Origin: Oscillatoria nigro-viridis PCC 7112
GTDB lineage: Bacteria > Cyanobacteriota > Cyanobacteriia > Cyanobacteriales > Microcoleaceae
Reading direction: 5' to 3'
Length of the DNA stretch: 64,000 nucleotides
NCBI RefSeq assembly: GCF_000317475.1
Contig: NC_019729.1
Span: forward strand, 3,858,501-3,922,500
Made by a program: the position numbers and the translations under genes
Notes under the pieces: generated by a model
What the model was told of the DNA's origin: nothing
The model's database searches: none
What the model saw: the letters and a program-made list of their open reading frames with translations, nothing else
Shown here: positions 1 to 64,000 of the stretch, in pieces
Numbering within the stretch: position 1 is the first letter of the stretch
Layout: every line of letters begins with the position of its first letter

Positions 1-62
1 AGGCTCTTTTCCGCCGGATGCAAGAAAATCCAGATTGGCTCAAACAGTCTTTTGAAGCGTAA
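1..62 (+). CDS. 3' end of an unidentified gene (partial)
   Basis: The frame starting at base 3 is open and ends at TAA 60-62, giving a 19-residue C-terminal tail (ALFRRMQENPDWLKQSFEA). The following gene starts only 15 bases later, so the two are probably co-transcribed. ImmA/IrrE-type proteases are usually preceded by an XRE-type regulator or small antitoxin-like gene, and this tail could belong to one. Too little is visible to name it. Confidence 0.5.
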   Translation, partial: ALFRRMQENPDWLKQSFEA

Positions 63-77
63 GAGAGGCCCCTCATA

Positions 78-767
78 GTGAGTATTTTTAAACCGTATTG
101 CTTCTATCCCAAAGAAACGATCGAGCGTTTGGCAAATGACATCTTGATGCAGATGCAGAAAACGCAAAATTTTGCTCCGAGATGGCCTTTTGATGCGACA
201 ACGGTTGCTGATTTTCTGGATTTGGGCGTAGTTTGGGAGTGCATTGAGCCGGATGAAGAAGGTGCGATCGCGGCGAGGATTTTGCCGCAGCAGCGGTTAA
301 TCGAAATCAACGAACAGATTCTCGAAAAACCCCCAGGCTTCATCGAATCGACGATCGCCCACGAAATCGGCCACTGGGTGCTGCACGTCAATCAAGACGA
401 AGCAGACGGCACTGTCGAACAGTTGGAATTAAACTTGGGCGATCGAGGAAAAACCGCCCAGGATGTCGAGGAACCGTTTGTTTGTCGGGGTGCGAGTGCG
501 GATAATAAGGTTTTGTCGATCGAATGGCAAGCTCAATATTTTGCAAGCTGTTTGTTGATGCCTCGGTGTATTTTGGAGGAAAAAAGACAGGGACGCGATT
601 TAACTAAGTGGTCGCATTTATACAAAATGAGAGATGAATTGGGAGTGAGCATTTCCAATTTGACAAACCGCTTGCAAGAATTCGATTGGATTTACATTCC
701 CAAGGGAACGCGCGAGATTTATGCCGGGAAAGATGCGGCAAACGGACAGCAGCGGTTGTTTGGATAG
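78..767 (+). CDS. ImmA/IrrE-family (DUF955) metallopeptidase
   Basis: A 229-residue protein starting at GTG 78, chosen because GAGAGG (63-68) lies at ribosome-binding distance. The zinc-metalloprotease motif HEIGH is at residues 95-99, in a helix after a strand-rich segment (residues 60-80), and the later FASCLLMPR segment is typical of the family's domain end. Family members cleave a partner repressor, usually an XRE protein encoded next door, to switch on phage, mobile-element or stress genes. The partial gene just upstream is the obvious candidate partner, but it lies outside the window. There is no signal peptide, so it should act in the cytoplasm. Confidence 0.85.
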   Translation: MSIFKPYCFYPKETIERLANDILMQMQKTQNFAPRWPFDATTVADFLDLGVVWECIEPDEEGAIAARILPQQRLIEINEQILEKPPGFIESTIAHEIGHWVLHVNQDEADGTVEQLELNLGDRGKTAQDVEEPFVCRGASADNKVLSIEWQAQYFASCLLMPRCILEEKRQGRDLTKWSHLYKMRDELGVSISNLTNRLQEFDWIYIPKGTREIYAGKDAANGQQRLFG

Positions 768-847
768 AATTTGATTTAATTTGAGGTTTGAGAGAGATTC
801 TCGAATCTCAACTTTTTCAGATAACTTTGAAAGAATGAGGTTGCAAA

Positions 848-1201
848 ATGGAAACAAAACGAGTAGCAGACCTGACAGTTGAAGAACTGCAAGCGATAAT
901 TCTCGAAACCAAACGACTATCAGACTTGACCGTTGGAGAATTGAAAGCGGTAATTGCGGAAGCGATCGATATGCGGTTAAGCCAATGGATAAATCCTTTC
1001 AATAGCAATACCTTGCCCCTAGTTCCGCAAAGGACGAAGGAAGAACAAATGCAGAGGAATTTAGCAGCAATAGAGTGGTTGCAAAAGTGGCGAGAAGAAG
1101 GAGACGCCGAGGAACAAACAGAGACATTTGAATATTTGCAAAAAGTATTAGACGAAGACAGGCTTTCGTCGAACCGACCGTTATTTGTGCAACAAAAATG
1201 A
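848..1201 (+). CDS. Antitoxin-like protein upstream of a PIN toxin
   Basis: A 117-residue, charged, mostly helical protein. Its N-terminus repeats itself: residues 2-19 (ETKRVADLTVEELQAIIL) and the next 18 residues (ETKRLSDLTVGELKAVIA) are clearly duplicated, as is the DNA (about 54 bp units). Short proteins with a DLTVEEL segment are frequent cyanobacterial antitoxins that pair with PIN or RelE toxins. Its TGA stop (1199-1201) overlaps the ATG (1198) of the following PIN-domain frame, the tight coupling expected of a type II toxin-antitoxin operon. The protein itself is intact; the toxin is not. Confidence 0.7.
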   Translation: METKRVADLTVEELQAIILETKRLSDLTVGELKAVIAEAIDMRLSQWINPFNSNTLPLVPQRTKEEQMQRNLAAIEWLQKWREEGDAEEQTETFEYLQKVLDEDRLSSNRPLFVQQK

Positions 1202-1647
1202 TAGTTTTATTGGATTCGGTGCCTCTGGGAATATTAACAAATCCCAAGGGGTCGCCTGTGACGGTAGAGTGCCAACTTTGGGTAGAATCTTTGCTATTTA
1301 AAGGCTACAGGATGATTTTACCTGAAATAGCAGATTATGAAGTGCGGCGCGAGTGATTGCGGGCAAATAAGTTGGCAGGTATCAAACGCCTTAACGAATG
1401 CAAATCTCGCTGGCTGGAATACTTGCCGATAACAACGCCAGTAATTCTCAAAGCGGCCGAGTTGTGGGCGGCATCGCGTCAGGCAGGAATGCCAACAGCA
1501 GATCCCAAAGAACTTGATGCAGATGTGATTTTAGCAGCTCAAGCTTTGCTGCTTCGTGGCGGTGGAGAAGCGGTTGTTATTGCTACAACAAATGTGGGGC
1601 ATTTGTCTAGAGTTGTGGATGCTCGTCACTGGCTAGATATTGACTGA
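1198..1647 (+). pseudogene. PIN-domain (VapC-like) toxin with in-frame TGA
   Basis: Reading from ATG 1198 gives an N-terminus MIVLLDSVPLGILTNPKG, where D6 fits the first catalytic acid of PIN nucleases. Codon 53 (1354-1356) is TGA, and the same frame then continues without shift to TGA 1645-1647. The whole reads like one PIN protein of about 149 residues with conserved ADYEVRRE before the stop and DADVILAAQA near the C-terminus. In relatives a leucine codon would be expected at the stop, so a single substitution explains the lesion. PIN toxins cleave RNA. Either the toxin is inactivated or the TGA is a sequencing error; a downstream TTG (1357) could start only the C-terminal part. Confidence 0.75.
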
Positions 1648-1689
1648 GCGTACAGAAAAAATTAAAAGTCACAAGTTAAATTACATCTT

Positions 1690-2532
1690 ATGCTAACCAA
1701 TATTGAAATCCTGCTGGCAGCTTGTGAGGAATTAAATATCCCTTACGAAATCCTGCATCATTCCCAAAACTTGATTAGACTCAAACAGGGGGGCAAAGAA
1801 TATTATTTTGTCAATTACAGGACGCCATTTAACAGCGCGTCAGTAGCCGAAATTTTTAAAGACAAAGAATATACTTATCAACTATTAAACGGCAATATAA
1901 ATACTCCCCGAACTCTCGGTTTTGTCTCGCCTCACTGCGAGGAGAAGTATAAAAAGTATTTAAATTTCCCTGAGATTGAATCAATAGTTTTAGAAGTAAA
2001 CAAAAAATTCGCTTTCCCGGTGATTCTCAAAAGAAATCGCGGTTCAGGCGGCAACAATGTTTTTTTATGTAAAACTAGAGAGCAAATTAAAGCAGCCCTA
2101 GAAATTATATTTAACGTCAGCAGCAAAGATTATGACGATGTGGCGCTAGCTCAAGAATATATCGAAATTGCCCGCGAATATCGGGCTGTATTCTGCAAAG
2201 AAAAGCTAGTTTTGCTGTACGAGAAAGACAAATCTCAGGCTGAATTTGCGGGGAATTTAAGCCCGCTGCACTGGGTAGGTGCAAAAGCCAAACATATAAT
2301 TAACCCGAATCTCATGTCTGAGATTGAAGATTTTATTAAACCTGTTTTTGCTGAAATGGCGATTAATTATGCTGGGCTTGACATAGCAGTAGATAAAAAC
2401 GGAGCATATTGGTTAATTGAAATTAACTCAAGTCCTAATTACGATATTTTTGTCAGAGATAACGATCGCCAAATTGTGGTAACAATGTTTAAAGGCATCT
2501 TGGAAACCTTGATTGTTAACAAAAAGCCGTAA
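1690..2532 (+). CDS. RimK-like ATP-grasp ligase
   Basis: A 280-residue cytosolic protein. The ATP-grasp signature is visible: the lysine and glycine-rich lid FPVILKRNRGSGGNNVF (about residues 113-129), the hinge ALAQEYIEIAREYRAVF (about 156-172), and the metal-binding AGLDIAVD...WLIEINSSPNYDIF near residues 230-255. The family (RimK, D-Ala-D-Ala ligase-like, carboxylate-amine ligases) forms amide bonds through an acyl-phosphate. The substrate cannot be told; no partner biosynthetic gene is adjacent. It stands alone between toxin-antitoxin genes, which suggests an accessory function. Confidence 0.75.
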   Translation: MLTNIEILLAACEELNIPYEILHHSQNLIRLKQGGKEYYFVNYRTPFNSASVAEIFKDKEYTYQLLNGNINTPRTLGFVSPHCEEKYKKYLNFPEIESIVLEVNKKFAFPVILKRNRGSGGNNVFLCKTREQIKAALEIIFNVSSKDYDDVALAQEYIEIAREYRAVFCKEKLVLLYEKDKSQAEFAGNLSPLHWVGAKAKHIINPNLMSEIEDFIKPVFAEMAINYAGLDIAVDKNGAYWLIEINSSPNYDIFVRDNDRQIVVTMFKGILETLIVNKKP

Positions 2533-2594
2533 ATGCTGGATTTTAGAGAGGCGCTACAATTAACTAAATCCCAATCTCACAAAAAGTAAAAGCC

Positions 2595-2817
2595 ATGACA
2601 TCAGAAATGTTAGAACTAGAAGGAACGTGGCAAGAAATTCTCGCCCTATCCGAAAAATTTGCCGGACGCAGAGTTCGGATCGTCGTTCTTGCTAGCTAAC
2701 GAAGACGAAGAAGCACTCCCATCTCTAGAAGAAAGCTTTCGGCAACCCAGGCACGAAATAAAGACAGGAAAAACTAGACCTGTATCAGAACTGTGGAAAG
2801 GTATTGATGCAGAGTGA
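2595..2817 (+). pseudogene. Frameshifted antitoxin-like gene
   Basis: ATG 2595 opens a frame (MTSEMLELEGTWQEILALSE...) that hits TAA at 2697-2699 after 34 codons. Removing one T there restores a frame NEDEEALPSLEESF...SELWKGIDAE ending at TGA 2815-2817, so the original product was about 73 residues. The N-terminus resembles the LEGTWEEI type of small cyanobacterial antitoxins. The restored stop overlaps the ATG (2807) of a RelE/ParE-like remnant, as in an antitoxin-toxin operon. Calling it an antitoxin is inference from this arrangement. Confidence 0.6.
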
Positions 2818-2857
2818 GTCTCCTTCAATTAAGGTTTACTTTGCCGATGAATTTTAG
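2807..2857 (+). pseudogene. 5' fragment of a RelE/ParE-type toxin gene
   Basis: ATG 2807 overlaps the restored antitoxin stop and encodes 16 residues (MQSESPSIKVYFADEF), then TAG 2855-2857. SIKVYFADEF matches the first beta-strand of RelE/ParE toxins, which should continue for about 80-100 residues. The sequence instead passes into dispersed palindromic repeat DNA, so the rest of the toxin is gone. Confidence 0.5.
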
Positions 2858-2884
2858 CGATCCAATATAATCATCGAAAACACG

Positions 2885-3045
2885 GCAACCGAGGAAACGG
2901 CAGTGCCGTTTCCCTACCCCAAAATAATCACGAGCACTCGATGAGAGATGTAACCATCGCCCGATTAATTGTAGGGCCACGGCACTGCCGTTTCCTGATT
3001 TCGGGTAATATGATTTCTGGTTGCATCGGTATAGTTCAAGACTTT
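2885..3045. repeat. Dispersed palindromic repeat, long version
   Basis: Contains AAACGGCAGTGCCGTTT and CCACGGCACTGCCGTTTCC, with the shared segments CCGTTTCCCTACC, CGATTAATTGTAGGG and TCCTGATTTCGGGT. The same string of segments recurs at 18277-18370. Short cores of the same kind are at 23418-23445 and 43262-43285. It fills the space where the missing toxin gene should be. The rest of 2858-3135 holds no gene I can support. Confidence 0.7.
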
Positions 3046-3135
3046 GGGGCTGTGCATGAGTGCAAACAGTCTCATCATCTAGATTCAAATATTTATTGCT
3101 CTCACACACCCTACAGCTTTTAAGGAGTTAAAAAG

Positions 3136-4893
3136 TTACATTCTTTCCAATACCTTAATCCCCAACAACTCCAAACCCAACTTCAAAGTCCTCGCCGTCA
3201 AATCGCACAAAACCAACCGGGAAGTCCGCAACGGTTCCTCAGATTGCAACACCGGACACTGCTCAAAAAATTGATTGAACTTTTGACTCAATTCAAACAA
3301 ATACTGACAAATTCGATTCGGCAACAAATCGCCGCCAACAGCATTCACAACTTCATTCAACTGCAATAAATGCTTTGCCAATACCAACTCGGCATCTGAC
3401 TGCAAAATCACTTTCGCACCAGCATCTAAATTATCAAAATTAATCTCACCTTTGCGGCGAATTCCCTGCACGCGCACGTAAGCATACAGCATATATGGAG
3501 CAGTATTTCCTTGCAATGCGAGCATTTTGTCGTAACTGAAAATATAGTTGCTGGCGCGATTTTGACTTAAATCGGCATACTTAACCGCACTCAAACCAAC
3601 TGTTCGAGATACGTTAGCAATGAATTCCTCCGTTTCTTGTCTTTCTTCTGCTTTTAATCTCTCTTCTAAATCTTGGCGCGTGCGGACGATCGCCTCATCG
3701 AGCAAATCCTGCAACCGCACTGTTTCCCCAGAACGAGTTTTGAGTTTTTTGCCGTCTTCTCCCAATACCAAGCCGAAGGGAACGTGGACAATCTCGACAT
3801 CTTCGGGAATCCAACCGGCTTTTTTTGCAACTGCAAATACTTGGGCAAAATGGTTTGCTTGTCCCGAATCGGTGACGTAAATTAAGCGTTTTGCGCCGTC
3901 TTCTTTTATCCGGTAGCGCACGGCGGCTAAATCGGTTGTGGCGTAATTGTAGCCACCGTCGGTTTTTTGGACAATTAGCGGCAGTGGTTCGCCTTCTTTA
4001 TTGGTAAAACCCTCTACAAAAACGCATTTCGCGCCGTCACTTTCTACTAGCAAACCTAGATTGGTTAAATCTTCGACTACAGCGGGCAATAAGGGATTGT
4101 AAAACGATTCGCCGCGTTCGGTTAATTTGATATCTAGCAAGTCGTAGATTACTTGGAATTCGCGGCGAGATTGATCGCACAGCAATTTCCAAGCGCGGCG
4201 GGTGTCTTCGGCGCCTGCTTGCAGTTTTACTACTTCTTGGCGGGCGGTTTCTTTGAAGGTTTCGTCTGTGTCAAAGCGCTGTTTTGCTTGGCGGTAAAAT
4301 GCGACTAAATCTCCTAAATCTAGGGCGTCAGCGGTGGTGAGGGCTTCGGGGTGAACTTCGCGCAAGTATGCGATCAGCATTCCGAATTGGGTGCCCCAGT
4401 CGCCGATGTGGTTGATTCTGAGTACGTCGTGGCCTTGAAATTCGAGGATGCGGGCGATCGCATCTCCGATGATTGTCGATCGCAAGTGTCCGACGTGCAT
4501 TTCTTTGGCTATATTCGGACTGGAAAAGTCGATCGCGATTGTCTGAGGCGTTTTCGCCGGTTCAATCCCCAAACGCGAGTCGGCGGCGATGGCACTAATT
4601 TGCGCTTCCAAATAAGCCGGTTTCAGCTTCAAATTGATAAAACCGGGCCCGGCGATTTCTGGGGTTTCGCAGATGTCGGCGATGTCGAGATTTTCGATAA
4701 TTGTCGAGGCGATCGCCCGCGGGGGCTTTCCTAACTTTTTCCCCAAACTCATCGCCGCGTTGCACTGAAAGTCCCCAAAGTTGGGATTGCTGGCGGCGGC
4801 TAGCATCGGATCTGCACCTGCATAACTTTCGCCGAATGCTGCGGTGAATGCTTTTTCAAATTTTGCTTTTAACTGTTGGGCGATCGAGTTCAT
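3136..4893 (-). CDS. argS: Arginyl-tRNA synthetase
   Basis: A 585-residue class I aminoacyl-tRNA synthetase that charges tRNA-Arg. The HIGH-equivalent is HVGH at residues 133-136 in [17 protein letters not shown], and the KMSKS-loop equivalent is [14 protein letters not shown] near residues 375-388. The N-terminal Add-1 domain (about residues 1-95) and the C-terminal anticodon-binding domain ending in GIKVLERM are both present, so the length is normal. ATG at 4893 gives the expected N-terminus [16 protein letters not shown]. It is transcribed alone, divergent from the small gene at 5243. Confidence 0.97.
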
Positions 4894-5242
4894 CTTGAAT
4901 ATTTTGATTGGATGTTTATTTTAAACTCTAGATTAAGCACTTTTTGCCAATACTACTCTTATTACTTAGGTAATTTCCCTCTGGTTCTCTCCCTCTGGCC
5001 CTCTCCCCCTCTCCTCACCTACTAGGAAATTTTGTACTTAGCTTTGAACTGCTGATGCGATCAAAATCACTGACCGTAATAGCACAGAGTACATTTTATC
5101 ACAGTTGCGATCGCTACACAAATTAAAAATTATCACATCTAGCCAATGATCTCGATCGCTAGATAATTTTGTTAAATCGCTTATATTAAGGTATGTTAAA
5201 ATTTTTTCAATGTTCCCAAAAATCCTACGAAAGGAAGTAGTT
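4894..5242. other. Intergenic region between argS and a hypothetical gene
   Basis: Divergent promoter region of about 350 bp. It holds a CT-rich low-complexity stretch (4978-5024) and several GATCGC-type sites, but no ORF, RNA gene or convincing promoter box that I can support. Confidence 0.5.
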
Positions 5243-5638
5243 ATGTTATCTCAACCTATTTTTGGCGATCGCTCTCTGACCCAAGCCTTTTATCAAGCAG
5301 TAATCGATCGCTTCTACGACGGTTTCAGTCTCTCCACCCAAGCACTATTACGAGAGTGTACCCTCGGCTTCGCCCCTTGTCCCGATGGAGTCAAAACCTT
5401 TTTCATCATCGCGCCGAGTCTCGATGCAGCAGAGCAACTAATGGAAAAAATGGACAGTATTTTGGAGCGAGTTGCCGAACTCATGGCTGGAGTCGGACAA
5501 GTTGCCCTGTGCATAGTTCCCCCCGGCAGCGAGGCAGAGCAATCGGTCGATCTGCAAGACTTAGAAAAAGTTCCCCCAGATTGTCTGGCTTGCAAATTCT
5601 TTACAATTATATGGGCCGATGCTGCGGCCGATCGGTAA
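5243..5638 (+). CDS. Conserved hypothetical cyanobacterial protein
   Basis: ATG 5243 is preferred over an in-frame start at 5210 because AAAGGAAG (5230-5237) sits just upstream; this gives 131 residues starting MLSQPIFGDRS. The protein is acidic, soluble and alpha/beta in pattern, with a helix rich in E, M and L (LDAAEQLMEKMDSILERVAELM) and a C-terminal VPPDCLACKFF segment with two cysteines. I do not recognise a domain. Possible short helical adaptor; function unknown. Confidence 0.7.
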   Translation: MLSQPIFGDRSLTQAFYQAVIDRFYDGFSLSTQALLRECTLGFAPCPDGVKTFFIIAPSLDAAEQLMEKMDSILERVAELMAGVGQVALCIVPPGSEAEQSVDLQDLEKVPPDCLACKFFTIIWADAAADR

Positions 5639-6145
5639 AATTGACAGTTAGCAACCAGCAACTCAACACGATTCGGCCCAAGCTGTGCTCGTGGTGGCGC
5701 GGGGTAGATTGTCTGTTAGTTACAATCCCTGGAATTATCGGGCAAAGCGTGCAGGTAATTTAGAGCGTTTGCAAGGTTGCACTCGCAATCTTTGGCAAGT
5801 GTTAAATCAGACAAAATATATATCAAAGGCCCGCTTGTCAGTCGCTCAGATTTTTACCTGCCGGCTCAAACAGCCGTGCATCTACTTTTTACATTCCCCA
5901 TAAAGGCCACCAAAAAGCCGCATCAACTCTCCTGGGTGTCTCGCTTCAAAAGACAGCAGCAGGAATTAGGCGGTATCGCTGGAAAATAGATTTTTGCGAA
6001 TTATCTGCTGATGTTCAGAATAAGCAGAAATATTCTCAAAAATAGATAAGACTTCCGCCAGTTAACCTCAGAAATCCGGTTTCTACCCCCGCGCTTCATA
6101 TTCGCGGTTCGCTGGGAAATTGACAGAAAATAGACTGTTTGTGGG
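5639..6145. other. Intergenic region without recognisable gene
   Basis: About 500 bp before the TTTTAGA tract. Several short frames are open (for example 5777-5989), but none has a convincing start, codon use or recognisable protein. No tRNA or other RNA family was recognised. Confidence 0.4.
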
Positions 6146-6148
6146 AGA

Positions 6149-6217
6149 GTCAATCAATTTTAGATTTTAGATTTTAGATTTTAGATTGACTTGCGCGAGA
6201 TAAATGCTCTTTCTTGA
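6149..6217. repeat. TTTTAGA tandem tract with GACTTGCGCGAGATAAAT
   Basis: Four copies of a 10-bp unit ATTTTAGATT (about 6157-6190) followed by GACTTGCGCGAGATAAAT. The same combination opens the longer repeat at 27485-27627 and its inverted copy at 38070-38215, so this is a partial member of that family. A bare tract also occurs at 15146-15179. Confidence 0.75.
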
Positions 6218-6492
6218 GGATTTTTGATTTTCGATTTGGGATTGATTCCACGGATAAATCACGTGGCGGGTACCACCTTTGAAATTCCTGGTCACCAGCT
6301 AGAAACAGAGCAAAGCTTTACTCAAAAAAAGCTCGGTTTTCCAGCGGCATCCCTGGCAGTGCAGAGCGCTCGTACCACAGGCTCAGAGAATTTGTTAAAA
6401 ATTTCAGTTAAAAATTTGAATTATTAAATTTTATGCCTAACATTGGGGATAAAATCTAAGATTGAAATTCTTAAATCTGAAATCAAGGAATC

Positions 6493-7884
6493 ATGGTAAA
6501 ACTGACACCGAACCCCAGCTTTAGTTTAACAATTCGGGTTGCTCTGCCGAACCAGCCGGGAATGCTGGCAAGAGTCACCAGCGCGATCGCATCTGTCGGC
6601 GGCAACTTCGGCCAAATCGACTTGATCGAGCAAACCCGCGCCACTACCGTTCGCGATATCACCGTCGATGCCTCCAGCATCGAGCACAATGAAGAAATAG
6701 TGCAAGCAGTGAAAGGACTGCCAGATATCAAAGTGATCGACGTGTACGATCGCACTTTCAACTTGCACCGCGGCGGAAAAATCAGCGTAGTTAGCAAAAT
6801 TTCCCTCAAACGCCAGTCAGATTTGGCAATGGCATACACCCCTGGAGTCGGTCGCATCTGCACGGCGATCGCCAATGACCCCCAACAAGTTTATAACCTC
6901 ACAATCAAACAAAATACTGTTGCCATTGTTACCGACGGTAGCGCAGTTTTGGGACTGGGAAACCTCGGAGCTGCCGCCGCACTGCCAGTCATGGAAGGTA
7001 AAGCCATGCTATTTAAAGAATTTGCAGGTATTGACGCCTTTCCTATATGTTTGAATACCCAAGATACTGAGGAAATTATTCGCACAGTGCAGAATATCGC
7101 CCCGGTTTTTGGCGGCGTTAACCTTGAAGATATTTCTTCTCCCCGCTGCTTTGAAATCGAAGCAAGATTGCGGGAAACCTTAGATATTCCGATTTTTCAC
7201 GACGACCAGCACGGCACTGCGATTGTTAGTTTGGCAGCATTAATTAATGCCTTGAAAATCGTCAAAAAAACCATCGCAGAAGTGTGTATCGTGATTAACG
7301 GAGCCGGTGCGGCCGGAGTCGCGATCGCCCGCTTGCTGCGTAAAGCAGGTGCCCAAAACATCATCATGTGCGACTCCAAAGGCGTCCTCTCCCAAGACCG
7401 CACGGATATGAACCCAGAAAAACTAGAATTTGCCGTGCCTTCGAGCGGTACTTTGGAAGATGCGATCGCCGGTGCCGATGTATTTTTAGGAGTCAGCGCC
7501 CCCGGCGTGCTCACCCGCTCGATGGTGCGTTCGATGGCCGAGAATCCCATTGTTTTTGCAATGGCAAATCCCATTCCCGAAATTCAGCCAGAATTAATTA
7601 TGGAAGATGCGGCGATCGTAGCAACCGGACGCAGCGATTACCCGAATCAAATTAACAATGTTTTGGCATTTCCGGGGATATTTAGAGGTGCTTTGGACTG
7701 CAAAGCTGCCACGATTACGCCCAGTATGTATTTGGAAGCAGCTTATGCGATCGCCTCTTTAGTCAGTCCTTCTGGGCTTGACAAGGAACACATTATACCG
7801 TCTGTTTTTGACGAAAGAGTTGCCATTGCAGTCGCCGGTGCAGTGCAGTTGGCCGCCCGATCCGAAGGTATTGCCCGCGATTAA
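6493..7884 (+). CDS. NAD(P)-dependent malic enzyme with N-terminal ACT domain
   Basis: A 463-residue enzyme that oxidatively decarboxylates malate to pyruvate. Residues about 10-80 (SLTIRVALPNQPGMLARVTSAI...) form an ACT domain, a small-molecule regulatory module. The catalytic part follows with AYTPGVGRIC, the metal-binding PIFHDDQHGTAIV near residues 233-245, and the dinucleotide fold INGAGAAGVAIARLL near 270-285. It is monocistronic and followed by a strong hairpin. It could supply pyruvate and reducing power in carbon metabolism. Cofactor preference (NAD or NADP) cannot be read from the sequence. Confidence 0.92.
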   Translation: MVKLTPNPSFSLTIRVALPNQPGMLARVTSAIASVGGNFGQIDLIEQTRATTVRDITVDASSIEHNEEIVQAVKGLPDIKVIDVYDRTFNLHRGGKISVVSKISLKRQSDLAMAYTPGVGRICTAIANDPQQVYNLTIKQNTVAIVTDGSAVLGLGNLGAAAALPVMEGKAMLFKEFAGIDAFPICLNTQDTEEIIRTVQNIAPVFGGVNLEDISSPRCFEIEARLRETLDIPIFHDDQHGTAIVSLAALINALKIVKKTIAEVCIVINGAGAAGVAIARLLRKAGAQNIIMCDSKGVLSQDRTDMNPEKLEFAVPSSGTLEDAIAGADVFLGVSAPGVLTRSMVRSMAENPIVFAMANPIPEIQPELIMEDAAIVATGRSDYPNQINNVLAFPGIFRGALDCKAATITPSMYLEAAYAIASLVSPSGLDKEHIIPSVFDERVAIAVAGAVQLAARSEGIARD

Positions 7885-7886
7885 TT

Positions 7887-7917
7887 GAAGGAAGAAGGAA
7901 GACTTCCTTCTTCCTTC
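7887..7917 (+). terminator. Hairpin after the malic enzyme gene
   Basis: Perfect inverted repeat of 15 bp: GAAGGAAGAAGGAAG (7887-7901) and CTTCCTTCTTCCTTC (7903-7917), two bases after the stop codon, followed by a pyrimidine-rich stretch. Likely transcription terminator; the GAAGGAAGAAGG unit is also a common intergenic repeat in this genome. Confidence 0.6.
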
Positions 7918-8004
7918 TTCTCTCTTGCTTAATCAAGGATAAAAGTCACAGCAATAAACAAGATAAAAAGATATAATTGAATAACTCAACTCCAGCTAGG
8001 TCAG

Positions 8005-11000
8005 ATGCAAAGCCAGTTAGGAAAAGCAAAGCGCAATCGCTCCCGCCGCCAATTGTTAGAACTCAGCCCGATCGGGCTGGCATTGTGCCGGACGGACGGG
8101 ACTTTTCTCGACGTAAATCCAGCTTTTGCAAGTATTATCGGCCGCACAGTTGCAGAAACTCTCCACCTCAACTACTGGGAAATTCAGCAAACACAGTGCG
8201 CGCCCCCAGAAAAATATCTAGAATGTCAAACAAAAAATAGCCACACGCACCTGTGCGAAGCCGCATACAAACATAAAAACCAGCATCTCGTACCCGTGCG
8301 AGTTTCCGAGCGGGCAATTGAAACAGAGGGACAGTGCGCGATTTGGCTAAGTGTTGAAGAAATATTTAATAATCGGGATCAAAATAGCGCTCCGCTGGAA
8401 GCAGCGCCGCCGCAGGGCAATTCACATCTAGAAAAATTGCTGGCAAAGCAGGCTGCCGAACTGGAAAAAACTCAGAAACTACTCGAAGAAAAAATTGCCG
8501 AACTGGAACAGGCTCAAGAAAAATTGCGTCTCCAAAGTCAAATTATCGACCAAATTCACGAGGCGGTAATTTCGACAGATATGGACGGCTCGATCGCCAT
8601 TTGGAATCAAGCCTGCCAAAAGTTATACGGCTATGAAAAAACTGAGGCTATCGGACAGCACGTTTCTTTAATTTACCCGCCAGAACAGCAAGATTTTTTG
8701 TTAGAGGAAGTTATCAAACCGCTACAAGAAAAAGGCGAGCATGAAATTGAAGTGATCGCACGCCGTAAATCAGGAGAAAAATTTTCTTCGCACCTGATGC
8801 TCTCGCTATTGAAAGACAAAACGGGAGAAGTTGTGGGGATGATGGGTTCTTTAACAGATCTCAGCGTTTGCAAAGCTTTAGAACAAGAATTAGCACAGAG
8901 ACAAGCACTATTTGATGCCTTTTTAAAGGAGGCGTCGGCGGGACTTTGCATTTTGGACTCCCAACTGCGGTACGTGCAAATTAATCAATTTCTAGCAGAA
9001 ATAAATTGCTTGGACCCAGCAGATCACATCGGCAAGACTGTACGCGAAATATTGCCGAATATCGCTCCAATAATAGAGCCTTTGTACGAACAAATTTTGA
9101 GAACGAAACAACCCTTAATTAACATCGAGATGAGTGGTGACAATCCCAGAAAGCCTGGGTTTGTCCGACACCTGACAGGCTCTTATTTTCCCTTGCTAGA
9201 CAAAGATGGCGAGGCGATCGGCATCGGTGCAGTCGTAGTTGACATTAGCGATCGCAAACAAGCAGAAGCTGCGCTGCAAAAAAGCGAACAGCTTTACCGC
9301 ACTATGGCAAGCAACTTTCCTAACGGTGCGGTGATGTTGTTCGATCCAGAACTGCGCTACACGCTGGTAGAAGGTACAGAATTAGCAGCAGTGGGGCTTT
9401 CCAAAGAGTTGATGGAAGGCAAGACAATCTGGGAAGTATTCGAGCCAGATGTTTGCGCTCAGATCGAGCCAACTTATCGGGCGGCACTGGCAGGAGAAAC
9501 AGTTGTTACAGAATTTTTTTACAGCGATCGCGTTTACCTCGGTTATGCTTTGCCAGTGAGAAACGAACGGCAAGAAATCACCGGCGGATTGCTAATGACT
9601 CAAAACATTACTGCTCGCCAATTAGCAGAAGAAGCGCTCAGGGAAAGCGAGGAAAAATACAGGTGCATTGTCGAGACAGCAGACGAAGGAATTTGGATTC
9701 TAGATACGGAGAGTAACACTACTTTTGTCAACCAAAAAATGGCCGATATGCTCGGCTGCACTCCAGAGGAAATGATCGGACAGCCGCTATTTGCTTTCAT
9801 GGATGCAGAAGGCATCGCGATCGCACAAATCAGTCTCAAACGCCGCCGTGAAGGAATTGGCGAACAGCTCGATTTTAAGTTCCGTCGCCGAGACGGCAGG
9901 GACTTGTGGGCGATGGTTTCTACTAATTCCTTGGCAGACAAACAGGGACGCTATGTGGGCGCTTTGGCAATGGTTGCCGACATTACCGATCGCAAGCAAA
10001 CAGAAGCAGCATTGCAGCAGTCGGAAGCCAAATTTCGATCGCTCTACGAATTAACCAGTTTGCCTGTTTTTATGTTATGTGACAATGACATCTGCGATGC
10101 CAACACAGCCACCCTAAAGCTATTTGGCTGTACTAGCCCGCAAGAGTTGTACGGCAAAAACCCAGGCAAACTGTCGCCTCCTTTTCAACCCAACGGCAGA
10201 GATTCTTTGAGCTTGGCTGACGAAATGATCGCGATAGCCTTTGAGCGGGGAAAGCACCGTTTTGATTGGGTTCATCAGCGCTTAGACGGTACTGATTTTC
10301 CCGCAGAAGTGGTGCTGACAGTAATCGAGGTGGGAAATGAAAAAATTATCCAAGTAGTGATCCAAGATTTAACCGATCGCAAACTTGCAGAAGAAACTTT
10401 AGTGCGATCGGAACAAGCCCTCAGACAGCAAGCTCAGAGAGAACAACTGCTCAATCAAATTGCCAACCAAATCCGCACTTCTTTAGATTTAGACACAATT
10501 TTAGCAACCGCCGTTCAAGAAATTCGCAATCTGATGCACCTAGATTGGTGCATCTTCACTTGGTATCGCCCCAACAGCAATCCTCCGGTTTGGGAAATAG
10601 TTTGCGAAGCGAAGAATGCAGCTTTGCCAAGTTTACTCGGTACTTATTCTGTAGACGATCGATCTAGTGTCCCCAGGCCGCATATTTTGCGGCGACAAAT
10701 TATGAGAATTGATGATGTCAGCACTTTTGAAGATGCAGAAGTGCGCGAAAATTTCCAGGCATTAAAAATTAACTCAGTGCTGTCGCTGCCAGTTCAAACT
10801 GCTTCAGGCGATATTGGGGCGATCGCCTGCTATCAGGCTATGTCCGTGCGAAATTGGAGCGACTCTGAAGTCGAACTGATGCAAGCGGTGGTTGCTCAAA
10901 TTGCGATCGCGATCGACCACGCCGAACTCTACACCCAAACCCGCACAGCGGCCCGATTAGCTCAAGCTCAAACTCAACAGCTAGAACAAACCTTACACGA

Positions 11001-11847
11001 ACTCCAACGCACCCAAACTCAATTAATTCAAAGTGAAAAAATGTCGAGTTTGGGCCAGTTAGTAGCAGGTGTCGCCCACGAAATTAACAACCCGGTTAAT
11101 TTTATCTATGGCAATCTCAGCTACACCAGCGAATACACTCAAAACTTGCTAAAAATGCTGCAACTTTACCAGAAGGAATACCCGCAGCCTAGCGCAAGAA
11201 TTGTAGATGCAAGGGAAGACTTTGAAATTGATTATCTGATTGAAGATTTACCGAAAATTTTAGCATCTATGAAAGTCGGAGCCGATCGCATCCGCGACAT
11301 AGTTTTGAGCCTGCGAACTTTTTCAAGACTTGACGAAGCCGAAAAGAAACAAGTTGACATTCACGAAGGCATTGAAAGCACGCTGCTGATTTTGCAAAAC
11401 CGCCTGAAACATAAAGCCGATTACCCGACAATTAATGTGATTAAAGAATACGGTAATTTACCTTTAGTTGAATGTTATCCCGGTCAGTTAAATCAAGTAT
11501 TTATGAATTTGTTAAGCAATGCGCTCGACGCATTGGAAATGGAGATGAAGAAATCCGATCGCACCGACAAAAATATTGCAATTACGATTCGCACCCAAGT
11601 AACCGACAATAACAGCGTTGCCATATGGATAGCTGACAGCGGCCCCGGCATGAGCGAAGATGTCCAAAAGCGCTTGTTTGACCCGTTTTTCACTACTAAA
11701 CCCATTGGCAAAGGAACTGGCTTAGGATTGGCGATTTCGCACTCTATTATAGTAGAAAAACACGGGGGCAAGCTTTCTTGCAATTCTGTATTGGGAGAAG
11801 GTTCCGAATTTGCGATCGAGATTCCTCTGCGGCTAAAAATAAATTAA
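8005..11847 (+). CDS. Multi-PAS/GAF sensor histidine kinase
   Basis: A 1280-residue cytoplasmic sensor kinase without membrane segments. Order: PAS (about 12-110), coiled coil (about 135-178), PAS (178-290), PAS (299-425), PAS (425-545), PAS (547-670), PAS (672-795), GAF (811-980), coiled linker, dimerisation/phosphoacceptor helix with H1025 in AGVAHEINNPVNF, and a C-terminal ATPase domain with N box NQVFMNLLSNALDA, G1 IADSGPGM and G2 GKGTGLGLAIS. There is no receiver domain, so it must signal to a separate response regulator, and none is encoded nearby. Its kinase core closely matches that of the gene at 23984-27493. Signals are unknown. Confidence 0.92.
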   Translation: MQSQLGKAKRNRSRRQLLELSPIGLALCRTDGTFLDVNPAFASIIGRTVAETLHLNYWEIQQTQCAPPEKYLECQTKNSHTHLCEAAYKHKNQHLVPVRVSERAIETEGQCAIWLSVEEIFNNRDQNSAPLEAAPPQGNSHLEKLLAKQAAELEKTQKLLEEKIAELEQAQEKLRLQSQIIDQIHEAVISTDMDGSIAIWNQACQKLYGYEKTEAIGQHVSLIYPPEQQDFLLEEVIKPLQEKGEHEIEVIARRKSGEKFSSHLMLSLLKDKTGEVVGMMGSLTDLSVCKALEQELAQRQALFDAFLKEASAGLCILDSQLRYVQINQFLAEINCLDPADHIGKTVREILPNIAPIIEPLYEQILRTKQPLINIEMSGDNPRKPGFVRHLTGSYFPLLDKDGEAIGIGAVVVDISDRKQAEAALQKSEQLYRTMASNFPNGAVMLFDPELRYTLVEGTELAAVGLSKELMEGKTIWEVFEPDVCAQIEPTYRAALAGETVVTEFFYSDRVYLGYALPVRNERQEITGGLLMTQNITARQLAEEALRESEEKYRCIVETADEGIWILDTESNTTFVNQKMADMLGCTPEEMIGQPLFAFMDAEGIAIAQISLKRRREGIGEQLDFKFRRRDGRDLWAMVSTNSLADKQGRYVGALAMVADITDRKQTEAALQQSEAKFRSLYELTSLPVFMLCDNDICDANTATLKLFGCTSPQELYGKNPGKLSPPFQPNGRDSLSLADEMIAIAFERGKHRFDWVHQRLDGTDFPAEVVLTVIEVGNEKIIQVVIQDLTDRKLAEETLVRSEQALRQQAQREQLLNQIANQIRTSLDLDTILATAVQEIRNLMHLDWCIFTWYRPNSNPPVWEIVCEAKNAALPSLLGTYSVDDRSSVPRPHILRRQIMRIDDVSTFEDAEVRENFQALKINSVLSLPVQTASGDIGAIACYQAMSVRNWSDSEVELMQAVVAQIAIAIDHAELYTQTRTAARLAQAQTQQLEQTLHELQRTQTQLIQSEKMSSLGQLVAGVAHEINNPVNFIYGNLSYTSEYTQNLLKMLQLYQKEYPQPSARIVDAREDFEIDYLIEDLPKILASMKVGADRIRDIVLSLRTFSRLDEAEKKQVDIHEGIESTLLILQNRLKHKADYPTINVIKEYGNLPLVECYPGQLNQVFMNLLSNALDALEMEMKKSDRTDKNIAITIRTQVTDNNSVAIWIADSGPGMSEDVQKRLFDPFFTTKPIGKGTGLGLAISHSIIVEKHGGKLSCNSVLGEGSEFAIEIPLRLKIN

Positions 11848-11863
11848 AACCCATTGTATCGGT

Positions 11864-11903
11864 ATCATATCAAATCCAGTCGAGCGACCGGATTCGATAT
11901 GAT
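11864..11903. terminator. Inverted repeat between convergent genes
   Basis: ATCATATCAAATCC (11864-11877) and GGATTCGATATGAT (11890-11903) pair over 14 bp with one mismatch. It lies between the kinase stop and the end of the P450 gene and could terminate both convergent transcripts. TTTGATATGATATGA also occurs at 18388, so this may be a dispersed repeat rather than a dedicated terminator. Confidence 0.45.
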
Positions 11904-13316
11904 TCAAATCCTACCCTTTACCGTCAGATGGACACCACCAGCGGGTGCCATTGTCAAACCGCGACGTACTGGCAAAACGGGACTATTTTCTGTAAGTTCT
12001 AAAGAATACTGTGACAGCACTTTCGCCAATACTAACTTCATTTCAAACAGGGCAAATGCCGCCCCAATACAGCGGCGGTTTCCTCCCCCAAAGGGCAAAT
12101 ATTCGTAAGGCGAAAATTGACGTTCGAGAAAACGTTCGGGTTTAAAGCGCTTAGGTTCCGGGTAAATATCAGGACGGTTGTGAACCAAATAAATACAGGG
12201 AGAAAGTATCATTCCTTTGGGAATATTATAACCCATTAACTGCATCGGAGCTTGCAGAATGCGCGGAAATGCAAAAAATACGATCGGATAAATCCGCAGC
12301 GTTTCGCAACAGACAGCATTCAAATACGGGAGTTTAGTTATTTCCGCCGGATCGGAATTTTCCAAATCAATAGAATTGAGTTCTTGCAGCAGTTTTTCGC
12401 GGACTTCTGGGATGTAGTGAATCCAATACAAAGCCCAGGCTAAAGCTGTGGCTGTAGTTTCGTGTCCGGCGAATAACATTGTCATTAATTCATCCCGCAA
12501 TTCAACGTCGCTCATCGGCTGTCCCGCTTCGTCACGAGCTGAAATTAACAAGCTCAGGATGTCTTCTCCCAATGGTTGAGATAGAGTTTTGCGTGAAGCG
12601 AAGCTATCCCGCAGGGAATCGCGGATTTCTTGATAAAGCAGTTCATCTAAACGCTGTCTTTGTCGCAGAAATCCTCCCCAAGGACTCCAAGCACCTAAAT
12701 CTTTTTGCAACGAATTGATAAACAGAAAGGTAGCGCTTAAGGGATTGCTAAAAAAATTTAGCATTTTAACAAGAAGTTGCTGGATTTGCTGGTAGCGTTC
12801 TCCTTCACTCAGCCCGAAAACTGCGTGCAATATCACTTCCAATGAAATCTCCTGCATAGTTGAATGCGCGATAACCGAGTTACCAGGAGTCCAATTATTA
12901 ATTACTTTTTCGGTGGTATTTCGGATGATTTGTCCGTAAGCTTTCATGCGTTCACCGTGAAAAGGTGGCATTAAAAGTTTGCGCTGCTGCAAATGTCGAT
13001 CGCCATCTAACAACAATAACGAATTGGGGCCTACTAAAGGTAGCGCTATCTGGTTTCCCGTGCCGGATTCAAAAAGTTTTGAATCCGCTGTAAAAATTTC
13101 TTGAATAGCTTGAGGATTGCTAACAATTACCTGGGGCGGAAAATTGCTGAATTTGCTGGTAAAAATGTCACCGTAGCTTTGATAGTTTCGTTCTAAATAA
13201 TACAGAGGATTTAAAATCCCCCGCACTGTCTGAACAAATCTATTATCTTTAGGGCCGTCTAAAACTTTGTTGATAGCTTCATTTTGAGATTGAGAGTTGT
13301 TTGTGAGAAGAGTCAT
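11904..13316 (-). CDS. Cytochrome P450, CYP110-type
   Basis: A 470-residue P450 monooxygenase. Signatures: I-helix oxygen-binding AGHETTATALAW (about residues 283-294), K-helix ETLRIYP (E336, R339), and heme loop FGGGNRRCIG with the ligand cysteine near residue 416. CYP110-like enzymes are common in filamentous cyanobacteria, and some act on fatty acids or terpenes. Substrate cannot be inferred here. No N-terminal anchor is visible. The next gene downstream of its promoter side (13390-13932, a MAPEG protein) is on the same strand, 73 bp away. Confidence 0.93.
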   Translation of the reverse strand: MTLLTNNSQSQNEAINKVLDGPKDNRFVQTVRGILNPLYYLERNYQSYGDIFTSKFSNFPPQVIVSNPQAIQEIFTADSKLFESGTGNQIALPLVGPNSLLLLDGDRHLQQRKLLMPPFHGERMKAYGQIIRNTTEKVINNWTPGNSVIAHSTMQEISLEVILHAVFGLSEGERYQQIQQLLVKMLNFFSNPLSATFLFINSLQKDLGAWSPWGGFLRQRQRLDELLYQEIRDSLRDSFASRKTLSQPLGEDILSLLISARDEAGQPMSDVELRDELMTMLFAGHETTATALAWALYWIHYIPEVREKLLQELNSIDLENSDPAEITKLPYLNAVCCETLRIYPIVFFAFPRILQAPMQLMGYNIPKGMILSPCIYLVHNRPDIYPEPKRFKPERFLERQFSPYEYLPFGGGNRRCIGAAFALFEMKLVLAKVLSQYSLELTENSPVLPVRRGLTMAPAGGVHLTVKGRI

Positions 13317-13389
13317 TTTTTATCTCCTATTTTTCTGGTTTCACAGGACTAATGAAAGCATAATTTATGTGTCACAAAAATCGCCACCC

Positions 13390-13932
13390 TCAGTTATTCA
13401 AAAATAGTACGCAGTAGGCATCATAAATTAGTACGGCAATAGTAGGATACAGAGTAACTCCCAGCCCAAAAGCTCGTTCGATCGGCTCTTTGAGATAGCC
13501 TATCCAAAACGCTATTCTTCCCACAACAAACAAAGTTGCCAAAATTGGAATCAGCTTGATGCTGTAAGTATCTAAAAAGGTAGAAAGGATTAAACTGCCT
13601 GCAAAAAACAGCACAAATTGCTCTAGAGTGTTGCTCAGATAACGCAAATGAATCCGCATTGCTTCTGATTCGGCATTCGCTAAAGGGTTGATGGCTGGGC
13701 TGCTAAATCTACCATTACCAACTGCAACTATGCCGGCAAATAACATCAGTAACGGAAAAATTTGGCAGCGAAGGCTGAAAATTAGGCGCGACTCTGGGGT
13801 ATTTAATAGGGGTAGGGGCAGGGCTATCACAAAATAACCAATCAGTACAAAAGTAAGGCAGAAGATTAAGGCAGAAAGGGCTCGCCGAACAACTATTTGC
13901 TGTTGTGGATTGAAACTGAGTAAATTAATCAT
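13390..13932 (-). CDS. MAPEG-family membrane protein
   Basis: A 180-residue protein with about four hydrophobic segments: residues 17-40, 55-75, 108-127 and 128-172 (the last probably two). The MAPEG hallmark pattern appears as NTLEQFVLFF and GRIAFWIGY. The superfamily includes microsomal glutathione S-transferases and eicosanoid synthases; bacterial members are mostly uncharacterised. It lies directly upstream of the P450 gene on the same strand, so a joint role in oxidation and conjugation is possible but unproven. Confidence 0.8.
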   Translation of the reverse strand: MINLLSFNPQQQIVVRRALSALIFCLTFVLIGYFVIALPLPLLNTPESRLIFSLRCQIFPLLMLFAGIVAVGNGRFSSPAINPLANAESEAMRIHLRYLSNTLEQFVLFFAGSLILSTFLDTYSIKLIPILATLFVVGRIAFWIGYLKEPIERAFGLGVTLYPTIAVLIYDAYCVLFLNN

Positions 13933-13954
13933 TGTTTACAGAGATCCAAGCTTA

Positions 13955-14449
13955 TTATAGCTTTTTTATACCTAGATATTTTACGTAAACCCGATCGCAC
14001 CTTGGCGTCTCCACACCAGTTGTCGGTAGATATCCGCTATTTTCGTACATTTTAACAGCTTCTTTGAGAATGCTGGCAGTTTCAATCCAGATTTCCTCAA
14101 AGCCGCGAGCAATAATTTTACTTTCCAATTCTTGCAGTAAAAATTTCCCCAAACCTTGTCCTCTTGCTGCTGGCAAAATATACATTTTGCGAATTTCCAC
14201 AGCATTATTCCCGCGCTCAATCGGATAGTAAGCCGCCGTACCCACTATTTTATCCTGCCGTTCAACTACCCAAAATTCCCCGCCTTTATTGTGATAATGC
14301 AGTTCTACATCATAGACATCTCGATCTGCCCCGTGAGGTTCGCATTTTAAACCGTACTCTGCTAAAACATCCCTAATTAAATAGAACGCCTCAGCGCGAT
14401 CGCGCGTTTCCCAGGAACGAATTAAAAAATCCAGATGTTGGGTTTTCAT
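13955..14449 (-). CDS. GNAT-family N-acetyltransferase
   Basis: The preferred start is ATG at 14449 (MKTQHLDFLIRSWETRD), which gives 164 residues; an upstream in-frame start at 14533 would add 28 basic residues that do not fit the fold. Acetyl-CoA motif A is seen in KMYILPAARGQGLGKFLLQELE (R-G-x-G-L-G), and motif B in YENSGY near the C-terminus. GNAT enzymes transfer acetyl groups to amines of small molecules or proteins. The target is unknown. Confidence 0.85.
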   Translation of the reverse strand: MKTQHLDFLIRSWETRDRAEAFYLIRDVLAEYGLKCEPHGADRDVYDVELHYHNKGGEFWVVERQDKIVGTAAYYPIERGNNAVEIRKMYILPAARGQGLGKFLLQELESKIIARGFEEIWIETASILKEAVKMYENSGYLPTTGVETPRCDRVYVKYLGIKKL

Positions 14450-14540
14450 TGGTTGTTGCAACGTATATTTATTTTTTGACTTTAACAACTGTAAAATTAC
14501 TAATTTTTTGTGTTTTACAGTCTTTAAGTGCACCTAGCTT

Positions 14541-15137
14541 TTAACTGTGAATTCTCGGTTCGGGATGAAGACTTGCCAGCAACTCGCTCTCTACTAATGA
14601 TAATTCCTCCAGCCTGTCAATCACAAGAGCGCGATCGAAATAAGTTGTTGCCAAAATCCAATATACCCCGTAATGGCGCGCTTCCGAAGCCATCAAACTG
14701 CGGTAAAACTTAGCTAATTCCGCGTCGGGACAGCGATCGCCCAGCAGTCCCAACCGTTCGTGACTGCGCGCTTCTATCAAACCAGAAACCAACAAAGAAT
14801 CCAAAAGTCTCTCCGGTTCCTGCTTGCGAATTTGGCAGGACAAACCGGCACCGTAGGGAGGTGCGGCCAAAGGGGCTAAAGCAATGCCGCGCTTTTCTAA
14901 CCGCTGGTTGACTTGCTCGAAATGCTCTAATTCTTCGCGGGCGATCGCCGTTAGCATCCTCACCAATTTTTCCCTTGCTGGGTAGCGAAACATTAAATTT
15001 AACGCTACTCCCGCCGCTTTCCGCTCGCAGTGAGAATGGTCTAATAAGATTGTATCCAAATGGGCGATCGCCTGTTCGATCCAAGCTTCCGAAGTCGGCT
15101 GTTTCAAAAACTTAATAGTTGGCAGTGTTGAAGTCAT
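14541..15137 (-). CDS. miaE: tRNA-(ms2io6A37) hydroxylase, MiaE-like
   Basis: A 198-residue ferritin-like diiron protein. Metal-binding pattern: DHSHCERKAAGVALNL, REELEHFEQV, EARSHERLGLL and SEARHYGVYW, the paired E and ExxH motifs of MiaE. MiaE hydroxylates the isopentenyl group of the modified adenosine 37 in tRNAs that read U-starting codons. Many cyanobacteria encode it. The start MTSTLPTIKFLKQPT at 15137 follows a TTTTAGA tract. Oxygen-dependent, so activity would report oxygen or iron state. Confidence 0.9.
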   Translation of the reverse strand: MTSTLPTIKFLKQPTSEAWIEQAIAHLDTILLDHSHCERKAAGVALNLMFRYPAREKLVRMLTAIAREELEHFEQVNQRLEKRGIALAPLAAPPYGAGLSCQIRKQEPERLLDSLLVSGLIEARSHERLGLLGDRCPDAELAKFYRSLMASEARHYGVYWILATTYFDRALVIDRLEELSLVESELLASLHPEPRIHS

Positions 15138-15145
15138 ACCATTTT

Positions 15146-15179
15146 GGATTTTAGATTTTAGATTTTAGATTTTAGATTA
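15146..15179. repeat. TTTTAGA tandem tract
   Basis: Four copies of the 10-bp unit ATTTTAGATT directly upstream of the miaE start. Same unit as at 6157, 27488 and 38172 (there inverted). Confidence 0.7.
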
Positions 15180-15186
15180 GTCATTG

Positions 15187-15247
15187 TAGGGTGCGTCAGG
15201 TTAGGATGTTTTCTCACATTGCGGATTGTTTTGCCTGACGCACCTTA
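15187..15247. repeat. GGTGCGTCAGG palindromic repeat
   Basis: Arms GGTGCGTCAGG (15190-15200) and CCTGACGCACC (15234-15244) are perfectly complementary over 11 bp and enclose 33 bp. A related pair, GGTGCGTCG and CGACGCACC, lies at 54334-54387. It probably acts as a terminator-like structure between two genes, but it looks like a dispersed repeat. Confidence 0.65.
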
Positions 15248-15255
15248 TCCTATAA

Positions 15256-17445
15256 TTAGCGCGTTATCCTATTCTTACACAATTTTTCAAACACCCCATA
15301 CATATCACCAGCAAACTTTTTCGCATTCCACAGCGGCGACAAATTGGCTGGATCTTTAGATTTCACCAACTGTGCTTTAATTGCATTTCTCAATTCACGA
15401 TCTTTGCCCAATTTTACACCCACTTCCACATATTCCGACCAAGACAAAGCCACGCCTGTTTCAATTCCCAAAGTCTGCAAAAACGAATAACCCATTCTCG
15501 ACAAAAATTGCTCTCCTGTGCGAGTCACCACCGGCAAATTAAACCACAAAGCCTCTAAAGTGTGAGTTCCTCCGTTGTAAGGATAAGAATCTAACAAAAC
15601 ATCTGCCAGCAAATAGATAATTCTGTGTTCTTCCTCAGTAGCAAACCTCGGCAAAAACTTAATTCGGTGCTTGCTCACTTTCTCAGCTTCGCAAGCTTGG
15701 TGATATGCAGCCTCAAACACCGCAGCATCGCCTAAAGCTTTGTGAACTAAGATACTGTTCGGCACTTGTTTGAGAATCGCAATTTGTGCTTTTACCAACT
15801 CGTAATTGAATTTTCTGCCGGGAGCGACGCACAGGTAAACTATCTGATCCAAACCGATCCGATTCGACCTTCTCAAGGCAACGGGATCGACTCCATATCT
15901 CTGAAAACCGGACACCGCTACAAAGGAATCAGGCATCCTAATTAGCTGCTCGTCATAATATTTTTCCCGCCCGGCTGGGTGCGAGTGCCCGTCTGTAAGA
16001 AAATAATTTTCCGGCGATATGTAAGGGGCGTCAAATCCCAGCCAAGAAACACAAACTGGTGCGGGTTTTTGGTAGAGAATGTCAGCGTGAACTGGTACGC
16101 TGAGAGAATCTAAATCAACTAAAACGTCCAATTCATCTTGCTGAATTTGGTCGATAATTTCGGCAGAATTGGCAAGTCCGTTCGGGTAGGTTGTGGGAAA
16201 ACTCAGTTTGCCCCAAGTTTCAAATTGCTGAGTGCGATCGTCGGGAACAATTCTTTCGGAAGCGTACAAATACACATTGGGTGTGATGTCGGACAATTCG
16301 CGAATGATGTCAGCGCTGCACCAACCTACAGAATGGCGGCTGAAGTGATTGGACAAAAAGCCGATTTTTAACTGGCTGGATGGGTAACTTGGTTTGAAAC
16401 TGTAATTTGCGGGTTGAGAAAAATTAGGTTTAATACATTGGTCGATATACTTTTGGGCAATTAATCTGTAAAGTTTTGAGTTGGCTGCCAAGTCATCTCG
16501 CAAATAGGGCGTGCTGAATAACAAGTTTGCATAAAGCGATTTAATTTCCACCGGGCTAGCGGTTTCTAAGTTTTGCTGCAAGTACGACTCTAGCTCTAAA
16601 AATCGATCGCCCGCAATTTGATTTAATCCCGACACTTGATAGGTGCTGATGAAGTAAATCGCGGTCATAATTGGATCGGTTTCGGCACACATTTGGCTGT
16701 ATTGGTGCACGGCTTGCCGCGCGGCAGCTAAATTGCTAGTATCTCTGAGGATGCCGCACAAATGTTGGTGGGCAGAAATAAAATCGGGTTTAATTTCTAG
16801 AGCTTTTTGAAGGTTGGGTATGGCGTCTTTAAATTGACCCTGGTGGCGCAAAACTCGGCCAATTTGACAGTATGCTTCGGCTAAATCGGGTTTGAATGCG
16901 ATCGCCTGCTGCCATGCAGCCACCGCCTCATCTAACTTCCCTTGCCGCGCTAATTTATCTCCTAAATTTAAGTGAAAATCTACCTGAGCCAGATGGGGAT
17001 TGAGTTCGAGAGCTTTTTGCTCGTATGCTACCGCTGCATCCTGTTGCCCCTGCTGCTTCAGTGCCCCTGCCAAATTCCAGTAAGCAGCAGCCAAATTCGG
17101 TTTAAGTTCGATCGCCTTTTGGTAATTGACAATCGCCTCCACCAAACGCCCTTGTTTGTAGAGCATACTGCCCAAATTAGCATAAGCCTCAGCAAAATCG
17201 GGATTCAGGGCGATCGCCTCGGAATAAAACCGCATCGCTTCCTCAATTTGGCCGCTTGCTTGCTGCACATTGCCCATTGTCACGTAAGCCGCCGCCCAAT
17301 CCGGTTGCAATTCCAGAGCTCGGCGACAAGCAGCGACGGCTGCTGCTAAATTGCCTTGAGAGTAATAGGTTTCTGCAATGACTGTCAGCGATGCAGCATC
17401 TTCTAATTCGGGTGTTTCGGATTGGTTGCGAAAATCGGAATTCAT
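15256..17445 (-). CDS. TPR protein with SPINDLY/O-GlcNAc-transferase-like domain
   Basis: The start is set at ATG 17445 (MNSDFRNQSETPEL), giving 729 residues; the upstream in-frame start at 17577 would overlap the divergent gene. About seven TPR repeats span residues 15-260 (for example PDWAAAYVTMGNVQQASGQ and PDFAEAYANLGSMLYKQG). The C-terminal half (about 340-720) resembles the glycosyltransferase family 41 fold, with LKIGFLSNHFSRHSVGW, a segment DVLVDLDSL and the donor-site region DVLLDSYPYNGGTHTLEALW. Such proteins transfer sugars to Ser/Thr of proteins in eukaryotes; cyanobacterial members are little studied. No membrane segments. Confidence 0.88.
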   Translation of the reverse strand: MNSDFRNQSETPELEDAASLTVIAETYYSQGNLAAAVAACRRALELQPDWAAAYVTMGNVQQASGQIEEAMRFYSEAIALNPDFAEAYANLGSMLYKQGRLVEAIVNYQKAIELKPNLAAAYWNLAGALKQQGQQDAAVAYEQKALELNPHLAQVDFHLNLGDKLARQGKLDEAVAAWQQAIAFKPDLAEAYCQIGRVLRHQGQFKDAIPNLQKALEIKPDFISAHQHLCGILRDTSNLAAARQAVHQYSQMCAETDPIMTAIYFISTYQVSGLNQIAGDRFLELESYLQQNLETASPVEIKSLYANLLFSTPYLRDDLAANSKLYRLIAQKYIDQCIKPNFSQPANYSFKPSYPSSQLKIGFLSNHFSRHSVGWCSADIIRELSDITPNVYLYASERIVPDDRTQQFETWGKLSFPTTYPNGLANSAEIIDQIQQDELDVLVDLDSLSVPVHADILYQKPAPVCVSWLGFDAPYISPENYFLTDGHSHPAGREKYYDEQLIRMPDSFVAVSGFQRYGVDPVALRRSNRIGLDQIVYLCVAPGRKFNYELVKAQIAILKQVPNSILVHKALGDAAVFEAAYHQACEAEKVSKHRIKFLPRFATEEEHRIIYLLADVLLDSYPYNGGTHTLEALWFNLPVVTRTGEQFLSRMGYSFLQTLGIETGVALSWSEYVEVGVKLGKDRELRNAIKAQLVKSKDPANLSPLWNAKKFAGDMYGVFEKLCKNRITR

Positions 17446-17544
17446 TTGGCGGCCTATCTGTGCTATCAAGTTAAAGGTTGAATCTATATTATTTTGCAGA
17501 GTAGCAGTTTTAGCGGAACTACGGGCGATCGTCACAGAGAATTT

Positions 17545-18210
17545 ATGAGCGACAAGCAAGCGACACAGCGCCAACATAACATCAAGTGGAAACCAAACCT
17601 CGTGCTGGGGATACTCTTGTTAACCTTAGCAATCCCCTTACCCTTTGCCCAAAAAACTTTCGCACAGCAGCAGCAGACAGCCAGCTTTCGGCAGAAATTA
17701 TTTCAAACTGCTCTTTATTTCACCCTATATTTTGAGGGTGGATTCAGCAATCACCCAGCCGATAAGGGCGGCAGAACTTATCGGGGCGTCTTGCAAACGG
17801 AATACAACGCCTACCGCTACAGTCGCGGGCTTCCGCCCCTCGACGTGACGCAGATGTCGGAAGCAGAGCTCCTAGAAATTTATCAATATTACTGGGATTC
17901 GAGCCTCTCCGGCACGATGCAGCCGGCTTTGGCGATCGTCATGTTTGACACCGCCGTTAATTTCGGTATTAATAACTCAATTACCTTTCTTCAGCAAGCA
18001 TTAGGATTGCCGCAAACGGGAGTTTTTGACCCGCGCACCAAGGAAGCGCTGAAAGGGGCAAATAACAGAAATACCGCGCTGCAAATGATTAATGAACGAA
18101 TTATTTACCGCTACAAAAGGGTGCAAGAAGATCCGACTCAGATGGCTTTTTTCCGGGGTTGGCTGAGTCGCGATTACAGTTTGTGGGGGTATGTGAACAA
18201 GATTAAGTAG
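17545..18210 (+). CDS. Secreted GH108-type lysozyme with peptidoglycan-binding domain
   Basis: ATG 17545 (MSDKQATQRQHN) follows CAGAGA and gives 221 residues; a longer frame from 17494 would run into the upstream divergent gene. A hydrophobic signal or anchor (LVLGILLLTLAIPLPFAQ) ends in AQQQ. The GH108 core shows the proposed catalytic glutamate E64 in YFEGGFSNHPADKGGRTYRG, and the C-terminal part resembles peptidoglycan-binding domain 3 (FGINNSITFLQQALGLPQTGVFD). Relatives are phage or secretion-associated lysozymes acting on peptidoglycan. Here it is a host-type exported protein with no phage genes nearby. Confidence 0.87.
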   Translation: MSDKQATQRQHNIKWKPNLVLGILLLTLAIPLPFAQKTFAQQQQTASFRQKLFQTALYFTLYFEGGFSNHPADKGGRTYRGVLQTEYNAYRYSRGLPPLDVTQMSEAELLEIYQYYWDSSLSGTMQPALAIVMFDTAVNFGINNSITFLQQALGLPQTGVFDPRTKEALKGANNRNTALQMINERIIYRYKRVQEDPTQMAFFRGWLSRDYSLWGYVNKIK

Positions 18211-18456
18211 TTGGGAATTGGGCATTGGGCATTGGGAATTGGGCATTAATATCAATTCCGGCAGCGCCGGAATTATATAGAGGACACGGCAGTTCCGTTT
18301 CCCTACCTCGATTAATTGTAGGGACGAGCGGCACTCGCCGTGTCCTGATTTCGGGTTATATTAATTCCGATGCAACCGCATTTGATATGATATGAGAATT
18401 GGGAATTGGGCATAATCGGGATGCCCGCTACAAAGAGATGCAAGATGTCAGATGCA
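18211..18456. repeat. GGGAATTGGGCATT tract and dispersed palindromic repeat
   Basis: 18211-18247 is a direct array of TTGGGCATT/TTGGGAATT units. 18257-18370 carries the palindrome family also seen at 2885-3045 (CCGTTTCCCTACC, CGATTAATTGTAGGG, GTGTCCTGATTTCGGGT). A TTTGATATGATATGA piece follows at 18388. No gene. Confidence 0.7.
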
Positions 18457-19683
18457 CTAAATTAGCCCGATGATTCGCTCGAACTGATAACCAGGAAAAA
18501 CTCGATCGATCTTTTGCTCATCCAGTCCTAAATGACTCTCCAACAAAGTAGCAATTACATCTCGAAAATCCGTCGTCACTGCTAAATCGCGCTTTTCATG
18601 CAACTGAGTTTCATCCAATCCCGGCCACTCGCCGTAAACTTTGCCGCCCTTAATTTTGCCGCCCAAAACCCAGATTACATTCCCGTGTCCGTGATCCGTA
18701 CCGCCGTTGCCGTTTTCGCGCACTGTGCGGCCGAATTCTGAAATCACCGCGATCGCACTTTCTGGATAAACATCGCCCAATCCCTGTACCAAATTCGCCA
18801 AACCCTGTCCCAGAGGGCGCAAGCGTCCAGCTAATTGCCCTTGAGAACTTCCCTGGTTGACGTGGGTATCCCAGCCGCCGAGGGCGAGGAAAGCTAGCTG
18901 GATGCTGGAGTCTCTCGCCATCAGCCTTCCGAGTTGCGCTGCTTCGTTTGGAAAACCATCGACGGTAGGTGCACCGTTGTTGGCGGCTTTCATTTCTGCA
19001 TCTAAGTAAGTCAGCAGGGTTTGGCGGGCTGCGCGACTTTCTCGGTATGCAGCGCCTAGTTTGTCGCTGTCGCTGTAAAGTCGATCGAATGCGCTAGCGA
19101 TTTGGGGTCGATCGAGGGCCGAACGGCGGCTAGCATTTTTACCTAACTCTAAGCTGGCAACTGCCATTTTTCCCGATAGGATGCGGGGTGTGGTGGTGCT
19201 GGCATTCAGGGCTTGGATGGGAGAATCGGTGGACATGACTGACAGCAGGCGATTCATCCAGCCGTCGGGGGTGTTTTTTTTGCCGGGGGTGCCGCTTTCC
19301 ATGTAGTCTTGGGCGTCGAAGTGCGATCGGGTGGGATCGGGAGAACCGCAAGCGTGGGTGAATGCGAGGCTTCCTTGCTTCCACAGGGGGGCGATCGGAC
19401 TGAGTGCGGGGTGGAGTCCGAAGCGGCCGTCTAGGTCGATCGCGCCGCCTTGTAGTCCCGGTTTTGGTATGGCTATTTTGGGTCGAGATTGATAGTAATT
19501 TGCTTCTTGGTAGGGAACAATTACGTTTAAGCCATCGACTGCGCCCCGTAAAAAGATGACGATTAATCGTTTGTTATTTTTGTTTGGGGCGGCGGCTTTT
19601 ACTGCTAAACCGTGAAGTCCGATCGAGATAATTGTGGAAGTAGAAAGCAGTCCGGTTTGGATGATAAATTGGCGTCTGTTCAT
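18457..19683 (-). CDS. DUF1501 protein, Tat-exported
   Basis: A 408-residue protein starting MNRRQFIIQTGLL, with the twin arginines and a hydrophobic stretch of a Tat signal, so it should be exported folded. The rest matches DUF1501 (alkaline-phosphatase-like superfamily): VIFLRGAVDGLNVIVPY, FDAQDYMESG, LGGWDTHVN, ISEFGRTVRENGNGGTDHGHGN. The H and D residues in the last motifs could bind metal. It pairs with the DUF1800 gene immediately upstream on the same strand, the usual arrangement. The joint function is not established. Confidence 0.9.
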   Translation of the reverse strand: MNRRQFIIQTGLLSTSTIISIGLHGLAVKAAAPNKNNKRLIVIFLRGAVDGLNVIVPYQEANYYQSRPKIAIPKPGLQGGAIDLDGRFGLHPALSPIAPLWKQGSLAFTHACGSPDPTRSHFDAQDYMESGTPGKKNTPDGWMNRLLSVMSTDSPIQALNASTTTPRILSGKMAVASLELGKNASRRSALDRPQIASAFDRLYSDSDKLGAAYRESRAARQTLLTYLDAEMKAANNGAPTVDGFPNEAAQLGRLMARDSSIQLAFLALGGWDTHVNQGSSQGQLAGRLRPLGQGLANLVQGLGDVYPESAIAVISEFGRTVRENGNGGTDHGHGNVIWVLGGKIKGGKVYGEWPGLDETQLHEKRDLAVTTDFRDVIATLLESHLGLDEQKIDRVFPGYQFERIIGLI

Positions 19684-19689
19684 AATTTC

Positions 19690-19750
19690 TTAGTCCGCGT
19701 AGGCGGACGAAAGTTTGTATAGTAGCGGTTTCAACCGCGCCCGATATCGA
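19690..19750 (-). repeat. Paired-hairpin repeat upstream of the DUF1501 gene
   Basis: Two hairpins: GTCCGC/GCGGAC (19693-19698 and 19703-19708) and GCGGTT/AACCGC (19735-19740 and 19743-19748). On the minus strand it lies in the likely 5' untranslated region, ending about 10 bases before the start codon. A second copy with compensatory changes lies at 60224-60268. Confidence 0.7.
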
Positions 19751-19775
19751 GAGGGTAATGAAGCAGAATTTAGTA

Positions 19776-21338
19776 TTATTTGTGCATAAATTCTGGACTG
19801 CCCAAGATTAAGGCGGCGCGCAAATTAGCGGGACTGGAGTCGATCGCACTTTTTGTCCGATCTGAAAATTGATTTCCCAAAGTATTAGCTAATTGCAACG
19901 CATCGATCGGATTCCCAGTCTTTTTTTCACCCGTTACCAAGGGCTGGTTAGAGGGAGCGATTACCAGGGGCAACATCCATCCCGACTGATTTTTATTAGC
20001 GGGAGGAGAGTTTAGGGACAAGCGATCGCTCGCCAAAGCATTTACAAAATCTAACCGGCGGGCGATCGCATCTGGATTCAGCCACGCATCTTGAGTATTC
20101 TTGTAGCCATCGGGAGTTGGGCAGGCGTAAGGAGCCATTCCTAGCTGTTGCAAATAGCTATACAACGGCTGAAAGTTTTCTACTTGTTTTCCGGTCAATC
20201 GCACTGCCGACATAACATATTGATAGGGAGTTTTTAACTTAGCATTGTAGTTTTTTTCACTCCAAAATTCCGGGCTGTGGAACAAAGTATTTAAAACTTC
20301 GCGGATGTCTCCGTCTGTTTCTAGAAAGCGCTGGCTGAGTTTATCTACCAAGACTTCGGGTGGGCTGTCGGCTACAAAATATTCAGCTAATTGATAACTT
20401 ATGTGTTTAGCTGTAGCTGGGTTTTTGGCTAAAATATCTAAAGCTTGTTCTCCCTCGTTTTCGCCCATACCTTTGATAGTCTTTCCGAGAAATACTTTAT
20501 CGCTAAAATCATGACGTTTGGCATCAAAATAAAAGCTGTAACCATCACTTTGATTGGCGCGAGGCGGAAATCCCCAGCCCGTAAAAATCCGAGCTAATGC
20601 GATTACATCTTGTTGCGTGTAACCGCCATTTACTCCTAATGTGTGCAGTTCCATTAGTTCGCGGGCATAATTCTCATTCAATCCTTGAAATCTGCCTTTT
20701 GCTCCGCTGCTTTTGGGAGCGGTATTTTGCCAGTTATCTAAATAGTATAACATGGCTGGATTGCGGGCAGTTGCACCTAACAAATCGCGGAATTTCCCCA
20801 AAGTGTAGGGGCGAATTGCTTCTTGTTCGTAGGCTCCCATCCACAGTCTGGTCAATCCTTTATTTGAGTAAACGTTGAAGTGATTGTACCAAAAATCCAC
20901 CATAACTTCTTGGAGTTGGCGGGGACTTTCGGCTGCTCGTAGCAAACGGGCTTGTACTGCTTGTTGGATGATGAGGCGGGCTTTTTTTCGGGCGGCTGCG
21001 AGTGCTTCGGGAGTTGGTTTTGAACCGTTTTTTTGGCGGGGGAGGTCGTATTCGGCGAAGAGTTCTGCCGGTGTTTTTTGCAAAGTTTCTAAGCTGTTAA
21101 TTCTGTCAGTAAGGTTCTGAGGTTCGGGGATGGTTTTTGGGGAGAGTTGCTGTTGGATGTAATTTTCGGTCCCGATCGCTCGCACTTTTTCGATATCGCC
21201 CGATCGGGGGCCAAAACTCATGCGGTTAAGCAGGTGTAAAATTTTGGAACTGTCGGGGGGAGTGGTGGCACTGCTGGCGGTAATTAGTCCCAGCCACAAG
21301 TATAGGGATACTGTCGCATATTTTAGTTTCAGATTCAT
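19776..21338 (-). CDS. DUF1800 secreted protein
   Basis: A 520-residue protein with a Sec-type signal (MNLKLKYATVSLYLWLGLITASSA). DUF1800 motifs: LLNRMSFGPRSGDIEKVRAIG, VMVDFWYNHFNVYS, NENYARELMELHTLGVNGGY and ALARIFTGWGF. It is 92 bp upstream of the DUF1501 gene on the same strand, and the two probably form one transcript. The pair recurs widely in bacteria; export or cell-surface roles are suspected but undefined. Confidence 0.9.
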   Translation of the reverse strand: MNLKLKYATVSLYLWLGLITASSATTPPDSSKILHLLNRMSFGPRSGDIEKVRAIGTENYIQQQLSPKTIPEPQNLTDRINSLETLQKTPAELFAEYDLPRQKNGSKPTPEALAAARKKARLIIQQAVQARLLRAAESPRQLQEVMVDFWYNHFNVYSNKGLTRLWMGAYEQEAIRPYTLGKFRDLLGATARNPAMLYYLDNWQNTAPKSSGAKGRFQGLNENYARELMELHTLGVNGGYTQQDVIALARIFTGWGFPPRANQSDGYSFYFDAKRHDFSDKVFLGKTIKGMGENEGEQALDILAKNPATAKHISYQLAEYFVADSPPEVLVDKLSQRFLETDGDIREVLNTLFHSPEFWSEKNYNAKLKTPYQYVMSAVRLTGKQVENFQPLYSYLQQLGMAPYACPTPDGYKNTQDAWLNPDAIARRLDFVNALASDRLSLNSPPANKNQSGWMLPLVIAPSNQPLVTGEKKTGNPIDALQLANTLGNQFSDRTKSAIDSSPANLRAALILGSPEFMHK

Positions 21339-21423
21339 AGTAGCTACCGGAAATGTTGCTAATATTCTGGATACTTTAGACTCGCACAGCAGTACAAAGG
21401 TTCAATCCCTAGACAAAGAGAGA

Positions 21424-21825
21424 TTATCGGCGGTGCAACTCTACTTCGTTTTCGAGAATTCGCACATGATAATGAGCCAGAAAATCTTGTCCTAAAAGCC
21501 CCTCGGTTGACCTAGGGGCGATCGCAACCTGTACATTATCTAGCAAGCGCGTGTCTGCGATCGCATTTTCGAGGTCAATAATCTGCGACTGAATTGAAAC
21601 CCGTTCCCCAAATGACATCGCCGTCGGCTGTAAGCGCATCGCTTCCTTGTAATCGGCGATCGCACCTTGAAAATTCTGGAGTTTTGCGCGCACTTGTGCT
21701 CTGGGCCGATAAGCTTGTGCAAACTTGGGATTTTTTTTCATAATGCGATCGAGGGTTTGCAGTGCTCCTGATAAATCTCCAGTTTCTATTTGTTTTAATG
21801 CCTTTTGATAATCTGCTTAGCTCAT
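21424..21825 (-). pseudogene. Relic of a TPR/retropepsin-like aspartyl protease
   Basis: On the minus strand, ATG 21825 is followed by AGC and then TAA (21817-21819), after which the same frame runs open to 21424. It encodes two TPR-like helices (ADYQKALKQIETGDLSGALQ, NFQGAIADYKEAM) and ends with VQVAIAPRSTEGLLGQDFL...ILENEVELHRR. That tail is the C-terminal end of retropepsin-like proteases, but the domain half that carries the catalytic D-T/S-G is absent. Both the early stop and the missing catalytic half mark it as a relic. ATG 21741 could still start a 105-residue TPR peptide. Confidence 0.6.
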
Positions 21826-22201
21826 CTTTCAGAATAAATTAATTTTCTTTCTTTCAGTATAACTTCTACTTATTCGCTCTTGATTACAGTCCTCGACGCA
21901 GAACCTCTATCTGTAGAGTGCAAAGCTGAAAAACACCTTACCGCTATAACTAGCACATCAAACACTTTTTGTGTAAGTCCCGATACTAGATCGTTAAAAT
22001 CCGTGAATTTACCTTAACACATCAACCATTTGTCAAGTAAATTACTTTCATCTAAATCAGAACTTAGATTCATAAAAATCATATTTATTAAGATATATTT
22101 CAAACTTCAAAAATCCTAGTAATTTTCAAATAAACCGTCTATAACAAAAATATAAAATTCGAGTCTCTAGCTGCTGCACAACTAACTTAACCAATGAAAC
22201 T
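21826..22201. other. AT-rich intergenic region
   Basis: About 375 bp between the divergent relic and the kinase gene. AT-rich; likely holds the kinase promoter. I see no ORF, repeat or RNA gene that can be supported. Confidence 0.4.
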
Positions 22202-23332
22202 ATGACGGTAGAAGAAGCAATAATTTTTTTGGACAATCTGGTATACGAACAAACGGAAAAACACCTGAGTCGGTTGCAACAGTCGATAGTTCGAGGCGTT
22301 GTAGAAGGTTTGACGTACCAAGAAATTCAGCAAAACGATCCGATCGCCCGCGGGTATACAGTGGGCTACCTGGGGCGGTATGTCGGCTACAACTTGTGGA
22401 AAGACCTCACCAAGGTACTGAAGGAAGCAGAAATTATTGGACAAGAAGAAAGAGTCGTCGGAGCAAATCTTTGGGACTGCATCATGAGATCTGTACAAAA
22501 AGGCACACAACCAGCTAATTCTGTCGATCCGATGTTGCAAAAGCTGCTGCGGATGCGTTACCGAATTAGAGAACATTTGGTGAACACGGAGTACAGCGAT
22601 ACCTATCTAGCTGAAGATGAAAATTTGCCCGATCGCCCTTTCTGCGTCGTCAAGCGCCTGAAAAGCCAGTCTGAGAAGACCAGCCAGTTATTCGATCGAG
22701 AAACGCGGGTTTTATATCGATTGGGCAAACACGATCGGATACCAGAATTGTTAGCTCGCTTTGAAGAAGATGGATATTTTTATTTAGTCTATCAATTCAT
22801 CGAAGGGCAACCCTTGTATCAAGAACTAATCGAAGGTCAACCCTGGGAAGAACATCAGGTTATCGCTTTGTTGAAAGATATATTGGAAGTGCTGGTTTTT
22901 GTTCACAAACAAGATGTAATTCACCGCGACGTTCACCCTCAAAACTTAATCAGGCGCACCTCTGACAGCAAAATTGTATTAATTGACTTTGGCGCAGTTA
23001 AAGAAATCAACACCTCGCACAACAGCACCGGTCACACGCGATCGCGCGGCGGTACTCAGCAAGAATACATTTCCCCCGAACAAGCCATCGGTTCACCGAA
23101 ATTTTGCAGCGACATATATGCTGTCGGGATCATCGGGATTCAAGCCTTGACAGGAATGCGCCCGAAACAACTCAGAGTTGATAATTTAGGCAATCTCATC
23201 TGGCAGAAAAATGCAACTGTCACCCCGGAGTTGGCTCGCGTTTTAGACCAGATGGTGTTGTACGCTTTCCCCCAGCGTTACCCGTCAGCAACCGAAGCTT
23301 TGGAAGCACTTCAAAAGTTGGGAGTTAGTTGA
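22202..23332 (+). CDS. Ser/Thr protein kinase with N-terminal VMAP-type helical domain
   Basis: A 376-residue protein. Residues 1-100 (MTVEEAIIFLDNLVYEQT...LSRLQQSIVRGVVEGLTYQEI) match the small HTH-like domain found at the N-terminus of cyanobacterial vWA-MoxR-associated and NB-ARC/WD40 signalling proteins. The kinase domain follows from about residue 120: lysine in VVKRLK, catalytic loop HRDVHPQN (H241, D243), and IDFGAVKEI. The lysine normally after HRD-x is replaced by histidine (HRDVHP), a variation known in cyanobacterial kinases. No transmembrane or sensor domain follows, so the N-terminal domain probably links it to a multi-protein signalling or conflict complex. Confidence 0.88.
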   Translation: MTVEEAIIFLDNLVYEQTEKHLSRLQQSIVRGVVEGLTYQEIQQNDPIARGYTVGYLGRYVGYNLWKDLTKVLKEAEIIGQEERVVGANLWDCIMRSVQKGTQPANSVDPMLQKLLRMRYRIREHLVNTEYSDTYLAEDENLPDRPFCVVKRLKSQSEKTSQLFDRETRVLYRLGKHDRIPELLARFEEDGYFYLVYQFIEGQPLYQELIEGQPWEEHQVIALLKDILEVLVFVHKQDVIHRDVHPQNLIRRTSDSKIVLIDFGAVKEINTSHNSTGHTRSRGGTQQEYISPEQAIGSPKFCSDIYAVGIIGIQALTGMRPKQLRVDNLGNLIWQKNATVTPELARVLDQMVLYAFPQRYPSATEALEALQKLGVS

Positions 23333-23983
23333 CTGTTGTCAGTTGACTGTTGACTGTTGACTGTTGGCTGTTGTCATTAGTTGATGAACTAAACTCAACA
23401 CGATTGTATGGGAGCGTCTGTAGGGACACGGCATTGCCGTGTCCTTACCGGGCTCTGCTACTTTTAATAATTGGTATAAGATTGAGGATTGTAGTAAGAC
23501 TTTTTAAGTAAAAAAAAAGCGATTTAGTGTAGATTGTCAAGTCTTTTAAAGAACAGTTTAGTGTAACTTTTTTGTCGATCGCATTTCCCACAGCCACAGC
23601 ACCCGGTTTACAATCCGATCGATCTTGTTGCAGAGTGATTCATCCGCTACCATTATCCCTCGATGTACTGAGTAAAAACACTCGGTCTTGCCGATGAATC
23701 GGGCGCCAATTTCCGAAATCGAAGGGACAACGAACAAGGAACAAGGAATTTTATATTAAAATTTACACAAAAAAAAGTCGTTAATCCTGCCGAATGCCTT
23801 CTAAATAAGAGCCTTCAACTTTCGTTTGACGATATATCTAAAGTTAGATAAAATAATTCATATTTTATGCTTGGCAGCTTTGAGAAAATCTTAAGCAGCT
23901 TTGTATAGCGGGCAACAATATCACTAGAGTGTTTATTGTTACCTTAGATACGTAGAAACCAAATAATTAGAGGGATCGAGAAA
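23333..23983. other. Intergenic region with short repeats
   Basis: Begins with a GTTGACTGTT tandem array (23331-23375), then a GGGACACGGCATTGCCGTGTCC palindrome (23422-23443). The rest is AT-rich with no gene or RNA that I can support. The last 60 bp must contain the promoter of the next kinase. Confidence 0.6.
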
Positions 23984-26900
23984 TTGGAAGTTTTTGAACG
24001 AGCACAACAACTGCAAACGCCCTCAACCCGAATGGCTGCTGTCCAGTCTTTTTCCAAAAAAGCTAGTATTGCAGTAATGGCGATCGGCTGTACAGTCCTT
24101 TTGGGTTGGATATTCGATCTGCAAATGTTAAAAAGCATTCTGCCCGGACTGGTGACGATGAAAGCCAATACTGCGGTCTGCTTTATTTTGGGCGGGTTTT
24201 CTCTATTCATCCAACAGATCCGGCGCCCAAAATTAACAGCAAGACAGCCTCACAAAAATCATAAATATTTAATTTTGGGATGTTCATTTTTAATTATATT
24301 AATTAGCCTATTAACCCTAGTTCAATATATCTTTAATTTAGACTTAGGCATCGACCAACTGCTATTTAAAGAAAGTTACACCTTGACAATCACCGGAACA
24401 CCAGGACGCATGGCACCGAATACTGCTGGTGCTTTTTTATTGCTGGGAACAGCGCTGCTGTTGCTGTCAGAACGTCGGCCTAAATACCTGCGGATTCAAA
24501 TCTTAAGCAGTTCAGCATTTTTAATTGCATTTACGGGTTTGATAGGCTATTTCTACGAGAAAGCTTTATTTTACCAAATTGGCAATAATACAGGGATGGC
24601 TTTGCACACCTCCGCAGCATTTATGTTGCTGAGCTTCGGCATTTTATTTGCCAGTCCAGAGCGAGGATTGATAGCAGTAATGACGAGCGATCGCGCGGGC
24701 GGCATCATGGCGCGGCGCTTGTTGCCACGGGCAATCATTATCCCGCCTGTAGTCGGTTATTTCATCCTATCGGGAGAGCGGTTACAAGCCTACACGCCGG
24801 AGGTAGGGATATCGCTGTTAAGCGTATTGAACGTGATTATTTTTACAGTTCTGATTTGGCAGAATGCCAAAACTCTCTGCACCGCAGACCGGAAGCGCTA
24901 TCGAGCGGAACTGGGACTGATAAAAGCTAAATCAGACTTAGAAACTCAAGTTGAGAAACGGACTATCCAACTGCAAATCACCAACGAGCAATTGCAGGAG
25001 CAAATTTTTGAATCTCAAACAACAAAGCAGGCGCTTCAAAAAAACTACAATCTGTTGATGGCAGTCATTAACAGTACGCCCGAAGCCCTATTTGTAAAAG
25101 ATATTCAGGGCTGTTACCTAATGCTTAATGCGGCAGGAGCTCGTATAATTGGCAAGTCTGTAGACGACATTATCGGCAGAGATGACAGCGAGTTATTTCC
25201 TCCTGAAATTGCGGCTAATATTAGGAAAACCGATCGCCCAATTATGGCAGCGGGAACAACGGAAGCGATCGAAGAAGAGCTGCCAGTTAAAGGAAATTTA
25301 AGAATATTTCTTTCTACAAAAAGTGCTTACCGGGACGGGTTAGGAAAAATCAGCGGTATAGTTAGCATCGCGCGGGATATTACTGAGAGCAAACAAGCCG
25401 AAATCGCCAACAGAAGTTTAGCAGCCATTCTGGAAGCAACCCCGGATTTTGTAGGTATCTACAACCTCGAAGGACGCGCCATTTACATTAACAAAGCCGG
25501 CAGAAAAATGGTGGGTATCGGCGAAAACGAAGATATATCCAAGCGAAAAGTTGCAGAATTCACGGCAGCCTCAGCCCGCAGCAATTTGAAACAAGCGATC
25601 GCCACCGCTGTTTCCGAGGGCTTTTGGAGTGGAGAAACAGCCTTCGTGTCAGCAGCATCGGGACTCGAAATTCCCGTCAGCCAAGTCATCATCTCCCACT
25701 CGGCACCGGGTGGCAAACTCGCATACATTTCGACGATCGCCCGCGACATCAGCGATCGCTTCCAAGCTGAACAGGCGCTGCAACTGTCTCAAGCTCGTTT
25801 TGCCGGCATTGTAGAAATTGCCGACGATGCGATTATTTCGGTGGATGCTGAGCAAAAAATTATCCTGTTCAACCAAGGTGCAGAACGGATTTTTGGGTGG
25901 ACGGCTGCGGAGGCGATCGGGCAATCCCTGAGCCTGCTGTTGCCCGAAGCTTTTGCCACGAATCATAGTCACCTCGTCAGCAATTTCGGCGACAACGTTC
26001 AACAAGCCCGAACAATGGGCCACCGCAAAGAAATTTTCGCCCGCCGCCGAGATGGTACGGAATTTCCCGCCGAAGCTTCTATTTCCAAACTCGAAGTGGC
26101 AGGGGAAATCATATTCACAGCTATTTTGCGCGATGTGACAGCCAGCCGCCAAGCCGAAGAATCTGTGCGTCTGAGCGAGGAAAGATATCGATCGCTGGCA
26201 ATGGCAACCGCACAGATGGTTTGGATGACAGACGCTAGCGGAATCTTCGATAAGCCTCAGCCTGATTGGATAGCTTATACGGGCATGAGTTGGAAAGAGA
26301 AGGACAACTGGATAGAAGCAGTGCACCCAGAAGACCGCGATCGCACAATAGAAGCTTGGATGCGGGCCCTAGAGACACAAAGTCTCTACGAAGTCGAGCA
26401 TCGCTTGCGGGCGGCAGACGGCAGCTACAGACACTTCTGGGTGCGGGGCGTCCCCCTTTTGGCAGCCGACGGCAGCGTTCGCGAGTGGGTGGGAACTCAC
26501 ACCGATATTAGCGATCGAGTCCAAGTTTTGGAAGCACTCAAGCAGTCGGAGGGACAGTATCGAGTGCAAGCAGCCGAGCTCGAAAAAGCTGTCCACGAGT
26601 TGCACCAAGCTCAAACTCAACTAATCCAAACCGAAAAAATCTCTTCTCTCGGGCAGCTAGTCGCCGGCGTCGCCCACGAAATTAACAATCCGATTAACTT
26701 CATTTACGGCAACATCACCCACGCCAGCCAATACGCCACAGACTTACTCAGTTTGCTCCATCTTTACCAGGAGAAATACCCAAATCCCGTCCCAGAAATT
26801 GTAGAAGCAGCCGAAGATATTGAAGTTGATTACTTAATGGAAGACTTTACGAAGATTTTGGAATCAATGAAAGTAGGAGCCGATCGCATCCGCGACTTAG

Positions 26901-27493
26901 TTGTATCCTTACGCAACTTTTCCAGACTCGACGAATCGCAGATGAAGCGAGTAGATATTCACGAAGGAATCGAAAGCACTTTGCTAATTTTGCAGCACCG
27001 CATCAAAGCTAATGTACTTCGTCCCGCGATTGAGATTATCAAAGAATACGGCAATTTTCCACCAGTCGAGTGCTATGTAGGTCAGCTCAATCAAGTATTT
27101 ATGAATCTTTTAGGAAATGCGCTCGACGCCCTAGAAGAGTACAACAGCACTCATTCTTCCAAAGAAATATATTCTCGCCACAACACAATTCGGATTAGCA
27201 CCAGTGCCAATTCAGACACAGTAACAATTCGGATTGCAGACAACGGGATGGGAATCAATCAAGAAGTTATTGGCAAGTTGTTCGATCCATTTTTTACTAC
27301 TAAACCCGTCGGCAAAGGTACAGGCTTGGGACTGTCAATCAGCTATCAGATTATAGTTGAAAAACACCGAGGCAAATTGCAGTGTATTTCTACGCCTGGG
27401 GAAGGTGCAGAGTTTGTCATCGAGATTCCCATTTGCCAGGAAGTATCAGCGCTGCCTGCCGAAAACACCAAGGAAATGGTCAATCTATTTTAG
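23984..27493 (+). CDS. Membrane-bound multi-PAS histidine kinase
   Basis: TTG 23984 with AGAGGGA upstream gives 1169 residues; ATG 24032 is an alternative. About eight membrane segments occupy residues 24-292 (for example IAVMAIGCTVLLGWIF and YLILGCSFLIILISLLTLVQ), forming an uncharacterised sensor. Then a coiled coil (about 300-350), four PAS domains (about 355-475, 475-600, 600-725, 730-860), the phosphoacceptor helix with H898 in AGVAHEINNPINF, and an ATPase domain with NQVFMNLLGNALDA, IADNGMGI and GKGTGLGLSIS. The kinase core is very similar to that of the 8005-11847 kinase. No response regulator is nearby. Confidence 0.92.
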   Translation: MEVFERAQQLQTPSTRMAAVQSFSKKASIAVMAIGCTVLLGWIFDLQMLKSILPGLVTMKANTAVCFILGGFSLFIQQIRRPKLTARQPHKNHKYLILGCSFLIILISLLTLVQYIFNLDLGIDQLLFKESYTLTITGTPGRMAPNTAGAFLLLGTALLLLSERRPKYLRIQILSSSAFLIAFTGLIGYFYEKALFYQIGNNTGMALHTSAAFMLLSFGILFASPERGLIAVMTSDRAGGIMARRLLPRAIIIPPVVGYFILSGERLQAYTPEVGISLLSVLNVIIFTVLIWQNAKTLCTADRKRYRAELGLIKAKSDLETQVEKRTIQLQITNEQLQEQIFESQTTKQALQKNYNLLMAVINSTPEALFVKDIQGCYLMLNAAGARIIGKSVDDIIGRDDSELFPPEIAANIRKTDRPIMAAGTTEAIEEELPVKGNLRIFLSTKSAYRDGLGKISGIVSIARDITESKQAEIANRSLAAILEATPDFVGIYNLEGRAIYINKAGRKMVGIGENEDISKRKVAEFTAASARSNLKQAIATAVSEGFWSGETAFVSAASGLEIPVSQVIISHSAPGGKLAYISTIARDISDRFQAEQALQLSQARFAGIVEIADDAIISVDAEQKIILFNQGAERIFGWTAAEAIGQSLSLLLPEAFATNHSHLVSNFGDNVQQARTMGHRKEIFARRRDGTEFPAEASISKLEVAGEIIFTAILRDVTASRQAEESVRLSEERYRSLAMATAQMVWMTDASGIFDKPQPDWIAYTGMSWKEKDNWIEAVHPEDRDRTIEAWMRALETQSLYEVEHRLRAADGSYRHFWVRGVPLLAADGSVREWVGTHTDISDRVQVLEALKQSEGQYRVQAAELEKAVHELHQAQTQLIQTEKISSLGQLVAGVAHEINNPINFIYGNITHASQYATDLLSLLHLYQEKYPNPVPEIVEAAEDIEVDYLMEDFTKILESMKVGADRIRDLVVSLRNFSRLDESQMKRVDIHEGIESTLLILQHRIKANVLRPAIEIIKEYGNFPPVECYVGQLNQVFMNLLGNALDALEEYNSTHSSKEIYSRHNTIRISTSANSDTVTIRIADNGMGINQEVIGKLFDPFFTTKPVGKGTGLGLSISYQIIVEKHRGKLQCISTPGEGAEFVIEIPICQEVSALPAENTKEMVNLF

Positions 27494-27627
27494 ATTTTAG
27501 ATTTTAGATTTTAGATTTAAGCATTGACTTGCGCGAGATAAATACGTTCGGCTCTTTATCGGATACAGGTTTTTTATTACTGGACGGATGAATCCGGGGG
27601 CTTGTATCCTGGATGCTTTCGGTCATT
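27485..27627 (+). repeat. Dispersed 140-bp repeat, copy 1
   Basis: Begins in the kinase stop codon with a TTTTAGA tract, then GCATTGACTTGCGCGAGATA, ACGTTCGGC, CGGATACAGGTTTTTTATT, CTGGACGGATGAATCCGGGG and GCTTGTATCC. The reverse complement of 38070-38215 matches it nearly base for base. 27628-27888 adds a TCATTAGT piece and two AAACCGGGTTTCT elements (27667-27728) but no gene. Confidence 0.8.
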
Positions 27628-27888
27628 AGTCATTAGTTTCAGGGCTGACCCATCGGGGGGGCTAGAACCCGGTTTCTAGGAGTTTTGCGTTGAGTGACGA
27701 GAAATATAGCAAGAAACCGGGTTTCTGAGGTAGCGAGTGCATCCAGGACTTGCATTTGGATCTCGTAGTCGGAAAACTTTGATTTTCACGAATGTCGGTA
27801 CTCTCCTCTTCTCGATCGCCCTAAATCGAAATAATTCTTTACAATAACAAAGTAACAATCCAATTAACTTTGACAAAATCCCTTGAAA

Positions 27889-29160
27889 ATGCCTGTAAAC
27901 CTACTTTCTCCAACAACAGCCTCCACGGAAACACAGACACTCGACTTTGACATAGCCATCGTCGGAGGCGGCATAGTCGGGGCCACCTTAGCCAGCGCCT
28001 TAAAAGATTCTGGATTGAAAATCGCCATAATTGAAACCCAACTCCCCGCCGCCGCCGCGGCCAAAAAACAAGCCTATGCAATCACCCTGCTATCAGGAAT
28101 GATTTTAGAAGGCATCGGCGTGTGGCAACAAATCTTGCCGCAAATCACCACCTTCGAGCAAATTAGCCTCTGCGACGGCGACTATCCCGGTGTCGTCGAA
28201 TTCCACCGCCCGGATTTGGGAAATACTGGCAAATTGCCCGTACCAAAAACAGCTTTAGGTTACGTTGGCGAGCACCGAGTCATGCTGTCAGCTTTGCACG
28301 AATGTTTGGCAGAAAACCCGAATTTCAGTTGGGTTTGTCCGGCGGAAGTAGTCGAAGTAAAATATTTAACTAATTGCGCCGAAATAGTAGTCAAACAACA
28401 CGGCGAAACTCGCACAATTCGCACTAAATTATTAGTCGCCGCCGACGGTTCGCGATCGCGCATCCGCACCGAAGCCAACATCAGCACTCGCGGCTGGAAA
28501 TACTGGCAATCCTGCGTTGCTATCACTATTAAAGCAGAAAAACCGCACAATGATATCGCTTTTGAGCGCTTTTGGCCGAGCGGCCCGATGGGAGTATTAC
28601 CATTACCGGGGAACCGCTGTCAAGTAGTTTGGACAGCACCCCACGCGGAAGCGAAAGCTTTGCAACAAATGGATGAAAAAGAGTTTTTAGGTTTGTTAGA
28701 ACATCGCACGGGCGGGCTTTTAGGGCGTTTGGAATTGGAGAGCGATCGCTTTTTGTTTCCGGTGCAGTTAATGCAGAGCGATCGCTACGTTTTGCCCAGA
28801 TTAGCGCTAATTGGCGACGCGGCCCACTGCTGCCATCCCGTCGGCGGCCAGGGATTAAATATGGGCATTCGAGACGCAGGGGCGATCGCCCAAATCTTGC
28901 AGCAAGCCCACCAAAAAGGCGAAGATATCGGCGATTTGCGAGTATTGAAACGGTATCACAACTGGCGCAAAAAAGAGAATTTAATCGTGTTAGGATTTAC
29001 CGATTTTCTAGACAGATTATTTTCTAATACTTGGCTGCCAATTGTAGCATTTCGCCGCTTTGGATTGTGGTGTTTGCGGACAATTCCACCAGTGAGGTTT
29101 TTAGCCTTGCGCTTGATGACCGGTTTAATGGGTCGGCCGCCGGAATTAGCGAAAAATTAG
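27889..29160 (+). CDS. FAD-dependent monooxygenase, UbiH/COQ6-like
   Basis: ATG 27889 gives 423 residues. The FAD Rossmann motif is GGGIVGATLASAL (about residues 27-39), with the acidic strand end AIIE; the second FAD motif is IGDAAHCCHPVGGQGLNMGI (about 308). Between them VAADGSRSRIR is the DG motif of aromatic hydroxylases. Such enzymes hydroxylate quinone precursors or other aromatics; in cyanobacteria a plastoquinone or related role is plausible. N-terminal residues 1-20 are low-complexity. No quinone genes are adjacent. Confidence 0.87.
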   Translation: MPVNLLSPTTASTETQTLDFDIAIVGGGIVGATLASALKDSGLKIAIIETQLPAAAAAKKQAYAITLLSGMILEGIGVWQQILPQITTFEQISLCDGDYPGVVEFHRPDLGNTGKLPVPKTALGYVGEHRVMLSALHECLAENPNFSWVCPAEVVEVKYLTNCAEIVVKQHGETRTIRTKLLVAADGSRSRIRTEANISTRGWKYWQSCVAITIKAEKPHNDIAFERFWPSGPMGVLPLPGNRCQVVWTAPHAEAKALQQMDEKEFLGLLEHRTGGLLGRLELESDRFLFPVQLMQSDRYVLPRLALIGDAAHCCHPVGGQGLNMGIRDAGAIAQILQQAHQKGEDIGDLRVLKRYHNWRKKENLIVLGFTDFLDRLFSNTWLPIVAFRRFGLWCLRTIPPVRFLALRLMTGLMGRPPELAKN

Positions 29161-29275
29161 GACTTACGCACGGGTAGTCAGAAACCGGGTTTTTGCGAGA
29201 ATACTTCGTTAAAACCCGTATAAACTGCCAAAAACCCGGTTGATTTGCTATTTATGCGTAATTCCTATAGAAGTA
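29161..29275. repeat. AAACCGGGTTT palindromic repeat
   Basis: Starts with GGACTTACGCACGGGTAG and carries a perfect 13-bp inverted repeat, AACCGGGTTTTTG (29183-29195) and CAAAAACCCGGTT (29229-29241). Related elements are at 27667-27728, 48216-48322 and 54202-54265. Lies between convergent genes and may terminate both. Confidence 0.7.
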
Positions 29276-29338
29276 AAGTTTAACTATTAGCAAAATCCCC
29301 CGATGTCTAATCTGGAGAGTGTCAAATATTAAAGTCGC

Positions 29339-30508
29339 TCAAAACGCACCCCAATAAATCGAAGACTCGCCCCTGGAATTTGTCGCCGCTTTACTAATAT
29401 TATATTCTTGATTTTCAGGCTCGGTAGCGGTGACAAGCGATGGTAAAGACCTAATTCGCAACTCGTTTAGCAAACTGTGAATATTACATGGCTCCGCATC
29501 GATAATGCTGGCGAGGGGTAGCAAATTTTTAACTGAATATTCCCCAAGTCTAGCATTAATACTTTCTGCTAAATACGATAGCATAATATATCTGCTAGCA
29601 CTACTGATAATCTGAAAATTTTTATTGAATTCGTCAAAGTGTTGAGTACCCGGTATATCTGTGGCAATACAGGTTTCATCGCTCAAAAATAAATCTACAT
29701 TAATTTGACTGGCCGCCGCAACTTGAGCTTTAGCCAACCAGATTAAATCTAAAATTGGTTCCGATTCGCACTCGTGAAAAATCAACCGCTTCAAACCCGA
29801 TCGCAATTCTGCCGAATTTAAGGTATTTTGCCATTCTAGGCACCAATCGCAGCTTTTGGTATTGCGGGCGATTTTTACTGTTTTCGAGCGTTCTATAGCA
29901 TCTTTCAACAAAGAAAGACAGCCAACCGATTTAGCAAATTTTGCAGAAACTCTATCGTGCAGTATCCGGTTAGAGTCAATATAATCCTTGCGCCAATGCG
30001 CGTCGGGTATGAGAACTTTTTCCGCCAAACAAAGCGTGTTGTTAGCGGTAATAATTGGTATATTGTTAACTGCGACTCCCTGTAATAACTGTTGAGATTC
30101 CAGGCGGTTTAGTACCTGAATCGCGCAGTTTTTATCCGCTTCATTTAAAGCATTATTGCCGTACTCTGCTGCTAGTTCTGCCAGGAAGTCTAAGTAGTCT
30201 TGTACAGTGGGCGAGATCCTTTGTCCTAATAACTGATAAACTTCGCAATAAGAATTAGAACTAGGTATGGTTGTGCGTCTATTTCCGAAAAAACCAACAT
30301 CATCTAAAAAAGCGTGTTTGGGCTGCCAAAACTTACCCGTAGACTCATCCCACAGACATTGACGATGAGCAAAACGCTCTTGAATTTGCCGCTTTTGCTC
30401 GGCGGAAATACCGCCTTTTACCAAAGTATCGTAAAAATACTTGTAAATCGCCTCGACTGATTGCAATTGTGTCTTTTGATTGTTGGATAATTTAATTTGA
30501 ACAGTCAT
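29339..30508 (-). CDS. Sacsin-like C-terminal segment (probably split from the upstream gene)
   Basis: A 389-residue frame. HRQCLWDESTGKFWQPKHAF followed by a segment ending VYQLLGQRISPTVQDYLDFL is the type of module found repeatedly in sacsin-like ATPase proteins after the GHKL domain. It overlaps the end of the 1171-residue upstream frame by 17 bases, and removing one base from the TTTT run at 30508-30511 would fuse both frames smoothly. Read separately it has no recognisable catalytic motif. I favour a split gene over an independent one. Confidence 0.65.
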   Translation of the reverse strand: MTVQIKLSNNQKTQLQSVEAIYKYFYDTLVKGGISAEQKRQIQERFAHRQCLWDESTGKFWQPKHAFLDDVGFFGNRRTTIPSSNSYCEVYQLLGQRISPTVQDYLDFLAELAAEYGNNALNEADKNCAIQVLNRLESQQLLQGVAVNNIPIITANNTLCLAEKVLIPDAHWRKDYIDSNRILHDRVSAKFAKSVGCLSLLKDAIERSKTVKIARNTKSCDWCLEWQNTLNSAELRSGLKRLIFHECESEPILDLIWLAKAQVAAASQINVDLFLSDETCIATDIPGTQHFDEFNKNFQIISSASRYIMLSYLAESINARLGEYSVKNLLPLASIIDAEPCNIHSLLNELRIRSLPSLVTATEPENQEYNISKAATNSRGESSIYWGAF

Positions 30509-33500
30509 TTTCCCAAAGTTTTATGATAACATCAAAGTAGTCGATAACGGTATTTGGTTCTACAGGATCAAAACCCAATGCCTTCTTGATTTCTACCTTC
30601 AGTAAATCCCGCTGAGGACGTGCAAATATAAACTTTTGGCTGGCGACTAAAGGAGCATCTTGAATGAAACACAAGTCTTTAGCGCGGTACAATCTAGGTT
30701 CAGGTTTTGCAGCACCGAAATATTGGCTTAACTTCTGAGGATTTCCCTCGACAGGAAGCCAAGGTTTATCTACAAGTGCTTCTGGTAGTGTCTTGTTGCT
30801 GTTGGCAAGTCTGGTATTTTTGATCGCATCCCAGTTGTCAACGATGTAGTTGAAAATAGCAATGCAGCTATCGGCTACAGCCTCTGCACCCGACCGATTT
30901 GCCCTTTGAATGAGATTGTCAACGCAGGCTAAAATGTCATCAGCATCGGGATTTTGTCTCATTCCTAAATCTGAGAAAAATTTCAGCCAAATTTCAGAAT
31001 TCTGCGAGTAAAATTCCATATCTGGAATCACTGCTACATTCCCGATAATGTTTCGGACTACCTCACTTAAAGGATTATAAGTCAATTGGGCAGATCTCAA
31101 TCTCCTGTCACTACAGCGTACCAGACGTGCTTTTTTAAGCTCTTCCTGGAATCCGAAAGCATTCTCTCCTGCATTTTCTAACTCTTTGCTAGCTTTAGTC
31201 AAGTTATCCCTAATCCAAGTTAGTGCGATTAACTGTTCTTCTGGGGAAAACGAGGCATACTCTGGCAACAAACAGTCACGAATTAGTCTGGCACGGTTGA
31301 GTATTGGCACTTGCAAAAGTTGGAATAGTGGCAGCCATTCTCGTTTTTCTCCTAAGCGTAAAAGCCGCAAACTACCTGCAATTTCTGGCGGTTCATATCC
31401 GTCGCCCGGAAGGTAGACATTTTCACTGTAGAGGTCAACTATTTCGCCGGAAGTTGTTGGATAAATTGGCAGTTGGCGCAGCTTATTTTTCCTGTTTTTA
31501 TCGTAATTTATTTGTTCTCGACTTGCCAGGAAATTCAGCAGATATGTATAATGCTGTTCGTTGTAAGGTGGCAAACCTCGATCGCACCGCGAATATACTA
31601 TGTCTAGGATATCCGGGCCCGTGATACAATAGACTAACTGATTTTTGTGGCGAGCGGCAAATTGTGCGATCGCCCCCTCAAGTTTTGCCGGTGCTTTGAC
31701 AAGTGTTGCCCCAAAATATTCTACCGCCGCAATTGTTTCCGCCTCAATTCGATCGCCGCGCAACAAAGGAGTGTCAGCAATTTTTGCTTTGTAAAGCTTG
31801 CCATTACTGCCCGGAACCAGTGGCACTTTTGTCAAGGCATCGACTGTTTCTTGCGACAGATGTCTCGGATTTATCTTGTAAAAATAATCATAAACTAGAG
31901 TCAACCATTCTGCATTAGGAGGATGGGTTGCATCGGGATTCCAATCAATTTCTGACGCAGTTGAATCCACCAACTTAACCAATTGCTTCGCTACTTCCGC
32001 AGCAGTCATGGTTGAGATGCCATTTAGATTGTATGCAGGCAATAATTTAGTTAAATCTTGGTGGAGAAACCATTCTGGATAACTGGCAAATATTTCCCTC
32101 TGCGCCTCATCTGCAATGTAGATAGTGCCGATCGCATTATACCCAAATACCTGCAAAGTATTGTCAGCCAGAATAGCTAGTGGCAAACCGCGCAAATCTC
32201 GACAATTGTCGCTGAGACAATATCGCAGCATATTCCCAATCCACAGCCGATTTCGCAGGCTTGCTTTCGGTGCATCCGACAGCGCAATCCCTAGGGATTT
32301 ATTTTCGATTAAATGCTTTCGCAAGTTGGCAGCATTGAAGGTTGGTAAAGGCAAACCTGCATCTTTAAAAGCTGCTAAAATCGACTCAGGCAATGGCGGA
32401 TTTGGAAGATCGATATTATCTGCACACAGCGGTGCTAATAACTCGTCCCAACACTTTTTAGATGGTAAATTTTTGACGGTCGGAGGTGTCACCCATCTTG
32501 TCTGTGACATGACTGATCCGGTAATTTTACCCTCATTTACAATTTGTTTTACAGCCGATCGCACAACTGGTTTGTGGTACAATAACTGCATCATAAAGCC
32601 CTGCAATTCTTCCAAAGCTTTGCTGGCAGTAATTTTGCTAATCGGCCACAGTTGGTAAAATTTATCTGGTTCAAATACTCCGATATCTTGCACTAAATCT
32701 ACAATTAAGTTAGCACAAGCATGAGACAAAACATGGCGCGCTAGTAGCCCATTCCAAATAGCTCTAGGCTTGTCTTTTCCTGTTTGGCCGCTGTCGCTAC
32801 TGAGGTTATCCCGCGAACTATTTAAGTTGAAAAAACCGTTGATGTGAACCTGCCAACCAGTTTCGAGAGGAAGCGGCAAAAAACAGTAAACTTTGCCGGA
32901 AACAGGCGGCAGATTTCCCTCTGTACTGGCAGCATTAATTCTAGCAGCCGCACCGGCCCAAGGCACGACTTTTTCTTGGCTTTGGTGCATTGCTTCTATG
33001 ACTTTTGCCAAATCGCCGCCTTCGTCTGTGCGAATTAAACTGACTATTCTCCAAGTTGACTTGATAGTACGATCGCAACTAATCGTTTCTATCTCGTGGC
33101 GGTAAGAAACTGAGACTAAACCGTCATGATTCCGGCGGCACAATTCCAGCAACTTGTCGGGATTATCTGGAATTGCATCAAGGATTTTTTGTCGCGCCGA
33201 TCGGACTTCTTGCTGATTTTTGGTAACAATCGCTAGAATTTCTTGCCTAGTTCCTTGACTGTTTGCCGGAATTTCGTAGACTCTAATTTCCTGAACCGAT
33301 TTCAAGAATAGCAAAAGTTCTTCACCAGACTGTCTCAGTTCGTCTAGGAGTTCCTTGACGTTTGATTCAGTAAAAGCTTGTTTGCGAATCTCGCTATTTT
33401 TTGCGCTTTCCGTTGTTCGCAGAGGCAGCCGAAATAGAGTACCTTGAAAGTTTGTATCTCCAACTGGCAATCCTCCCGCTGCATAGACTTGCATAAAATC

Positions 33501-34007
33501 GGGATATTTTTGGTACCATTTAGCATCTGCCAAATTCCACTCGCGCCCAGGTTCTTGCCGAGAAGTGCCGGGAATAGCTGTACCGTGAGGGTCAAAAAAA
33601 ATGATGCGATCGCGCGACACGAAACTGGGAAAATCTGTAACGTGATAAATTGCATTAAAACCGACACCAAACCTACCCGTTTTCTGCAAGTCTCGCGCTT
33701 TTTCGCTTTGTCCCAAGCTGCGAATGCTGTCAAAATCTTTGTCTGCAAACACGCTATCGTTGTAAACTAACATCGCCGGCCCCATTAGCAGTACCATGCG
33801 ATCGTCTGGCAATGATTTGACGTGATGGTTCCGCCAATCAAGGGTTATTTCGACCCGCGCTGCTTTCGCATCGTCAGCATTTTGAATTAATTCTTTGAGA
33901 ATCCCCACACCTTCGGGATAATCTCGGATAATTCCCCTCAATCGGGCGATTAAAGGTTCTGATTGATAGAAAGATTTTCCCTCAACTTCGCTGTTGCTGT
34001 AAGCCAT
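30492..34007 (-). CDS. Sacsin-like protein with Hsp90-type (GHKL) ATPase domain
   Basis: A 1171-residue protein. The N-terminal ATPase domain (about residues 15-230) shows the N box KELIQNADDAKAARVEI, and the lid GRFGVGFNAIYHVTDFPSFV followed by FFDPHG, both typical of sacsin. The long remainder is all-helical and repetitive in character. Eukaryotic sacsin is a giant co-chaperone; bacterial relatives sit in accessory islands and are suspected chaperones or conflict-system ATPases. The small XRE regulator lies directly upstream on the same strand, and the 29339-30508 frame follows with overlap. It is far larger than a normal bacterial Hsp90 and lacks its middle and C-terminal domains. Confidence 0.85.
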   Translation of the reverse strand: MAYSNSEVEGKSFYQSEPLIARLRGIIRDYPEGVGILKELIQNADDAKAARVEITLDWRNHHVKSLPDDRMVLLMGPAMLVYNDSVFADKDFDSIRSLGQSEKARDLQKTGRFGVGFNAIYHVTDFPSFVSRDRIIFFDPHGTAIPGTSRQEPGREWNLADAKWYQKYPDFMQVYAAGGLPVGDTNFQGTLFRLPLRTTESAKNSEIRKQAFTESNVKELLDELRQSGEELLLFLKSVQEIRVYEIPANSQGTRQEILAIVTKNQQEVRSARQKILDAIPDNPDKLLELCRRNHDGLVSVSYRHEIETISCDRTIKSTWRIVSLIRTDEGGDLAKVIEAMHQSQEKVVPWAGAAARINAASTEGNLPPVSGKVYCFLPLPLETGWQVHINGFFNLNSSRDNLSSDSGQTGKDKPRAIWNGLLARHVLSHACANLIVDLVQDIGVFEPDKFYQLWPISKITASKALEELQGFMMQLLYHKPVVRSAVKQIVNEGKITGSVMSQTRWVTPPTVKNLPSKKCWDELLAPLCADNIDLPNPPLPESILAAFKDAGLPLPTFNAANLRKHLIENKSLGIALSDAPKASLRNRLWIGNMLRYCLSDNCRDLRGLPLAILADNTLQVFGYNAIGTIYIADEAQREIFASYPEWFLHQDLTKLLPAYNLNGISTMTAAEVAKQLVKLVDSTASEIDWNPDATHPPNAEWLTLVYDYFYKINPRHLSQETVDALTKVPLVPGSNGKLYKAKIADTPLLRGDRIEAETIAAVEYFGATLVKAPAKLEGAIAQFAARHKNQLVYCITGPDILDIVYSRCDRGLPPYNEQHYTYLLNFLASREQINYDKNRKNKLRQLPIYPTTSGEIVDLYSENVYLPGDGYEPPEIAGSLRLLRLGEKREWLPLFQLLQVPILNRARLIRDCLLPEYASFSPEEQLIALTWIRDNLTKASKELENAGENAFGFQEELKKARLVRCSDRRLRSAQLTYNPLSEVVRNIIGNVAVIPDMEFYSQNSEIWLKFFSDLGMRQNPDADDILACVDNLIQRANRSGAEAVADSCIAIFNYIVDNWDAIKNTRLANSNKTLPEALVDKPWLPVEGNPQKLSQYFGAAKPEPRLYRAKDLCFIQDAPLVASQKFIFARPQRDLLKVEIKKALGFDPVEPNTVIDYFDVIIKLWENDCSN

Positions 34008-34083
34008 AGATGTTCTGACTGCAGGAATTTTCAGGCGAGCGCGGGTGTTCGCTCTCTACCAATACTATAACTGATAAATTAGT

Positions 34084-34296
34084 TCAGTCTTTGACAACAT
34101 CCATCAACTCTTCAATCAAAACATCGAGGGTGCGAGCTATTTTTTGAATGGATGTGATGTCAACCGTTGCTAGTCCTTCCGATCGCGCATAGTGCCTGAC
34201 TGTGCTGTACGGAACCTCCGATCGATCGGCAACATCCTTTAGCGTCCATCCCTTTTCGTCAGCAAACTCTCGGATTCGGAACCTAACTAACCCCAT
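34084..34296 (-). CDS. XRE-type helix-turn-helix regulator
   Basis: ATG 34296 (MGLVRFRIREFADEKG) gives 70 residues; an upstream in-frame start at 34308 adds four. The HTH is WTLKDVADRSEVPYSTVRHYA, followed by IQKIARTLDVLIEELMDVV, the usual XRE layout. It precedes the sacsin-like gene by 76 bp on the same strand and is the likely autoregulator of that operon. Confidence 0.85.
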   Translation of the reverse strand: MGLVRFRIREFADEKGWTLKDVADRSEVPYSTVRHYARSEGLATVDITSIQKIARTLDVLIEELMDVVKD

Positions 34297-34521
34297 TCTA
34301 CTTGACAAACGATAAGTATCTATGTTTTTAATTCAAACACAATTGTCGATCGACAGTTAAACACTATTTTGTATGGTGCGTCCTTGTCAGAAGTTCGATC
34401 GCACTTAAAGATATCTGATGAATCCGCACCCTACCGTACTCGATCGACTTTCTAGAAAAACCACTCAATATAAAACAACTGCCGACAGCCAAAACCGTCA
34501 ACAGTTGTTTTACATATTCAA

Positions 34522-34605
34522 TGCGGATGGCGAGACTCGAACTCGCAAGGACATAATGCCACACGCACCTCAAGCGTGCGCGTATACCAATTCCGCCACA
34601 TCCGC
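34522..34605 (-). tRNA. tRNA-Leu (anticodon GAG)
   Basis: On the minus strand, GCGGATG pairs with CATCCGC as a 7-bp acceptor stem, with discriminator A. The anticodon stem CACGC/GCGTG encloses TTGAGGT, so the anticodon is GAG. A long variable arm and GAGTTCGAGTCTC T-arm complete a class II tRNA. No encoded CCA is seen. Confidence 0.95.
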
Positions 34606-34833
34606 TCTTTCTGGCAATCTCCGGGATTTTTGCGTTACGAGTTAAAGATTCACAGGTTGAGGTTCCTGACATTTAACTTGTGACTTGCCCTTTTGCACCG
34701 CCGATTTACAATCATAGCACCACTACCAGCAAAATGTAAAATAAATTTTTATGAACAATTTCTGGAAAACGATTATCCAGAACATACCGAAAGGCATTAT
34801 TGTACAGAATATTGAGTGAATTAAGCAGCGAAG

Positions 34834-36189
34834 ATGGGGTTCTCGAAAATTTTAATCGCTAATCGGGGAGAAATAGCTCTCCGCATACTGCGTACGTGCG
34901 AGGAAATGGGGATTGCCACGGTCGCCGTTCACTCCACCGTAGATAAACACGCCTTGCACGTCCAGTTGGCAGACGAAGCCGTTTGCATCGGCCCCCCCAC
35001 CAGCAGCAAAAGCTATTTAAACATCCCCAACATCATCGCGGCCGCCCTGACGCGCAACGCCGCAGCCATTCACCCCGGTTACGGCTTCCTCTCGGAAAAT
35101 GCCCGCTTTGCCGAAATCTGCGCCGACCATCAAATTACCTTCATCGGCCCTTCTGCTGCCGCGATGCGGGCGATGGGCGACAAATCCACCGCCAAAGAAA
35201 CGATGCAGCGGGTGAAAGTCCCCACAGTTCCCGGTAGCGACGGATTGCTGGCGGACGAACACGAAGCTTTGTCGATCGCCCGCGACATCGGCTATCCTGT
35301 GATGATCAAAGCCACCGCCGGCGGTGGTGGCCGGGGGATGAGGCTAGTGAGAGAAGCATCCGAACTCCCCAAACTATTCTCAGCAGCCCAAGGCGAAGCC
35401 GATGCAGCCTTCGGCAACCCCGGACTTTACCTCGAAAAATTCATCGAAAAACCCCGGCACATCGAAATCCAAATCCTCGCCGACAACTACGGTAACGTCA
35501 TCCACCTCGGCGAGAGAGATTGTTCGATTCAGCGGCGGCACCAAAAACTCCTCGAAGAAGCCCCCAGCCCCGCCCTCACCCCGAAACTCCGAGATCAAAT
35601 GGGTCACGCCGCCGTCGCCGCCGCCAAATCCATCAACTACACGGGTGCGGGTACTGTCGAATTTTTGCTTGACAAATCGGGCAAGTTCTACTTCATGGAA
35701 ATGAACACCCGCATCCAAGTAGAACATCCCGTCACCGAGATGATTACAGGCCTCGACTTGATAGCCGAACAAATTAGGATCGCCCAAGGCGAAAAACTGC
35801 AAATCAAGCAAAACCAAGTAGTTCTCAACGGCCACGCCATCGAGTGCCGCATCAACGCTGAAGACCCCGATCGCAACTTCCGGCCCCATCCGGGCAGAAT
35901 CACCGGCTTTTTGCCTCCAGGTGGCCCTGGCGTGCGGATGGACTCTCACGTTTATACCGATTACGAAATACCCGCTTACTACGATTCTTTAATCGGTAAA
36001 TTGATAGTCTGGGGGCGCGATCGACCTACAGCCATCCGCAGGATGAAACGGGCATTGCGGGAGTGCGCCATCACCGGCGTCCCCACCACCCTCAGCTTCC
36101 ACCAAAAAATCCTCGATAGCCCGGAATTTCTGGGCGGCGAAGTTTACACCAATTTCGTCGAACAGTTCATGAACCAAAACAGTCATTAG
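34834..36189 (+). CDS. accC: Acetyl-CoA carboxylase, biotin carboxylase subunit
   Basis: A 451-residue enzyme that carboxylates the biotin of the carrier protein in the first step of fatty acid synthesis. Visible: [20 protein letters not shown] at the N-terminus, ATP-grasp glycine loop [13 protein letters not shown], the [20 protein letters not shown] segment, [18 protein letters not shown], and the C-terminal RMKRALRE. Length is normal. Start ATG 34834 ([12 protein letters not shown]). The carrier gene accB is not in this window. The 3' flank carries a CAGTTGGCAGTTGG and CAACAGTCAACAGTC repeat tract. Confidence 0.96.
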
Positions 36190-36249
36190 TCAGTTGGCAG
36201 TTGGCAGTTGGCAGTCAACCGCCAACAGTCAACAGTCAACAGTCAACTC

Positions 36250-36534
36250 TTACATCATCATCGTCAGCAGCCCTTGCTGGCCGAGAATCATTTCTCGCAG
36301 CAAGCTACAGATACCCACCCAAATAATCGGCGTAATGTCCACCCCGCCGATCGGCGGTACAATCTTTCTAGTTACGGCTAAAAAAGGTTCCGTCGGCCAA
36401 GCAATCAGACTCAACGGCAACTTGCTCAGGTTCACCTCGGGATACCAAGTCAGGACGATCCGAAAAATAAACAGCAAAGTCATCAGCACTAGGACAGAGC
36501 CCAGAATCCAACTTGCAACGGTAATACCAGTCAT
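36250..36534 (-). CDS. YggT-family membrane protein
   Basis: A 94-residue protein with two hydrophobic halves (ASWILGSVLVLMTLLFIFRIVLTW and the C-terminal IIWVGICSLLREMILGQQGLL) joined by the family motif WPTEPFLAVTRKIVPPIGGVD. YggT/Ycf19 proteins occur in cyanobacteria and plastids and have been linked to thylakoid or nucleoid organisation and to cell division-related functions. Convergent to accC. Confidence 0.9.
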   Translation of the reverse strand: MTGITVASWILGSVLVLMTLLFIFRIVLTWYPEVNLSKLPLSLIAWPTEPFLAVTRKIVPPIGGVDITPIIWVGICSLLREMILGQQGLLTMMM

Positions 36535-36658
36535 GGGTCTTATCTCGAAATTTTAAGTTTTGTTAAGTCTGCTATTCATAATTTTAACCGTTTGACAGGT
36601 GCGAGCGAAAGTATAAAATTAATAAAAATCAAATTGTTGTAACAAAGGCTTGGAATCT

Positions 36659-36781
36659 ATGACTCCTTCTCTCGCGAACTTTTTGTACAGCCTGCTGGTG
36701 GGCGTGGTGGTGGTAGTGCTTCCAGCAACGATCGCCCTGATCTTCATCAGCCAAAAAGACAAAATCAAGCGCACCTACTAA
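36659..36781 (+). CDS. psbX: Photosystem II protein PsbX
   Basis: A 40-residue protein: MTPSLANFLYSLLVGVVVVV then LPATIALIFISQKDKIKRTY. A single transmembrane helix and the conserved IFISQKDKI tail identify PsbX, a small subunit at the periphery of photosystem II near cytochrome b559. It is followed by ycf66, a frequent cyanobacterial neighbour. Confidence 0.93.
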   Translation: MTPSLANFLYSLLVGVVVVVLPATIALIFISQKDKIKRTY

Positions 36782-36854
36782 ATAGTCTGCAGGTCTCTGA
36801 GTCCGGCGTGAAAGTCAATTTTCGGCTGCACGTCGGGCATTTCCCCGATCCTAG

Positions 36855-36919
36855 AAACCTCGGCTGCCAGCAACTGTCAAGGCAAAACCTTCGGTTGACT
36901 GCTTTCGCTGAGGTTTTTT
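36855..36919 (+). terminator. Probable terminator after psbX
   Basis: AAACCTC (36855-36861) and GAGGTTT (36910-36916) pair, with further G-C pairs inside, and the 3' arm runs into TTTTTT. The loop is long, so this is a moderate call. Confidence 0.4.
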
Positions 36920-37062
36920 CCCGTTAAACTCATTATTATACTCACTTCCCAAGCTGAAACCCTGACCGGACGCTGCCCCAGAAAGCACAGTCGGGCTGAC
37001 AGACTTAATGATAGATGTAAAATCTAACTCGCTAACATAGGAAAGACATAGGAGATAGGCTA

Positions 37063-37872
37063 ATGGTCAATTTAGGATTGAACTGGAGCAGCCTGTTAGG
37101 GATTATCCTAGCAGTAGCAGGGGCAGGACTGTATTTTCTGCGATCGTGGCGTCCCAAACTAGCCCGAGACCACGATATTTTTTTTGCAGCAGTCGGGCTG
37201 CTGTGCGGCGGTATTCTGTTATTTCAAGGGTGGCGGCTTGACCCAATTCTGGCCTTCGGTCAATTTCTGCTCACTGGTTCCGCCATATTTTTTGCAGCAG
37301 AAAGCATTAAACTGCGAGGAGCGACCACAGCCCAAGCCAAAAGTCGCGCTCAATACATAGATGAAGACCGACCGATCAGCAACGCCTACGGTTACGACGG
37401 CTACGATTCCGACATCGACCAGCTAGAACCAGAGGAAGACTATCCGCCGCGTCCCCGCATCAGAGGCAGCCAAGACTACCGTTCCTCTCGCGAAGCCTAC
37501 GACGACGAACCCCGCCGCCGCCCCTCGAATCGCAACGGCAGCGTTAACACCTCCAAGCCCGACTCGCCCGATCGATCGTCGCGCAAACGTCCCTCTCGGC
37601 CAGAAGCCCCGCCTGCTCAAGAGTCTGACAACTGGGACGTTTCAGACAACCCCGAAGAAAGACCGACCCGCAGCCGCAGCAGTCGCCCCCCTGCTTCGGA
37701 AAACCGCAGTTCCGATACGCCGCCGAGAACCAAAAAACCCCGTCCTGCGGAATCATCGAGGTCTCGTCCCAGCAACCGCGACGTGGAAGCACCGCCGTCA
37801 GATTACGTGGAGTATCGACCTGTAGAATACCCGGAAGACCAACCGGATAATTCCCCCAGTTTCGACAAATAG
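37063..37872 (+). CDS. ycf66: Ycf66 family protein
   Basis: A 269-residue protein. The N-terminal 90 residues carry three hydrophobic segments (LLGIILAVAGAGLYFLRSW, HDIFFAAVGLLCGGILLF, FGQFLLTGSAIFFAAESI) and match Ycf66. The C-terminal 170 residues are a disordered, Arg/Ser/Pro/Asp-rich tail, longer than the conserved core. Function is unknown; the gene occurs in cyanobacterial and some plastid genomes. The hydrophilic tail is probably exposed at one membrane face. Confidence 0.9.
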   Translation: MVNLGLNWSSLLGIILAVAGAGLYFLRSWRPKLARDHDIFFAAVGLLCGGILLFQGWRLDPILAFGQFLLTGSAIFFAAESIKLRGATTAQAKSRAQYIDEDRPISNAYGYDGYDSDIDQLEPEEDYPPRPRIRGSQDYRSSREAYDDEPRRRPSNRNGSVNTSKPDSPDRSSRKRPSRPEAPPAQESDNWDVSDNPEERPTRSRSSRPPASENRSSDTPPRTKKPRPAESSRSRPSNRDVEAPPSDYVEYRPVEYPEDQPDNSPSFDK

Positions 37873-37880
37873 GCAAACAC

Positions 37881-37960
37881 TAAGTAGATGGGTGAAACTC
37901 AACATTTCTCGTGCCCGCAGGCAAAAAAATAAGTTGCGTTTATTGATGCCCATCTACTTA
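37881..37960. repeat. 80-bp long-stem hairpin element downstream of ycf66
   Basis: Perfect 12-bp ends TAAGTAGATGGG (37881-37892) and CCCATCTACTTA (37949-37960). Inside, AACTCAAC and GTTGCGTT pair with one mismatch and TGCCCGCAGGCA forms a small hairpin. Starts nine bases after the ycf66 stop. Either a terminator or a small mobile palindrome. Confidence 0.6.
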
Positions 37961-38069
37961 TTCTCAGATATTAAAGCGATCGAAAAGACTGTAAAGTGCG
38001 AGGGTGAAACCCCAAACCAACGAAGATATACAAAAATAAAAGCTAATTTTTTTTTAATTATTTTGACGA

Positions 38070-38215
38070 TCGAGCATCCCGGATACAAGCCCCCGGATTC
38101 ATCCGTCCAGAAATAAAAAACCTGTATCCGAGAAACTTGCCGAACGTATTTATTTCGCGCAAGTCAATGCTTCAATCTAAAATCTAAAATCTAAAATCTA
38201 AAATCGATTGACCTA
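38070..38215 (-). repeat. Dispersed 140-bp repeat, copy 2 (inverted)
   Basis: Reverse complement of the 27485-27627 repeat: GGATACAAGCCCCCGGATTC, TCCGTCCAG, AAAAACCTGTATCCGA, GCCGAACGTATTTAT, CGCGCAAGTCAATGC, then four AATCTAAAAT units. Together with the hairpin at 37881-37960 it fills the space between ycf66 and the interrupted oxygenase gene; no gene is present. Confidence 0.8.
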
Positions 38216-38283
38216 CCCCATCTGTGGAACTAATCGACAGCATAATAATCTAAATATAAAATCGCTATTCTTAAATCAGCAAG

Positions 38284-38350
38284 ATGCCATTACTCGAAAT
38301 AGGAGATCCGGCTCCCTGGTTTTCCGTTCCTTCTACAAATAACCCCTTAT
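38284..38350 (+). pseudogene. 5' fragment of redoxin/2OG-Fe(II) oxygenase gene
   Basis: ATG 38284 encodes MPLLEIGDPAPWFSVPSTNNPL, a redoxin (AhpC/TSA) N-terminus, and then meets the insertion at 38350/38351, where a TAA arises at the junction. Joining base 38350 to 39768 restores codon TTT and continues in frame with HFPTVGGRRVVLFFF. So this is the 5' part of the gene continued at 39768-40825. Confidence 0.85.
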
Positions 38351-39767
38351 AAATAAAACCCTGAAAACCCCGCGACTTTAGTCCGGGGATGAAAGGGACA
38401 AGGAGGCTTTAACCTCCCAGTCTATTTTCTGAGCTCTCAGGATGGCGCTGTCAAGTAAAACCATGTAAATCTTTGTGAACAAATCGAGGGATATTAAGCC
38501 GACTCTGGTATCATAAGACTATCGTGATGAGGTCGAAGTCATGTTAGTTTTTGAGTTCAAAGCATCGGGTAAAAAGCAGCAATTTGACGCTGTAGACGAA
38601 GCGATTAGAACAGTGCAGTTCATCCGAAACAAAGCACTGCGGTTTTGGATGGACAACGAAAAAGTTGATAAATACGCATTGAACAAGTATAGCGCTGTTT
38701 TAGCTAAGGAATTTCCGTTTTGCGATGACTTGAATAGCATGGCTCGACAATCTAGCTCAGAAAGAGCGTGGTCGGCAATCTCCCGATTCTACGACAACTG
38801 TAAAAAGAAAGTCCCAGGAAAAAAAGGATTCCCGCAATTCCAGAAACACAACCGCTCCGTCGAATACAAGACTACGGGCTGGCGTCTGGCAGACGACCGG
38901 AAATCAATCACTTTTACCGACAAGCAAGGAATCGGAAAGCTCAAGTTAAAAGGAACGCGCGACTTACATTTCTACCAGCGCAGTCAAATCAAACGAGTAC
39001 GTTTGGTGAGACGGGCAGACGGATATTATGTCCAGTTTTGCATTCAAGTTGACCGTTCTGAAAAGATTGAAATCACGGGTAACGCCATCGGGTTAGATGT
39101 AGGACTTAAAGAGTTTTACACTGACTCAAATGGCATTGCAGTTGATAACCCGCGTTTCCTCCGCAAGGGAGAACGCAGGTTGAAGAAAGCCCAAAAACGA
39201 GTTTCAAAACGAGTCAAGGGTTCGCAAAACAGAAAAAAAGCTAGAGCAATTCTAGGAAAGCGCCACCTCAAAATAAGTAGACAGCGTAAAGATTTTGCCG
39301 TGAAGTTGGCAAGATGCGTCATCCAGTCTAACGACTGTGTAGTCTACGAAGATTTGAGGATTAAAAATATGGTGAAGAATCACTGTCTGGCAAAATCGAT
39401 TAACGACGCATCTTGGTATATGTTCCGAATTTGGTTGGAATATTTTGGCAAAGTATTCGGAAGAATTACGATTGCCGTACCAGCTAACGGAACAAGTCAA
39501 GAATGCTCTAGTTGCGGAACAATTGTTAAGAAAAGTCTCTCAACGCGAACCCACGCTTGTCGGTGTGGATGCGTATTAGATCGTGACTGGAACGCAGCTA
39601 AAAATATCCTGAGTCGGGGATTGAGTACGGCGGGGCACGTCGGAACTTGGATCTTAGATCCGAACGCTTGTGGAGAATTGACCGCTACCGATGTTGAAGT
39701 AATTCTGCACCGGCAAGTCGATTCTGCGAATCAAGAATCTCCTCGGCTTTAGCCAGGAGAGTGTCAA
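38351..39767 (+). mobile_element. IS200/IS605-type, TnpB-only element
   Basis: 1417 bp, with ends set by the interrupted gene. The left end follows TTAT (38347-38350) and carries a subterminal hairpin, CCCCGCGACTTTAGTCCGGGG (38368-38388) with a one-base bulge. The right end has hairpin TCTCCT/AGGAGA (39738-39760) and finishes GTGTCAA, where TCAA matches the right cleavage tetranucleotide known in IS608. No target duplication and no terminal inverted repeats, as expected for the family. It has no TnpA gene, so mobilisation would need one in trans. The 3' region of tnpB and the right end probably encode the guide (omega/reRNA). Confidence 0.88.
38541..39752 (+). CDS. tnpB: TnpB RNA-guided nuclease (IS1341-type)
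   Basis: A 403-residue protein, full length for the family. RuvC catalytic residues: D186 in GLDVGLKEF, E270 in VYEDLRI, D349 in LDRDWNAAKN. The zinc-binding C-x2-C pairs are CSSCG and CRCGC just before the last motif. TnpB cuts DNA next to a TAM, guided by RNA from the element's right end, and promotes retention of the element at its site. Its stop lies inside the right-end hairpin, so mRNA and guide RNA overlap. All key residues are present, so it is probably active. Confidence 0.93.
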   Translation: MLVFEFKASGKKQQFDAVDEAIRTVQFIRNKALRFWMDNEKVDKYALNKYSAVLAKEFPFCDDLNSMARQSSSERAWSAISRFYDNCKKKVPGKKGFPQFQKHNRSVEYKTTGWRLADDRKSITFTDKQGIGKLKLKGTRDLHFYQRSQIKRVRLVRRADGYYVQFCIQVDRSEKIEITGNAIGLDVGLKEFYTDSNGIAVDNPRFLRKGERRLKKAQKRVSKRVKGSQNRKKARAILGKRHLKISRQRKDFAVKLARCVIQSNDCVVYEDLRIKNMVKNHCLAKSINDASWYMFRIWLEYFGKVFGRITIAVPANGTSQECSSCGTIVKKSLSTRTHACRCGCVLDRDWNAAKNILSRGLSTAGHVGTWILDPNACGELTATDVEVILHRQVDSANQESPRL

Positions 39768-40825
39768 TTCATTTCCCGACTGTTGGCGGCCGGCGAGTCG
39801 TGCTGTTTTTCTTTGCCAGCACAGCTTTTGAACAAATCCAAGTTATCCTCAAAAGCTTTCAAGAGCTTTCAGAAGAATTCCAAAGCTTGCAAGTACCGCG
39901 GTTCGGAGTGAGCGTTGACCCAGGAGACAAAGAACAAAACAGACCGACAACAATTGCTCCGTAATTCATCTTTTTCTGGGACTTGGATAAAACAGTCAGC
40001 CAGCAGTACGGTGTTTTCCGAGATGTCGAAGAAAATGGAGTTGCCGGAGTTCACTATGCACCCCAAACTTTTGTACTCAACGAAAACCTTCAGGTAATTA
40101 ATATTTTGCCGATGGGCGAACCGCACCAACACGCCCAGCAAGTATTAGATTTTCTCAAAACTTTGCACTCAATTGAGGAAGCCCGATCCGCTACTCGCCA
40201 CGCCCCGGTGTTAGTAATTCCTAACGTTTTGGACAAACAATTTTGCCGTACTTTGATCGATATGTACAAAGCTGACGGTGGCAGTCCCTCGGGCTTTATG
40301 AGGCAAATAGGCGGGAAAACAGTTGGGCTGCACGACGACACTTTTAAGAAGCGCCGAGATTTCTTTATTCAAGACGAGGATTTCCAGCGACAATTGAATG
40401 CGATTATTCTGCGCCGGGTGCGGCCGGAAATAGAGAAAGCTTTTCAGTTTACAATTACCAGGTTTGAACGGTATTTGATAGGTTGTTACGATGCTGACAG
40501 CGGCGGTTATTTTCGGCCGCACCGCGACAACACTAGCAAAGCTACGGTGCATCGCAGGTTTGCGATGACGCTAAACTTGAATGTGGGAGATTACACGGGG
40601 GGATTTTTACGGTTTCCAGAGTACGCGCCACACGGTTATAAAGGCGATTCAGGTACGGCGATTATTTTTTCGTGTTCTTTGCTGCATGAAGCCACTGCGG
40701 TGATTAGCGGCCAGCGCTTTGCTTTGCTGTCTTTTTTCTACGGCAATGAGGATGCTGCGCTACGAGAAGCTAATTTTAAGTATTTAGCTGCTGATTCAGA
40801 TTCCCGAATTGGAGAACCGGCGTGA
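39768..40825 (+). pseudogene. 3' part of redoxin/2OG-Fe(II) oxygenase gene
   Basis: The redoxin part continues from the insertion (HFPTVGGRRVVLFFFASTAFEQ) to TAA 39962-39964. The same frame then goes on as FIFFWDLDKTVSQQYGVF through a 2OG-Fe(II) oxygenase domain: Fe ligands H and D in PHRDN, the second H in LLHEAT, and R in GQRFALLSFF. A neighbouring frame over about 39945-39975 reads DRQQLLRNSSF, so two compensating small indels may have created the stop. The oxygenase domain is intact and could be made from TTG 39983, but the original two-domain protein cannot be. Confidence 0.8.
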
Positions 40826-40934
40826 GGAATGTCACTACCGTGGTGCAAGTCCTAAAATAATGACAGAAGGTAGTTAGCGGTTAACCACAAAACCTAATTC
40901 CTAGCTACCGATCGCTAAATACTAATCGATCGCC

Positions 40935-42383
40935 ATGAATTTCAAACTTCTAAGTTTAGCAGTATCGGGAATTTTAACGGTTGGGGTTGCAGCCAGCCCT
41001 GCTGCGGTTGTTACGACATCCCCTGTGCGGCAATCAACAGATTTAACGGAATTTAACTCGGTGCATTCCCAGGGTGCGATCGCCCAAAATGTCGAAGAAC
41101 AAACCAATATTCGAGTCTACGAAAAAGCTAGTCCAGCGGTTGTTACCGTCGATACAGATAAATCTAACGGCAGCGGCACAATTATCAGCCCCGACGGCAT
41201 GGTGTTAACTAACGCCCACGTTGTTTCGGCAGGCGGTACCGTCAATATCATTTTGTCAGACGGCAGAAAACTTGTCGCCGATGTCATCGGATTCGGCGAA
41301 GAAGGTCTAGACTTAGCCGTGGTGAAGATTCGCGGTCAAAACAATTTGCCCACCATTCCTTTAGCCCGTCCCGGTTCGGTGAAAGTCGGGCAACAAGCAT
41401 TTGCGATCGGCAATCCATTCGGTCAATTTCAAGGTACTTTTACAGTCGGAATCGTCAGCCGCATCGACCTTTCTCGGGGCTTAATTCAAACCGACGCCGC
41501 CATCAATCCCGGCAATTCAGGAGGCCCGCTGCTCAACAGTTCAGGAGAATTAATCGGCGTCAATACTTCTATTTTTACTCGCGGTCGGGGTGGAGGTAAT
41601 ATCGGTATCGGTTTTGCAATTTCAGCAGACAAAGTACCCGCTTTCCTGACAGCGGTGCGAGAAGGGCGAGCTCCCCGCGTGGCTCAAGCCCGATCGCCCT
41701 TTGGCAACAAATCACCTCAAAAAGTTGCGTTAAACGGGCCCGCCGTCAGCGGCCTCCTCACCGAAAAGTCTAGCGTTCTGCCCACCGACAACAGCTTTTT
41801 CGACCTCTACTCCTTTGAGGGAAAAGCGGGCCAGCAAATCACAATAGAAATGAAAAGTCAAGAAATTGACCCTTATTTAATTTTGCTCGGACCCAACCAG
41901 CGCGAAATCGCGCAAGACGATGACGGGGCAGGCAGTAAAGACGCCAGAATTACAGTCAGGCTGCCTGCCGACGGGACTTACACGTTAGTTGCAAATTCCT
42001 ACCAAGCTAGGCAGTCAGGGGCTTATACGTTAGAACTGAAAGCGAGTGCTCCTACCGCGCCTTCTCGGGCGATTTTGCAAGAAGAAGGTGCTTTAGTCGC
42101 AGGCGGCCCAGTATTGCCGTCTGACAACAGTCTGTATCGAGAGTATACTTTTGAAGGTCGATCGGGTCAGTCTGTAGCCATTTCCCTCGAAAGTACAGAT
42201 TTCGATCCCTATGTGGCTATCTTTGGCCCTAACGGCCGATTAGTGGCAGAAAATGACGATGGGAGCGATTCGACTAAAAATGCGTTTTTGAGTGTTACTT
42301 TGCCCGCTACGGGTCGCTACCGCGTAATTGTCAATGCTTACGACGCTTCGGGCCGGGGTCGTTACACTCTAACTGTCCGTTGA
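40935..42383 (+). CDS. Secreted trypsin-like serine protease with two PPC domains
   Basis: A 482-residue protein with a Sec signal (MNFKLLSLAVSGILTVGVAAS). Trypsin-like HtrA-type protease domain, residues about 55-240, with triad H95 (LTNAHVV), D126 (GLDLAVV) and S195 (NPGNSGGPLL). In place of the PDZ domain normal for HtrA/Deg proteins there are two pre-peptidase C-terminal (PPC) beta domains, about residues 265-375 and 377-482 (YSFEGKAGQQITI, YTFEGRSGQSVAI). It likely works in the periplasm or outside the cell. The last PPC domain strongly resembles the one encoded at 42620-43240. Confidence 0.9.
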   Translation: MNFKLLSLAVSGILTVGVAASPAAVVTTSPVRQSTDLTEFNSVHSQGAIAQNVEEQTNIRVYEKASPAVVTVDTDKSNGSGTIISPDGMVLTNAHVVSAGGTVNIILSDGRKLVADVIGFGEEGLDLAVVKIRGQNNLPTIPLARPGSVKVGQQAFAIGNPFGQFQGTFTVGIVSRIDLSRGLIQTDAAINPGNSGGPLLNSSGELIGVNTSIFTRGRGGGNIGIGFAISADKVPAFLTAVREGRAPRVAQARSPFGNKSPQKVALNGPAVSGLLTEKSSVLPTDNSFFDLYSFEGKAGQQITIEMKSQEIDPYLILLGPNQREIAQDDDGAGSKDARITVRLPADGTYTLVANSYQARQSGAYTLELKASAPTAPSRAILQEEGALVAGGPVLPSDNSLYREYTFEGRSGQSVAISLESTDFDPYVAIFGPNGRLVAENDDGSDSTKNAFLSVTLPATGRYRVIVNAYDASGRGRYTLTVR

Positions 42384-42470
42384 AAATGGGGAAAAAGGTA
42401 ATGGGTAATCGGGAATTGGTAATTGGTCGAATTATTCTGCTTCCTGCTTCCTGCTTCCGTGCATCCATTA

Positions 42471-42605
42471 AATCCGTTAGATAATCCGTTGCCGAACTTC
42501 CTTCTTCCATCCGTTCAATCCGTTAGATAATCCGTTGCCGAACTTCCTTCTTCCATCCGTTCAATCCGTTAGATAATCCGTTGCCGAACTTCCTTCTTCG
42601 TTGCA
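42471..42605. repeat. 46-bp tandem repeat, about 2.8 copies
   Basis: The unit contains AATCCGTTAGATAATCCG, TTGCCGAACTTCCTTCTTCC and ATCCGTTC. The reverse complement reads GAAGTTCGGCAACGGATT, the same sequence that occurs inside comEC (50026-50043) and the gene at 55110-56894. It lies between two PPC-domain genes. Confidence 0.8.
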
Positions 42606-42619
42606 AATCGAGGTAATTC

Positions 42620-43240
42620 ATGCGTCAAGTTAGATTTTGGGCGATCGCGCCAATTGCTCTACTAGCTACTTTTTCTGGCAAGCCGAATCTCTCCCTGCCA
42701 GTTTCAAATTCAAGTGGAGTTGCTAACAGCAGTTCCACCCTCATTTCAGCAGAATTTCCTCAAAATTTACCTGATGCGAGGCTTGCTGGCAAGGCTGTTT
42801 TAACTCAAGCAACCCCCAAGCCGTCGCCATCACCACAGAGTTCGCCAACTCAGAGTCCAACTGTAGAGCCTCGGCAGAGCCCTAATGCGGGTTCATCTAA
42901 AGTCATTTTAGAGCAAAACGGAGAACTCACTCCTGCTAAGTCTTCTGTACTGCCCTCCGACAGCAGTTTGTACGATGAGTATACCTTTGAAGGGACTCAG
43001 GGTCAGAAAGTGGTTGTTACCGTAGAAAGTACCGAGTTTGATACTTATCTCGCTATTTTCAACTCCCAGGGCGAGCTACTTGCAGAAAATGATGATGCAA
43101 CGCAGCAAAATTCCAATTCAGAGCTTACTGTTACCTTGTCTGCGAACGGTCGCTATCGCGTGATTGTCAATGCTTACGATCCGCCTCCAAAAGGTAGAGG
43201 CAAGTACAGTTTGACCGTCCGCGAAACAACTGGGAATTAG
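42620..43240 (+). CDS. Secreted PPC-domain protein
   Basis: A 206-residue protein: hydrophobic N-terminus (WAIAPIALLATFSG) as signal, a Ser/Pro/Thr/Gln linker (about residues 60-95, PKPSPSPQSSPTQSPTVEP), and one PPC domain (about 98-206) with YDEYTFEGTQGQKVVV, DTYLAIFNSQGELLAENDD and GRYRVIVNAYD. The domain is much closer to the second PPC domain of the upstream protease than to its first, so a local duplication is likely. No catalytic domain; possibly a binding or anchoring protein. Confidence 0.82.
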   Translation: MRQVRFWAIAPIALLATFSGKPNLSLPVSNSSGVANSSSTLISAEFPQNLPDARLAGKAVLTQATPKPSPSPQSSPTQSPTVEPRQSPNAGSSKVILEQNGELTPAKSSVLPSDSSLYDEYTFEGTQGQKVVVTVESTEFDTYLAIFNSQGELLAENDDATQQNSNSELTVTLSANGRYRVIVNAYDPPPKGRGKYSLTVRETTGN

Positions 43241-43261
43241 TTTAAACAAAACTTTGGAGTC

Positions 43262-43285
43262 AGGGCACGGCATTGCCGTGTCCCT
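43262..43285. repeat. GGCACGGCATTGCCGTGTCC palindrome
   Basis: Short member of the palindrome family at 2885, 18277 and 23422: CACGGCA and TGCCGTG arms. Confidence 0.7.
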
Positions 43286-43419
43286 CTAATTTAAGGACGA
43301 TCGCACTACAAGCAACTACTATCCACTTTGCTAAATTCATATGTTTGTATGCCAATATAAATGTTATAATATTGTACTTATAATTTGATCGAGTGTATTT
43401 TAAATAACTTTTAAAACTC

Positions 43420-43462
43420 AAAAGGAAACTGAAATATAGATAATTTTTCAGCTTCCTTTTTT
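43420..43462. terminator. Bidirectional terminator between convergent genes
   Basis: AAAAGGAAACTGAA (43420-43433) and TTCAGCTTCCTTTT (43447-43460) pair over 14 bp with one mismatch, with A and T runs on the two sides. Lies between the PPC gene (+) and the Hlip gene (-). Confidence 0.65.
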
Positions 43463-43479
43463 AATTAATTTTGATTAAT

Positions 43480-43671
43480 TTAACGCAGGCCCAGCCAGGT
43501 GAAAAAATCCTGGCGGGTGAAGAATTCTAGCAGCAAAAGTCCCACGAATCCCACCATCGCAAATCGTCCGTTGATTTGTTCGGCGTAGGCATTCCACCCA
43601 AACGCTGGTTCTGCTTGTTTTGGGGTATTTGGGGTTGTCGGTTTTGGGGATGGAGGAGTTTGAGCAGTCAT
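43480..43671 (-). CDS. High-light-inducible protein (Hlip/SCP)
   Basis: A 63-residue protein with a Pro/Thr-rich N-terminus and one chlorophyll-binding helix: AEQINGRFAMVGFVGLLLLE. E and R of ExxNGRxAMxG are the chlorophyll-ligating pair. Hlips bind chlorophyll and carotenoid in thylakoids and protect photosystem II assembly. The start MTAQTPPSPKPTT at 43671 is well placed. Confidence 0.93.
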   Translation of the reverse strand: MTAQTPPSPKPTTPNTPKQAEPAFGWNAYAEQINGRFAMVGFVGLLLLEFFTRQDFFTWLGLR

Positions 43672-43765
43672 TTAAAAGTTTTAAGTTTCGAGTTTTGAGT
43701 GATGATTTTGGGGAAACTTTGCGATCGCACAACTTGTAATTTACCAGGAAAATGACAGCAGAGAG

Positions 43766-44782
43766 TTAATCTGCTGACTTTTCTAAACTTTGAACCGATT
43801 CGATCAGATTTCGCACGGTTTCGGTACCTTCAGAAGGCTCAAAAAACCGTGGGAACTTGCCGCGAGCGATCATTCTCAAACCCAACGGGCCCAGACTCAG
43901 CAAACCTTTAACGTCGCGGAAGTAGTTTCCTACTACTTCGATGCCAAATTTGCGCTCGTCTATCCAGCCGCCTTCTTTGACGAGATCGATTAAAACTTTG
44001 CGGTGTCGGATCGATCGACTGGCTTGGTCGTCTTTGCGATCGAGAATCTCCTGTTTAATCTTACCAATTTGATCCATCGGCGCCACTTCCATCGGACAAA
44101 CCGAGTTGCAGTAGTAACAGCGGGTGCATCCCCAGACGGCTGCAGTGCCTTCGTTGTATTTTTCGAGCCGATTTTCGGTTTCGCTGTCGCGGGAGTCGGC
44201 GATCGTGCGGTAAGCTTTGGCGAGGGCGTGGGGGCCGACAAATTCCGGGTTGACTTCGCGGGCGTTGCACTCAGAATAGCACGCGCCGCAGAGGATGCAG
44301 TTGCCGGTTTGGTCGAGTTTCGATCGCTCTTGTGGAGTTTGCAGAAATTCGCGTTCTGGAATTGCTCGCGAGGCGGTGCTGACATAGGGTTCAACTGCTT
44401 CTAGGTTGTCCCAAAAACTGGTCATGTCAACAACCAAATCTTTAATGACCGGCATATTTCCCATTGGGGCGACGGTGATTTCTGGGATGACATCGGCAGG
44501 CATTTCTGCTGAGCTGGAATTAGCTATTTTGTGCAGTCTTGCGAGTTCGCTGCCCACATTTTCTTTGCAAGCTAATGCCGATCGACCGTTAATTCGCATA
44601 GAACAACTGCCGCAAATTGTATTGCGGCAATTTTTGCGAAAAGCTAAAGTGCCGTCGTGTTCCCACTTGATATTGTTGAGGCAGTCTAGGATGGTATTGC
44701 TCTCTTCCACATCTAGGGTGTAAGTGTGAACCCGGGGAGCCTCGTTTTGATTTTGGCGGACTACGTTAAAGCGGACTTTCAT
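43766..44782 (-). CDS. sdhB: Succinate dehydrogenase/fumarate reductase iron-sulfur subunit
   Basis: A 338-residue protein. 2Fe-2S ligands lie in CRNTICGSCSMRINGRSALAC; the 4Fe-4S and 3Fe-4S ligands are in CILCGACYSECN and CTRCYYCNSVCPMEVAPMD. It is the electron-transfer subunit of thylakoid respiratory complex II. It is longer than the E. coli protein (about 240 residues) through C-terminal residues after about 250, which is common in cyanobacteria. No sdhA is nearby, as in other cyanobacteria where the subunits are scattered. Confidence 0.93.
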   Translation of the reverse strand: MKVRFNVVRQNQNEAPRVHTYTLDVEESNTILDCLNNIKWEHDGTLAFRKNCRNTICGSCSMRINGRSALACKENVGSELARLHKIANSSSAEMPADVIPEITVAPMGNMPVIKDLVVDMTSFWDNLEAVEPYVSTASRAIPEREFLQTPQERSKLDQTGNCILCGACYSECNAREVNPEFVGPHALAKAYRTIADSRDSETENRLEKYNEGTAAVWGCTRCYYCNSVCPMEVAPMDQIGKIKQEILDRKDDQASRSIRHRKVLIDLVKEGGWIDERKFGIEVVGNYFRDVKGLLSLGPLGLRMIARGKFPRFFEPSEGTETVRNLIESVQSLEKSAD

Positions 44783-45021
44783 ATTTTGAGTAAGGAATTT
44801 AGTGTCTATTCTAAGCTAAATTTTCTGACTCTTTAGAAAGCTCTTATTTTTTTAACAACTACCTAAAGTAAGAAATTTAAGAATTTTTATTATTGTTTGA
44901 TAAACATCAATAATTCTCAAGTTATAAATCCTAAATAACAACTTTTTTTAAGGGGATTTTTGAGCTATTAATTGGAAATAAAAGTAATTAATCGCTGCAA
45001 TGCGCTAGTCGGAGGTGCGTG

Positions 45022-45264
45022 ATGTCCAGCTTGTTTGTATTAACTTTTATGTTTTCCACACCGGCTTTTTGTCTGGGTCTGCTAAATCCTCAATGGGTGG
45101 GACTGGGAACTCGCAAGCGATCGGCTGCCTTGTACGGCGGGTTGATGGCACTTTCGTTCCTTTTTCTTGGGGTTACAGCACCTAAGCCGCCGCAACCAGT
45201 TTCCTCGGGGCTGCTGGCCTCAACTGAATCGCCAGAATTTAGGGTAAGCGCGCTTTTTCGCTGA
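45022..45264 (+). CDS. Small membrane protein, unknown
   Basis: ATG 45022 gives 80 residues with two hydrophobic segments (LFVLTFMFSTPAFCLGLL and AALYGGLMALSFLFLGV), then a Pro/Ser tail. I do not recognise the family. GGAGG at 45010-45014 is a good ribosome-binding site and supports translation. It is followed by a terminator. Confidence 0.65.
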   Translation: MSSLFVLTFMFSTPAFCLGLLNPQWVGLGTRKRSAALYGGLMALSFLFLGVTAPKPPQPVSSGLLASTESPEFRVSALFR

Positions 45265-45356
45265 ACGCAGGGTGCTGAGTCTGCACCTCACTTTTATGGC
45301 ATCGAGATCGAGACTCGATCGTTTGTGAAACGCTGTCTTAGATTTGCTGTGCCAAC

Positions 45357-45386
45357 AACCTCGGTTCACGATCGAGGCTTTTTTCG
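45357..45386 (+). terminator. Rho-independent terminator
   Basis: CCTCG and CGAGG stem around GTTCACGAT, directly followed by CTTTTTT. It lies about 95 bp after the small membrane protein gene and ahead of radC. Confidence 0.65.
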
Positions 45387-45463
45387 GTGATTGTACCAAT
45401 TGAAGAACGCAAATCGATCGGCTAAAATCATCTAATTGTTGAGCTTGCGGTGCGGGTGCAGCT

Positions 45464-46195
45464 ATGACTTACAGCTTGAGAATTGTGGATTTGCCAACGA
45501 GTGAACGGCCACGGGAACGGCTGATGGCGGGTGGCCCGAAAAGTTTGGCGACTGCAGAATTGATTGCGATTCTCCTGGGTACCGGTCAGGGAAAAGGCAA
45601 ACTTTCGGCCGTGGGGCTCGGACAGTATATTTTAAATCAGTTGAGTTTGCACCACCGCGATCCTCTGGCTGTGCTCCGCAGTATTAGCGTTCAGGAGTTG
45701 ACGCAGATTCACGGGATTGGCCCTGCTAAGGCAACGGGGATTTTGGCTGCTGTGGAGTTGGGGAAGCGGGTATTTCAGTCGCGGCCGCCGGAAATGGCTG
45801 TGGTTGACTCTCCGCAAGCGGCGGCGGATGCCCTGAGTCAGGATTTGATGTGGCAGTCTCAGGAACGTTTTGCTGTGGTGTTGCTGGATGTGAAAAACCG
45901 GCTGCTGGGTACTCAGGTAATTACGATCGGCACAGCAACGGAAACTTTGGCTCACCCACGGGATATTTTTCGAGAGGTGATCCGCCAAGGGGCGACGCGG
46001 GCGATTATCTCGCACAATCACCCCTCCGGGATCGTGGAGCCGAGCCCGGAGGATATTGCTTTGACGCGGCAGTTGCTGGCGGGAGCGCAGTTTTTGTCGA
46101 TTCCGCTACTGGATCACTTGATTTTGGGGAATGGCGATTTTCGGAGCTTGCGCCAGACTACGACGCTTTGGGAGGAGTATCCCCAGGGCGATTGA
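45464..46195 (+). CDS. radC: RadC/MPN-domain DNA repair-like protein
   Basis: A 243-residue protein. N-terminal helix-hairpin-helix region ([22 protein letters not shown]) and C-terminal JAMM/MPN domain with H184 and H186 in [16 protein letters not shown] plus the following aspartate. RadC proteins were once tied to repair, but their role remains unsettled; the JAMM site suggests a metal-dependent hydrolase. Length is normal. Confidence 0.94.
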
Positions 46196-46512
46196 ACTCT
46201 TATACTTAACTAATTTGATTGCTGTCATTAGTTATTTGTATCTTTGGGCTGTGCGACGGCTGAATCAGCCCTGACAGCAGGCGAATTGTCAGGCTGGAGT
46301 CTCCGGCAACACCCTGTTCGAGCTGAATGTCGCTGCTGATACTTAGTTTCGCTCGCAACTCGGTTAATCTAGTATAAGTAGGTTGAAGAGGTCGCTAATC
46401 CGATTTTTTTTGAGCATACTAAACGTATACTGAACCAGCACCTAAATACCCACTTATTAAGAAATTATTAAATGGGATGTAAAATACACGGTGTGGTGAT
46501 AGGAGGAGAACT
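46196..46512. other. Intergenic region with short palindromes
   Basis: Contains GGCTGAATCAGCC and CTGACA/TGTCAG hairpins (about 46257-46293) and a T8 run near 46405. No ORF is supported. The last bases, AGGAGGAG (46501-46508), are the ribosome-binding site of the next gene. Confidence 0.5.
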
Positions 46513-46851
46513 GTGTTTCTGAGACTTGCAGAACAACACCGTAAATTCGTTCAAGATTTGGTAATGAACCTCCAAGCTTTAGCGATCGTGCTAGAGCATC
46601 GGGGTTATCTGGCATCCTGCTACACTTGCGGGGGTCAGATGAACAGTGCCTCATTTATGGTCAGTTTGACGGACAACCATCTGATTCGATTTTTAGTGTC
46701 AGATTACGGTATCACTTGGACTGAGATGCGGGACGACCGCGAACTCATGAAACTAGAAGGTGCAGAAGCGATTAATCAGTTACAGGAACTGGCAAATCTC
46801 GTAAAGTATCAAATCCAACCTTCGGAAGCTACTTTAGCGACGGCGCAGTGA
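46513..46851 (+). CDS. DUF1815 family cyanobacterial protein
   Basis: GTG 46513 is chosen because the strong AGGAGGAG lies five bases upstream; the product has 112 residues (MFLRLAEQHRKFVQDL...). The sequence LASCYTCGGQMNSASFMV and FLVSDYGITWTEMRDDRELM belong, to my recognition, to the cyanobacteria-specific DUF1815. Soluble, no known function. A pair of cysteines (CYTCGG) could bind metal or sense redox state. Confidence 0.8.
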   Translation: MFLRLAEQHRKFVQDLVMNLQALAIVLEHRGYLASCYTCGGQMNSASFMVSLTDNHLIRFLVSDYGITWTEMRDDRELMKLEGAEAINQLQELANLVKYQIQPSEATLATAQ

Positions 46852-46936
46852 GTGTAGCGATTGCACGGTTCCGAGGAAGGCGACGCAAGAAAGTGGCTGC
46901 TTGTGTGCTAAAACCGAATCCCCAGCGAGTTAGTTG

Positions 46937-47092
46937 AGAGGGTTCATTTAGGTGCACAGCGATGGCTGCTCAACAGACAAGGGTGCTATCAATGTGCCTT
47001 GAGACTGTTTAGCGCTCAGTCGCTCGAAGTGAGCCTGGGCAGACGGCATACTTTATGCCAGAAGTCTCAAACTTGGAACCTCTAGTTTTTTT
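46937..47092 (+). ncRNA. Candidate structured non-coding RNA
   Basis: Lies in an 825-bp gene-free stretch. An outer stem AGAGG-g-TTC (46937-46945) pairs with GAACCTCT (47076-47083), directly followed by AG and seven T. Inside are AGGTGCACA/TGTGCCT (46950-46958 and 46993-46999), GATGGC/GCTATC, GCTCA/TGAGC near 47014-47034, and a perfect GGCATA/TATGCC hairpin (47045-47059). This layout fits a stand-alone RNA of about 155 nt with terminator. No family is recognised; 6S RNA and antisense roles are open. It could also start further upstream. Confidence 0.35.
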
Positions 47093-47676
47093 CAGCAGTT
47101 GATTCTCCCTTGAGAGCGATTAGCAAAATTTAGAAGTGTGACGGCTCGTCGGCTGCGATGTTAATTTCTCACTTGGCCATTCAAAAGTCAAGGAATTGAA
47201 ATTAACTTTAAGCAGGCAGGTAAAATTTAACATCCAGAGTGAGGATGAGGCTGTGAAGATTGGGCAAAAGGCAGCCCACGGGGTGTGACGTGCGGGCGAA
47301 TTGCATTTATTTTTGCTTTTCGATTTAGCCGATAAAGCTAACAATTAACTTGAAACAGCATCATTGCTGTAAAAATCTCACAGCCGGCTTCAGCCGGCTA
47401 AGTTTTGCCAATATTTAGGCTTCGGGGCAATGTTTGACCTTCATGTTAGATAGATTCCGGTTGCACTCCTCATGACTGTTGACTGTGAGCCGAAAAACTG
47501 AAAAGTATGTTTCTATTGGGTTGCAGATTGAAGGAAACTTTACCCCTGACGAGGAAGCACGGATTTGATATTAAACAGCTCTTTGAAGTCGCGATCGCAC
47601 TTGCTACACTAATATTTTATAATATTTTAATGATTAGTCCGAAAATATTTATCGCCCAGTTTGGAGTCAGTATCAA
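47093..47676. other. Intergenic region after the candidate RNA
   Basis: Contains the hairpin AGCCGGCTTCAGCCGGCT (about 47383-47400). A weak minus-strand frame (47120-47344) is not convincing. No recognised gene. Confidence 0.4.
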
Positions 47677-48156
47677 ATGGTAAATTTAAGCGAACTTCTA
47701 GAACCCATCGCCAGTCAATTTCGCAGTCTGGGAATTCCCGAACCAATTACCCATTGGGGCCACCCCGTAATGATGGGGATCGTGGTAGTGGCGATGGGCA
47801 GTTTTGTCGGGTATACGGGATGGCAAGGACGTTTGGCCACCGATAAAGATGTCGCACTCAAAAGTCGATCGGATCACCGCAAGCTTGCACCGTGGATGTT
47901 TCTGTTTCTAGCTTTGGGCTATACAGGCGGCTTGCTGTCGCTGGTGATGCAGCACCAGCCAGTCATGGAAAGCCCGCATTTTTGGACGGGTTCGGCAGTG
48001 CTGGTTTTACTGGCTGTTGGCAGCTTGATTTCGCTGACGGGTTTTGGGGGCAATAAGCTAGCACTGCGCGCGGTTCACGCTTATTTAGGCACGACGGCTC
48101 TTGCACTTATGGTGCTGCACGCGGCTTTCGGTTTAAAATTGGGGCTGTCTATTTAG
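47677..48156 (+). CDS. DUF4079 membrane protein
   Basis: A 159-residue protein with four hydrophobic segments (VMMGIVVVAMGSFVGYTGW, LAPWMFLFLALGYTGGLLSLVM, HFWTGSAVLVLLAVGSLISL, YLGTTALALMVLHAAFGLKLG). Conserved histidines near the membrane ends (ITHWGHPVMM, MQHQPVMESPHFW, VLHAAFG) match DUF4079, related to cytochrome b561-type folds. It may bind heme. ATG 47677 is used. Confidence 0.85.
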   Translation: MVNLSELLEPIASQFRSLGIPEPITHWGHPVMMGIVVVAMGSFVGYTGWQGRLATDKDVALKSRSDHRKLAPWMFLFLALGYTGGLLSLVMQHQPVMESPHFWTGSAVLVLLAVGSLISLTGFGGNKLALRAVHAYLGTTALALMVLHAAFGLKLGLSI

Positions 48157-48367
48157 AAAAGGAAGAGGAAGGGGAAGGGGAAGGGAAAGAATGTAAGGAA
48201 AGAATTTTTGCCATAACTTACGCACGGGTAGCCAAAAACCGGGTTTTTTACCCAAGTTCAGGGCGTTTAGCCCTTTACCCCGGTTGAAAAACCCGGTTTC
48301 TTTGGTAAGGAGTGCATAAGTCCCGCATAGGTTTCCCTGAAATATTCCCCCTCTAAATTGCTAATTA
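48157..48367. repeat. GGAAGGGG tract and AAACCGGGTTT element
   Basis: 48158-48189 is a GGAAGGGGAAGG low-complexity tract. 48216-48322 is a member of the 29161 element family: imperfect ends ACTTACGCAC and GTGCATAAGT, with AAACCGGGTTTT and AAAACCCGGTTT inside. Confidence 0.7.
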
Positions 48368-50977
48368 ATGAATCAAGCAACGGGTGTCATCTTCTGTCTT
48401 GCCTACATTTTGGGATTGATTTCTACAGCGGTTTCTTGGGGTAGATACGCGATACTTGCTTTGGGAATAGCGGTAGCGATCGCCCTGCCAAAATTGTTGC
48501 GAAAATATACTAAAAATTCTGTCAAAGTTACTAAGAAAAGACGCAGCAGACAAAAAGAAAATGCTCTTGAAGCACCCTTAGATGCGAGGGAAGAGTTGAG
48601 TTTGTTGGAGATGCTGCCTAGAGCGAAATGGGTGTGGGCAGTGGCGGGTTTGGTGGCATTTCTAGCTAGCGTTTATTTTGCAGTTCGATCGCCCCAACCG
48701 GCAATAGATGACATCAGCAAACTGATTCCGGCTGGCGGGAACACTCAAGAAGTGGCAGTGACAGTTCGCGGTAGAGTTGTCAGTACGCCTCGATTGACTC
48801 GATCGGGTCGATCGCAATTTTGGCTAGAAACAGATTTAGTTAGCGAAATCAACGGTGGCGAGGGAGGAGTAGTTGTCAACCGCCCAGTATCAGGCAAACT
48901 CTACGTTACAGTGCCCCTCCTGCAAGCAACTGGCTTGTACGCCGACAATACGATCGCAGTTGTGGGTTCCTTGTACAAACCGCAGCCGCCGTCGAATCCG
49001 GGGGCTTTTGATTTTCAAGAATATTTAGCCAGGGAAGGAGCTTTTGCAGGGCTAAAAGGGCGTCAAATTGACTGGACGAGAGAAAATGCGATCGCGGATG
49101 TAAATCGAGTTAACAGCCAAACGGCTGCTTTCTGGGAGTCAAGCGGGATGCGGCCATCGACAATTCAAGCGATGCGGCAGCGGATCGTGCGATCGCAACT
49201 ATCGCAGTTAAATGTTCCCGAAGGGCCCTTGATCGGTGCGATCGCCCTCGGCAAACAAGCAGTAGATTTACCTTACAACATCCGCGACTATTTTGTGCAG
49301 GCTGGATTGGCCCACGCGATCGCAGCTTCCGGCACTCAAGTTTCGATGGTTTTGGCTTTAGTTCTAGCTTTAACCAGGCGTTTTTCCAAACAATTACAAT
49401 TTAGCTTTGGCGTCGGTGCTTTATTTTTGCTCGTGGCGTTAACTGGCTTTGAAGCTTCAGTATGCCGCGCGGCTTTGATGGGATTTGGAACACTATTTGC
49501 TTTGCTGTTGAACCGCGCAATTAAGCCGCTGGGATTGCTGTTAATTGCTGCTACTATTTTACTGCTGGTTAACCCTTTGTGGATTTGGGATTTAGGTTTC
49601 CAACTGAGTTTTTTGGCAACTTTAGGGTTAATCGTGACAACGCCGCCGCTGATGGCAAAATTGGACTGGATGCCGCCCGCGATCGCTTCGATTGTTGTGG
49701 TTCCGATCGCGGCTTCAATTTGGGTGCTGCCGCTGCTACTTTACGTTTTTAGCGTTGTATCACCTTACAGCATTTTAGTCAATATTATTGCGGCTCCTTT
49801 GCTGTGGATTTTGAGTATTGGGGGGATGGTTAGCGCTTTAGCTGGATTGATTTTTCCGCCTGCTGGCAGTGTTTTAGCGCAACTGCTCGATTATCCGGCA
49901 AAGGGGTTAATTGCGATCGCCCAATATTTCTCGCAATTACCCGGTAATTCGGTAGCTGTCGGTCAAGTATCGGTATTTCAGTTAATCGCGCTTTACAGTT
50001 TAATTTGCTGGGTTTGGATCGGGGGAAGTTCGGCAACGGATTCTGTAACGGATGTAACGGATACAATGAGGAAGGAAGAAAAAAGACGGAAGCCGGAAGC
50101 AGTCAGAGGAAAAAACCAGGAAAAGGGGAAAGGGAAGAAGGGGAAAAGTAGAGTTATTGCGCTGCCAGTTTTTTCTGCGGCTTGGATTTTACCGCTGGCG
50201 CTGGTGGCGGGAATAAGTATCATAGTTTTGCCAGCTTGGCACGTTCAAGCATCTTTATTTCAAGTTACTTTGCTGGCGACATCTGGGGAACCAGTTTTAG
50301 TAATTCAAGATAGGGGAAAAGTGGCGCTGATCAATAGCGGTGATGAAAATACTGTGAGGTTTACAGTGCTGCCTTTTTTGCAGCAGCAAGGAGTTAATTC
50401 TGTGAATTTTGCGATCGCCGCTCACAGTCATTTAGGTTTGAACAGCGGTTGGGGAAAATTACTAGAACGGTTGCCAATTAAAACATTTTATGATAACCCT
50501 GCTCCGAAACAAATTCACCGTGGCAGCAATCAGGAATTTATAACGGCTGTGCAATCTCGCCAAGGCGTTTACTTTCCTTTAGAAACTAACAGTAAAGTCG
50601 ATCTGGGTTCGACGCGGTTGCAGTTGGTGAATGCGGAGATTCCGGTGGTAGAATTCCTGGTGGGAAATCGAACTTGGTTGCTCGTCGGTGAAATGACACC
50701 GGAAGCGCAAAAAAAATTGGCAGCAACGGGAACCTTGAAGCCGGCTCAAGTGCTGTGGTGGTCGGGAAAAGCTCTGACGCCTGAGTTATTGACCGCAGTT
50801 GGGCCGCAAGTGGCGATCGCATCTGCTGACGAAATCGACCCAGAAACCGCAGCCCAACTGCGCCAAAGCAAAACCCAGATATTCTGGACAGGGCGCGACG
50901 GAGCCCTCCAGTGGACTCCAGCAGGGGGATTTAAGACTACTTTGGAATCTGAAGAAAATCAAACTTCTTTTTTATAA
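48368..50977 (+). CDS. comEC: ComEC/Rec2-type DNA uptake channel
   Basis: An 869-residue membrane protein that should carry DNA across the inner membrane during transformation. N-terminal OB-like region (about 100-260), the competence domain with many helices (about 290-560; GLAHAIAASGTQVSMVL, FEASVCRAALMG, LWIWDLGFQLSF), and a C-terminal metallo-beta-lactamase-like domain (about 620-860). The metal motif normally written HxDxDH is degenerate here (AAHSHLGLNSGW). Residues 554-596 (SSATDSVTDVTD, then a Lys/Arg/Glu-rich stretch) are an insertion made of repeat DNA. Pilus or other competence genes are not adjacent. Confidence 0.92.
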   Translation: MNQATGVIFCLAYILGLISTAVSWGRYAILALGIAVAIALPKLLRKYTKNSVKVTKKRRSRQKENALEAPLDAREELSLLEMLPRAKWVWAVAGLVAFLASVYFAVRSPQPAIDDISKLIPAGGNTQEVAVTVRGRVVSTPRLTRSGRSQFWLETDLVSEINGGEGGVVVNRPVSGKLYVTVPLLQATGLYADNTIAVVGSLYKPQPPSNPGAFDFQEYLAREGAFAGLKGRQIDWTRENAIADVNRVNSQTAAFWESSGMRPSTIQAMRQRIVRSQLSQLNVPEGPLIGAIALGKQAVDLPYNIRDYFVQAGLAHAIAASGTQVSMVLALVLALTRRFSKQLQFSFGVGALFLLVALTGFEASVCRAALMGFGTLFALLLNRAIKPLGLLLIAATILLLVNPLWIWDLGFQLSFLATLGLIVTTPPLMAKLDWMPPAIASIVVVPIAASIWVLPLLLYVFSVVSPYSILVNIIAAPLLWILSIGGMVSALAGLIFPPAGSVLAQLLDYPAKGLIAIAQYFSQLPGNSVAVGQVSVFQLIALYSLICWVWIGGSSATDSVTDVTDTMRKEEKRRKPEAVRGKNQEKGKGKKGKSRVIALPVFSAAWILPLALVAGISIIVLPAWHVQASLFQVTLLATSGEPVLVIQDRGKVALINSGDENTVRFTVLPFLQQQGVNSVNFAIAAHSHLGLNSGWGKLLERLPIKTFYDNPAPKQIHRGSNQEFITAVQSRQGVYFPLETNSKVDLGSTRLQLVNAEIPVVEFLVGNRTWLLVGEMTPEAQKKLAATGTLKPAQVLWWSGKALTPELLTAVGPQVAIASADEIDPETAAQLRQSKTQIFWTGRDGALQWTPAGGFKTTLESEENQTSFL
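50024..50150 (+). repeat. Repeat DNA inserted within comEC
   Basis: GAAGTTCGGCAACGGATT (50025-50042) matches the reverse complement of the 42471-42605 repeat. It is followed by GTAACGGATGTAACGGAT and a purine-rich GGAAGGAAGAAAAAAG tract like those in intergenic spaces. It reads in frame and separates the membrane part of ComEC from the C-terminal domain. Confidence 0.75.
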
Positions 50978-51037
50978 AGATTTACAATCTGGCGCACTGT
51001 GCGGTAAAATACTTTTAGCTCATATCTCGAATCAATT

Positions 51038-51124
51038 GGAGAGGTGGCAGAGCGGTTGAATGCGGTAGACTCGAAATCTACTTTAGGGGTAACTCTAACG
51101 TGGGTTCAAATCCCACCCTCTCCG
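51038..51124 (+). tRNA. tRNA-Ser (anticodon CGA)
   Basis: GGAGAGG (51038-51044) pairs with CCTCTCC (51117-51123), discriminator G. The anticodon stem GTAGA/TCTAC encloses CTCGAAA, so the anticodon is CGA. A long variable arm and GGGTTCAAATCCC T-arm make it a class II tRNA. No encoded CCA. Confidence 0.96.
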
Positions 51125-51201
51125 TACATCCATTACTCCACAAGGCTTTGAAGCTATCTGCTTTTTTAGCCATCTGTGCAATTTATCGGCAGTGGTATAC
51201 A

Positions 51202-51238
51202 AAAGTGGTATACAAACCATTCTTGTATACCACTTTTT
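51202..51238. terminator. Strong hairpin after tRNA-Ser
   Basis: Perfect 14-bp inverted repeat AAAGTGGTATACAA (51202-51215) and TTGTATACCACTTT (51223-51236), with T and A runs at the two ends. The GTGGTATACAA unit also occurs once directly upstream. Acts as a bidirectional terminator candidate between the tRNA and the minus-strand frames. Confidence 0.7.
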
Positions 51239-51270
51239 GCTTTAACTCCACCCCATCTGTGCGCGATCGG

Positions 51271-51642
51271 TCAGGATAGAAGTATTTCTAAAATTGCCTC
51301 CACGTCTGCCAAGTCAGCCCTCGACTTTTTGCGTCGCGATTTTAACTGGTTGAGCAAGCCTGCCGGTTCGATTTCTGACAAATCGGTTCCGCTTGTCGCT
51401 GAGGTTTCGGGTTGAGTTGGCGATGGGCGCTCAAGTTGCAATTGGAGCCTGTAAATTTCCTCGCCCAGCTTTGCGATGGTTTCATCCTTCGCTGCCAGCC
51501 GGGAATTTAGCCCTGAGATTTCTTGATTCCTCAAATTGATAAGCCCGTCACTCCTTTCTAGGCTCGATCGCAATTTCTCGATTTCTTCTCCCTCCACTTC
51601 AAGCTCGTCTATCCTGGTTTGTCTGACGGGGTGACAACCGCG
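51271..51642 (-). pseudogene. Coiled-coil protein remnant, 5' truncated
   Basis: GTG 51597 gives 108 residues, mostly heptad-like coiled coil (SLERSDGLINLRNQEISGLN, AKDETIAKLGEEIYRLQLQL) and a helical C-terminus. The same frame is open and still coiled-coil-like up to 51642 (VRQTRIDELEVEG) but then stops without a start codon. An overlapping frame to 51744 (MDFCHAIIAELIKIRR...) could be its displaced N-terminus after a frameshift. Family not recognised. Confidence 0.4.
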
Positions 51643-51829
51643 TCAAAAGCTTGATAAAATCAAGGACATAGCCCTCAAACCCTTCTGAAAGAATGGGAGC
51701 TCCGTAGCGTCTAATTTTAATCAATTCCGCAATAATTGCATGGCAAAAATCCATCCCTACTCCCTCCGCAACGCTCGGCCCACAATTGACCATACAGCAT
51801 ATTCCATGTAAATGTAAGCTGTTCGACAT

Positions 51830-52470
51830 CTAAACAGCATTAACCAAGTTACCTTTATTTTTATTTTTCGGTTCCATTTCATAATTAGTCCTCCTTCGTT
51901 TAAAAGTTTATGTAACAGTGATTCTAGTTTTTCAATGGATTCAAATAATCTATTAGCAACATATTCCTTGGCAGAATGCCATACTAATTCAACTAGGTTA
52001 TAGTCAGGGCTATATTTGGGCAAAAACTCTATGATTAGATTCGGCATTTCTGACGCTATTTTCTGCAAAGTCTCGGCTTTTTTATGAAAACTAGCGTTGT
52101 CCAAAATTATCACAAACTTACAGCCCTTATCTTTAAAGTCTTCGGCTAAATTTCCTTGCAATATCCACTCGGCTTTTAAATCTTCATAAAAATTTTTTAG
52201 CACTGCATAAAAATTAGCAGAATTCCCAGATGGAATAAAATCTACCCATCTTTTTTATCTGAATATCTCACTCCACCCATGACATTAATACGACCTTTTC
52301 GTCGCTCTCCTCTTTTTTACTTCGAGTCCCTTTTTTACACCAGTTCTTCCTTCTGATTACTCTTAAACTAAATCCACTCTCGTCCCAAAACCATACCTGT
52401 AAAAGGTTAGGAGATTCTTTTCTATTTTTAGATATTCAGCTAATTTATCTTTAAATAAACCCCTCTCTAC
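51830..52470 (-). pseudogene. IS630 transposase, C-terminal part
   Basis: The DDE region is spread over several frames. From the nested insertion onward the pieces read DKLAEYLKI, then ESPNLLQVWFWDESGFSLRV, then KRGERRKGRINVMGGVRYSD, then VDFIPSGNSANFYAVLKNFYED, each requiring a frame change. The last long frame has VIILDNASFHKK and EFLPKYSPDYNLVELVWHSAKEY, typical of IS630. A further shift near the end restores KNKGNLVNAV and a stop at 51830-51832. At least four frameshifts make it inactive. Confidence 0.8.
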
Positions 52471-52499
52471 GGTATCTTGGGTGCATCTCACTTTTGCGA

Positions 52500-52775
52500 A
52501 TGTGTCAAAAAAGAGTTAAAATGAAAAAGCTAGTAAAATCGTCAAATAAAGATGAGGTAAATAAAATGACACCCTCAGACCAACAACAACTAAAAGCCCA
52601 CTTAAAAGCGGTAGCAAAAATTCTTTACAGAAATACAGAGCCAACTGAGTTAAAAACTTTTGAAAGTATAGAAAAAGCAGTCCGTCAGAAAATGTTATCA
52701 GAGGTTGGTCCAGAAATAGGTAGCTTTTTTTTTCAGCAGTATCAGGAATTCAAACAGGAAAACCCCGAAAAATAA
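52500..52775 (+). CDS. ISKra4 transposase, first frame (N-terminal)
   Basis: ATG 52500 or ATG 52521 opens a helical protein of about 85-92 residues ending KQENPEK. It represents the N-terminal part of the transposase. Its stop (TAA) follows five A residues; the catalytic frame lies -1 relative to it and continues through the same point (PRKIKSIIGSLDITDNQAKYF). Expression as a fusion by -1 slippage on the A run is possible. Confidence 0.7.
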   Translation: MCQKRVKMKKLVKSSNKDEVNKMTPSDQQQLKAHLKAVAKILYRNTEPTELKTFESIEKAVRQKMLSEVGPEIGSFFFQQYQEFKQENPEK

Positions 52776-52858
52776 AATCAATAATCGGATCGCTCGACAT
52801 TACAGATAATCAGGCAAAATATTTTGGCTTAAAAGCTTACAGTCAATTTAGTCCCCTG

Positions 52859-53632
52859 ATGGAAAATTGCTGTCTTTTAATCAGTGCTAACGAATCTTAT
52901 CAAATGGCAGAAAAAGATTTGGAAAAATTTACTGGGATCAAAATTTCTCACAGTACATTACAAAGATTAGTCAAAAGACAAGAATTGGAATTGCCTACAT
53001 CTCAACAAGGAGTCAAAGAAATTACATTGGATGGCGGTAAAGTCAGACTACGCAACGCAACCAAGGGCGAGAGCTGTTACTGGAAAGACTATAAAGCCGT
53101 GTGTTTAGATAATATTTATGCGGGAGCGTTTTTTCAAAATAATCAAGATTTAATTGATTGGACTAATAGCCAAAAATTACTACATCCTATGTATTGCCTC
53201 GGAGATGGCCATGCCGGAATTTGGAACATATTTAAAGAAATTGGAGACAATGAACAAAGACAAGAAATCTTAGATTGGTATCATCTGAAAGAAAATCTCT
53301 ACAAGGTAGGGGGTTCAATAAAACGATTGAAATTAGCCGAAAATATGTTATGGCAAGGCAAAGTTGATGAAGTTATAAATTTATTTAAAGACTTTAAAGG
53401 TCAAGCATTTAAAACGTTTTGCAATTATTTAGATACCCATCGCTGCCGAATAGTAAATTACCAATACTACAAAGAAGAATCCATAAGTTCGATTGGTTCT
53501 GGAACAGTGGAATCAACAATAAAACGCATTGGATTAAGGGTAAAAATATCGGGAGCGCAATGGAATATTGAGAACGTTTCCTCTATGCTTGCTCTTCGCT
53601 GTGCTTATCTCAACGGTCAACTTTCAATTTGA
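52859..53632 (+). CDS. ISKra4 transposase, catalytic frame
   Basis: A 257-residue frame from ATG 52859; the same frame is open upstream to about 52755, so it is really the second half of one protein. Motifs: KEITLDGGKVRLRNA, LGDGHAGIWNIFKEIGD, EILDWYHLKENLYKVGGS and SIGSGTVESTIKRIGLRVKISGAQW, characteristic of ISKra4-family DDE transposases. The protein ends just inside the right terminal repeat. Confidence 0.85.
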   Translation: MENCCLLISANESYQMAEKDLEKFTGIKISHSTLQRLVKRQELELPTSQQGVKEITLDGGKVRLRNATKGESCYWKDYKAVCLDNIYAGAFFQNNQDLIDWTNSQKLLHPMYCLGDGHAGIWNIFKEIGDNEQRQEILDWYHLKENLYKVGGSIKRLKLAENMLWQGKVDEVINLFKDFKGQAFKTFCNYLDTHRCRIVNYQYYKEESISSIGSGTVESTIKRIGLRVKISGAQWNIENVSSMLALRCAYLNGQLSI

Positions 53633-53658
53633 TGTATGTGCCAAAGTGAGATGCACCC

Positions 53659-54126
53659 GGTATCTTGTTTATCCTCTAAGCTATATTTTGCCCAAAGGTA
53701 AACATACTTTTTTGACTTTAAAATCCTCCTTACTTGAGTGCTACTCAGTTCAATTCCTGTCTTTTTTCCTAAATATATGGCAAGTCTAGCTGTTGTCCAT
53801 CTCCCGAATTCATAGCCATATTTCTCAGGTTCTACTTCAATTGTCTCTAGAAGTAAATCAATGTATTCTTCTGTGGCTTTTCGGTAGTTACCCTTCATCC
53901 TATCATCTTTAAAACTGTCTAAATTCTCAGGATCACCATGAATACTCCAATAAGCAACTTTTCTTAGAGAACATCCAATTAGTTCAGCAGTTTGAGCTTG
54001 TGTATTTCCGTTATTTAGTAACAAAAAAATTAAGGCTCTTTGCCGAATATCTGGATGCTCATGCTCTTTTAATACTTGTTGAAGATTTTCCTTTGTTTCG
54101 GAACTTAGAAAGTTTTTAGCAGGCAT
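53659..54126 (-). pseudogene. IS630 transposase, N-terminal part
   Basis: ATG 54126 (MPAKNFLSSETKENLQQVL) encodes the HTH region with DIRQRALIFLLLNNGNTQAQTAELIGCSLRKVAYW and the winged-helix linker with YEFGRWTTARLAIYLGKKTG, then meets the nested insertion after LEDKQDT. The rest is at 51830-52470. Confidence 0.85.
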
Positions 54127-54201
54127 TCACTTTTTCTGAATATCATTATGTTATATTATACCAATATGCGTTTTAAATGCACAACAGCTTAGTACGGAGA
54201 A

Positions 54202-54265
54202 ACCGGGTTTCGAGGAACAGAATCAGTAATGATGCGAGAACTTTAAAGAAACCAGGTTTTGCGCG
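54202..54265. repeat. AAACCGGGTTT element
   Basis: GAAACCGGGTTTCGAGG and AAAGAAACCAGGTTTTGCG belong to the family at 27667, 29161 and 48216. Confidence 0.6.
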
Positions 54266-54343
54266 GTGTACTTCATAAACCTGGAATACGCTGTATCTCT
54301 CTTTTGTCACTTCGGGCGAGAGTATAGCGGTATGGTGCGTCGC

Positions 54344-54994
54344 TCATTGATAGTCGTAAACAATCAGAATTCTGGCGGCGACGCACCCTACTTTAATTAG
54401 AATAGGAGTAGGATAATAATCTCTACCGAAAGTGACAGAAGAGGGATATAATCCAATCCAAAAACTACTATGACGGCGTTGCGATCGTTTCCACTCAATC
54501 AGGCGACCGATGTATTTCTGAATTCCCATAAGCTTAAACTTACGTCCCTGTAAAATAGCGCAACTGTAAGCCAAAGCTATCAATAAAATTAAAGTTTTTA
54601 GGCGGTCGTCAGAAGCGTAGCTTTTTTCAAGATTATAGCCTCCTGTTTTACAGTCCTTAAACATTGCTTCAATACCACTGGGACATTTAAACGCTGTTAC
54701 AGCTTGTTTCAATGTGCCGATATTTGTGAGTAAATACCAGCCTTCATCTTCACCGCTATCTCGATATTTGCGTTGCCAATAACCAGCGACATCAAACAAG
54801 CCAAATCCTTTCTGTTTTGTGACTTTAACTCCCGGCAAATAAAAGCTCGTACCTGGTACTAAACCCCACTCGATCGGCCGCTTAAATTCCTTTCCTTGTT
54901 CTTGAATATACCGTCCCTGTTTTATTCTTAAAACAAACTTGATATTCTTTTCACACAGCCAACTTGCCAGCTTAACACTCCCAAATTCACGCAT
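54344..54994 (-). pseudogene. IS4-like transposase remnant
   Basis: A 216-residue frame matching the C-terminal half of IS4-type transposases: REFGSVKLASWLCEKNIKFVLRIKQG, GWYLLTNIGTLKQAV, and the YREK-like region IEAMFKDCKTGGYNLEKS. Upstream of the ATG the reading KYKFVLLGD precedes a one-base shift before REFGS, so the catalytic domain start is displaced and the N-terminal half is missing. The C-terminal end lies in a GGTGCGTCG palindrome (54334-54387), so the last residues derive from repeat DNA. Confidence 0.7.
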
Positions 54995-55109
54995 CTCCTA
55001 AAAGCACAAATTTATATTTTTTTAGCAGACCAAGGATGGGAGAGATTAAGCTTTGTTGTTCTCGGAGGTTGCTACAGCGATCGGACTGTCGTTGCGGGCG
55101 ATCGCCAAA

Positions 55110-56894
55110 TCAAGAACAATGATAAACTTGATATTCATACCCATCCACCGCAGGCAACTCTGGCGATTCAACCTGACATTTTTGTGCTTCTAGATTGACA
55201 GGTGCGCGAAAATTAACCAACCACAAATCAAGCGGGCGTTCTAATTGACTGAGTGTTTTGTCAAGTGTCCCTGCCGCTATTTCCGGGGCATCCCTTCTCT
55301 GATTAGCCAAAAGAAACAGGGGAGAATCAAAGGCTTTAACTTCTTCTTTCTTCCTAACATCCTTTACATCCATTACATCCGCTACAAAATCCGTTGCCGA
55401 ACTTCTTTCCCATTCCCACCCTATCCCCATCAACTCTCCTATTTCTACATGAGTCTTTTGAGTAGTAGCAATTAACACGGGAACTTTCGAGACTTCGCGG
55501 ATAATCGGAATTAAAAGGTCTGGTTTGTAATATTTGCGATAGCCGAGATTGGAATTTACTGTCACACCGCTTGCAAAACCCATTGCTAAAATTAGCACCA
55601 CTGCTTTTTTGCCCGGAACTTCGATCGCCCGAAAATTAAACCATTGACTTTTTGCTGTAGGTGTGTTAAAAATAACCGCCAAGGTTGCTCCTAACAGCAA
55701 TATCACTCCCGGAAAGTAGACGAAATTGTATCGTGCGCCGCGAGTTAGGTCAATCCCTAGAATATATGCAAAGCTGAAAAATAGGAAAATTGCTCCTAGC
55801 ACAAATCCGCCGAAAATAACAGTACCTAAACGAGTATTGGTTGTTTTTAAGGAAGTTTTAAGAGCGCTAAACAGGATGGGAAGCACCAATATAAAAAATA
55901 TTGCCATTACGATCGCCGATGCAACCACTACGGCCAAATTTGACGATTCAATGGGCAGCAGAGACATGACAGTGATCCATCCAGCTAAAGCTTGAAAAAT
56001 TGGATTGAGCCAATCTAAAAATGTGCGATCGCCGCTGACAATCCAATTAGTTAGTTCGCTGCCGTATTTATTTGACAAAAATACCGGCAACCAAACTAAA
56101 CCGCCAGCTAAAGTGCCAATCGCTACTGCGAAAAGCCGCCACAGGATTTGAAATTGCCAAATATTAGGCTGCTGGCTGTTTGAAATTGGCAACTTTCCCT
56201 TAAACTCCTGCCAGATTACAGCAATTAATGCTATTGCTTCGGCACACAAAGCCAGTGCAAAAAAGTAGTGAACGGCAATTCCCAAACAGTTAACAACTAC
56301 CCAAAGCAGAACCGCCCAAACAGGCAGGGGAGCGCGCTGTTGCAGCTTTTTTGCAGCTAAGACGAGGCAAAAAAGAGAGGCAATAACTAATAAGATTCCT
56401 AAAGTGTAATGGCGAGCTTCTTGAGCGAGATAAATGCCGTAGGGAGAAACTGCCATCATCGCGGCCCCACATTGACCGACTAAACGAGAACTAAAAGCAA
56501 ATTTGCCCAAAAAGTAGATAGCTGGAACTGAAATTACGCCCAATAATGCAGGAAGAGCTCGCCCAATCCAAACTAAACTATCTTCTGAAGGCCCAAACAG
56601 TCGCATCCACCAGTGGGCGAGCATAAAATATACTGGTGGATGATTGCTTTCTAGGAGCAAATGGTTGAGGACATCTGCAATGTCAGCACCGGGGCGAAAT
56701 TGCAGCGGTTGTAATAATGTAGAAAGGTCGATCGCGCGATCGAGAGGCACCCCTCGAAAACTGTTGCCCAAGCTAAAAACTAGAGTCGAAAACTCGTCTG
56801 TCCACAGCGGTTTCGAGTTTAAATTGGCAAATCGCAAGATCGAGGCGATCGCCGTCCACAGAAATAGCAACAACAGTTGTTTGTTCTTAATCAT
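55110..56894 (-). CDS. GT39-type membrane glycosyltransferase
   Basis: A 594-residue protein with about 10-12 membrane helices and the GT-C hallmark acidic pair in the first external loop (SKPLWTDEFSTLV), then SNHPPVYFMLAHWWMRLFG and YLAQEARHYTLGILLV. These enzymes move sugars from polyprenyl-phosphate carriers to lipids or proteins on the outer membrane face. The next gene encodes a GT2 enzyme that could make the polyprenyl-phosphate sugar. Residues about 498-515 (SSATDFVADVMDVKD, then VRKKEE) are an in-frame repeat insertion. Confidence 0.85.
   Translation of the reverse strand: MIKNKQLLLLFLWTAIASILRFANLNSKPLWTDEFSTLVFSLGNSFRGVPLDRAIDLSTLLQPLQFRPGADIADVLNHLLLESNHPPVYFMLAHWWMRLFGPSEDSLVWIGRALPALLGVISVPAIYFLGKFAFSSRLVGQCGAAMMAVSPYGIYLAQEARHYTLGILLVIASLFCLVLAAKKLQQRAPLPVWAVLLWVVVNCLGIAVHYFFALALCAEAIALIAVIWQEFKGKLPISNSQQPNIWQFQILWRLFAVAIGTLAGGLVWLPVFLSNKYGSELTNWIVSGDRTFLDWLNPIFQALAGWITVMSLLPIESSNLAVVVASAIVMAIFFILVLPILFSALKTSLKTTNTRLGTVIFGGFVLGAIFLFFSFAYILGIDLTRGARYNFVYFPGVILLLGATLAVIFNTPTAKSQWFNFRAIEVPGKKAVVLILAMGFASGVTVNSNLGYRKYYKPDLLIPIIREVSKVPVLIATTQKTHVEIGELMGIGWEWERSSATDFVADVMDVKDVRKKEEVKAFDSPLFLLANQRRDAPEIAAGTLDKTLSQLERPLDLWLVNFRAPVNLEAQKCQVESPELPAVDGYEYQVYHCS
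55345..55406 (-). repeat. Repeat DNA inserted in the GT39-type gene
   Basis: On the minus strand GAAGTTCGGCAACGGATT is followed by TTGTAGCGGATGTAATGG and AAAGGATGTTAGGAAG. The same core occurs at 42471-42605 and in comEC at 50025, and is read in the same frame (SSATD) as in comEC. Confidence 0.75.
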
Positions 56895-56939
56895 TAATTC
56901 AGTAATTCAAAAGCCTAGCGAAGAAGATACCTTAGCCAT

Positions 56940-57010
56940 TAGTCATTAGTCATTAGTCATTTTATCAATTCTCAATTACCAATTACCAATTACCAATTAC
57001 CAATTACGCA
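56940..57010. repeat. TCATTAG and CAATTAC tandem tracts
   Basis: Tandem CATTAGT units then five ACCAATT units between two glycosyltransferase genes. No gene. Confidence 0.7.
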
Positions 57011-57014
57011 TTAC

Positions 57015-58229
57015 CTACTTCACGTCCGTCACCCGCCAGCTCAGCTTCATATTGATCCAGAAATTCCACAGAGTCACAGTCGCGATCGCGATTAAATTAG
57101 CAAGATATTTATTCATCCCAAAAACATTAAACAGCAAATTAAACAGCAGCAAATTCAAAATCAAACCCATCAAGCAAATCGTGTTAAATTTCAACAGCCG
57201 TTTCAATCGCTGGCGCTTTCTTGGCTGCCGCTTAGAAATGTCTCCAAAAGTCCACAAATCATTCCACAAAAAGTTACTGATAATTGCCAATTCAGCAGCA
57301 ACGATCAGACTGCCATTCACCTCAAAATTGAGGATATCGGACAGCACGTACAAAACCCCCAGATTCACAAACACGCCACTGAAACCCACAATGCCAAACC
57401 GCAGAAACTTGCCCATCGGCCAGCGGGCCAACCGCAACCGAAGCAAATGTCGCAAATACTCAATATACTGTTTCCAGGTAACTTTGCTCTCCCCTTCTTG
57501 CCGCTCCTGAAACACGTAACCAACTTCTCCAATCCAGCGGATATCGCCTCTGCCGAGCACTTCAATCAATATTTTGTAACCAGCAGGATTCATGGTTTTG
57601 CCCGCTATGCAACTGCGGCGCACCATAAAATACCCGCTCATCGGATCGGAAACTCGGCCCACCACTCCCGGTAGGATCAGCAACCCCACGGTTTGAGCGC
57701 CCCGCGATAAAAATCGCCTGACAGGGCTCCAGTCGCTCACCCCGCCCTCGCCCACGTGACGACTGGCAGCAGCTAAATCTGCTCCCCGCTGAATTTCTGC
57801 TAAAAGCTGCAACATCGTCTCCGGGGGATGCTGCAAGTCGGCATCGATGACGCCCAAAACCTCGCCCCGAGCCGCCTGCCACCCGCGAATTACGGCCGTG
57901 GAAAGTCCCCGCTCGTGTTCCCGGCGCATCACCCGCAATTGCGGATATTCCGGTGTCAGGGACAGGGCGACTTCCCAGGTGCGATCGGGGCTGTCGTCAT
58001 CGACTACAATTAATTCGTAGTCGCCCGGAATACTGCCATCGAGCAATTGGCTCAATTTTTCCACAATACTCTGGATATTCCTGCACTCGTTGTAGGTGGG
58101 AATTACCAGGGAAAAATAAATTGGCGGTGTGCCTGCGTGTACAAAACCTGAACCGAAAGTCTGTATAGCAGGAATTTGCAAAGGCCCCGACGGCATTGGC
58201 AAGACCTGATTTGCTTCGTTGATGCCCAT
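57015..58229 (-). CDS. GT2 polyprenyl-phosphate glycosyltransferase with GtrA domain
   Basis: A 404-residue protein. Residues about 38-270 are a dolichol-phosphate-mannose-synthase-like GT2 domain: SLVIPTYNECRNI, VVDDDSPDRTWEVA, GVIDADLQHPPE, and SDPMSGYFMVRRS. Residues about 275-400 form a GtrA-like four-helix membrane domain (FLRFGIVGFSGVFVNLGVLY, NFLWNDLWTFGD). It should charge a polyprenyl phosphate with a sugar. The N-terminal 35 residues are variable. It lies 120 bp upstream of the GT39-type gene on the same strand, so the two likely cooperate. Confidence 0.92.
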   Translation of the reverse strand: MGINEANQVLPMPSGPLQIPAIQTFGSGFVHAGTPPIYFSLVIPTYNECRNIQSIVEKLSQLLDGSIPGDYELIVVDDDSPDRTWEVALSLTPEYPQLRVMRREHERGLSTAVIRGWQAARGEVLGVIDADLQHPPETMLQLLAEIQRGADLAAASRHVGEGGVSDWSPVRRFLSRGAQTVGLLILPGVVGRVSDPMSGYFMVRRSCIAGKTMNPAGYKILIEVLGRGDIRWIGEVGYVFQERQEGESKVTWKQYIEYLRHLLRLRLARWPMGKFLRFGIVGFSGVFVNLGVLYVLSDILNFEVNGSLIVAAELAIISNFLWNDLWTFGDISKRQPRKRQRLKRLLKFNTICLMGLILNLLLFNLLFNVFGMNKYLANLIAIATVTLWNFWINMKLSWRVTDVK

Positions 58230-58354
58230 AATTTCAGTGTTCAGAAAGTCAAGGATGGTTTTGTAAGACTTGAGATTTTAGGATATCGTTCCTCCATAAT
58301 TGATTAGTTAAAATATAAAAACGCCTTAATTCTAGTCAGTAATTATGTAGTTGA

Positions 58355-59515
58355 ATGAAAAAGAAAACTGTGGATGCAATTCTCGATCGAGCTTTACAAG
58401 GTTATAACATCTCTACCGCAGAGGCCTTGGTGCTTTTGCAGCAAAGAGATCCAGACGCGCGCTCTTCTATTCAAACAACGGCTGACTTGCTCCGCCGCCG
58501 GCAATCAGGGGATACTGTCACCTACGTTATCAACCGCAATATTAACTTCACCAATATTTGCGAGCAGCATTGCAGTTTTTGTGCATTCCGCCGCGACGAG
58601 AAAGATGAGGGCGCTTTTTGGTTAGATGCAGCCCAAATTCAGGAAAAGGCAACTGATGCAGTGCAGCGGGGTGCGACGGAAATTTGTATGCAGGGGGGCT
58701 TAAATCTTCAAGCTAAGCTCAACGGCGCATCTTTGCCTTATTATCTGCAATTGGTAAAAACCATTAAGGATAAGTTTCCTCAGTTGCACTTGCACGCTTT
58801 TTCGCCGCAAGAAATAGAATTTATTGCCCGAGAAGATAATCTGAGTTTCAGCTATGTAATTTCGGCTTTGCAGGATGCGGGAATCGGTTCGATGCCGGGA
58901 ACTGCGGCGGAAGTTCTCGACGATGCTGTGCGACGGGTGATTTGCCCGGAAAAACTCAATTCGGCAACTTGGCTGGAAATTGTGGGAACTGCTCACCGTC
59001 TGGGTTTGCCGACAACGAGTACGATGCTTTGCGGGCATGTTGAGACAGCCGAACAGCAGGTTTTGCATTTAGAAAAAGTGCGATCGCTCCAACAAACTGC
59101 GATCGACCAAAACTATCCGGCACGCATTACAGAATTTATTTTACTACCATTTGTCGGACAGCAAGCACCGGCTCCTTTGCGGAGTCGAGTCGGCCGCGAC
59201 CAACCAATTTTAGAAGATACATTGTTACTCACCGCTGTATCGAGAATTTTCTTAGGCAATTTGATTTCCAATCACCAGCCGAGTTGGGTAAAATTAGGTT
59301 TAGATGGAGCTACAGAAGCGCTGAAATGGGGCTGCAACGACATCGGCGGCACTTTGATGGAAGAGCACATTACGACAATGGCCGGTGCGGTTGGCGGCAG
59401 TTGTCAGTCGGTGGAAGATTTGCAAAATGCGATTAGTTCTTTGGGGCGGAGTTATCAGCAAAGAGATACAATTTATCGACCTTTAGGGGTTGACAATTTG
59501 GCAGTAAGTGTGTGA
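58355..59515 (+). CDS. cofH: F0 synthase subunit CofH (radical SAM)
   Basis: A 386-residue radical SAM enzyme. The 4Fe-4S ligands C69, C73 and C76 lie in [15 protein letters not shown]. Further: [21 protein letters not shown], and [16 protein letters not shown] [15 protein letters not shown]. CofH joins a ribityl-aminouracil to tyrosine, and CofG finishes the deazaflavin ring (F0). F0 is the chromophore of some photolyases and precursor of F420. CofG is not in this window. Start ATG 58355 ([14 protein letters not shown]). Confidence 0.93.
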
Positions 59516-59559
59516 TTTTTTGGATGTGAAGTGCGAAATGCGTAACGCATCCTAGGAGT

Positions 59560-60198
59560 TTAGCCGATCGCACTTTCAAATTCTTCTAGCGCTTGCAAAT
59601 TTCCAACCTGCCAAGCACGTTCCACTGTAGCAGGAATCAGTTGGGCGATCGCGATTTCTGGAAAATTCGGACTAATATCCGATTCTACATACTCTCCATC
59701 TTGCAGCAAATAAATGCGAAGTCTGCCGCTGTCATAAACCCATACTTCTGGAACTCCAATAATTTTATAGGCATCGATCGTAGTTTTAGAAGTAACATCC
59801 GTCTCAATTGCTAAATCCGGCGGCGGAGCGTCTGGTTGCAGTCGGCGGCGGCCGATCATCCGCTGATAATTTAGAATATAAAAGCAAGCATCAGGTTCAA
59901 CTCCTGCTGCACCTTCCCCTTTGAAAGTAGTAGAACCAAAAGGTTCATATCTTCTGCCCGCCGACTTGAGTAAAATTTTTACAATATCGGAAATTAAATC
60001 TTTCGGCCTTTCGTGTTCTGGTAAGGGAACCATGATTTCTAAGGTACTGTTGCTGTAGGCAATTCTGGTTCTTCGCTTTTCTCCTAATTCCTGCAAAATC
60101 GACTCAAATTCCAGCCAAGTTATATTGGGAATAGTTACGACACTGCCGGGAGCAAGCATTATTTGGCTAACGGGTTTAAGGACGGGATTAATAGTCAT
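59560..60198 (-). CDS. Uma2-family (DUF820) putative endonuclease
   Basis: A 212-residue protein with the Uma2 PD-(D/E)xK-like fold: HERPKDLISDIVKILL, GVEPDACFYI, PPDLAIETDVTSKT, IGVPEVWVYD. The D and E in the last two motifs fit the catalytic core. This family is greatly expanded in cyanobacteria; roles are unknown, with possible links to mobile elements. Start ATG 60198. Confidence 0.9.
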   Translation of the reverse strand: MTINPVLKPVSQIMLAPGSVVTIPNITWLEFESILQELGEKRRTRIAYSNSTLEIMVPLPEHERPKDLISDIVKILLKSAGRRYEPFGSTTFKGEGAAGVEPDACFYILNYQRMIGRRRLQPDAPPPDLAIETDVTSKTTIDAYKIIGVPEVWVYDSGRLRIYLLQDGEYVESDISPNFPEIAIAQLIPATVERAWQVGNLQALEEFESAIG

Positions 60199-60223
60199 AA
60201 TGTTGATTTATTTTTATTTCTCA

Positions 60224-60268
60224 GTCCGCGCAGGCGGACTTTGTTTATGTAGACGCGATTTCAATCGC
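60224..60268 (-). repeat. Paired-hairpin repeat upstream of the Uma2 gene
   Basis: GTCCGC/GCGGAC (60224-60229 and 60234-60239) and GCGATT/AATCGC (60255-60260 and 60263-60268). Same architecture as 19690-19750, with the second stem changed on both sides. It precedes the Uma2 start by about 25 bases on the minus strand. Confidence 0.7.
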
Positions 60269-60289
60269 CGAGTAATCAAGGGAGTAACT

Positions 60290-60553
60290 TCATTGCAGCC
60301 GGATTAATTTGACTAACAGACTCATGATTTCTCCCTGTTCGGGTGTAATAATGATGCGATTGTCGGGAATGGCGATCGGATGAGTCCAACGAACAGCTTC
60401 CTCGTAGCGCAATGCGTGCAGTTGGTGGATAGTTCGCCGTACCCCCAGCGGCGAACCGATGATGACGTGACGGACTGCTTCGCGATCGCCCTCAAAGGTT
60501 TGGTTGGTTAAAACATTGGGCGATGTTTGGTTTGATGATGAATCTTGCAACAT
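60290..60553 (-). CDS. Conserved hypothetical cyanobacterial protein
   Basis: ATG 60553 (MLQDSSSNQTSPN) gives 87 residues; the longer frame to 60637 adds 28 residues without support. TFEGDREAVRHVIIGSPLGVRRTIHQLHALRYEEA resembles a small family common in cyanobacteria, ending in a hydrophobic strand (GEIMSLLVKLIRL). No known function. Confidence 0.7.
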   Translation of the reverse strand: MLQDSSSNQTSPNVLTNQTFEGDREAVRHVIIGSPLGVRRTIHQLHALRYEEAVRWTHPIAIPDNRIIITPEQGEIMSLLVKLIRLQ

Positions 60554-60768
60554 AGCTTTGACTAATATTTTTGGATAGGTTTGATGCTTTGTAACGGTAA
60601 AACCGCGTACAATAACAAGTTGAAGAAAAGACAGCAATTCCCCTAAAGCACAAGTTGCGGTTCTGGTGCTGTCTAACCTCTCTTGCTACAAGCGTAAATT
60701 AAATAACGGTATACGTCAACGTATTTAATAAAAACGTGCATTAGTTAACATAAAGTAACAAATAGCCT

Positions 60769-61011
60769 ATGGAAATCTCAGAAAGAGCCGAGCGATCGCC
60801 CCTAATGCGACTGAGAGTTCAGCGGTTTTTGACTCAAAAGCAGCTAGCAGAAGCACTTGGAGTTACGGAAGCGACGGTAAGGAACTGGGAATCCGGGCGA
60901 TCTGTACCGAAGCTAACGCCTGTTCAGTTCAAGAAATTGTTAAAGATTTTGCAAATTACTGTCGATGAGTTGCCAGATCAATTTGGTTATCCCAGCGATG
61001 CTGATGGATAG
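60769..61011 (+). CDS. XRE-type helix-turn-helix protein
   Basis: An 80-residue protein with HTH FLTQKQLAEALGVTEATVRNWESG and following VQFKKLLKILQITVDEL. It is convergent to the AAA/TOPRIM-like pair and could regulate nearby genes or itself. The start at 60769 is the only ATG in good position. Confidence 0.85.
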   Translation: MEISERAERSPLMRLRVQRFLTQKQLAEALGVTEATVRNWESGRSVPKLTPVQFKKLLKILQITVDELPDQFGYPSDADG

Positions 61012-61042
61012 AAAATGGAATATTATAATTGAGGCGTTTTAT

Positions 61043-61984
61043 TTAAACGAACTCATACAATATTTTGAAAAAAAAAGGAATATGAGACTTAACATCGCTA
61101 CTTTGCTCTGAATAAAATCTGCCAATTTCTAACGATAGTTGCTCTCTAAATACCCAATCTTCCCGGCTAAAGTCACCAAATGGCTTAATTTGATGCCAAT
61201 AATCTTTAGCTTTTTTAATTGTCAGCAAAACTGCGATAGACTGATTTTTATGCGTTTCATCTACAGCATTTTGAAACCGCTCTTTCCACGAAGCCTGAAA
61301 TGCTTGAACTTCAGTACAATCCAATCCCGAACAGTAACTAATGCGATCGAACGCTCTCTGTAGGTTGTTCTGTAAATCCAAGTCGCTACAAATTGCATGA
61401 GCCATATCCAGATAAATATTTGCGAGTACCGCAGGATTTCCCTGATAAATGGGATCGTTACAACAATTGTCAAATATTGGTTGAAGTTGAGGTGTCAGAA
61501 AATATGCTTCTTTGTGGATCAAACCTGTAATCCAGATCCGGTGCTGTGCTGCGTTTTGCTCTTTCACCTGCGATTTTTCGTAAAGATTCCGAAAAATTGA
61601 TTCTGTATCTGTAAAAATATAATTGTCGATCGTTTGCAGTTGCAAGTCTAAATCTATCATTGCAAAAAGTCGATCGGGATCTAAATATGAATTACTGGTA
61701 TCCTTTTCGTGTAATATTGAAAGAGTAGAGTAGGTGTCTAATACATCTTTGCGATCGCCACAGTTGAAAAATTGTGGCAGCTTTTCTCTCCACCATCTGG
61801 GAACGCAAGCCTTATAAAAGTTGGCATCCGGCATTTCCTCCATTTTTTTATAAGCTTGAGGCGATCGCCTACCCTCGATATCGGAAATAGGGCCTTCGCA
61901 CAATACCACAATTTTGTTTTTAATTCTGCGAGATTGAAGAATTGCCTCACAATGTTTTTTTAGCTGTTCTGGATTAAGACTCAT
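61043..61984 (-). CDS. TOPRIM/DUF4435-like protein, AriB-like partner of the AAA ATPase
   Basis: ATG 61984 overlaps the ATPase stop (ATGAGTCTTAA) and gives 313 residues; a longer frame to 62035 is less likely. TOPRIM-type acidic residues: E30-G31 with D35 in VVLCEGPISD, then D111 and D113 in LFAMIDLDLQ, followed by YIFTDTESIF, matching the order of DUF4435 (E-G, DxD, TDxxxxE). In PARIS defence the DUF4435 nuclease AriB is released by the ATPase AriA. The remaining 180 residues are helical. Assignment rests on motif order, not on a search. Confidence 0.55.
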   Translation of the reverse strand: MSLNPEQLKKHCEAILQSRRIKNKIVVLCEGPISDIEGRRSPQAYKKMEEMPDANFYKACVPRWWREKLPQFFNCGDRKDVLDTYSTLSILHEKDTSNSYLDPDRLFAMIDLDLQLQTIDNYIFTDTESIFRNLYEKSQVKEQNAAQHRIWITGLIHKEAYFLTPQLQPIFDNCCNDPIYQGNPAVLANIYLDMAHAICSDLDLQNNLQRAFDRISYCSGLDCTEVQAFQASWKERFQNAVDETHKNQSIAVLLTIKKAKDYWHQIKPFGDFSREDWVFREQLSLEIGRFYSEQSSDVKSHIPFFFKILYEFV

Positions 61985-63167
61985 TTGTAATATTAGATTC
62001 TTGTTTGATAAGTTTTGGCTCAATTTCTTTAACATGAGCTGGTGTCAGAGCTTCACACAATGCGTAGGAGTGAGTTGCGAGAATATATTGATTGCTGGGA
62101 GCCCACTCTTTGAGGTCTGATATAATTTGATATTGCCAATCTGGATGAAAAGCAATTTCAACTTCATCCATCAAAACAATAGCATCTTCTATGTTGCGGA
62201 ACTTGAGCCATATATAAATGCTAAGTCTTTTTAGTTCGCCGTGACTTAAATCTTCGGGATATAGTTCTCTAGTTTCACCATTATTATATAAGTGAAAGTT
62301 GACACCAGAAAAATCTTCATTTAAATTTATTTTTTTATTTAATAACATCAAATTTAAGTCGTTAATTAGAGTTTGATAGCTATTGCCGTAGCTACCTGTT
62401 TTAATCGCTTCTCTAAAATCGCGATCGCGAGCATCTTTAAAAGATTCAATAAGTAGCTCTACAGCAAGGAAGTCATAGGTAAATAAGCCTTGTAATTCAG
62501 ATCGTGCCGATTCGAGTATACCATAATAATTATTGTCTCCGTTACTAGATTTTTTAAATAATAGTTGCCTCGATTTTTGCGGGAGAAATAAAAAAACCTG
62601 TGTTGAAGGAGCTGCTAAAAAAATTTTATGCGATATCTTCTCTAGGAATGATTCTGCTTGCTTCTGGCTTTGACTGTTAAAACGACATTTTAACTGTGTA
62701 ATTGTTAGGGTTGTTATATCATCGTTATCTATTTCTTCTTTAACCTTTTCAAGATTACATATATGTATGTTATATTCTTCTTTTTCGTAAGAAACCTTTG
62801 TTTCTTCTACCAAAAAATTAGTTCTTGCATTAGAAAGTAACCTTCTTTTAGACCTTTGACGTTTAAAGGTTTGACAATAAAATTCAAGTTTGACAATTTT
62901 TTCTTCATCCCAAATATCAATGATTGCTAAAATTTTTTCTTCCTCGTCAAAAATTTTAAATCCCTGAAGCAGATTCTGTACAAACCGTTTTTTATCGCTC
63001 TCCACAGAACAGTGCAACAATACAAAAATTAACTGCAACAGCGTACTTTTACCGCCACCATTTTGACTTCCCAGCGGAAAAATCTTAGGAAAAAAATCTT
63101 TTTCAAAAGTGATGTCAATATTTTTTAAACCGCGAAAATCAGGAACTTGAACTCGTAGCAAGTGCAT
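61974..63167 (-). CDS. AAA/ABC-type ATPase, AriA-like
   Basis: A 397-residue ATPase. Walker A GSQNGGGKSTLL (residues 33-44), signature LSHGELKRLSIY (about 303-314), Walker B AIVLMDEVEIAFHPDWQ (about 328-344), and H-loop ILATHSYALCEAL. The coiled middle is short, unlike SMC proteins. ATPases of this OLD/AriA type sit next to TOPRIM nucleases in anti-phage systems. The downstream TOPRIM-like gene overlaps its stop, so they are translationally coupled. The start at 63167 follows GGAG. Confidence 0.8.
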   Translation of the reverse strand: MHLLRVQVPDFRGLKNIDITFEKDFFPKIFPLGSQNGGGKSTLLQLIFVLLHCSVESDKKRFVQNLLQGFKIFDEEEKILAIIDIWDEEKIVKLEFYCQTFKRQRSKRRLLSNARTNFLVEETKVSYEKEEYNIHICNLEKVKEEIDNDDITTLTITQLKCRFNSQSQKQAESFLEKISHKIFLAAPSTQVFLFLPQKSRQLLFKKSSNGDNNYYGILESARSELQGLFTYDFLAVELLIESFKDARDRDFREAIKTGSYGNSYQTLINDLNLMLLNKKINLNEDFSGVNFHLYNNGETRELYPEDLSHGELKRLSIYIWLKFRNIEDAIVLMDEVEIAFHPDWQYQIISDLKEWAPSNQYILATHSYALCEALTPAHVKEIEPKLIKQESNITNES

Positions 63168-63257
63168 AATAAACTCCTGGTGTTGGGTTGCATTTTTTAT
63201 TGAAACCCTGAGCCACTATCATTTTAGATTATAACTCACATTTTTTACTATTTTCAT

Positions 63258-63434
63258 GAACAGGCTTTCCGGCCTGTTCCACAACATATGAAATTAATGC
63301 TTTTTCGCTGATTCCGGCAGTCCGCCAGGGGTTGAAACCCCTGTCTCAAAGCGAAAGTCCTCTGAAGAGGACTGAAGAATTCATTAGTCCTCTTCAGAGG
63401 ACTTTAGCTATTAGCCAGGGAATTCATTCCCTGG
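63258..63434. repeat. Cluster of palindromes
   Basis: GAACAGGC/GCCTGTTC (63258-63279), CAGGGGTT/AACCCCTG (63326-63343), two 20-bp arms with a perfect match (63354-63373 and 63386-63405), each itself a small palindrome GTCCTCTGAAGAGGAC, and CCAGGGAATTCATTCCCTGG (63415-63434). Lies between the ATPase start and the dapL stop; no gene. Confidence 0.8.
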
Positions 63435-63471
63435 CGGGCTGAGGGCTTTTCGGTTTAAGCAGGAGATGAGA

Positions 63472-64000
63472 TTAAACCTTAAACTTCTCCACAATTCGTC
63501 TCATCGCTTCTTCCACATTCTCCCGACTATTAAACGCCGAAATGCGGAAATAACCCTCACCCGCTGCACCGAAACCAGAACCGGGTGTTCCCACCACATT
63601 GCAAGTTTCCAGCAACTTCTGAAAGAAATCCCAACTCGACAAACCGTGAGGCGTTTTCACCCACACATAAGGTGCATTTTCGCCACCAAAAACCTCGATT
63701 CCCGCCGCTGTCAATTTCTCGCGAATAATCGCAGCATTTTCCATGTAAAAATTGACTAATGCCTGAATTTGTGCCTTGCCAGCCTCTGAATAAACCGCCT
63801 CAGCACCGCGCTGCACGATGTAAGAAACTCCGTTAAATTTAGTAGATTGGCGGCGGTTCCACAGCTTCCAAATTTCGACATCGGAACCATCTGCTGCTTT
63901 TCCAGTCAAAGTCTTCGGTACAACTGTTAGCGCACAGCGAGTACCCGTAAAACCAGCATTTTTGGAAAAAGAACGAAATTCGATCGCACAATCGCGCGCC
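63472..64000 (-). CDS. dapL: LL-diaminopimelate aminotransferase, 3' part
   Basis: The visible C-terminal ~175 residues include [19 protein letters not shown], which contains the PLP-binding lysine region of class I/II aminotransferases, then [27 protein letters not shown] and [20 protein letters not shown]. The combination is typical of DapL, which converts tetrahydrodipicolinate directly to LL-diaminopimelate in lysine and peptidoglycan synthesis in cyanobacteria and plants. The gene runs off the window. Confidence 0.9.

Follow-up and report, generated by a model that had tools for sequence, protein, structure and literature searches.

A small dispersed repeat of Microcoleus, mainly intergenic and mostly read in one frame within genes

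The small dispersed repeats (SDR) of Nostoc punctiforme, reportedly described by Elhai et al. in 2008, are said to comprise eight families. SDR elements are very short (21-27 nt), belong to one cyanobacterial subgroup and often lie in heptamer arrays; a conserved predicted hairpin is found in SDR4-6 only, and movement by an enzyme in trans or via an RNA intermediate has been proposed. Heptamer repeats of cyanobacteria (STRR) were reportedly described by Mazel et al. in 1990. In-frame selfish repeats in bacterial proteins are best known from Rickettsia, whose RPEs are longer palindromic, hairpin-forming selfish repeats lying in the frames of unrelated genes, and the usual explanation is small genomes and weak selection.

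In the excerpts of the literature considered here, Elhai et al. 2008 (Genome Res. 18:1484) is the SDR reference cited in PMC6513891, while PMC3116915 mentions SDR in passing and presents REP/REPIN elements, with RAYT transposases, as short extragenic repeats in high copy. The same excerpts name RPE-containing proteins of Rickettsia (PMC2635572), three tandem heptanucleotides in Calothrix PCC 7601 (PMC4692102) and PARCELs, mobile repeats acting as protein-coding repeats (PMC2996958). Among open-licence PMC articles we found no account of the repeat presented below; neither its core nor a triple heptamer occurs there as text, a search that broken or figure-printed DNA would escape.

A dispersed repeat family of one genus

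The window, a 64-kb stretch of the genome of Oscillatoria nigro-viridis PCC 7112, contains the exact 18-mer GAAGTTCGGCAACGGATT five times. The copies lie in the three places given by the initial annotation (between genes, inside comEC and inside a 'GT39-type' gene), although the last of these had been placed at 55406, one base off the true end at 55405. Tandem Repeats Finder (unit 46 bp, 3.0 copies, 42462-42599) bore out the 46-bp tandem repeat annotated between genes. The features are the following:

42462..42605, minus strand: intergenic tandem array of three 46-bp units GAAGTTCGGCAACGGATTATCTAACGGATTGAACGGATGGAAGAAG, the last unit diverged
42483-42500, 42529-42546 and 42575-42592, minus strand: exact copies of the 18-mer, intergenic
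48368..50977, plus strand: host gene comEC, 869 aa (Pfam PF03772, PF13567)
50025-50042, plus strand: exact copy of the 18-mer inside comEC
50025..50063, plus strand: core repeat in comEC, read SSATDSVTDVTD
50064..50155, plus strand: K/E-rich stretch 3' of the comEC core, degenerate GGAAGAA-type repeats
55110..56894, minus strand: host gene 'GT39-type', encoding a 594-aa membrane protein
55388-55405, minus strand: exact copy of the 18-mer inside the GT39-type gene
55357..55405, minus strand: core repeat in the GT39-type gene, read SSATDFVADVMDVKD
55337..55356, minus strand: short K/E-rich tail (VRKKEE) 3' of the core in the GT39-type gene

The intergenic array is flanked by genes at 40935-42383 and 42620-43240. 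The equivalent gap holds 2-4 core copies in the related species G018, G002, G020 and G024, and heptamer or other repeats only, without the core, in other species.

With up to three mismatches allowed, chance alone would give 0.16 matches to the 18-mer in the window, and five were not reached in any of 100 shuffles; these shuffles, the copy number in the genome and the genus-wide distribution rule out a chance origin. The PCC 7112 genome carries 31 exact and 72 near copies. All 29 genomes of the genus, which is Microcoleus in the broad sense, carry the repeat, with 4-186 copies each and about 1,580 places in total (up to one mismatch, summed over the 29 genomes). Outside the genus, single places were observed in 3 of 30 genomes of relatives, and among 292 wider cyanobacteria the repeat was present in five, all of them within the genus. 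The search of related genomes suggested in the initial annotation thus showed the repeat to be a small dispersed family that lies mainly between genes and is almost confined to a single cyanobacterial genus.

The family consists of a core GGAAGTTCGGCAACGGATT followed by GTAACGGAT-like 9-mers, often within GGAAGAA heptamer arrays; the internal period of the core, with units GTAACGGAT, is 9 bp and not heptameric. Four folded sequences showed no fold beyond shuffles (z = -0.30, 1.18, -0.72 and 1.33), and the same test revealed no palindrome, inverted ends or conserved hairpin in the core. When the window was searched against Rfam at the gathering threshold, two tRNAs alone matched and the repeat fell in no known RNA family. 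A folded RNA or hairpin element is therefore unsupported by both analyses. A search of plasmids gave three partial matches, of which two were IS5 transposases.

Copies within genes and their reading frame

In both host genes of the window the core is read AGT-TCG-GCA-ACG-GAT, that is SSATD, and both reading frames are uninterrupted, as had been proposed for a short charged linker that leaves its host genes open. The insert SSATDSVTDVTD starts at residue 554 of the 869 aa of ComEC, where residues 554-604 (core and K/E stretch) form the longest AlphaFold segment with pLDDT <50. In the GT39-type protein, a label of the initial annotation for a protein with no Pfam match at E<=0.001, the insert SSATDFVADVMDVKDV starts at residue 498 of 594, and residues 501-520 are the weakest AlphaFold blocks (mean pLDDT 51). 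Both inserts coincide with low-confidence AlphaFold loops. The Lys/Glu-rich tail does follow the core in both genes, but it is largely a separate repeat, a GGAAGAA heptamer array; such arrays also occupy the equivalent sites without the core.

Scored by eye, 14 of the 29 genus genomes have the core in ComEC. For the GT39-type gene, 17 of 26 classified genomes have it and one more does by eye, so the idea of a strain-specific insertion in these genes did not hold. ComEC and GT39-type homologues outside the genus have loops without the insert and lack the SSATD residues, which rules out an ancient conserved protein sequence.

Before frames were counted, four of 228 copies were dropped: L082, L089, L151 and L152 are single copies from other taxa, and the 18-mer there is a coding word that arose by chance. 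Of the 224 copies of this frame-blind sample, 22 lie inside genes and represent 18 independent sites. The SSATD frame is used at 17 of them (P=1.9e-11 if five frames are equally likely; P=7e-5 for strand alone), and the remaining site, in RsgA, is a diverged antisense copy common to 14-15 species. The expectation of one frame for all coding copies thus stands as a dominant habit, but the RsgA copy rules out an exclusive rule.

Several copies were left out as coding: L135 and L285, in the sense frame but 5' of the likely start codon; antisense ORFs with the element just 5' of the likely start (e.g. L006, L030, L057 and L295, the last placed inside a gene by the gene caller); L145, a possible antisense copy in a 208-aa ORF of doubtful reality; L070, a hypothetical ORF full of other repeats with two possible antisense copies; and L299, a FabF-like synthase with an SSAT insert, found by a protein search biased to the SSATD frame. 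With L070 as a site the count becomes 17/19, and with L070 and L145, 17/20. L084 (Lnt) was kept even though its record bears the title of a Pseudanabaena MAG; the contig may be mis-binned. It should be noted that the frame count is blind to gene-breaking copies, which would not show.

Called genes hold 14 of 168 copies, though 70% of loci L031-L150 are called coding. Copies are depleted from genes, and this preference for gaps may reflect an insertion bias instead of selection. Several hosts of coding copies are conserved enzymes, among them glutamate synthase, UvrC, RibBA and RsgA. In one draft genome, linkers coincide with two broken genes.

Heptamer arrays, alleles and the movement of the core

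A heptamer lies left of the core in exact phase in 83 of 207 copies (89 of 207 anywhere within 16 bp) and right of it within 16 bp in 76 of 198, compared with 16/207 and 9/207 at two control positions. More than half of the copies have no recognisable heptamer directly adjoining the core. The GGAAGAA array is open in all six frames and gives an identical peptide from all three sense frames, and each added unit shifts the frame by one. The heptamer reversed is a rotation of itself. Since much of the DNA around the core is heptamer repeat, slippage of these purine-rich units with no separate element might be imagined; however, TTCGGCAACGGAT is not part of the heptamer, is near-invariant across the genus copies and is absent from heptamer-rich relatives (G034 and G049), which refutes slippage by itself and leaves this account a next to negligible probability.

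Equivalent positions in orthologues carry three kinds of allele: filled with the core, with heptamers only, or empty. Glutamate synthase is the clearest case. GltB site A has the core in 6 alleles, heptamers in 4 and neither in 15; at site B the numbers are 1, 8 and 15, and here the core sits within an intact heptamer array that relatives carry without it. Both sites also host a palindromic element. On the tree, the GT39-type site showed fewer changes than shuffled labels did (as few in 0 of 500 shuffles), and so did the intergenic site (in 6 of 500) and, less clearly, the ComEC site (in 48 of 500). At the two GltB sites 500 of 500 shuffles had as few, and the alleles there fit the species tree no better than labels assigned at random.

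A core, alone or with its heptamer fringe, moved in trans by an enzyme or via an RNA intermediate, with heptamers only as preferred target or by-product, would fit the range of 4 to 186 copies within one genus, the many copies without an adjoining heptamer and the near-invariance of the core (31 exact copies). Such a miniature element appears unlikely to us, as inverted ends and a fold beyond shuffles are absent and the core at GltB site B is embedded in an array that relatives have in core-free form.

The explanation that we favour, and consider fairly probable, is a genus-restricted repeat whose frame is set by selection and whose cores pass from one heptamer array to another through recombination or template switching. 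In genes, copies sit in loops that also tolerate heptamer repeats, and the coding copies kept are nearly all in the sense frame giving the hydrophilic peptide SSATD(xVTD)n. One sense frame would be kept because the others give a stop (EVRQRIL-stop) or a Cys-rich peptide (KFGNG..CNGC), and antisense copies would rarely be kept because their frames give Leu/Pro/aromatic-rich peptides. Because each heptamer moves the frame by one, gaining or losing one or two of them could put the host back in frame on both sides of an insert. Through the direct repeats on its flanks the core could be gained and precisely lost, presumably with interspecies exchange and without a dedicated enzyme. We infer this mode of movement from the alleles and the heptamer association, not from caught transposition or recombination events, and the heptamer-first order is a candidate only, as core loss could leave heptamers behind and the GltB alleles fit the tree no better than random labels. 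The points against this explanation are the more than half of copies without an adjoining heptamer, the antisense copy in RsgA, and L070 and L145, perhaps antisense too.

If insertion needed a fixed phase and strand of coding sequence (e.g. KEEG = AAGGAAGAAGG), targeting and not selection would set the frame. By our count, 11 of the 15 neither-repeat alleles at GltB site A have AAGGAAGAAGG (up to one mismatch) at the core position of the others. However, three units of a heptamer array suffice to present all three sense frames, so the target alone cannot fix the frame; furthermore, the ComEC, Lnt and Wzy_C sites begin from other residues and the RsgA copy is antisense, and we judge targeting decidedly improbable. 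It seems very improbable that the SSATD-type linker is kept because it is useful to its hosts (e.g. as a regulated or solubilising linker): close relatives do without it, at GltB and elsewhere, and no accompanying change was seen in them; its lengths and units vary freely and the majority of copies lie outside genes. Against this stand its recurrence across many enzymes and the fact that most genus genomes retain it in the GT39-type gene.

Beyond recombination between arrays and selection on frame, we tentatively raise, and rather doubt, that the six-frame-open heptamer arrays are frame-neutral docking sites, with cargo repeats exchanged by array recombination and heptamer number restoring frame. 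The cargo would be the SSATD core and the palindromic element seen at the GltB sites. If true, this would be a transposase-free route for repeated gain and loss of ~15-50-residue linkers in essential enzymes.

This family illustrates how functional proteins can acquire new segments from small selfish repeats: it is mostly between genes, yet it also lies in flexible stretches of many unrelated genes. The organisms in which the in-frame spread occurs here are free-living cyanobacteria, their genomes measuring about 5 to 8.5 Mb, and the proteins entered include conserved enzymes; close relatives carry filled and empty alleles, so that frame choice, movement and protein tolerance become testable. 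It is also relevant to annotation, as linkers differ between sister species.

Comparison with known repeat systems

The Microcoleus repeat acts like RPEs without a palindrome and resembles the SDR elements of Nostoc. Like the latter it is very short, non-coding and often in heptamer arrays (83/207 left, 76/198 right), shows signs of recent gain and loss, and is restricted to a coherent cyanobacterial subgroup (29/29 genus genomes against 3/30 relatives). It differs in sequence and lineage, in its length (core and 9-mers ~45 bp against 21-27 nt), in its strong in-frame coding habit, which is not known for SDRs, and in showing no hairpin of the sort that several SDR families have; the hairpin of SDR4-6 was not found in the four sequences folded.

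The parallel with RPEs drawn in the initial annotation holds for the in-frame copies in unrelated genes, with host proteins kept and mostly one frame used (17/18 sites), but not for the palindromic hairpin unit, which the fold test did not detect in the core. RPEs are longer and palindromic, whereas the Microcoleus core is short, unstructured, mostly intergenic and found in free-living cyanobacteria. The GGAAGAA arrays that surround the core belong to the STRR kind; the head-to-tail 7-bp units are present in these flanks only, and the core is non-heptameric with its period of 9 bp. Like REP/REPIN elements, the repeat is short, dispersed, extragenic and in high copy, but the core has no palindromic doublet, and no palindromic repeat emerged from the fold test. 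Finally, PARCELs also enter proteins as coding sequence; in the excerpt considered they are 25-residue palindromic amphipathic tandem domains over distant clades, whereas the Microcoleus repeat forms a hydrophilic linker and does so in conserved enzymes of a single genus.

Copies in the window and range of the family

The 18-mer GAAGTTCGGCAACGGATT (the core), which is followed by 9-bp units and is often set in arrays of the GGAAGAA heptamer, has five exact copies in the window. The three settings described in the initial annotation were all recovered, with three copies in an intergenic tandem array of 46-bp units, one in comEC and one in a second membrane-protein gene; both genes are open and, as had been proposed, both read the core as SSATD. 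The identity of ComEC is confirmed by a Pfam match, and the second protein (594 aa; gene 55110..56894, minus strand) had no family match in the Pfam search, so that "GT39-type" is kept as the label of that annotation. An Rfam search of the window returned two tRNAs and nothing else. The window is also rich in further 7-bp tandem arrays, with ATTTTAG, TTGGGCA, GTTGACT, AATCTAA and TTACCAA units.

Further 7-bp tandem arrays of the window
6157-6187
15141-15178
27487-27518
18211-18247
23328-23373
38174-38205
56962-57015

In the own genome, of 8.27 Mb on 6 contigs, there are 31 exact 18-mer places and 72 at up to three mismatches (reversed control, 4). All 44 places at up to one mismatch are on the largest contig; contigs C2-C6, about one tenth of the genome, hold none of them. 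At this last threshold every one of the 29 genomes of the genus carries the repeat, with 4 to 186 places each. Outside the genus, one place was found in each of 3 of the 30 relatives (reversed control, 1); two of the three places (L151 and L152) were read and are chance coding words. GGAAGTTCGGCAACGGAT is present in 5 of 292 genomes sampled evenly over the phylum, all five in the genus (1 of 115 genera). The scan of named genomes gave at least 120 stretches; among the matches listed, 117 bear one of the titles Microcoleus, Microcoleaceae, Tychonema, Lyngbya sp. CCAP 1446/10, Oscillatoriales and plain cyanobacterium, and the other three are Paludifilum and one MAG each of Pseudomonadales and Pseudanabaena. 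We take the genus carrying the repeat as Microcoleus in the broad sense. A full element lies inside lnt on a Pseudanabaena MAG contig (L084), which is probably mis-binned or the product of a transfer. The triple heptamer was found in 29/29 genomes of the genus and in 5/30 relatives, among which it is numerous only in two (G034 and G049); these have many triple heptamers and no core.

Structure of the repeat and its reading frame in genes

In an alignment of 207 copies, information climbs from a weak GGAAGAAG to the near-invariant core and then nTGTAACGGATGTAACGGATG, a conservation of the core that partly reflects the way in which copies were chosen. The downstream 9-mer is present 0 to 7 times per copy, most commonly twice (86/207). 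Embedding in heptamers is common, not universal, since a left heptamer (up to one mismatch) adjoins directly in exact phase in 83/207 copies and a right one lies within 16 bp in 76/198, against 16/207 and 9/207 at two control positions; anywhere within 16 bp, the left heptamer was found in 89/207. Folding of four sequences gave no structure beyond that of their shuffles.

Genes were called by a simple method based on codon usage, according to which 70% of loci L031-L150 is coding; 14 of 168 copies fell inside genes, one of them (L295) doubtful. Convergent gaps held 32 copies and divergent gaps 15, compared with 59 and 75 for all gaps longer than 80 bp (P=0.006).

For the count of frames we used all distinct copies that match a 17-mer with up to two mismatches; their loci had been retrieved by DNA pattern or by position and not by protein. 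Four chance matches were dropped from the 228 copies collected, and 22 of the remaining 224 were read as inside genes, which correspond to 18 independent sites. The SSATD frame, which the initial annotation had noted in the two window genes, is used at 17 of these sites; at RsgA the copy is antisense.

Independent coding sites (SSATD frame unless stated; "GT39-like" and "FAD-type" are our own reading, without a family match)
ComEC
GT39-type protein
second GT39-like protein
GltB, two sites
UvrC
RibBA
fused oligopeptide-type ABC ATPase
TPR protein
Lnt
glycosyltransferase
TM0106-family nuclease
TIGR03960 radical-SAM protein
Wzy_C protein
DinB_2/FGE protein
FAD-type protein
GH116 glucosidase
RsgA, antisense

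The RsgA copy is diverged (e.g. HPLNPVHSPLPNFLL) and common to 14-15 species of the genus, including the own genome (L294); the remaining species have a short or unrelated loop at its position. ORFs in L070 and L145 with possible further antisense copies were judged unreliable. The hypothetical ORF at L070:7369-7998 consists mostly of other repeats (GGQDAHPTINGKSCGTGILPVADI units) together with antisense copies of the core element. In a FabF-like synthase of the own genome (L299, C1:1546200-1549500), an SSAT insert precedes heptad and other repeats, and the repeat sequence adds up to about 85 residues.

For the bias towards the SSATD frame, P = 1.9e-11 if five frames are equally likely and 7e-5 when only the strand is considered. 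Over the 40 nt around the element, 241/255 copies have this frame open; for the two remaining sense frames the counts are 196 and 29, and for the three antisense ones 178, 208 and 229. Openness alone is therefore insufficient to account for the bias.

Filled and empty sites

GltB, the glutamate synthase, is the cleanest case. Site A has the core or a diverged form in 6 genomes, heptamers in 4 and neither in 15; at site B the numbers are 1, 8 and 15. At site B an intact array encloses the core, GGAAG|TTCGG...GTTA|GGAAGAAGGAAG, and among the 15 site A alleles that lack both repeats, 11 have AAGGAAGAAGG (coding KEEG, up to one mismatch) at the position of the core in other alleles (manual count). 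There also seems to be loss, or exchange between species: an odd tail at site A is common to G001 and G019 and missing in the genomes closest to them on the tree. Lineages of Microcoleus are reported to undergo homologous recombination with one another (PMC10923798). In GltB sites A and B (L348 and L353) and in ComEC (L196), the coding heptamer sites that take the core also hold a different, palindromic repeat (CCCTTCGACTACGCTCAGGG type), and the site B loop of genome G005 (L351) is enlarged by another tandem repeat, of AKMTPIGDKNPETATE units.

Outside the genus, the ComEC linker is absent or short and unrelated (20 aligned rows, 19 genomes), and SSATD is absent from the GT39-type homologues (20 rows, 19 genomes), one of which (L274) has a longer, unrelated loop. 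Within the genus, the ComEC linker was classified by eye as core (14), GRRKKEE-type heptads (8), unrelated (3) or uninformative (4). The GT39-type site has the core in 17/26 classified genomes, and by eye in G018. The intergenic gap of the window (core 6, heptamers 10, neither 10, in 26 classified genomes) shows the same allele behaviour as GltB. For the GT39-type site and the intergenic one, allele states track the tree; for the two sites in GltB they do not. In the draft genome G006, ComEC and the GT39-type gene are both split at the repeat linker (G006:C227:32913-35458 and G006:C207:22652-24336), by either a frameshift or an assembly error.

Proposed mechanism and comparison with known systems

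In GGAAGAA arrays all six frames are open and the three sense frames give an identical peptide. Each heptamer unit moves the frame by one, and such arrays can therefore sit in a coding loop and re-set the frame around an insert. In the AlphaFold models, the ComEC insert lies in the longest low-confidence segment (555-604, pLDDT <50) and that of the GT39-type protein in its weakest blocks (501-520, mean pLDDT 51). We infer that copies arrive in any frame and that selection keeps mainly the SSATD frame. Movement by exchange between heptamer arrays would fit the embedded alleles; it is also possible that a dedicated enzyme or an RNA intermediate moves the repeat.

We found no published description of the 18-mer sequence in the open-licence PMC literature, a search that DNA printed with breaks or in figures would escape. 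The core family works like the rickettsial palindromic elements, but these are palindromic and the core family fails the palindrome test. It resembles the SDR elements of Nostoc in lineage restriction and heptamer setting; SDR4-6 carry a hairpin, whereas the core family has none. The flanks of the core belong to the STRR type of heptamers.
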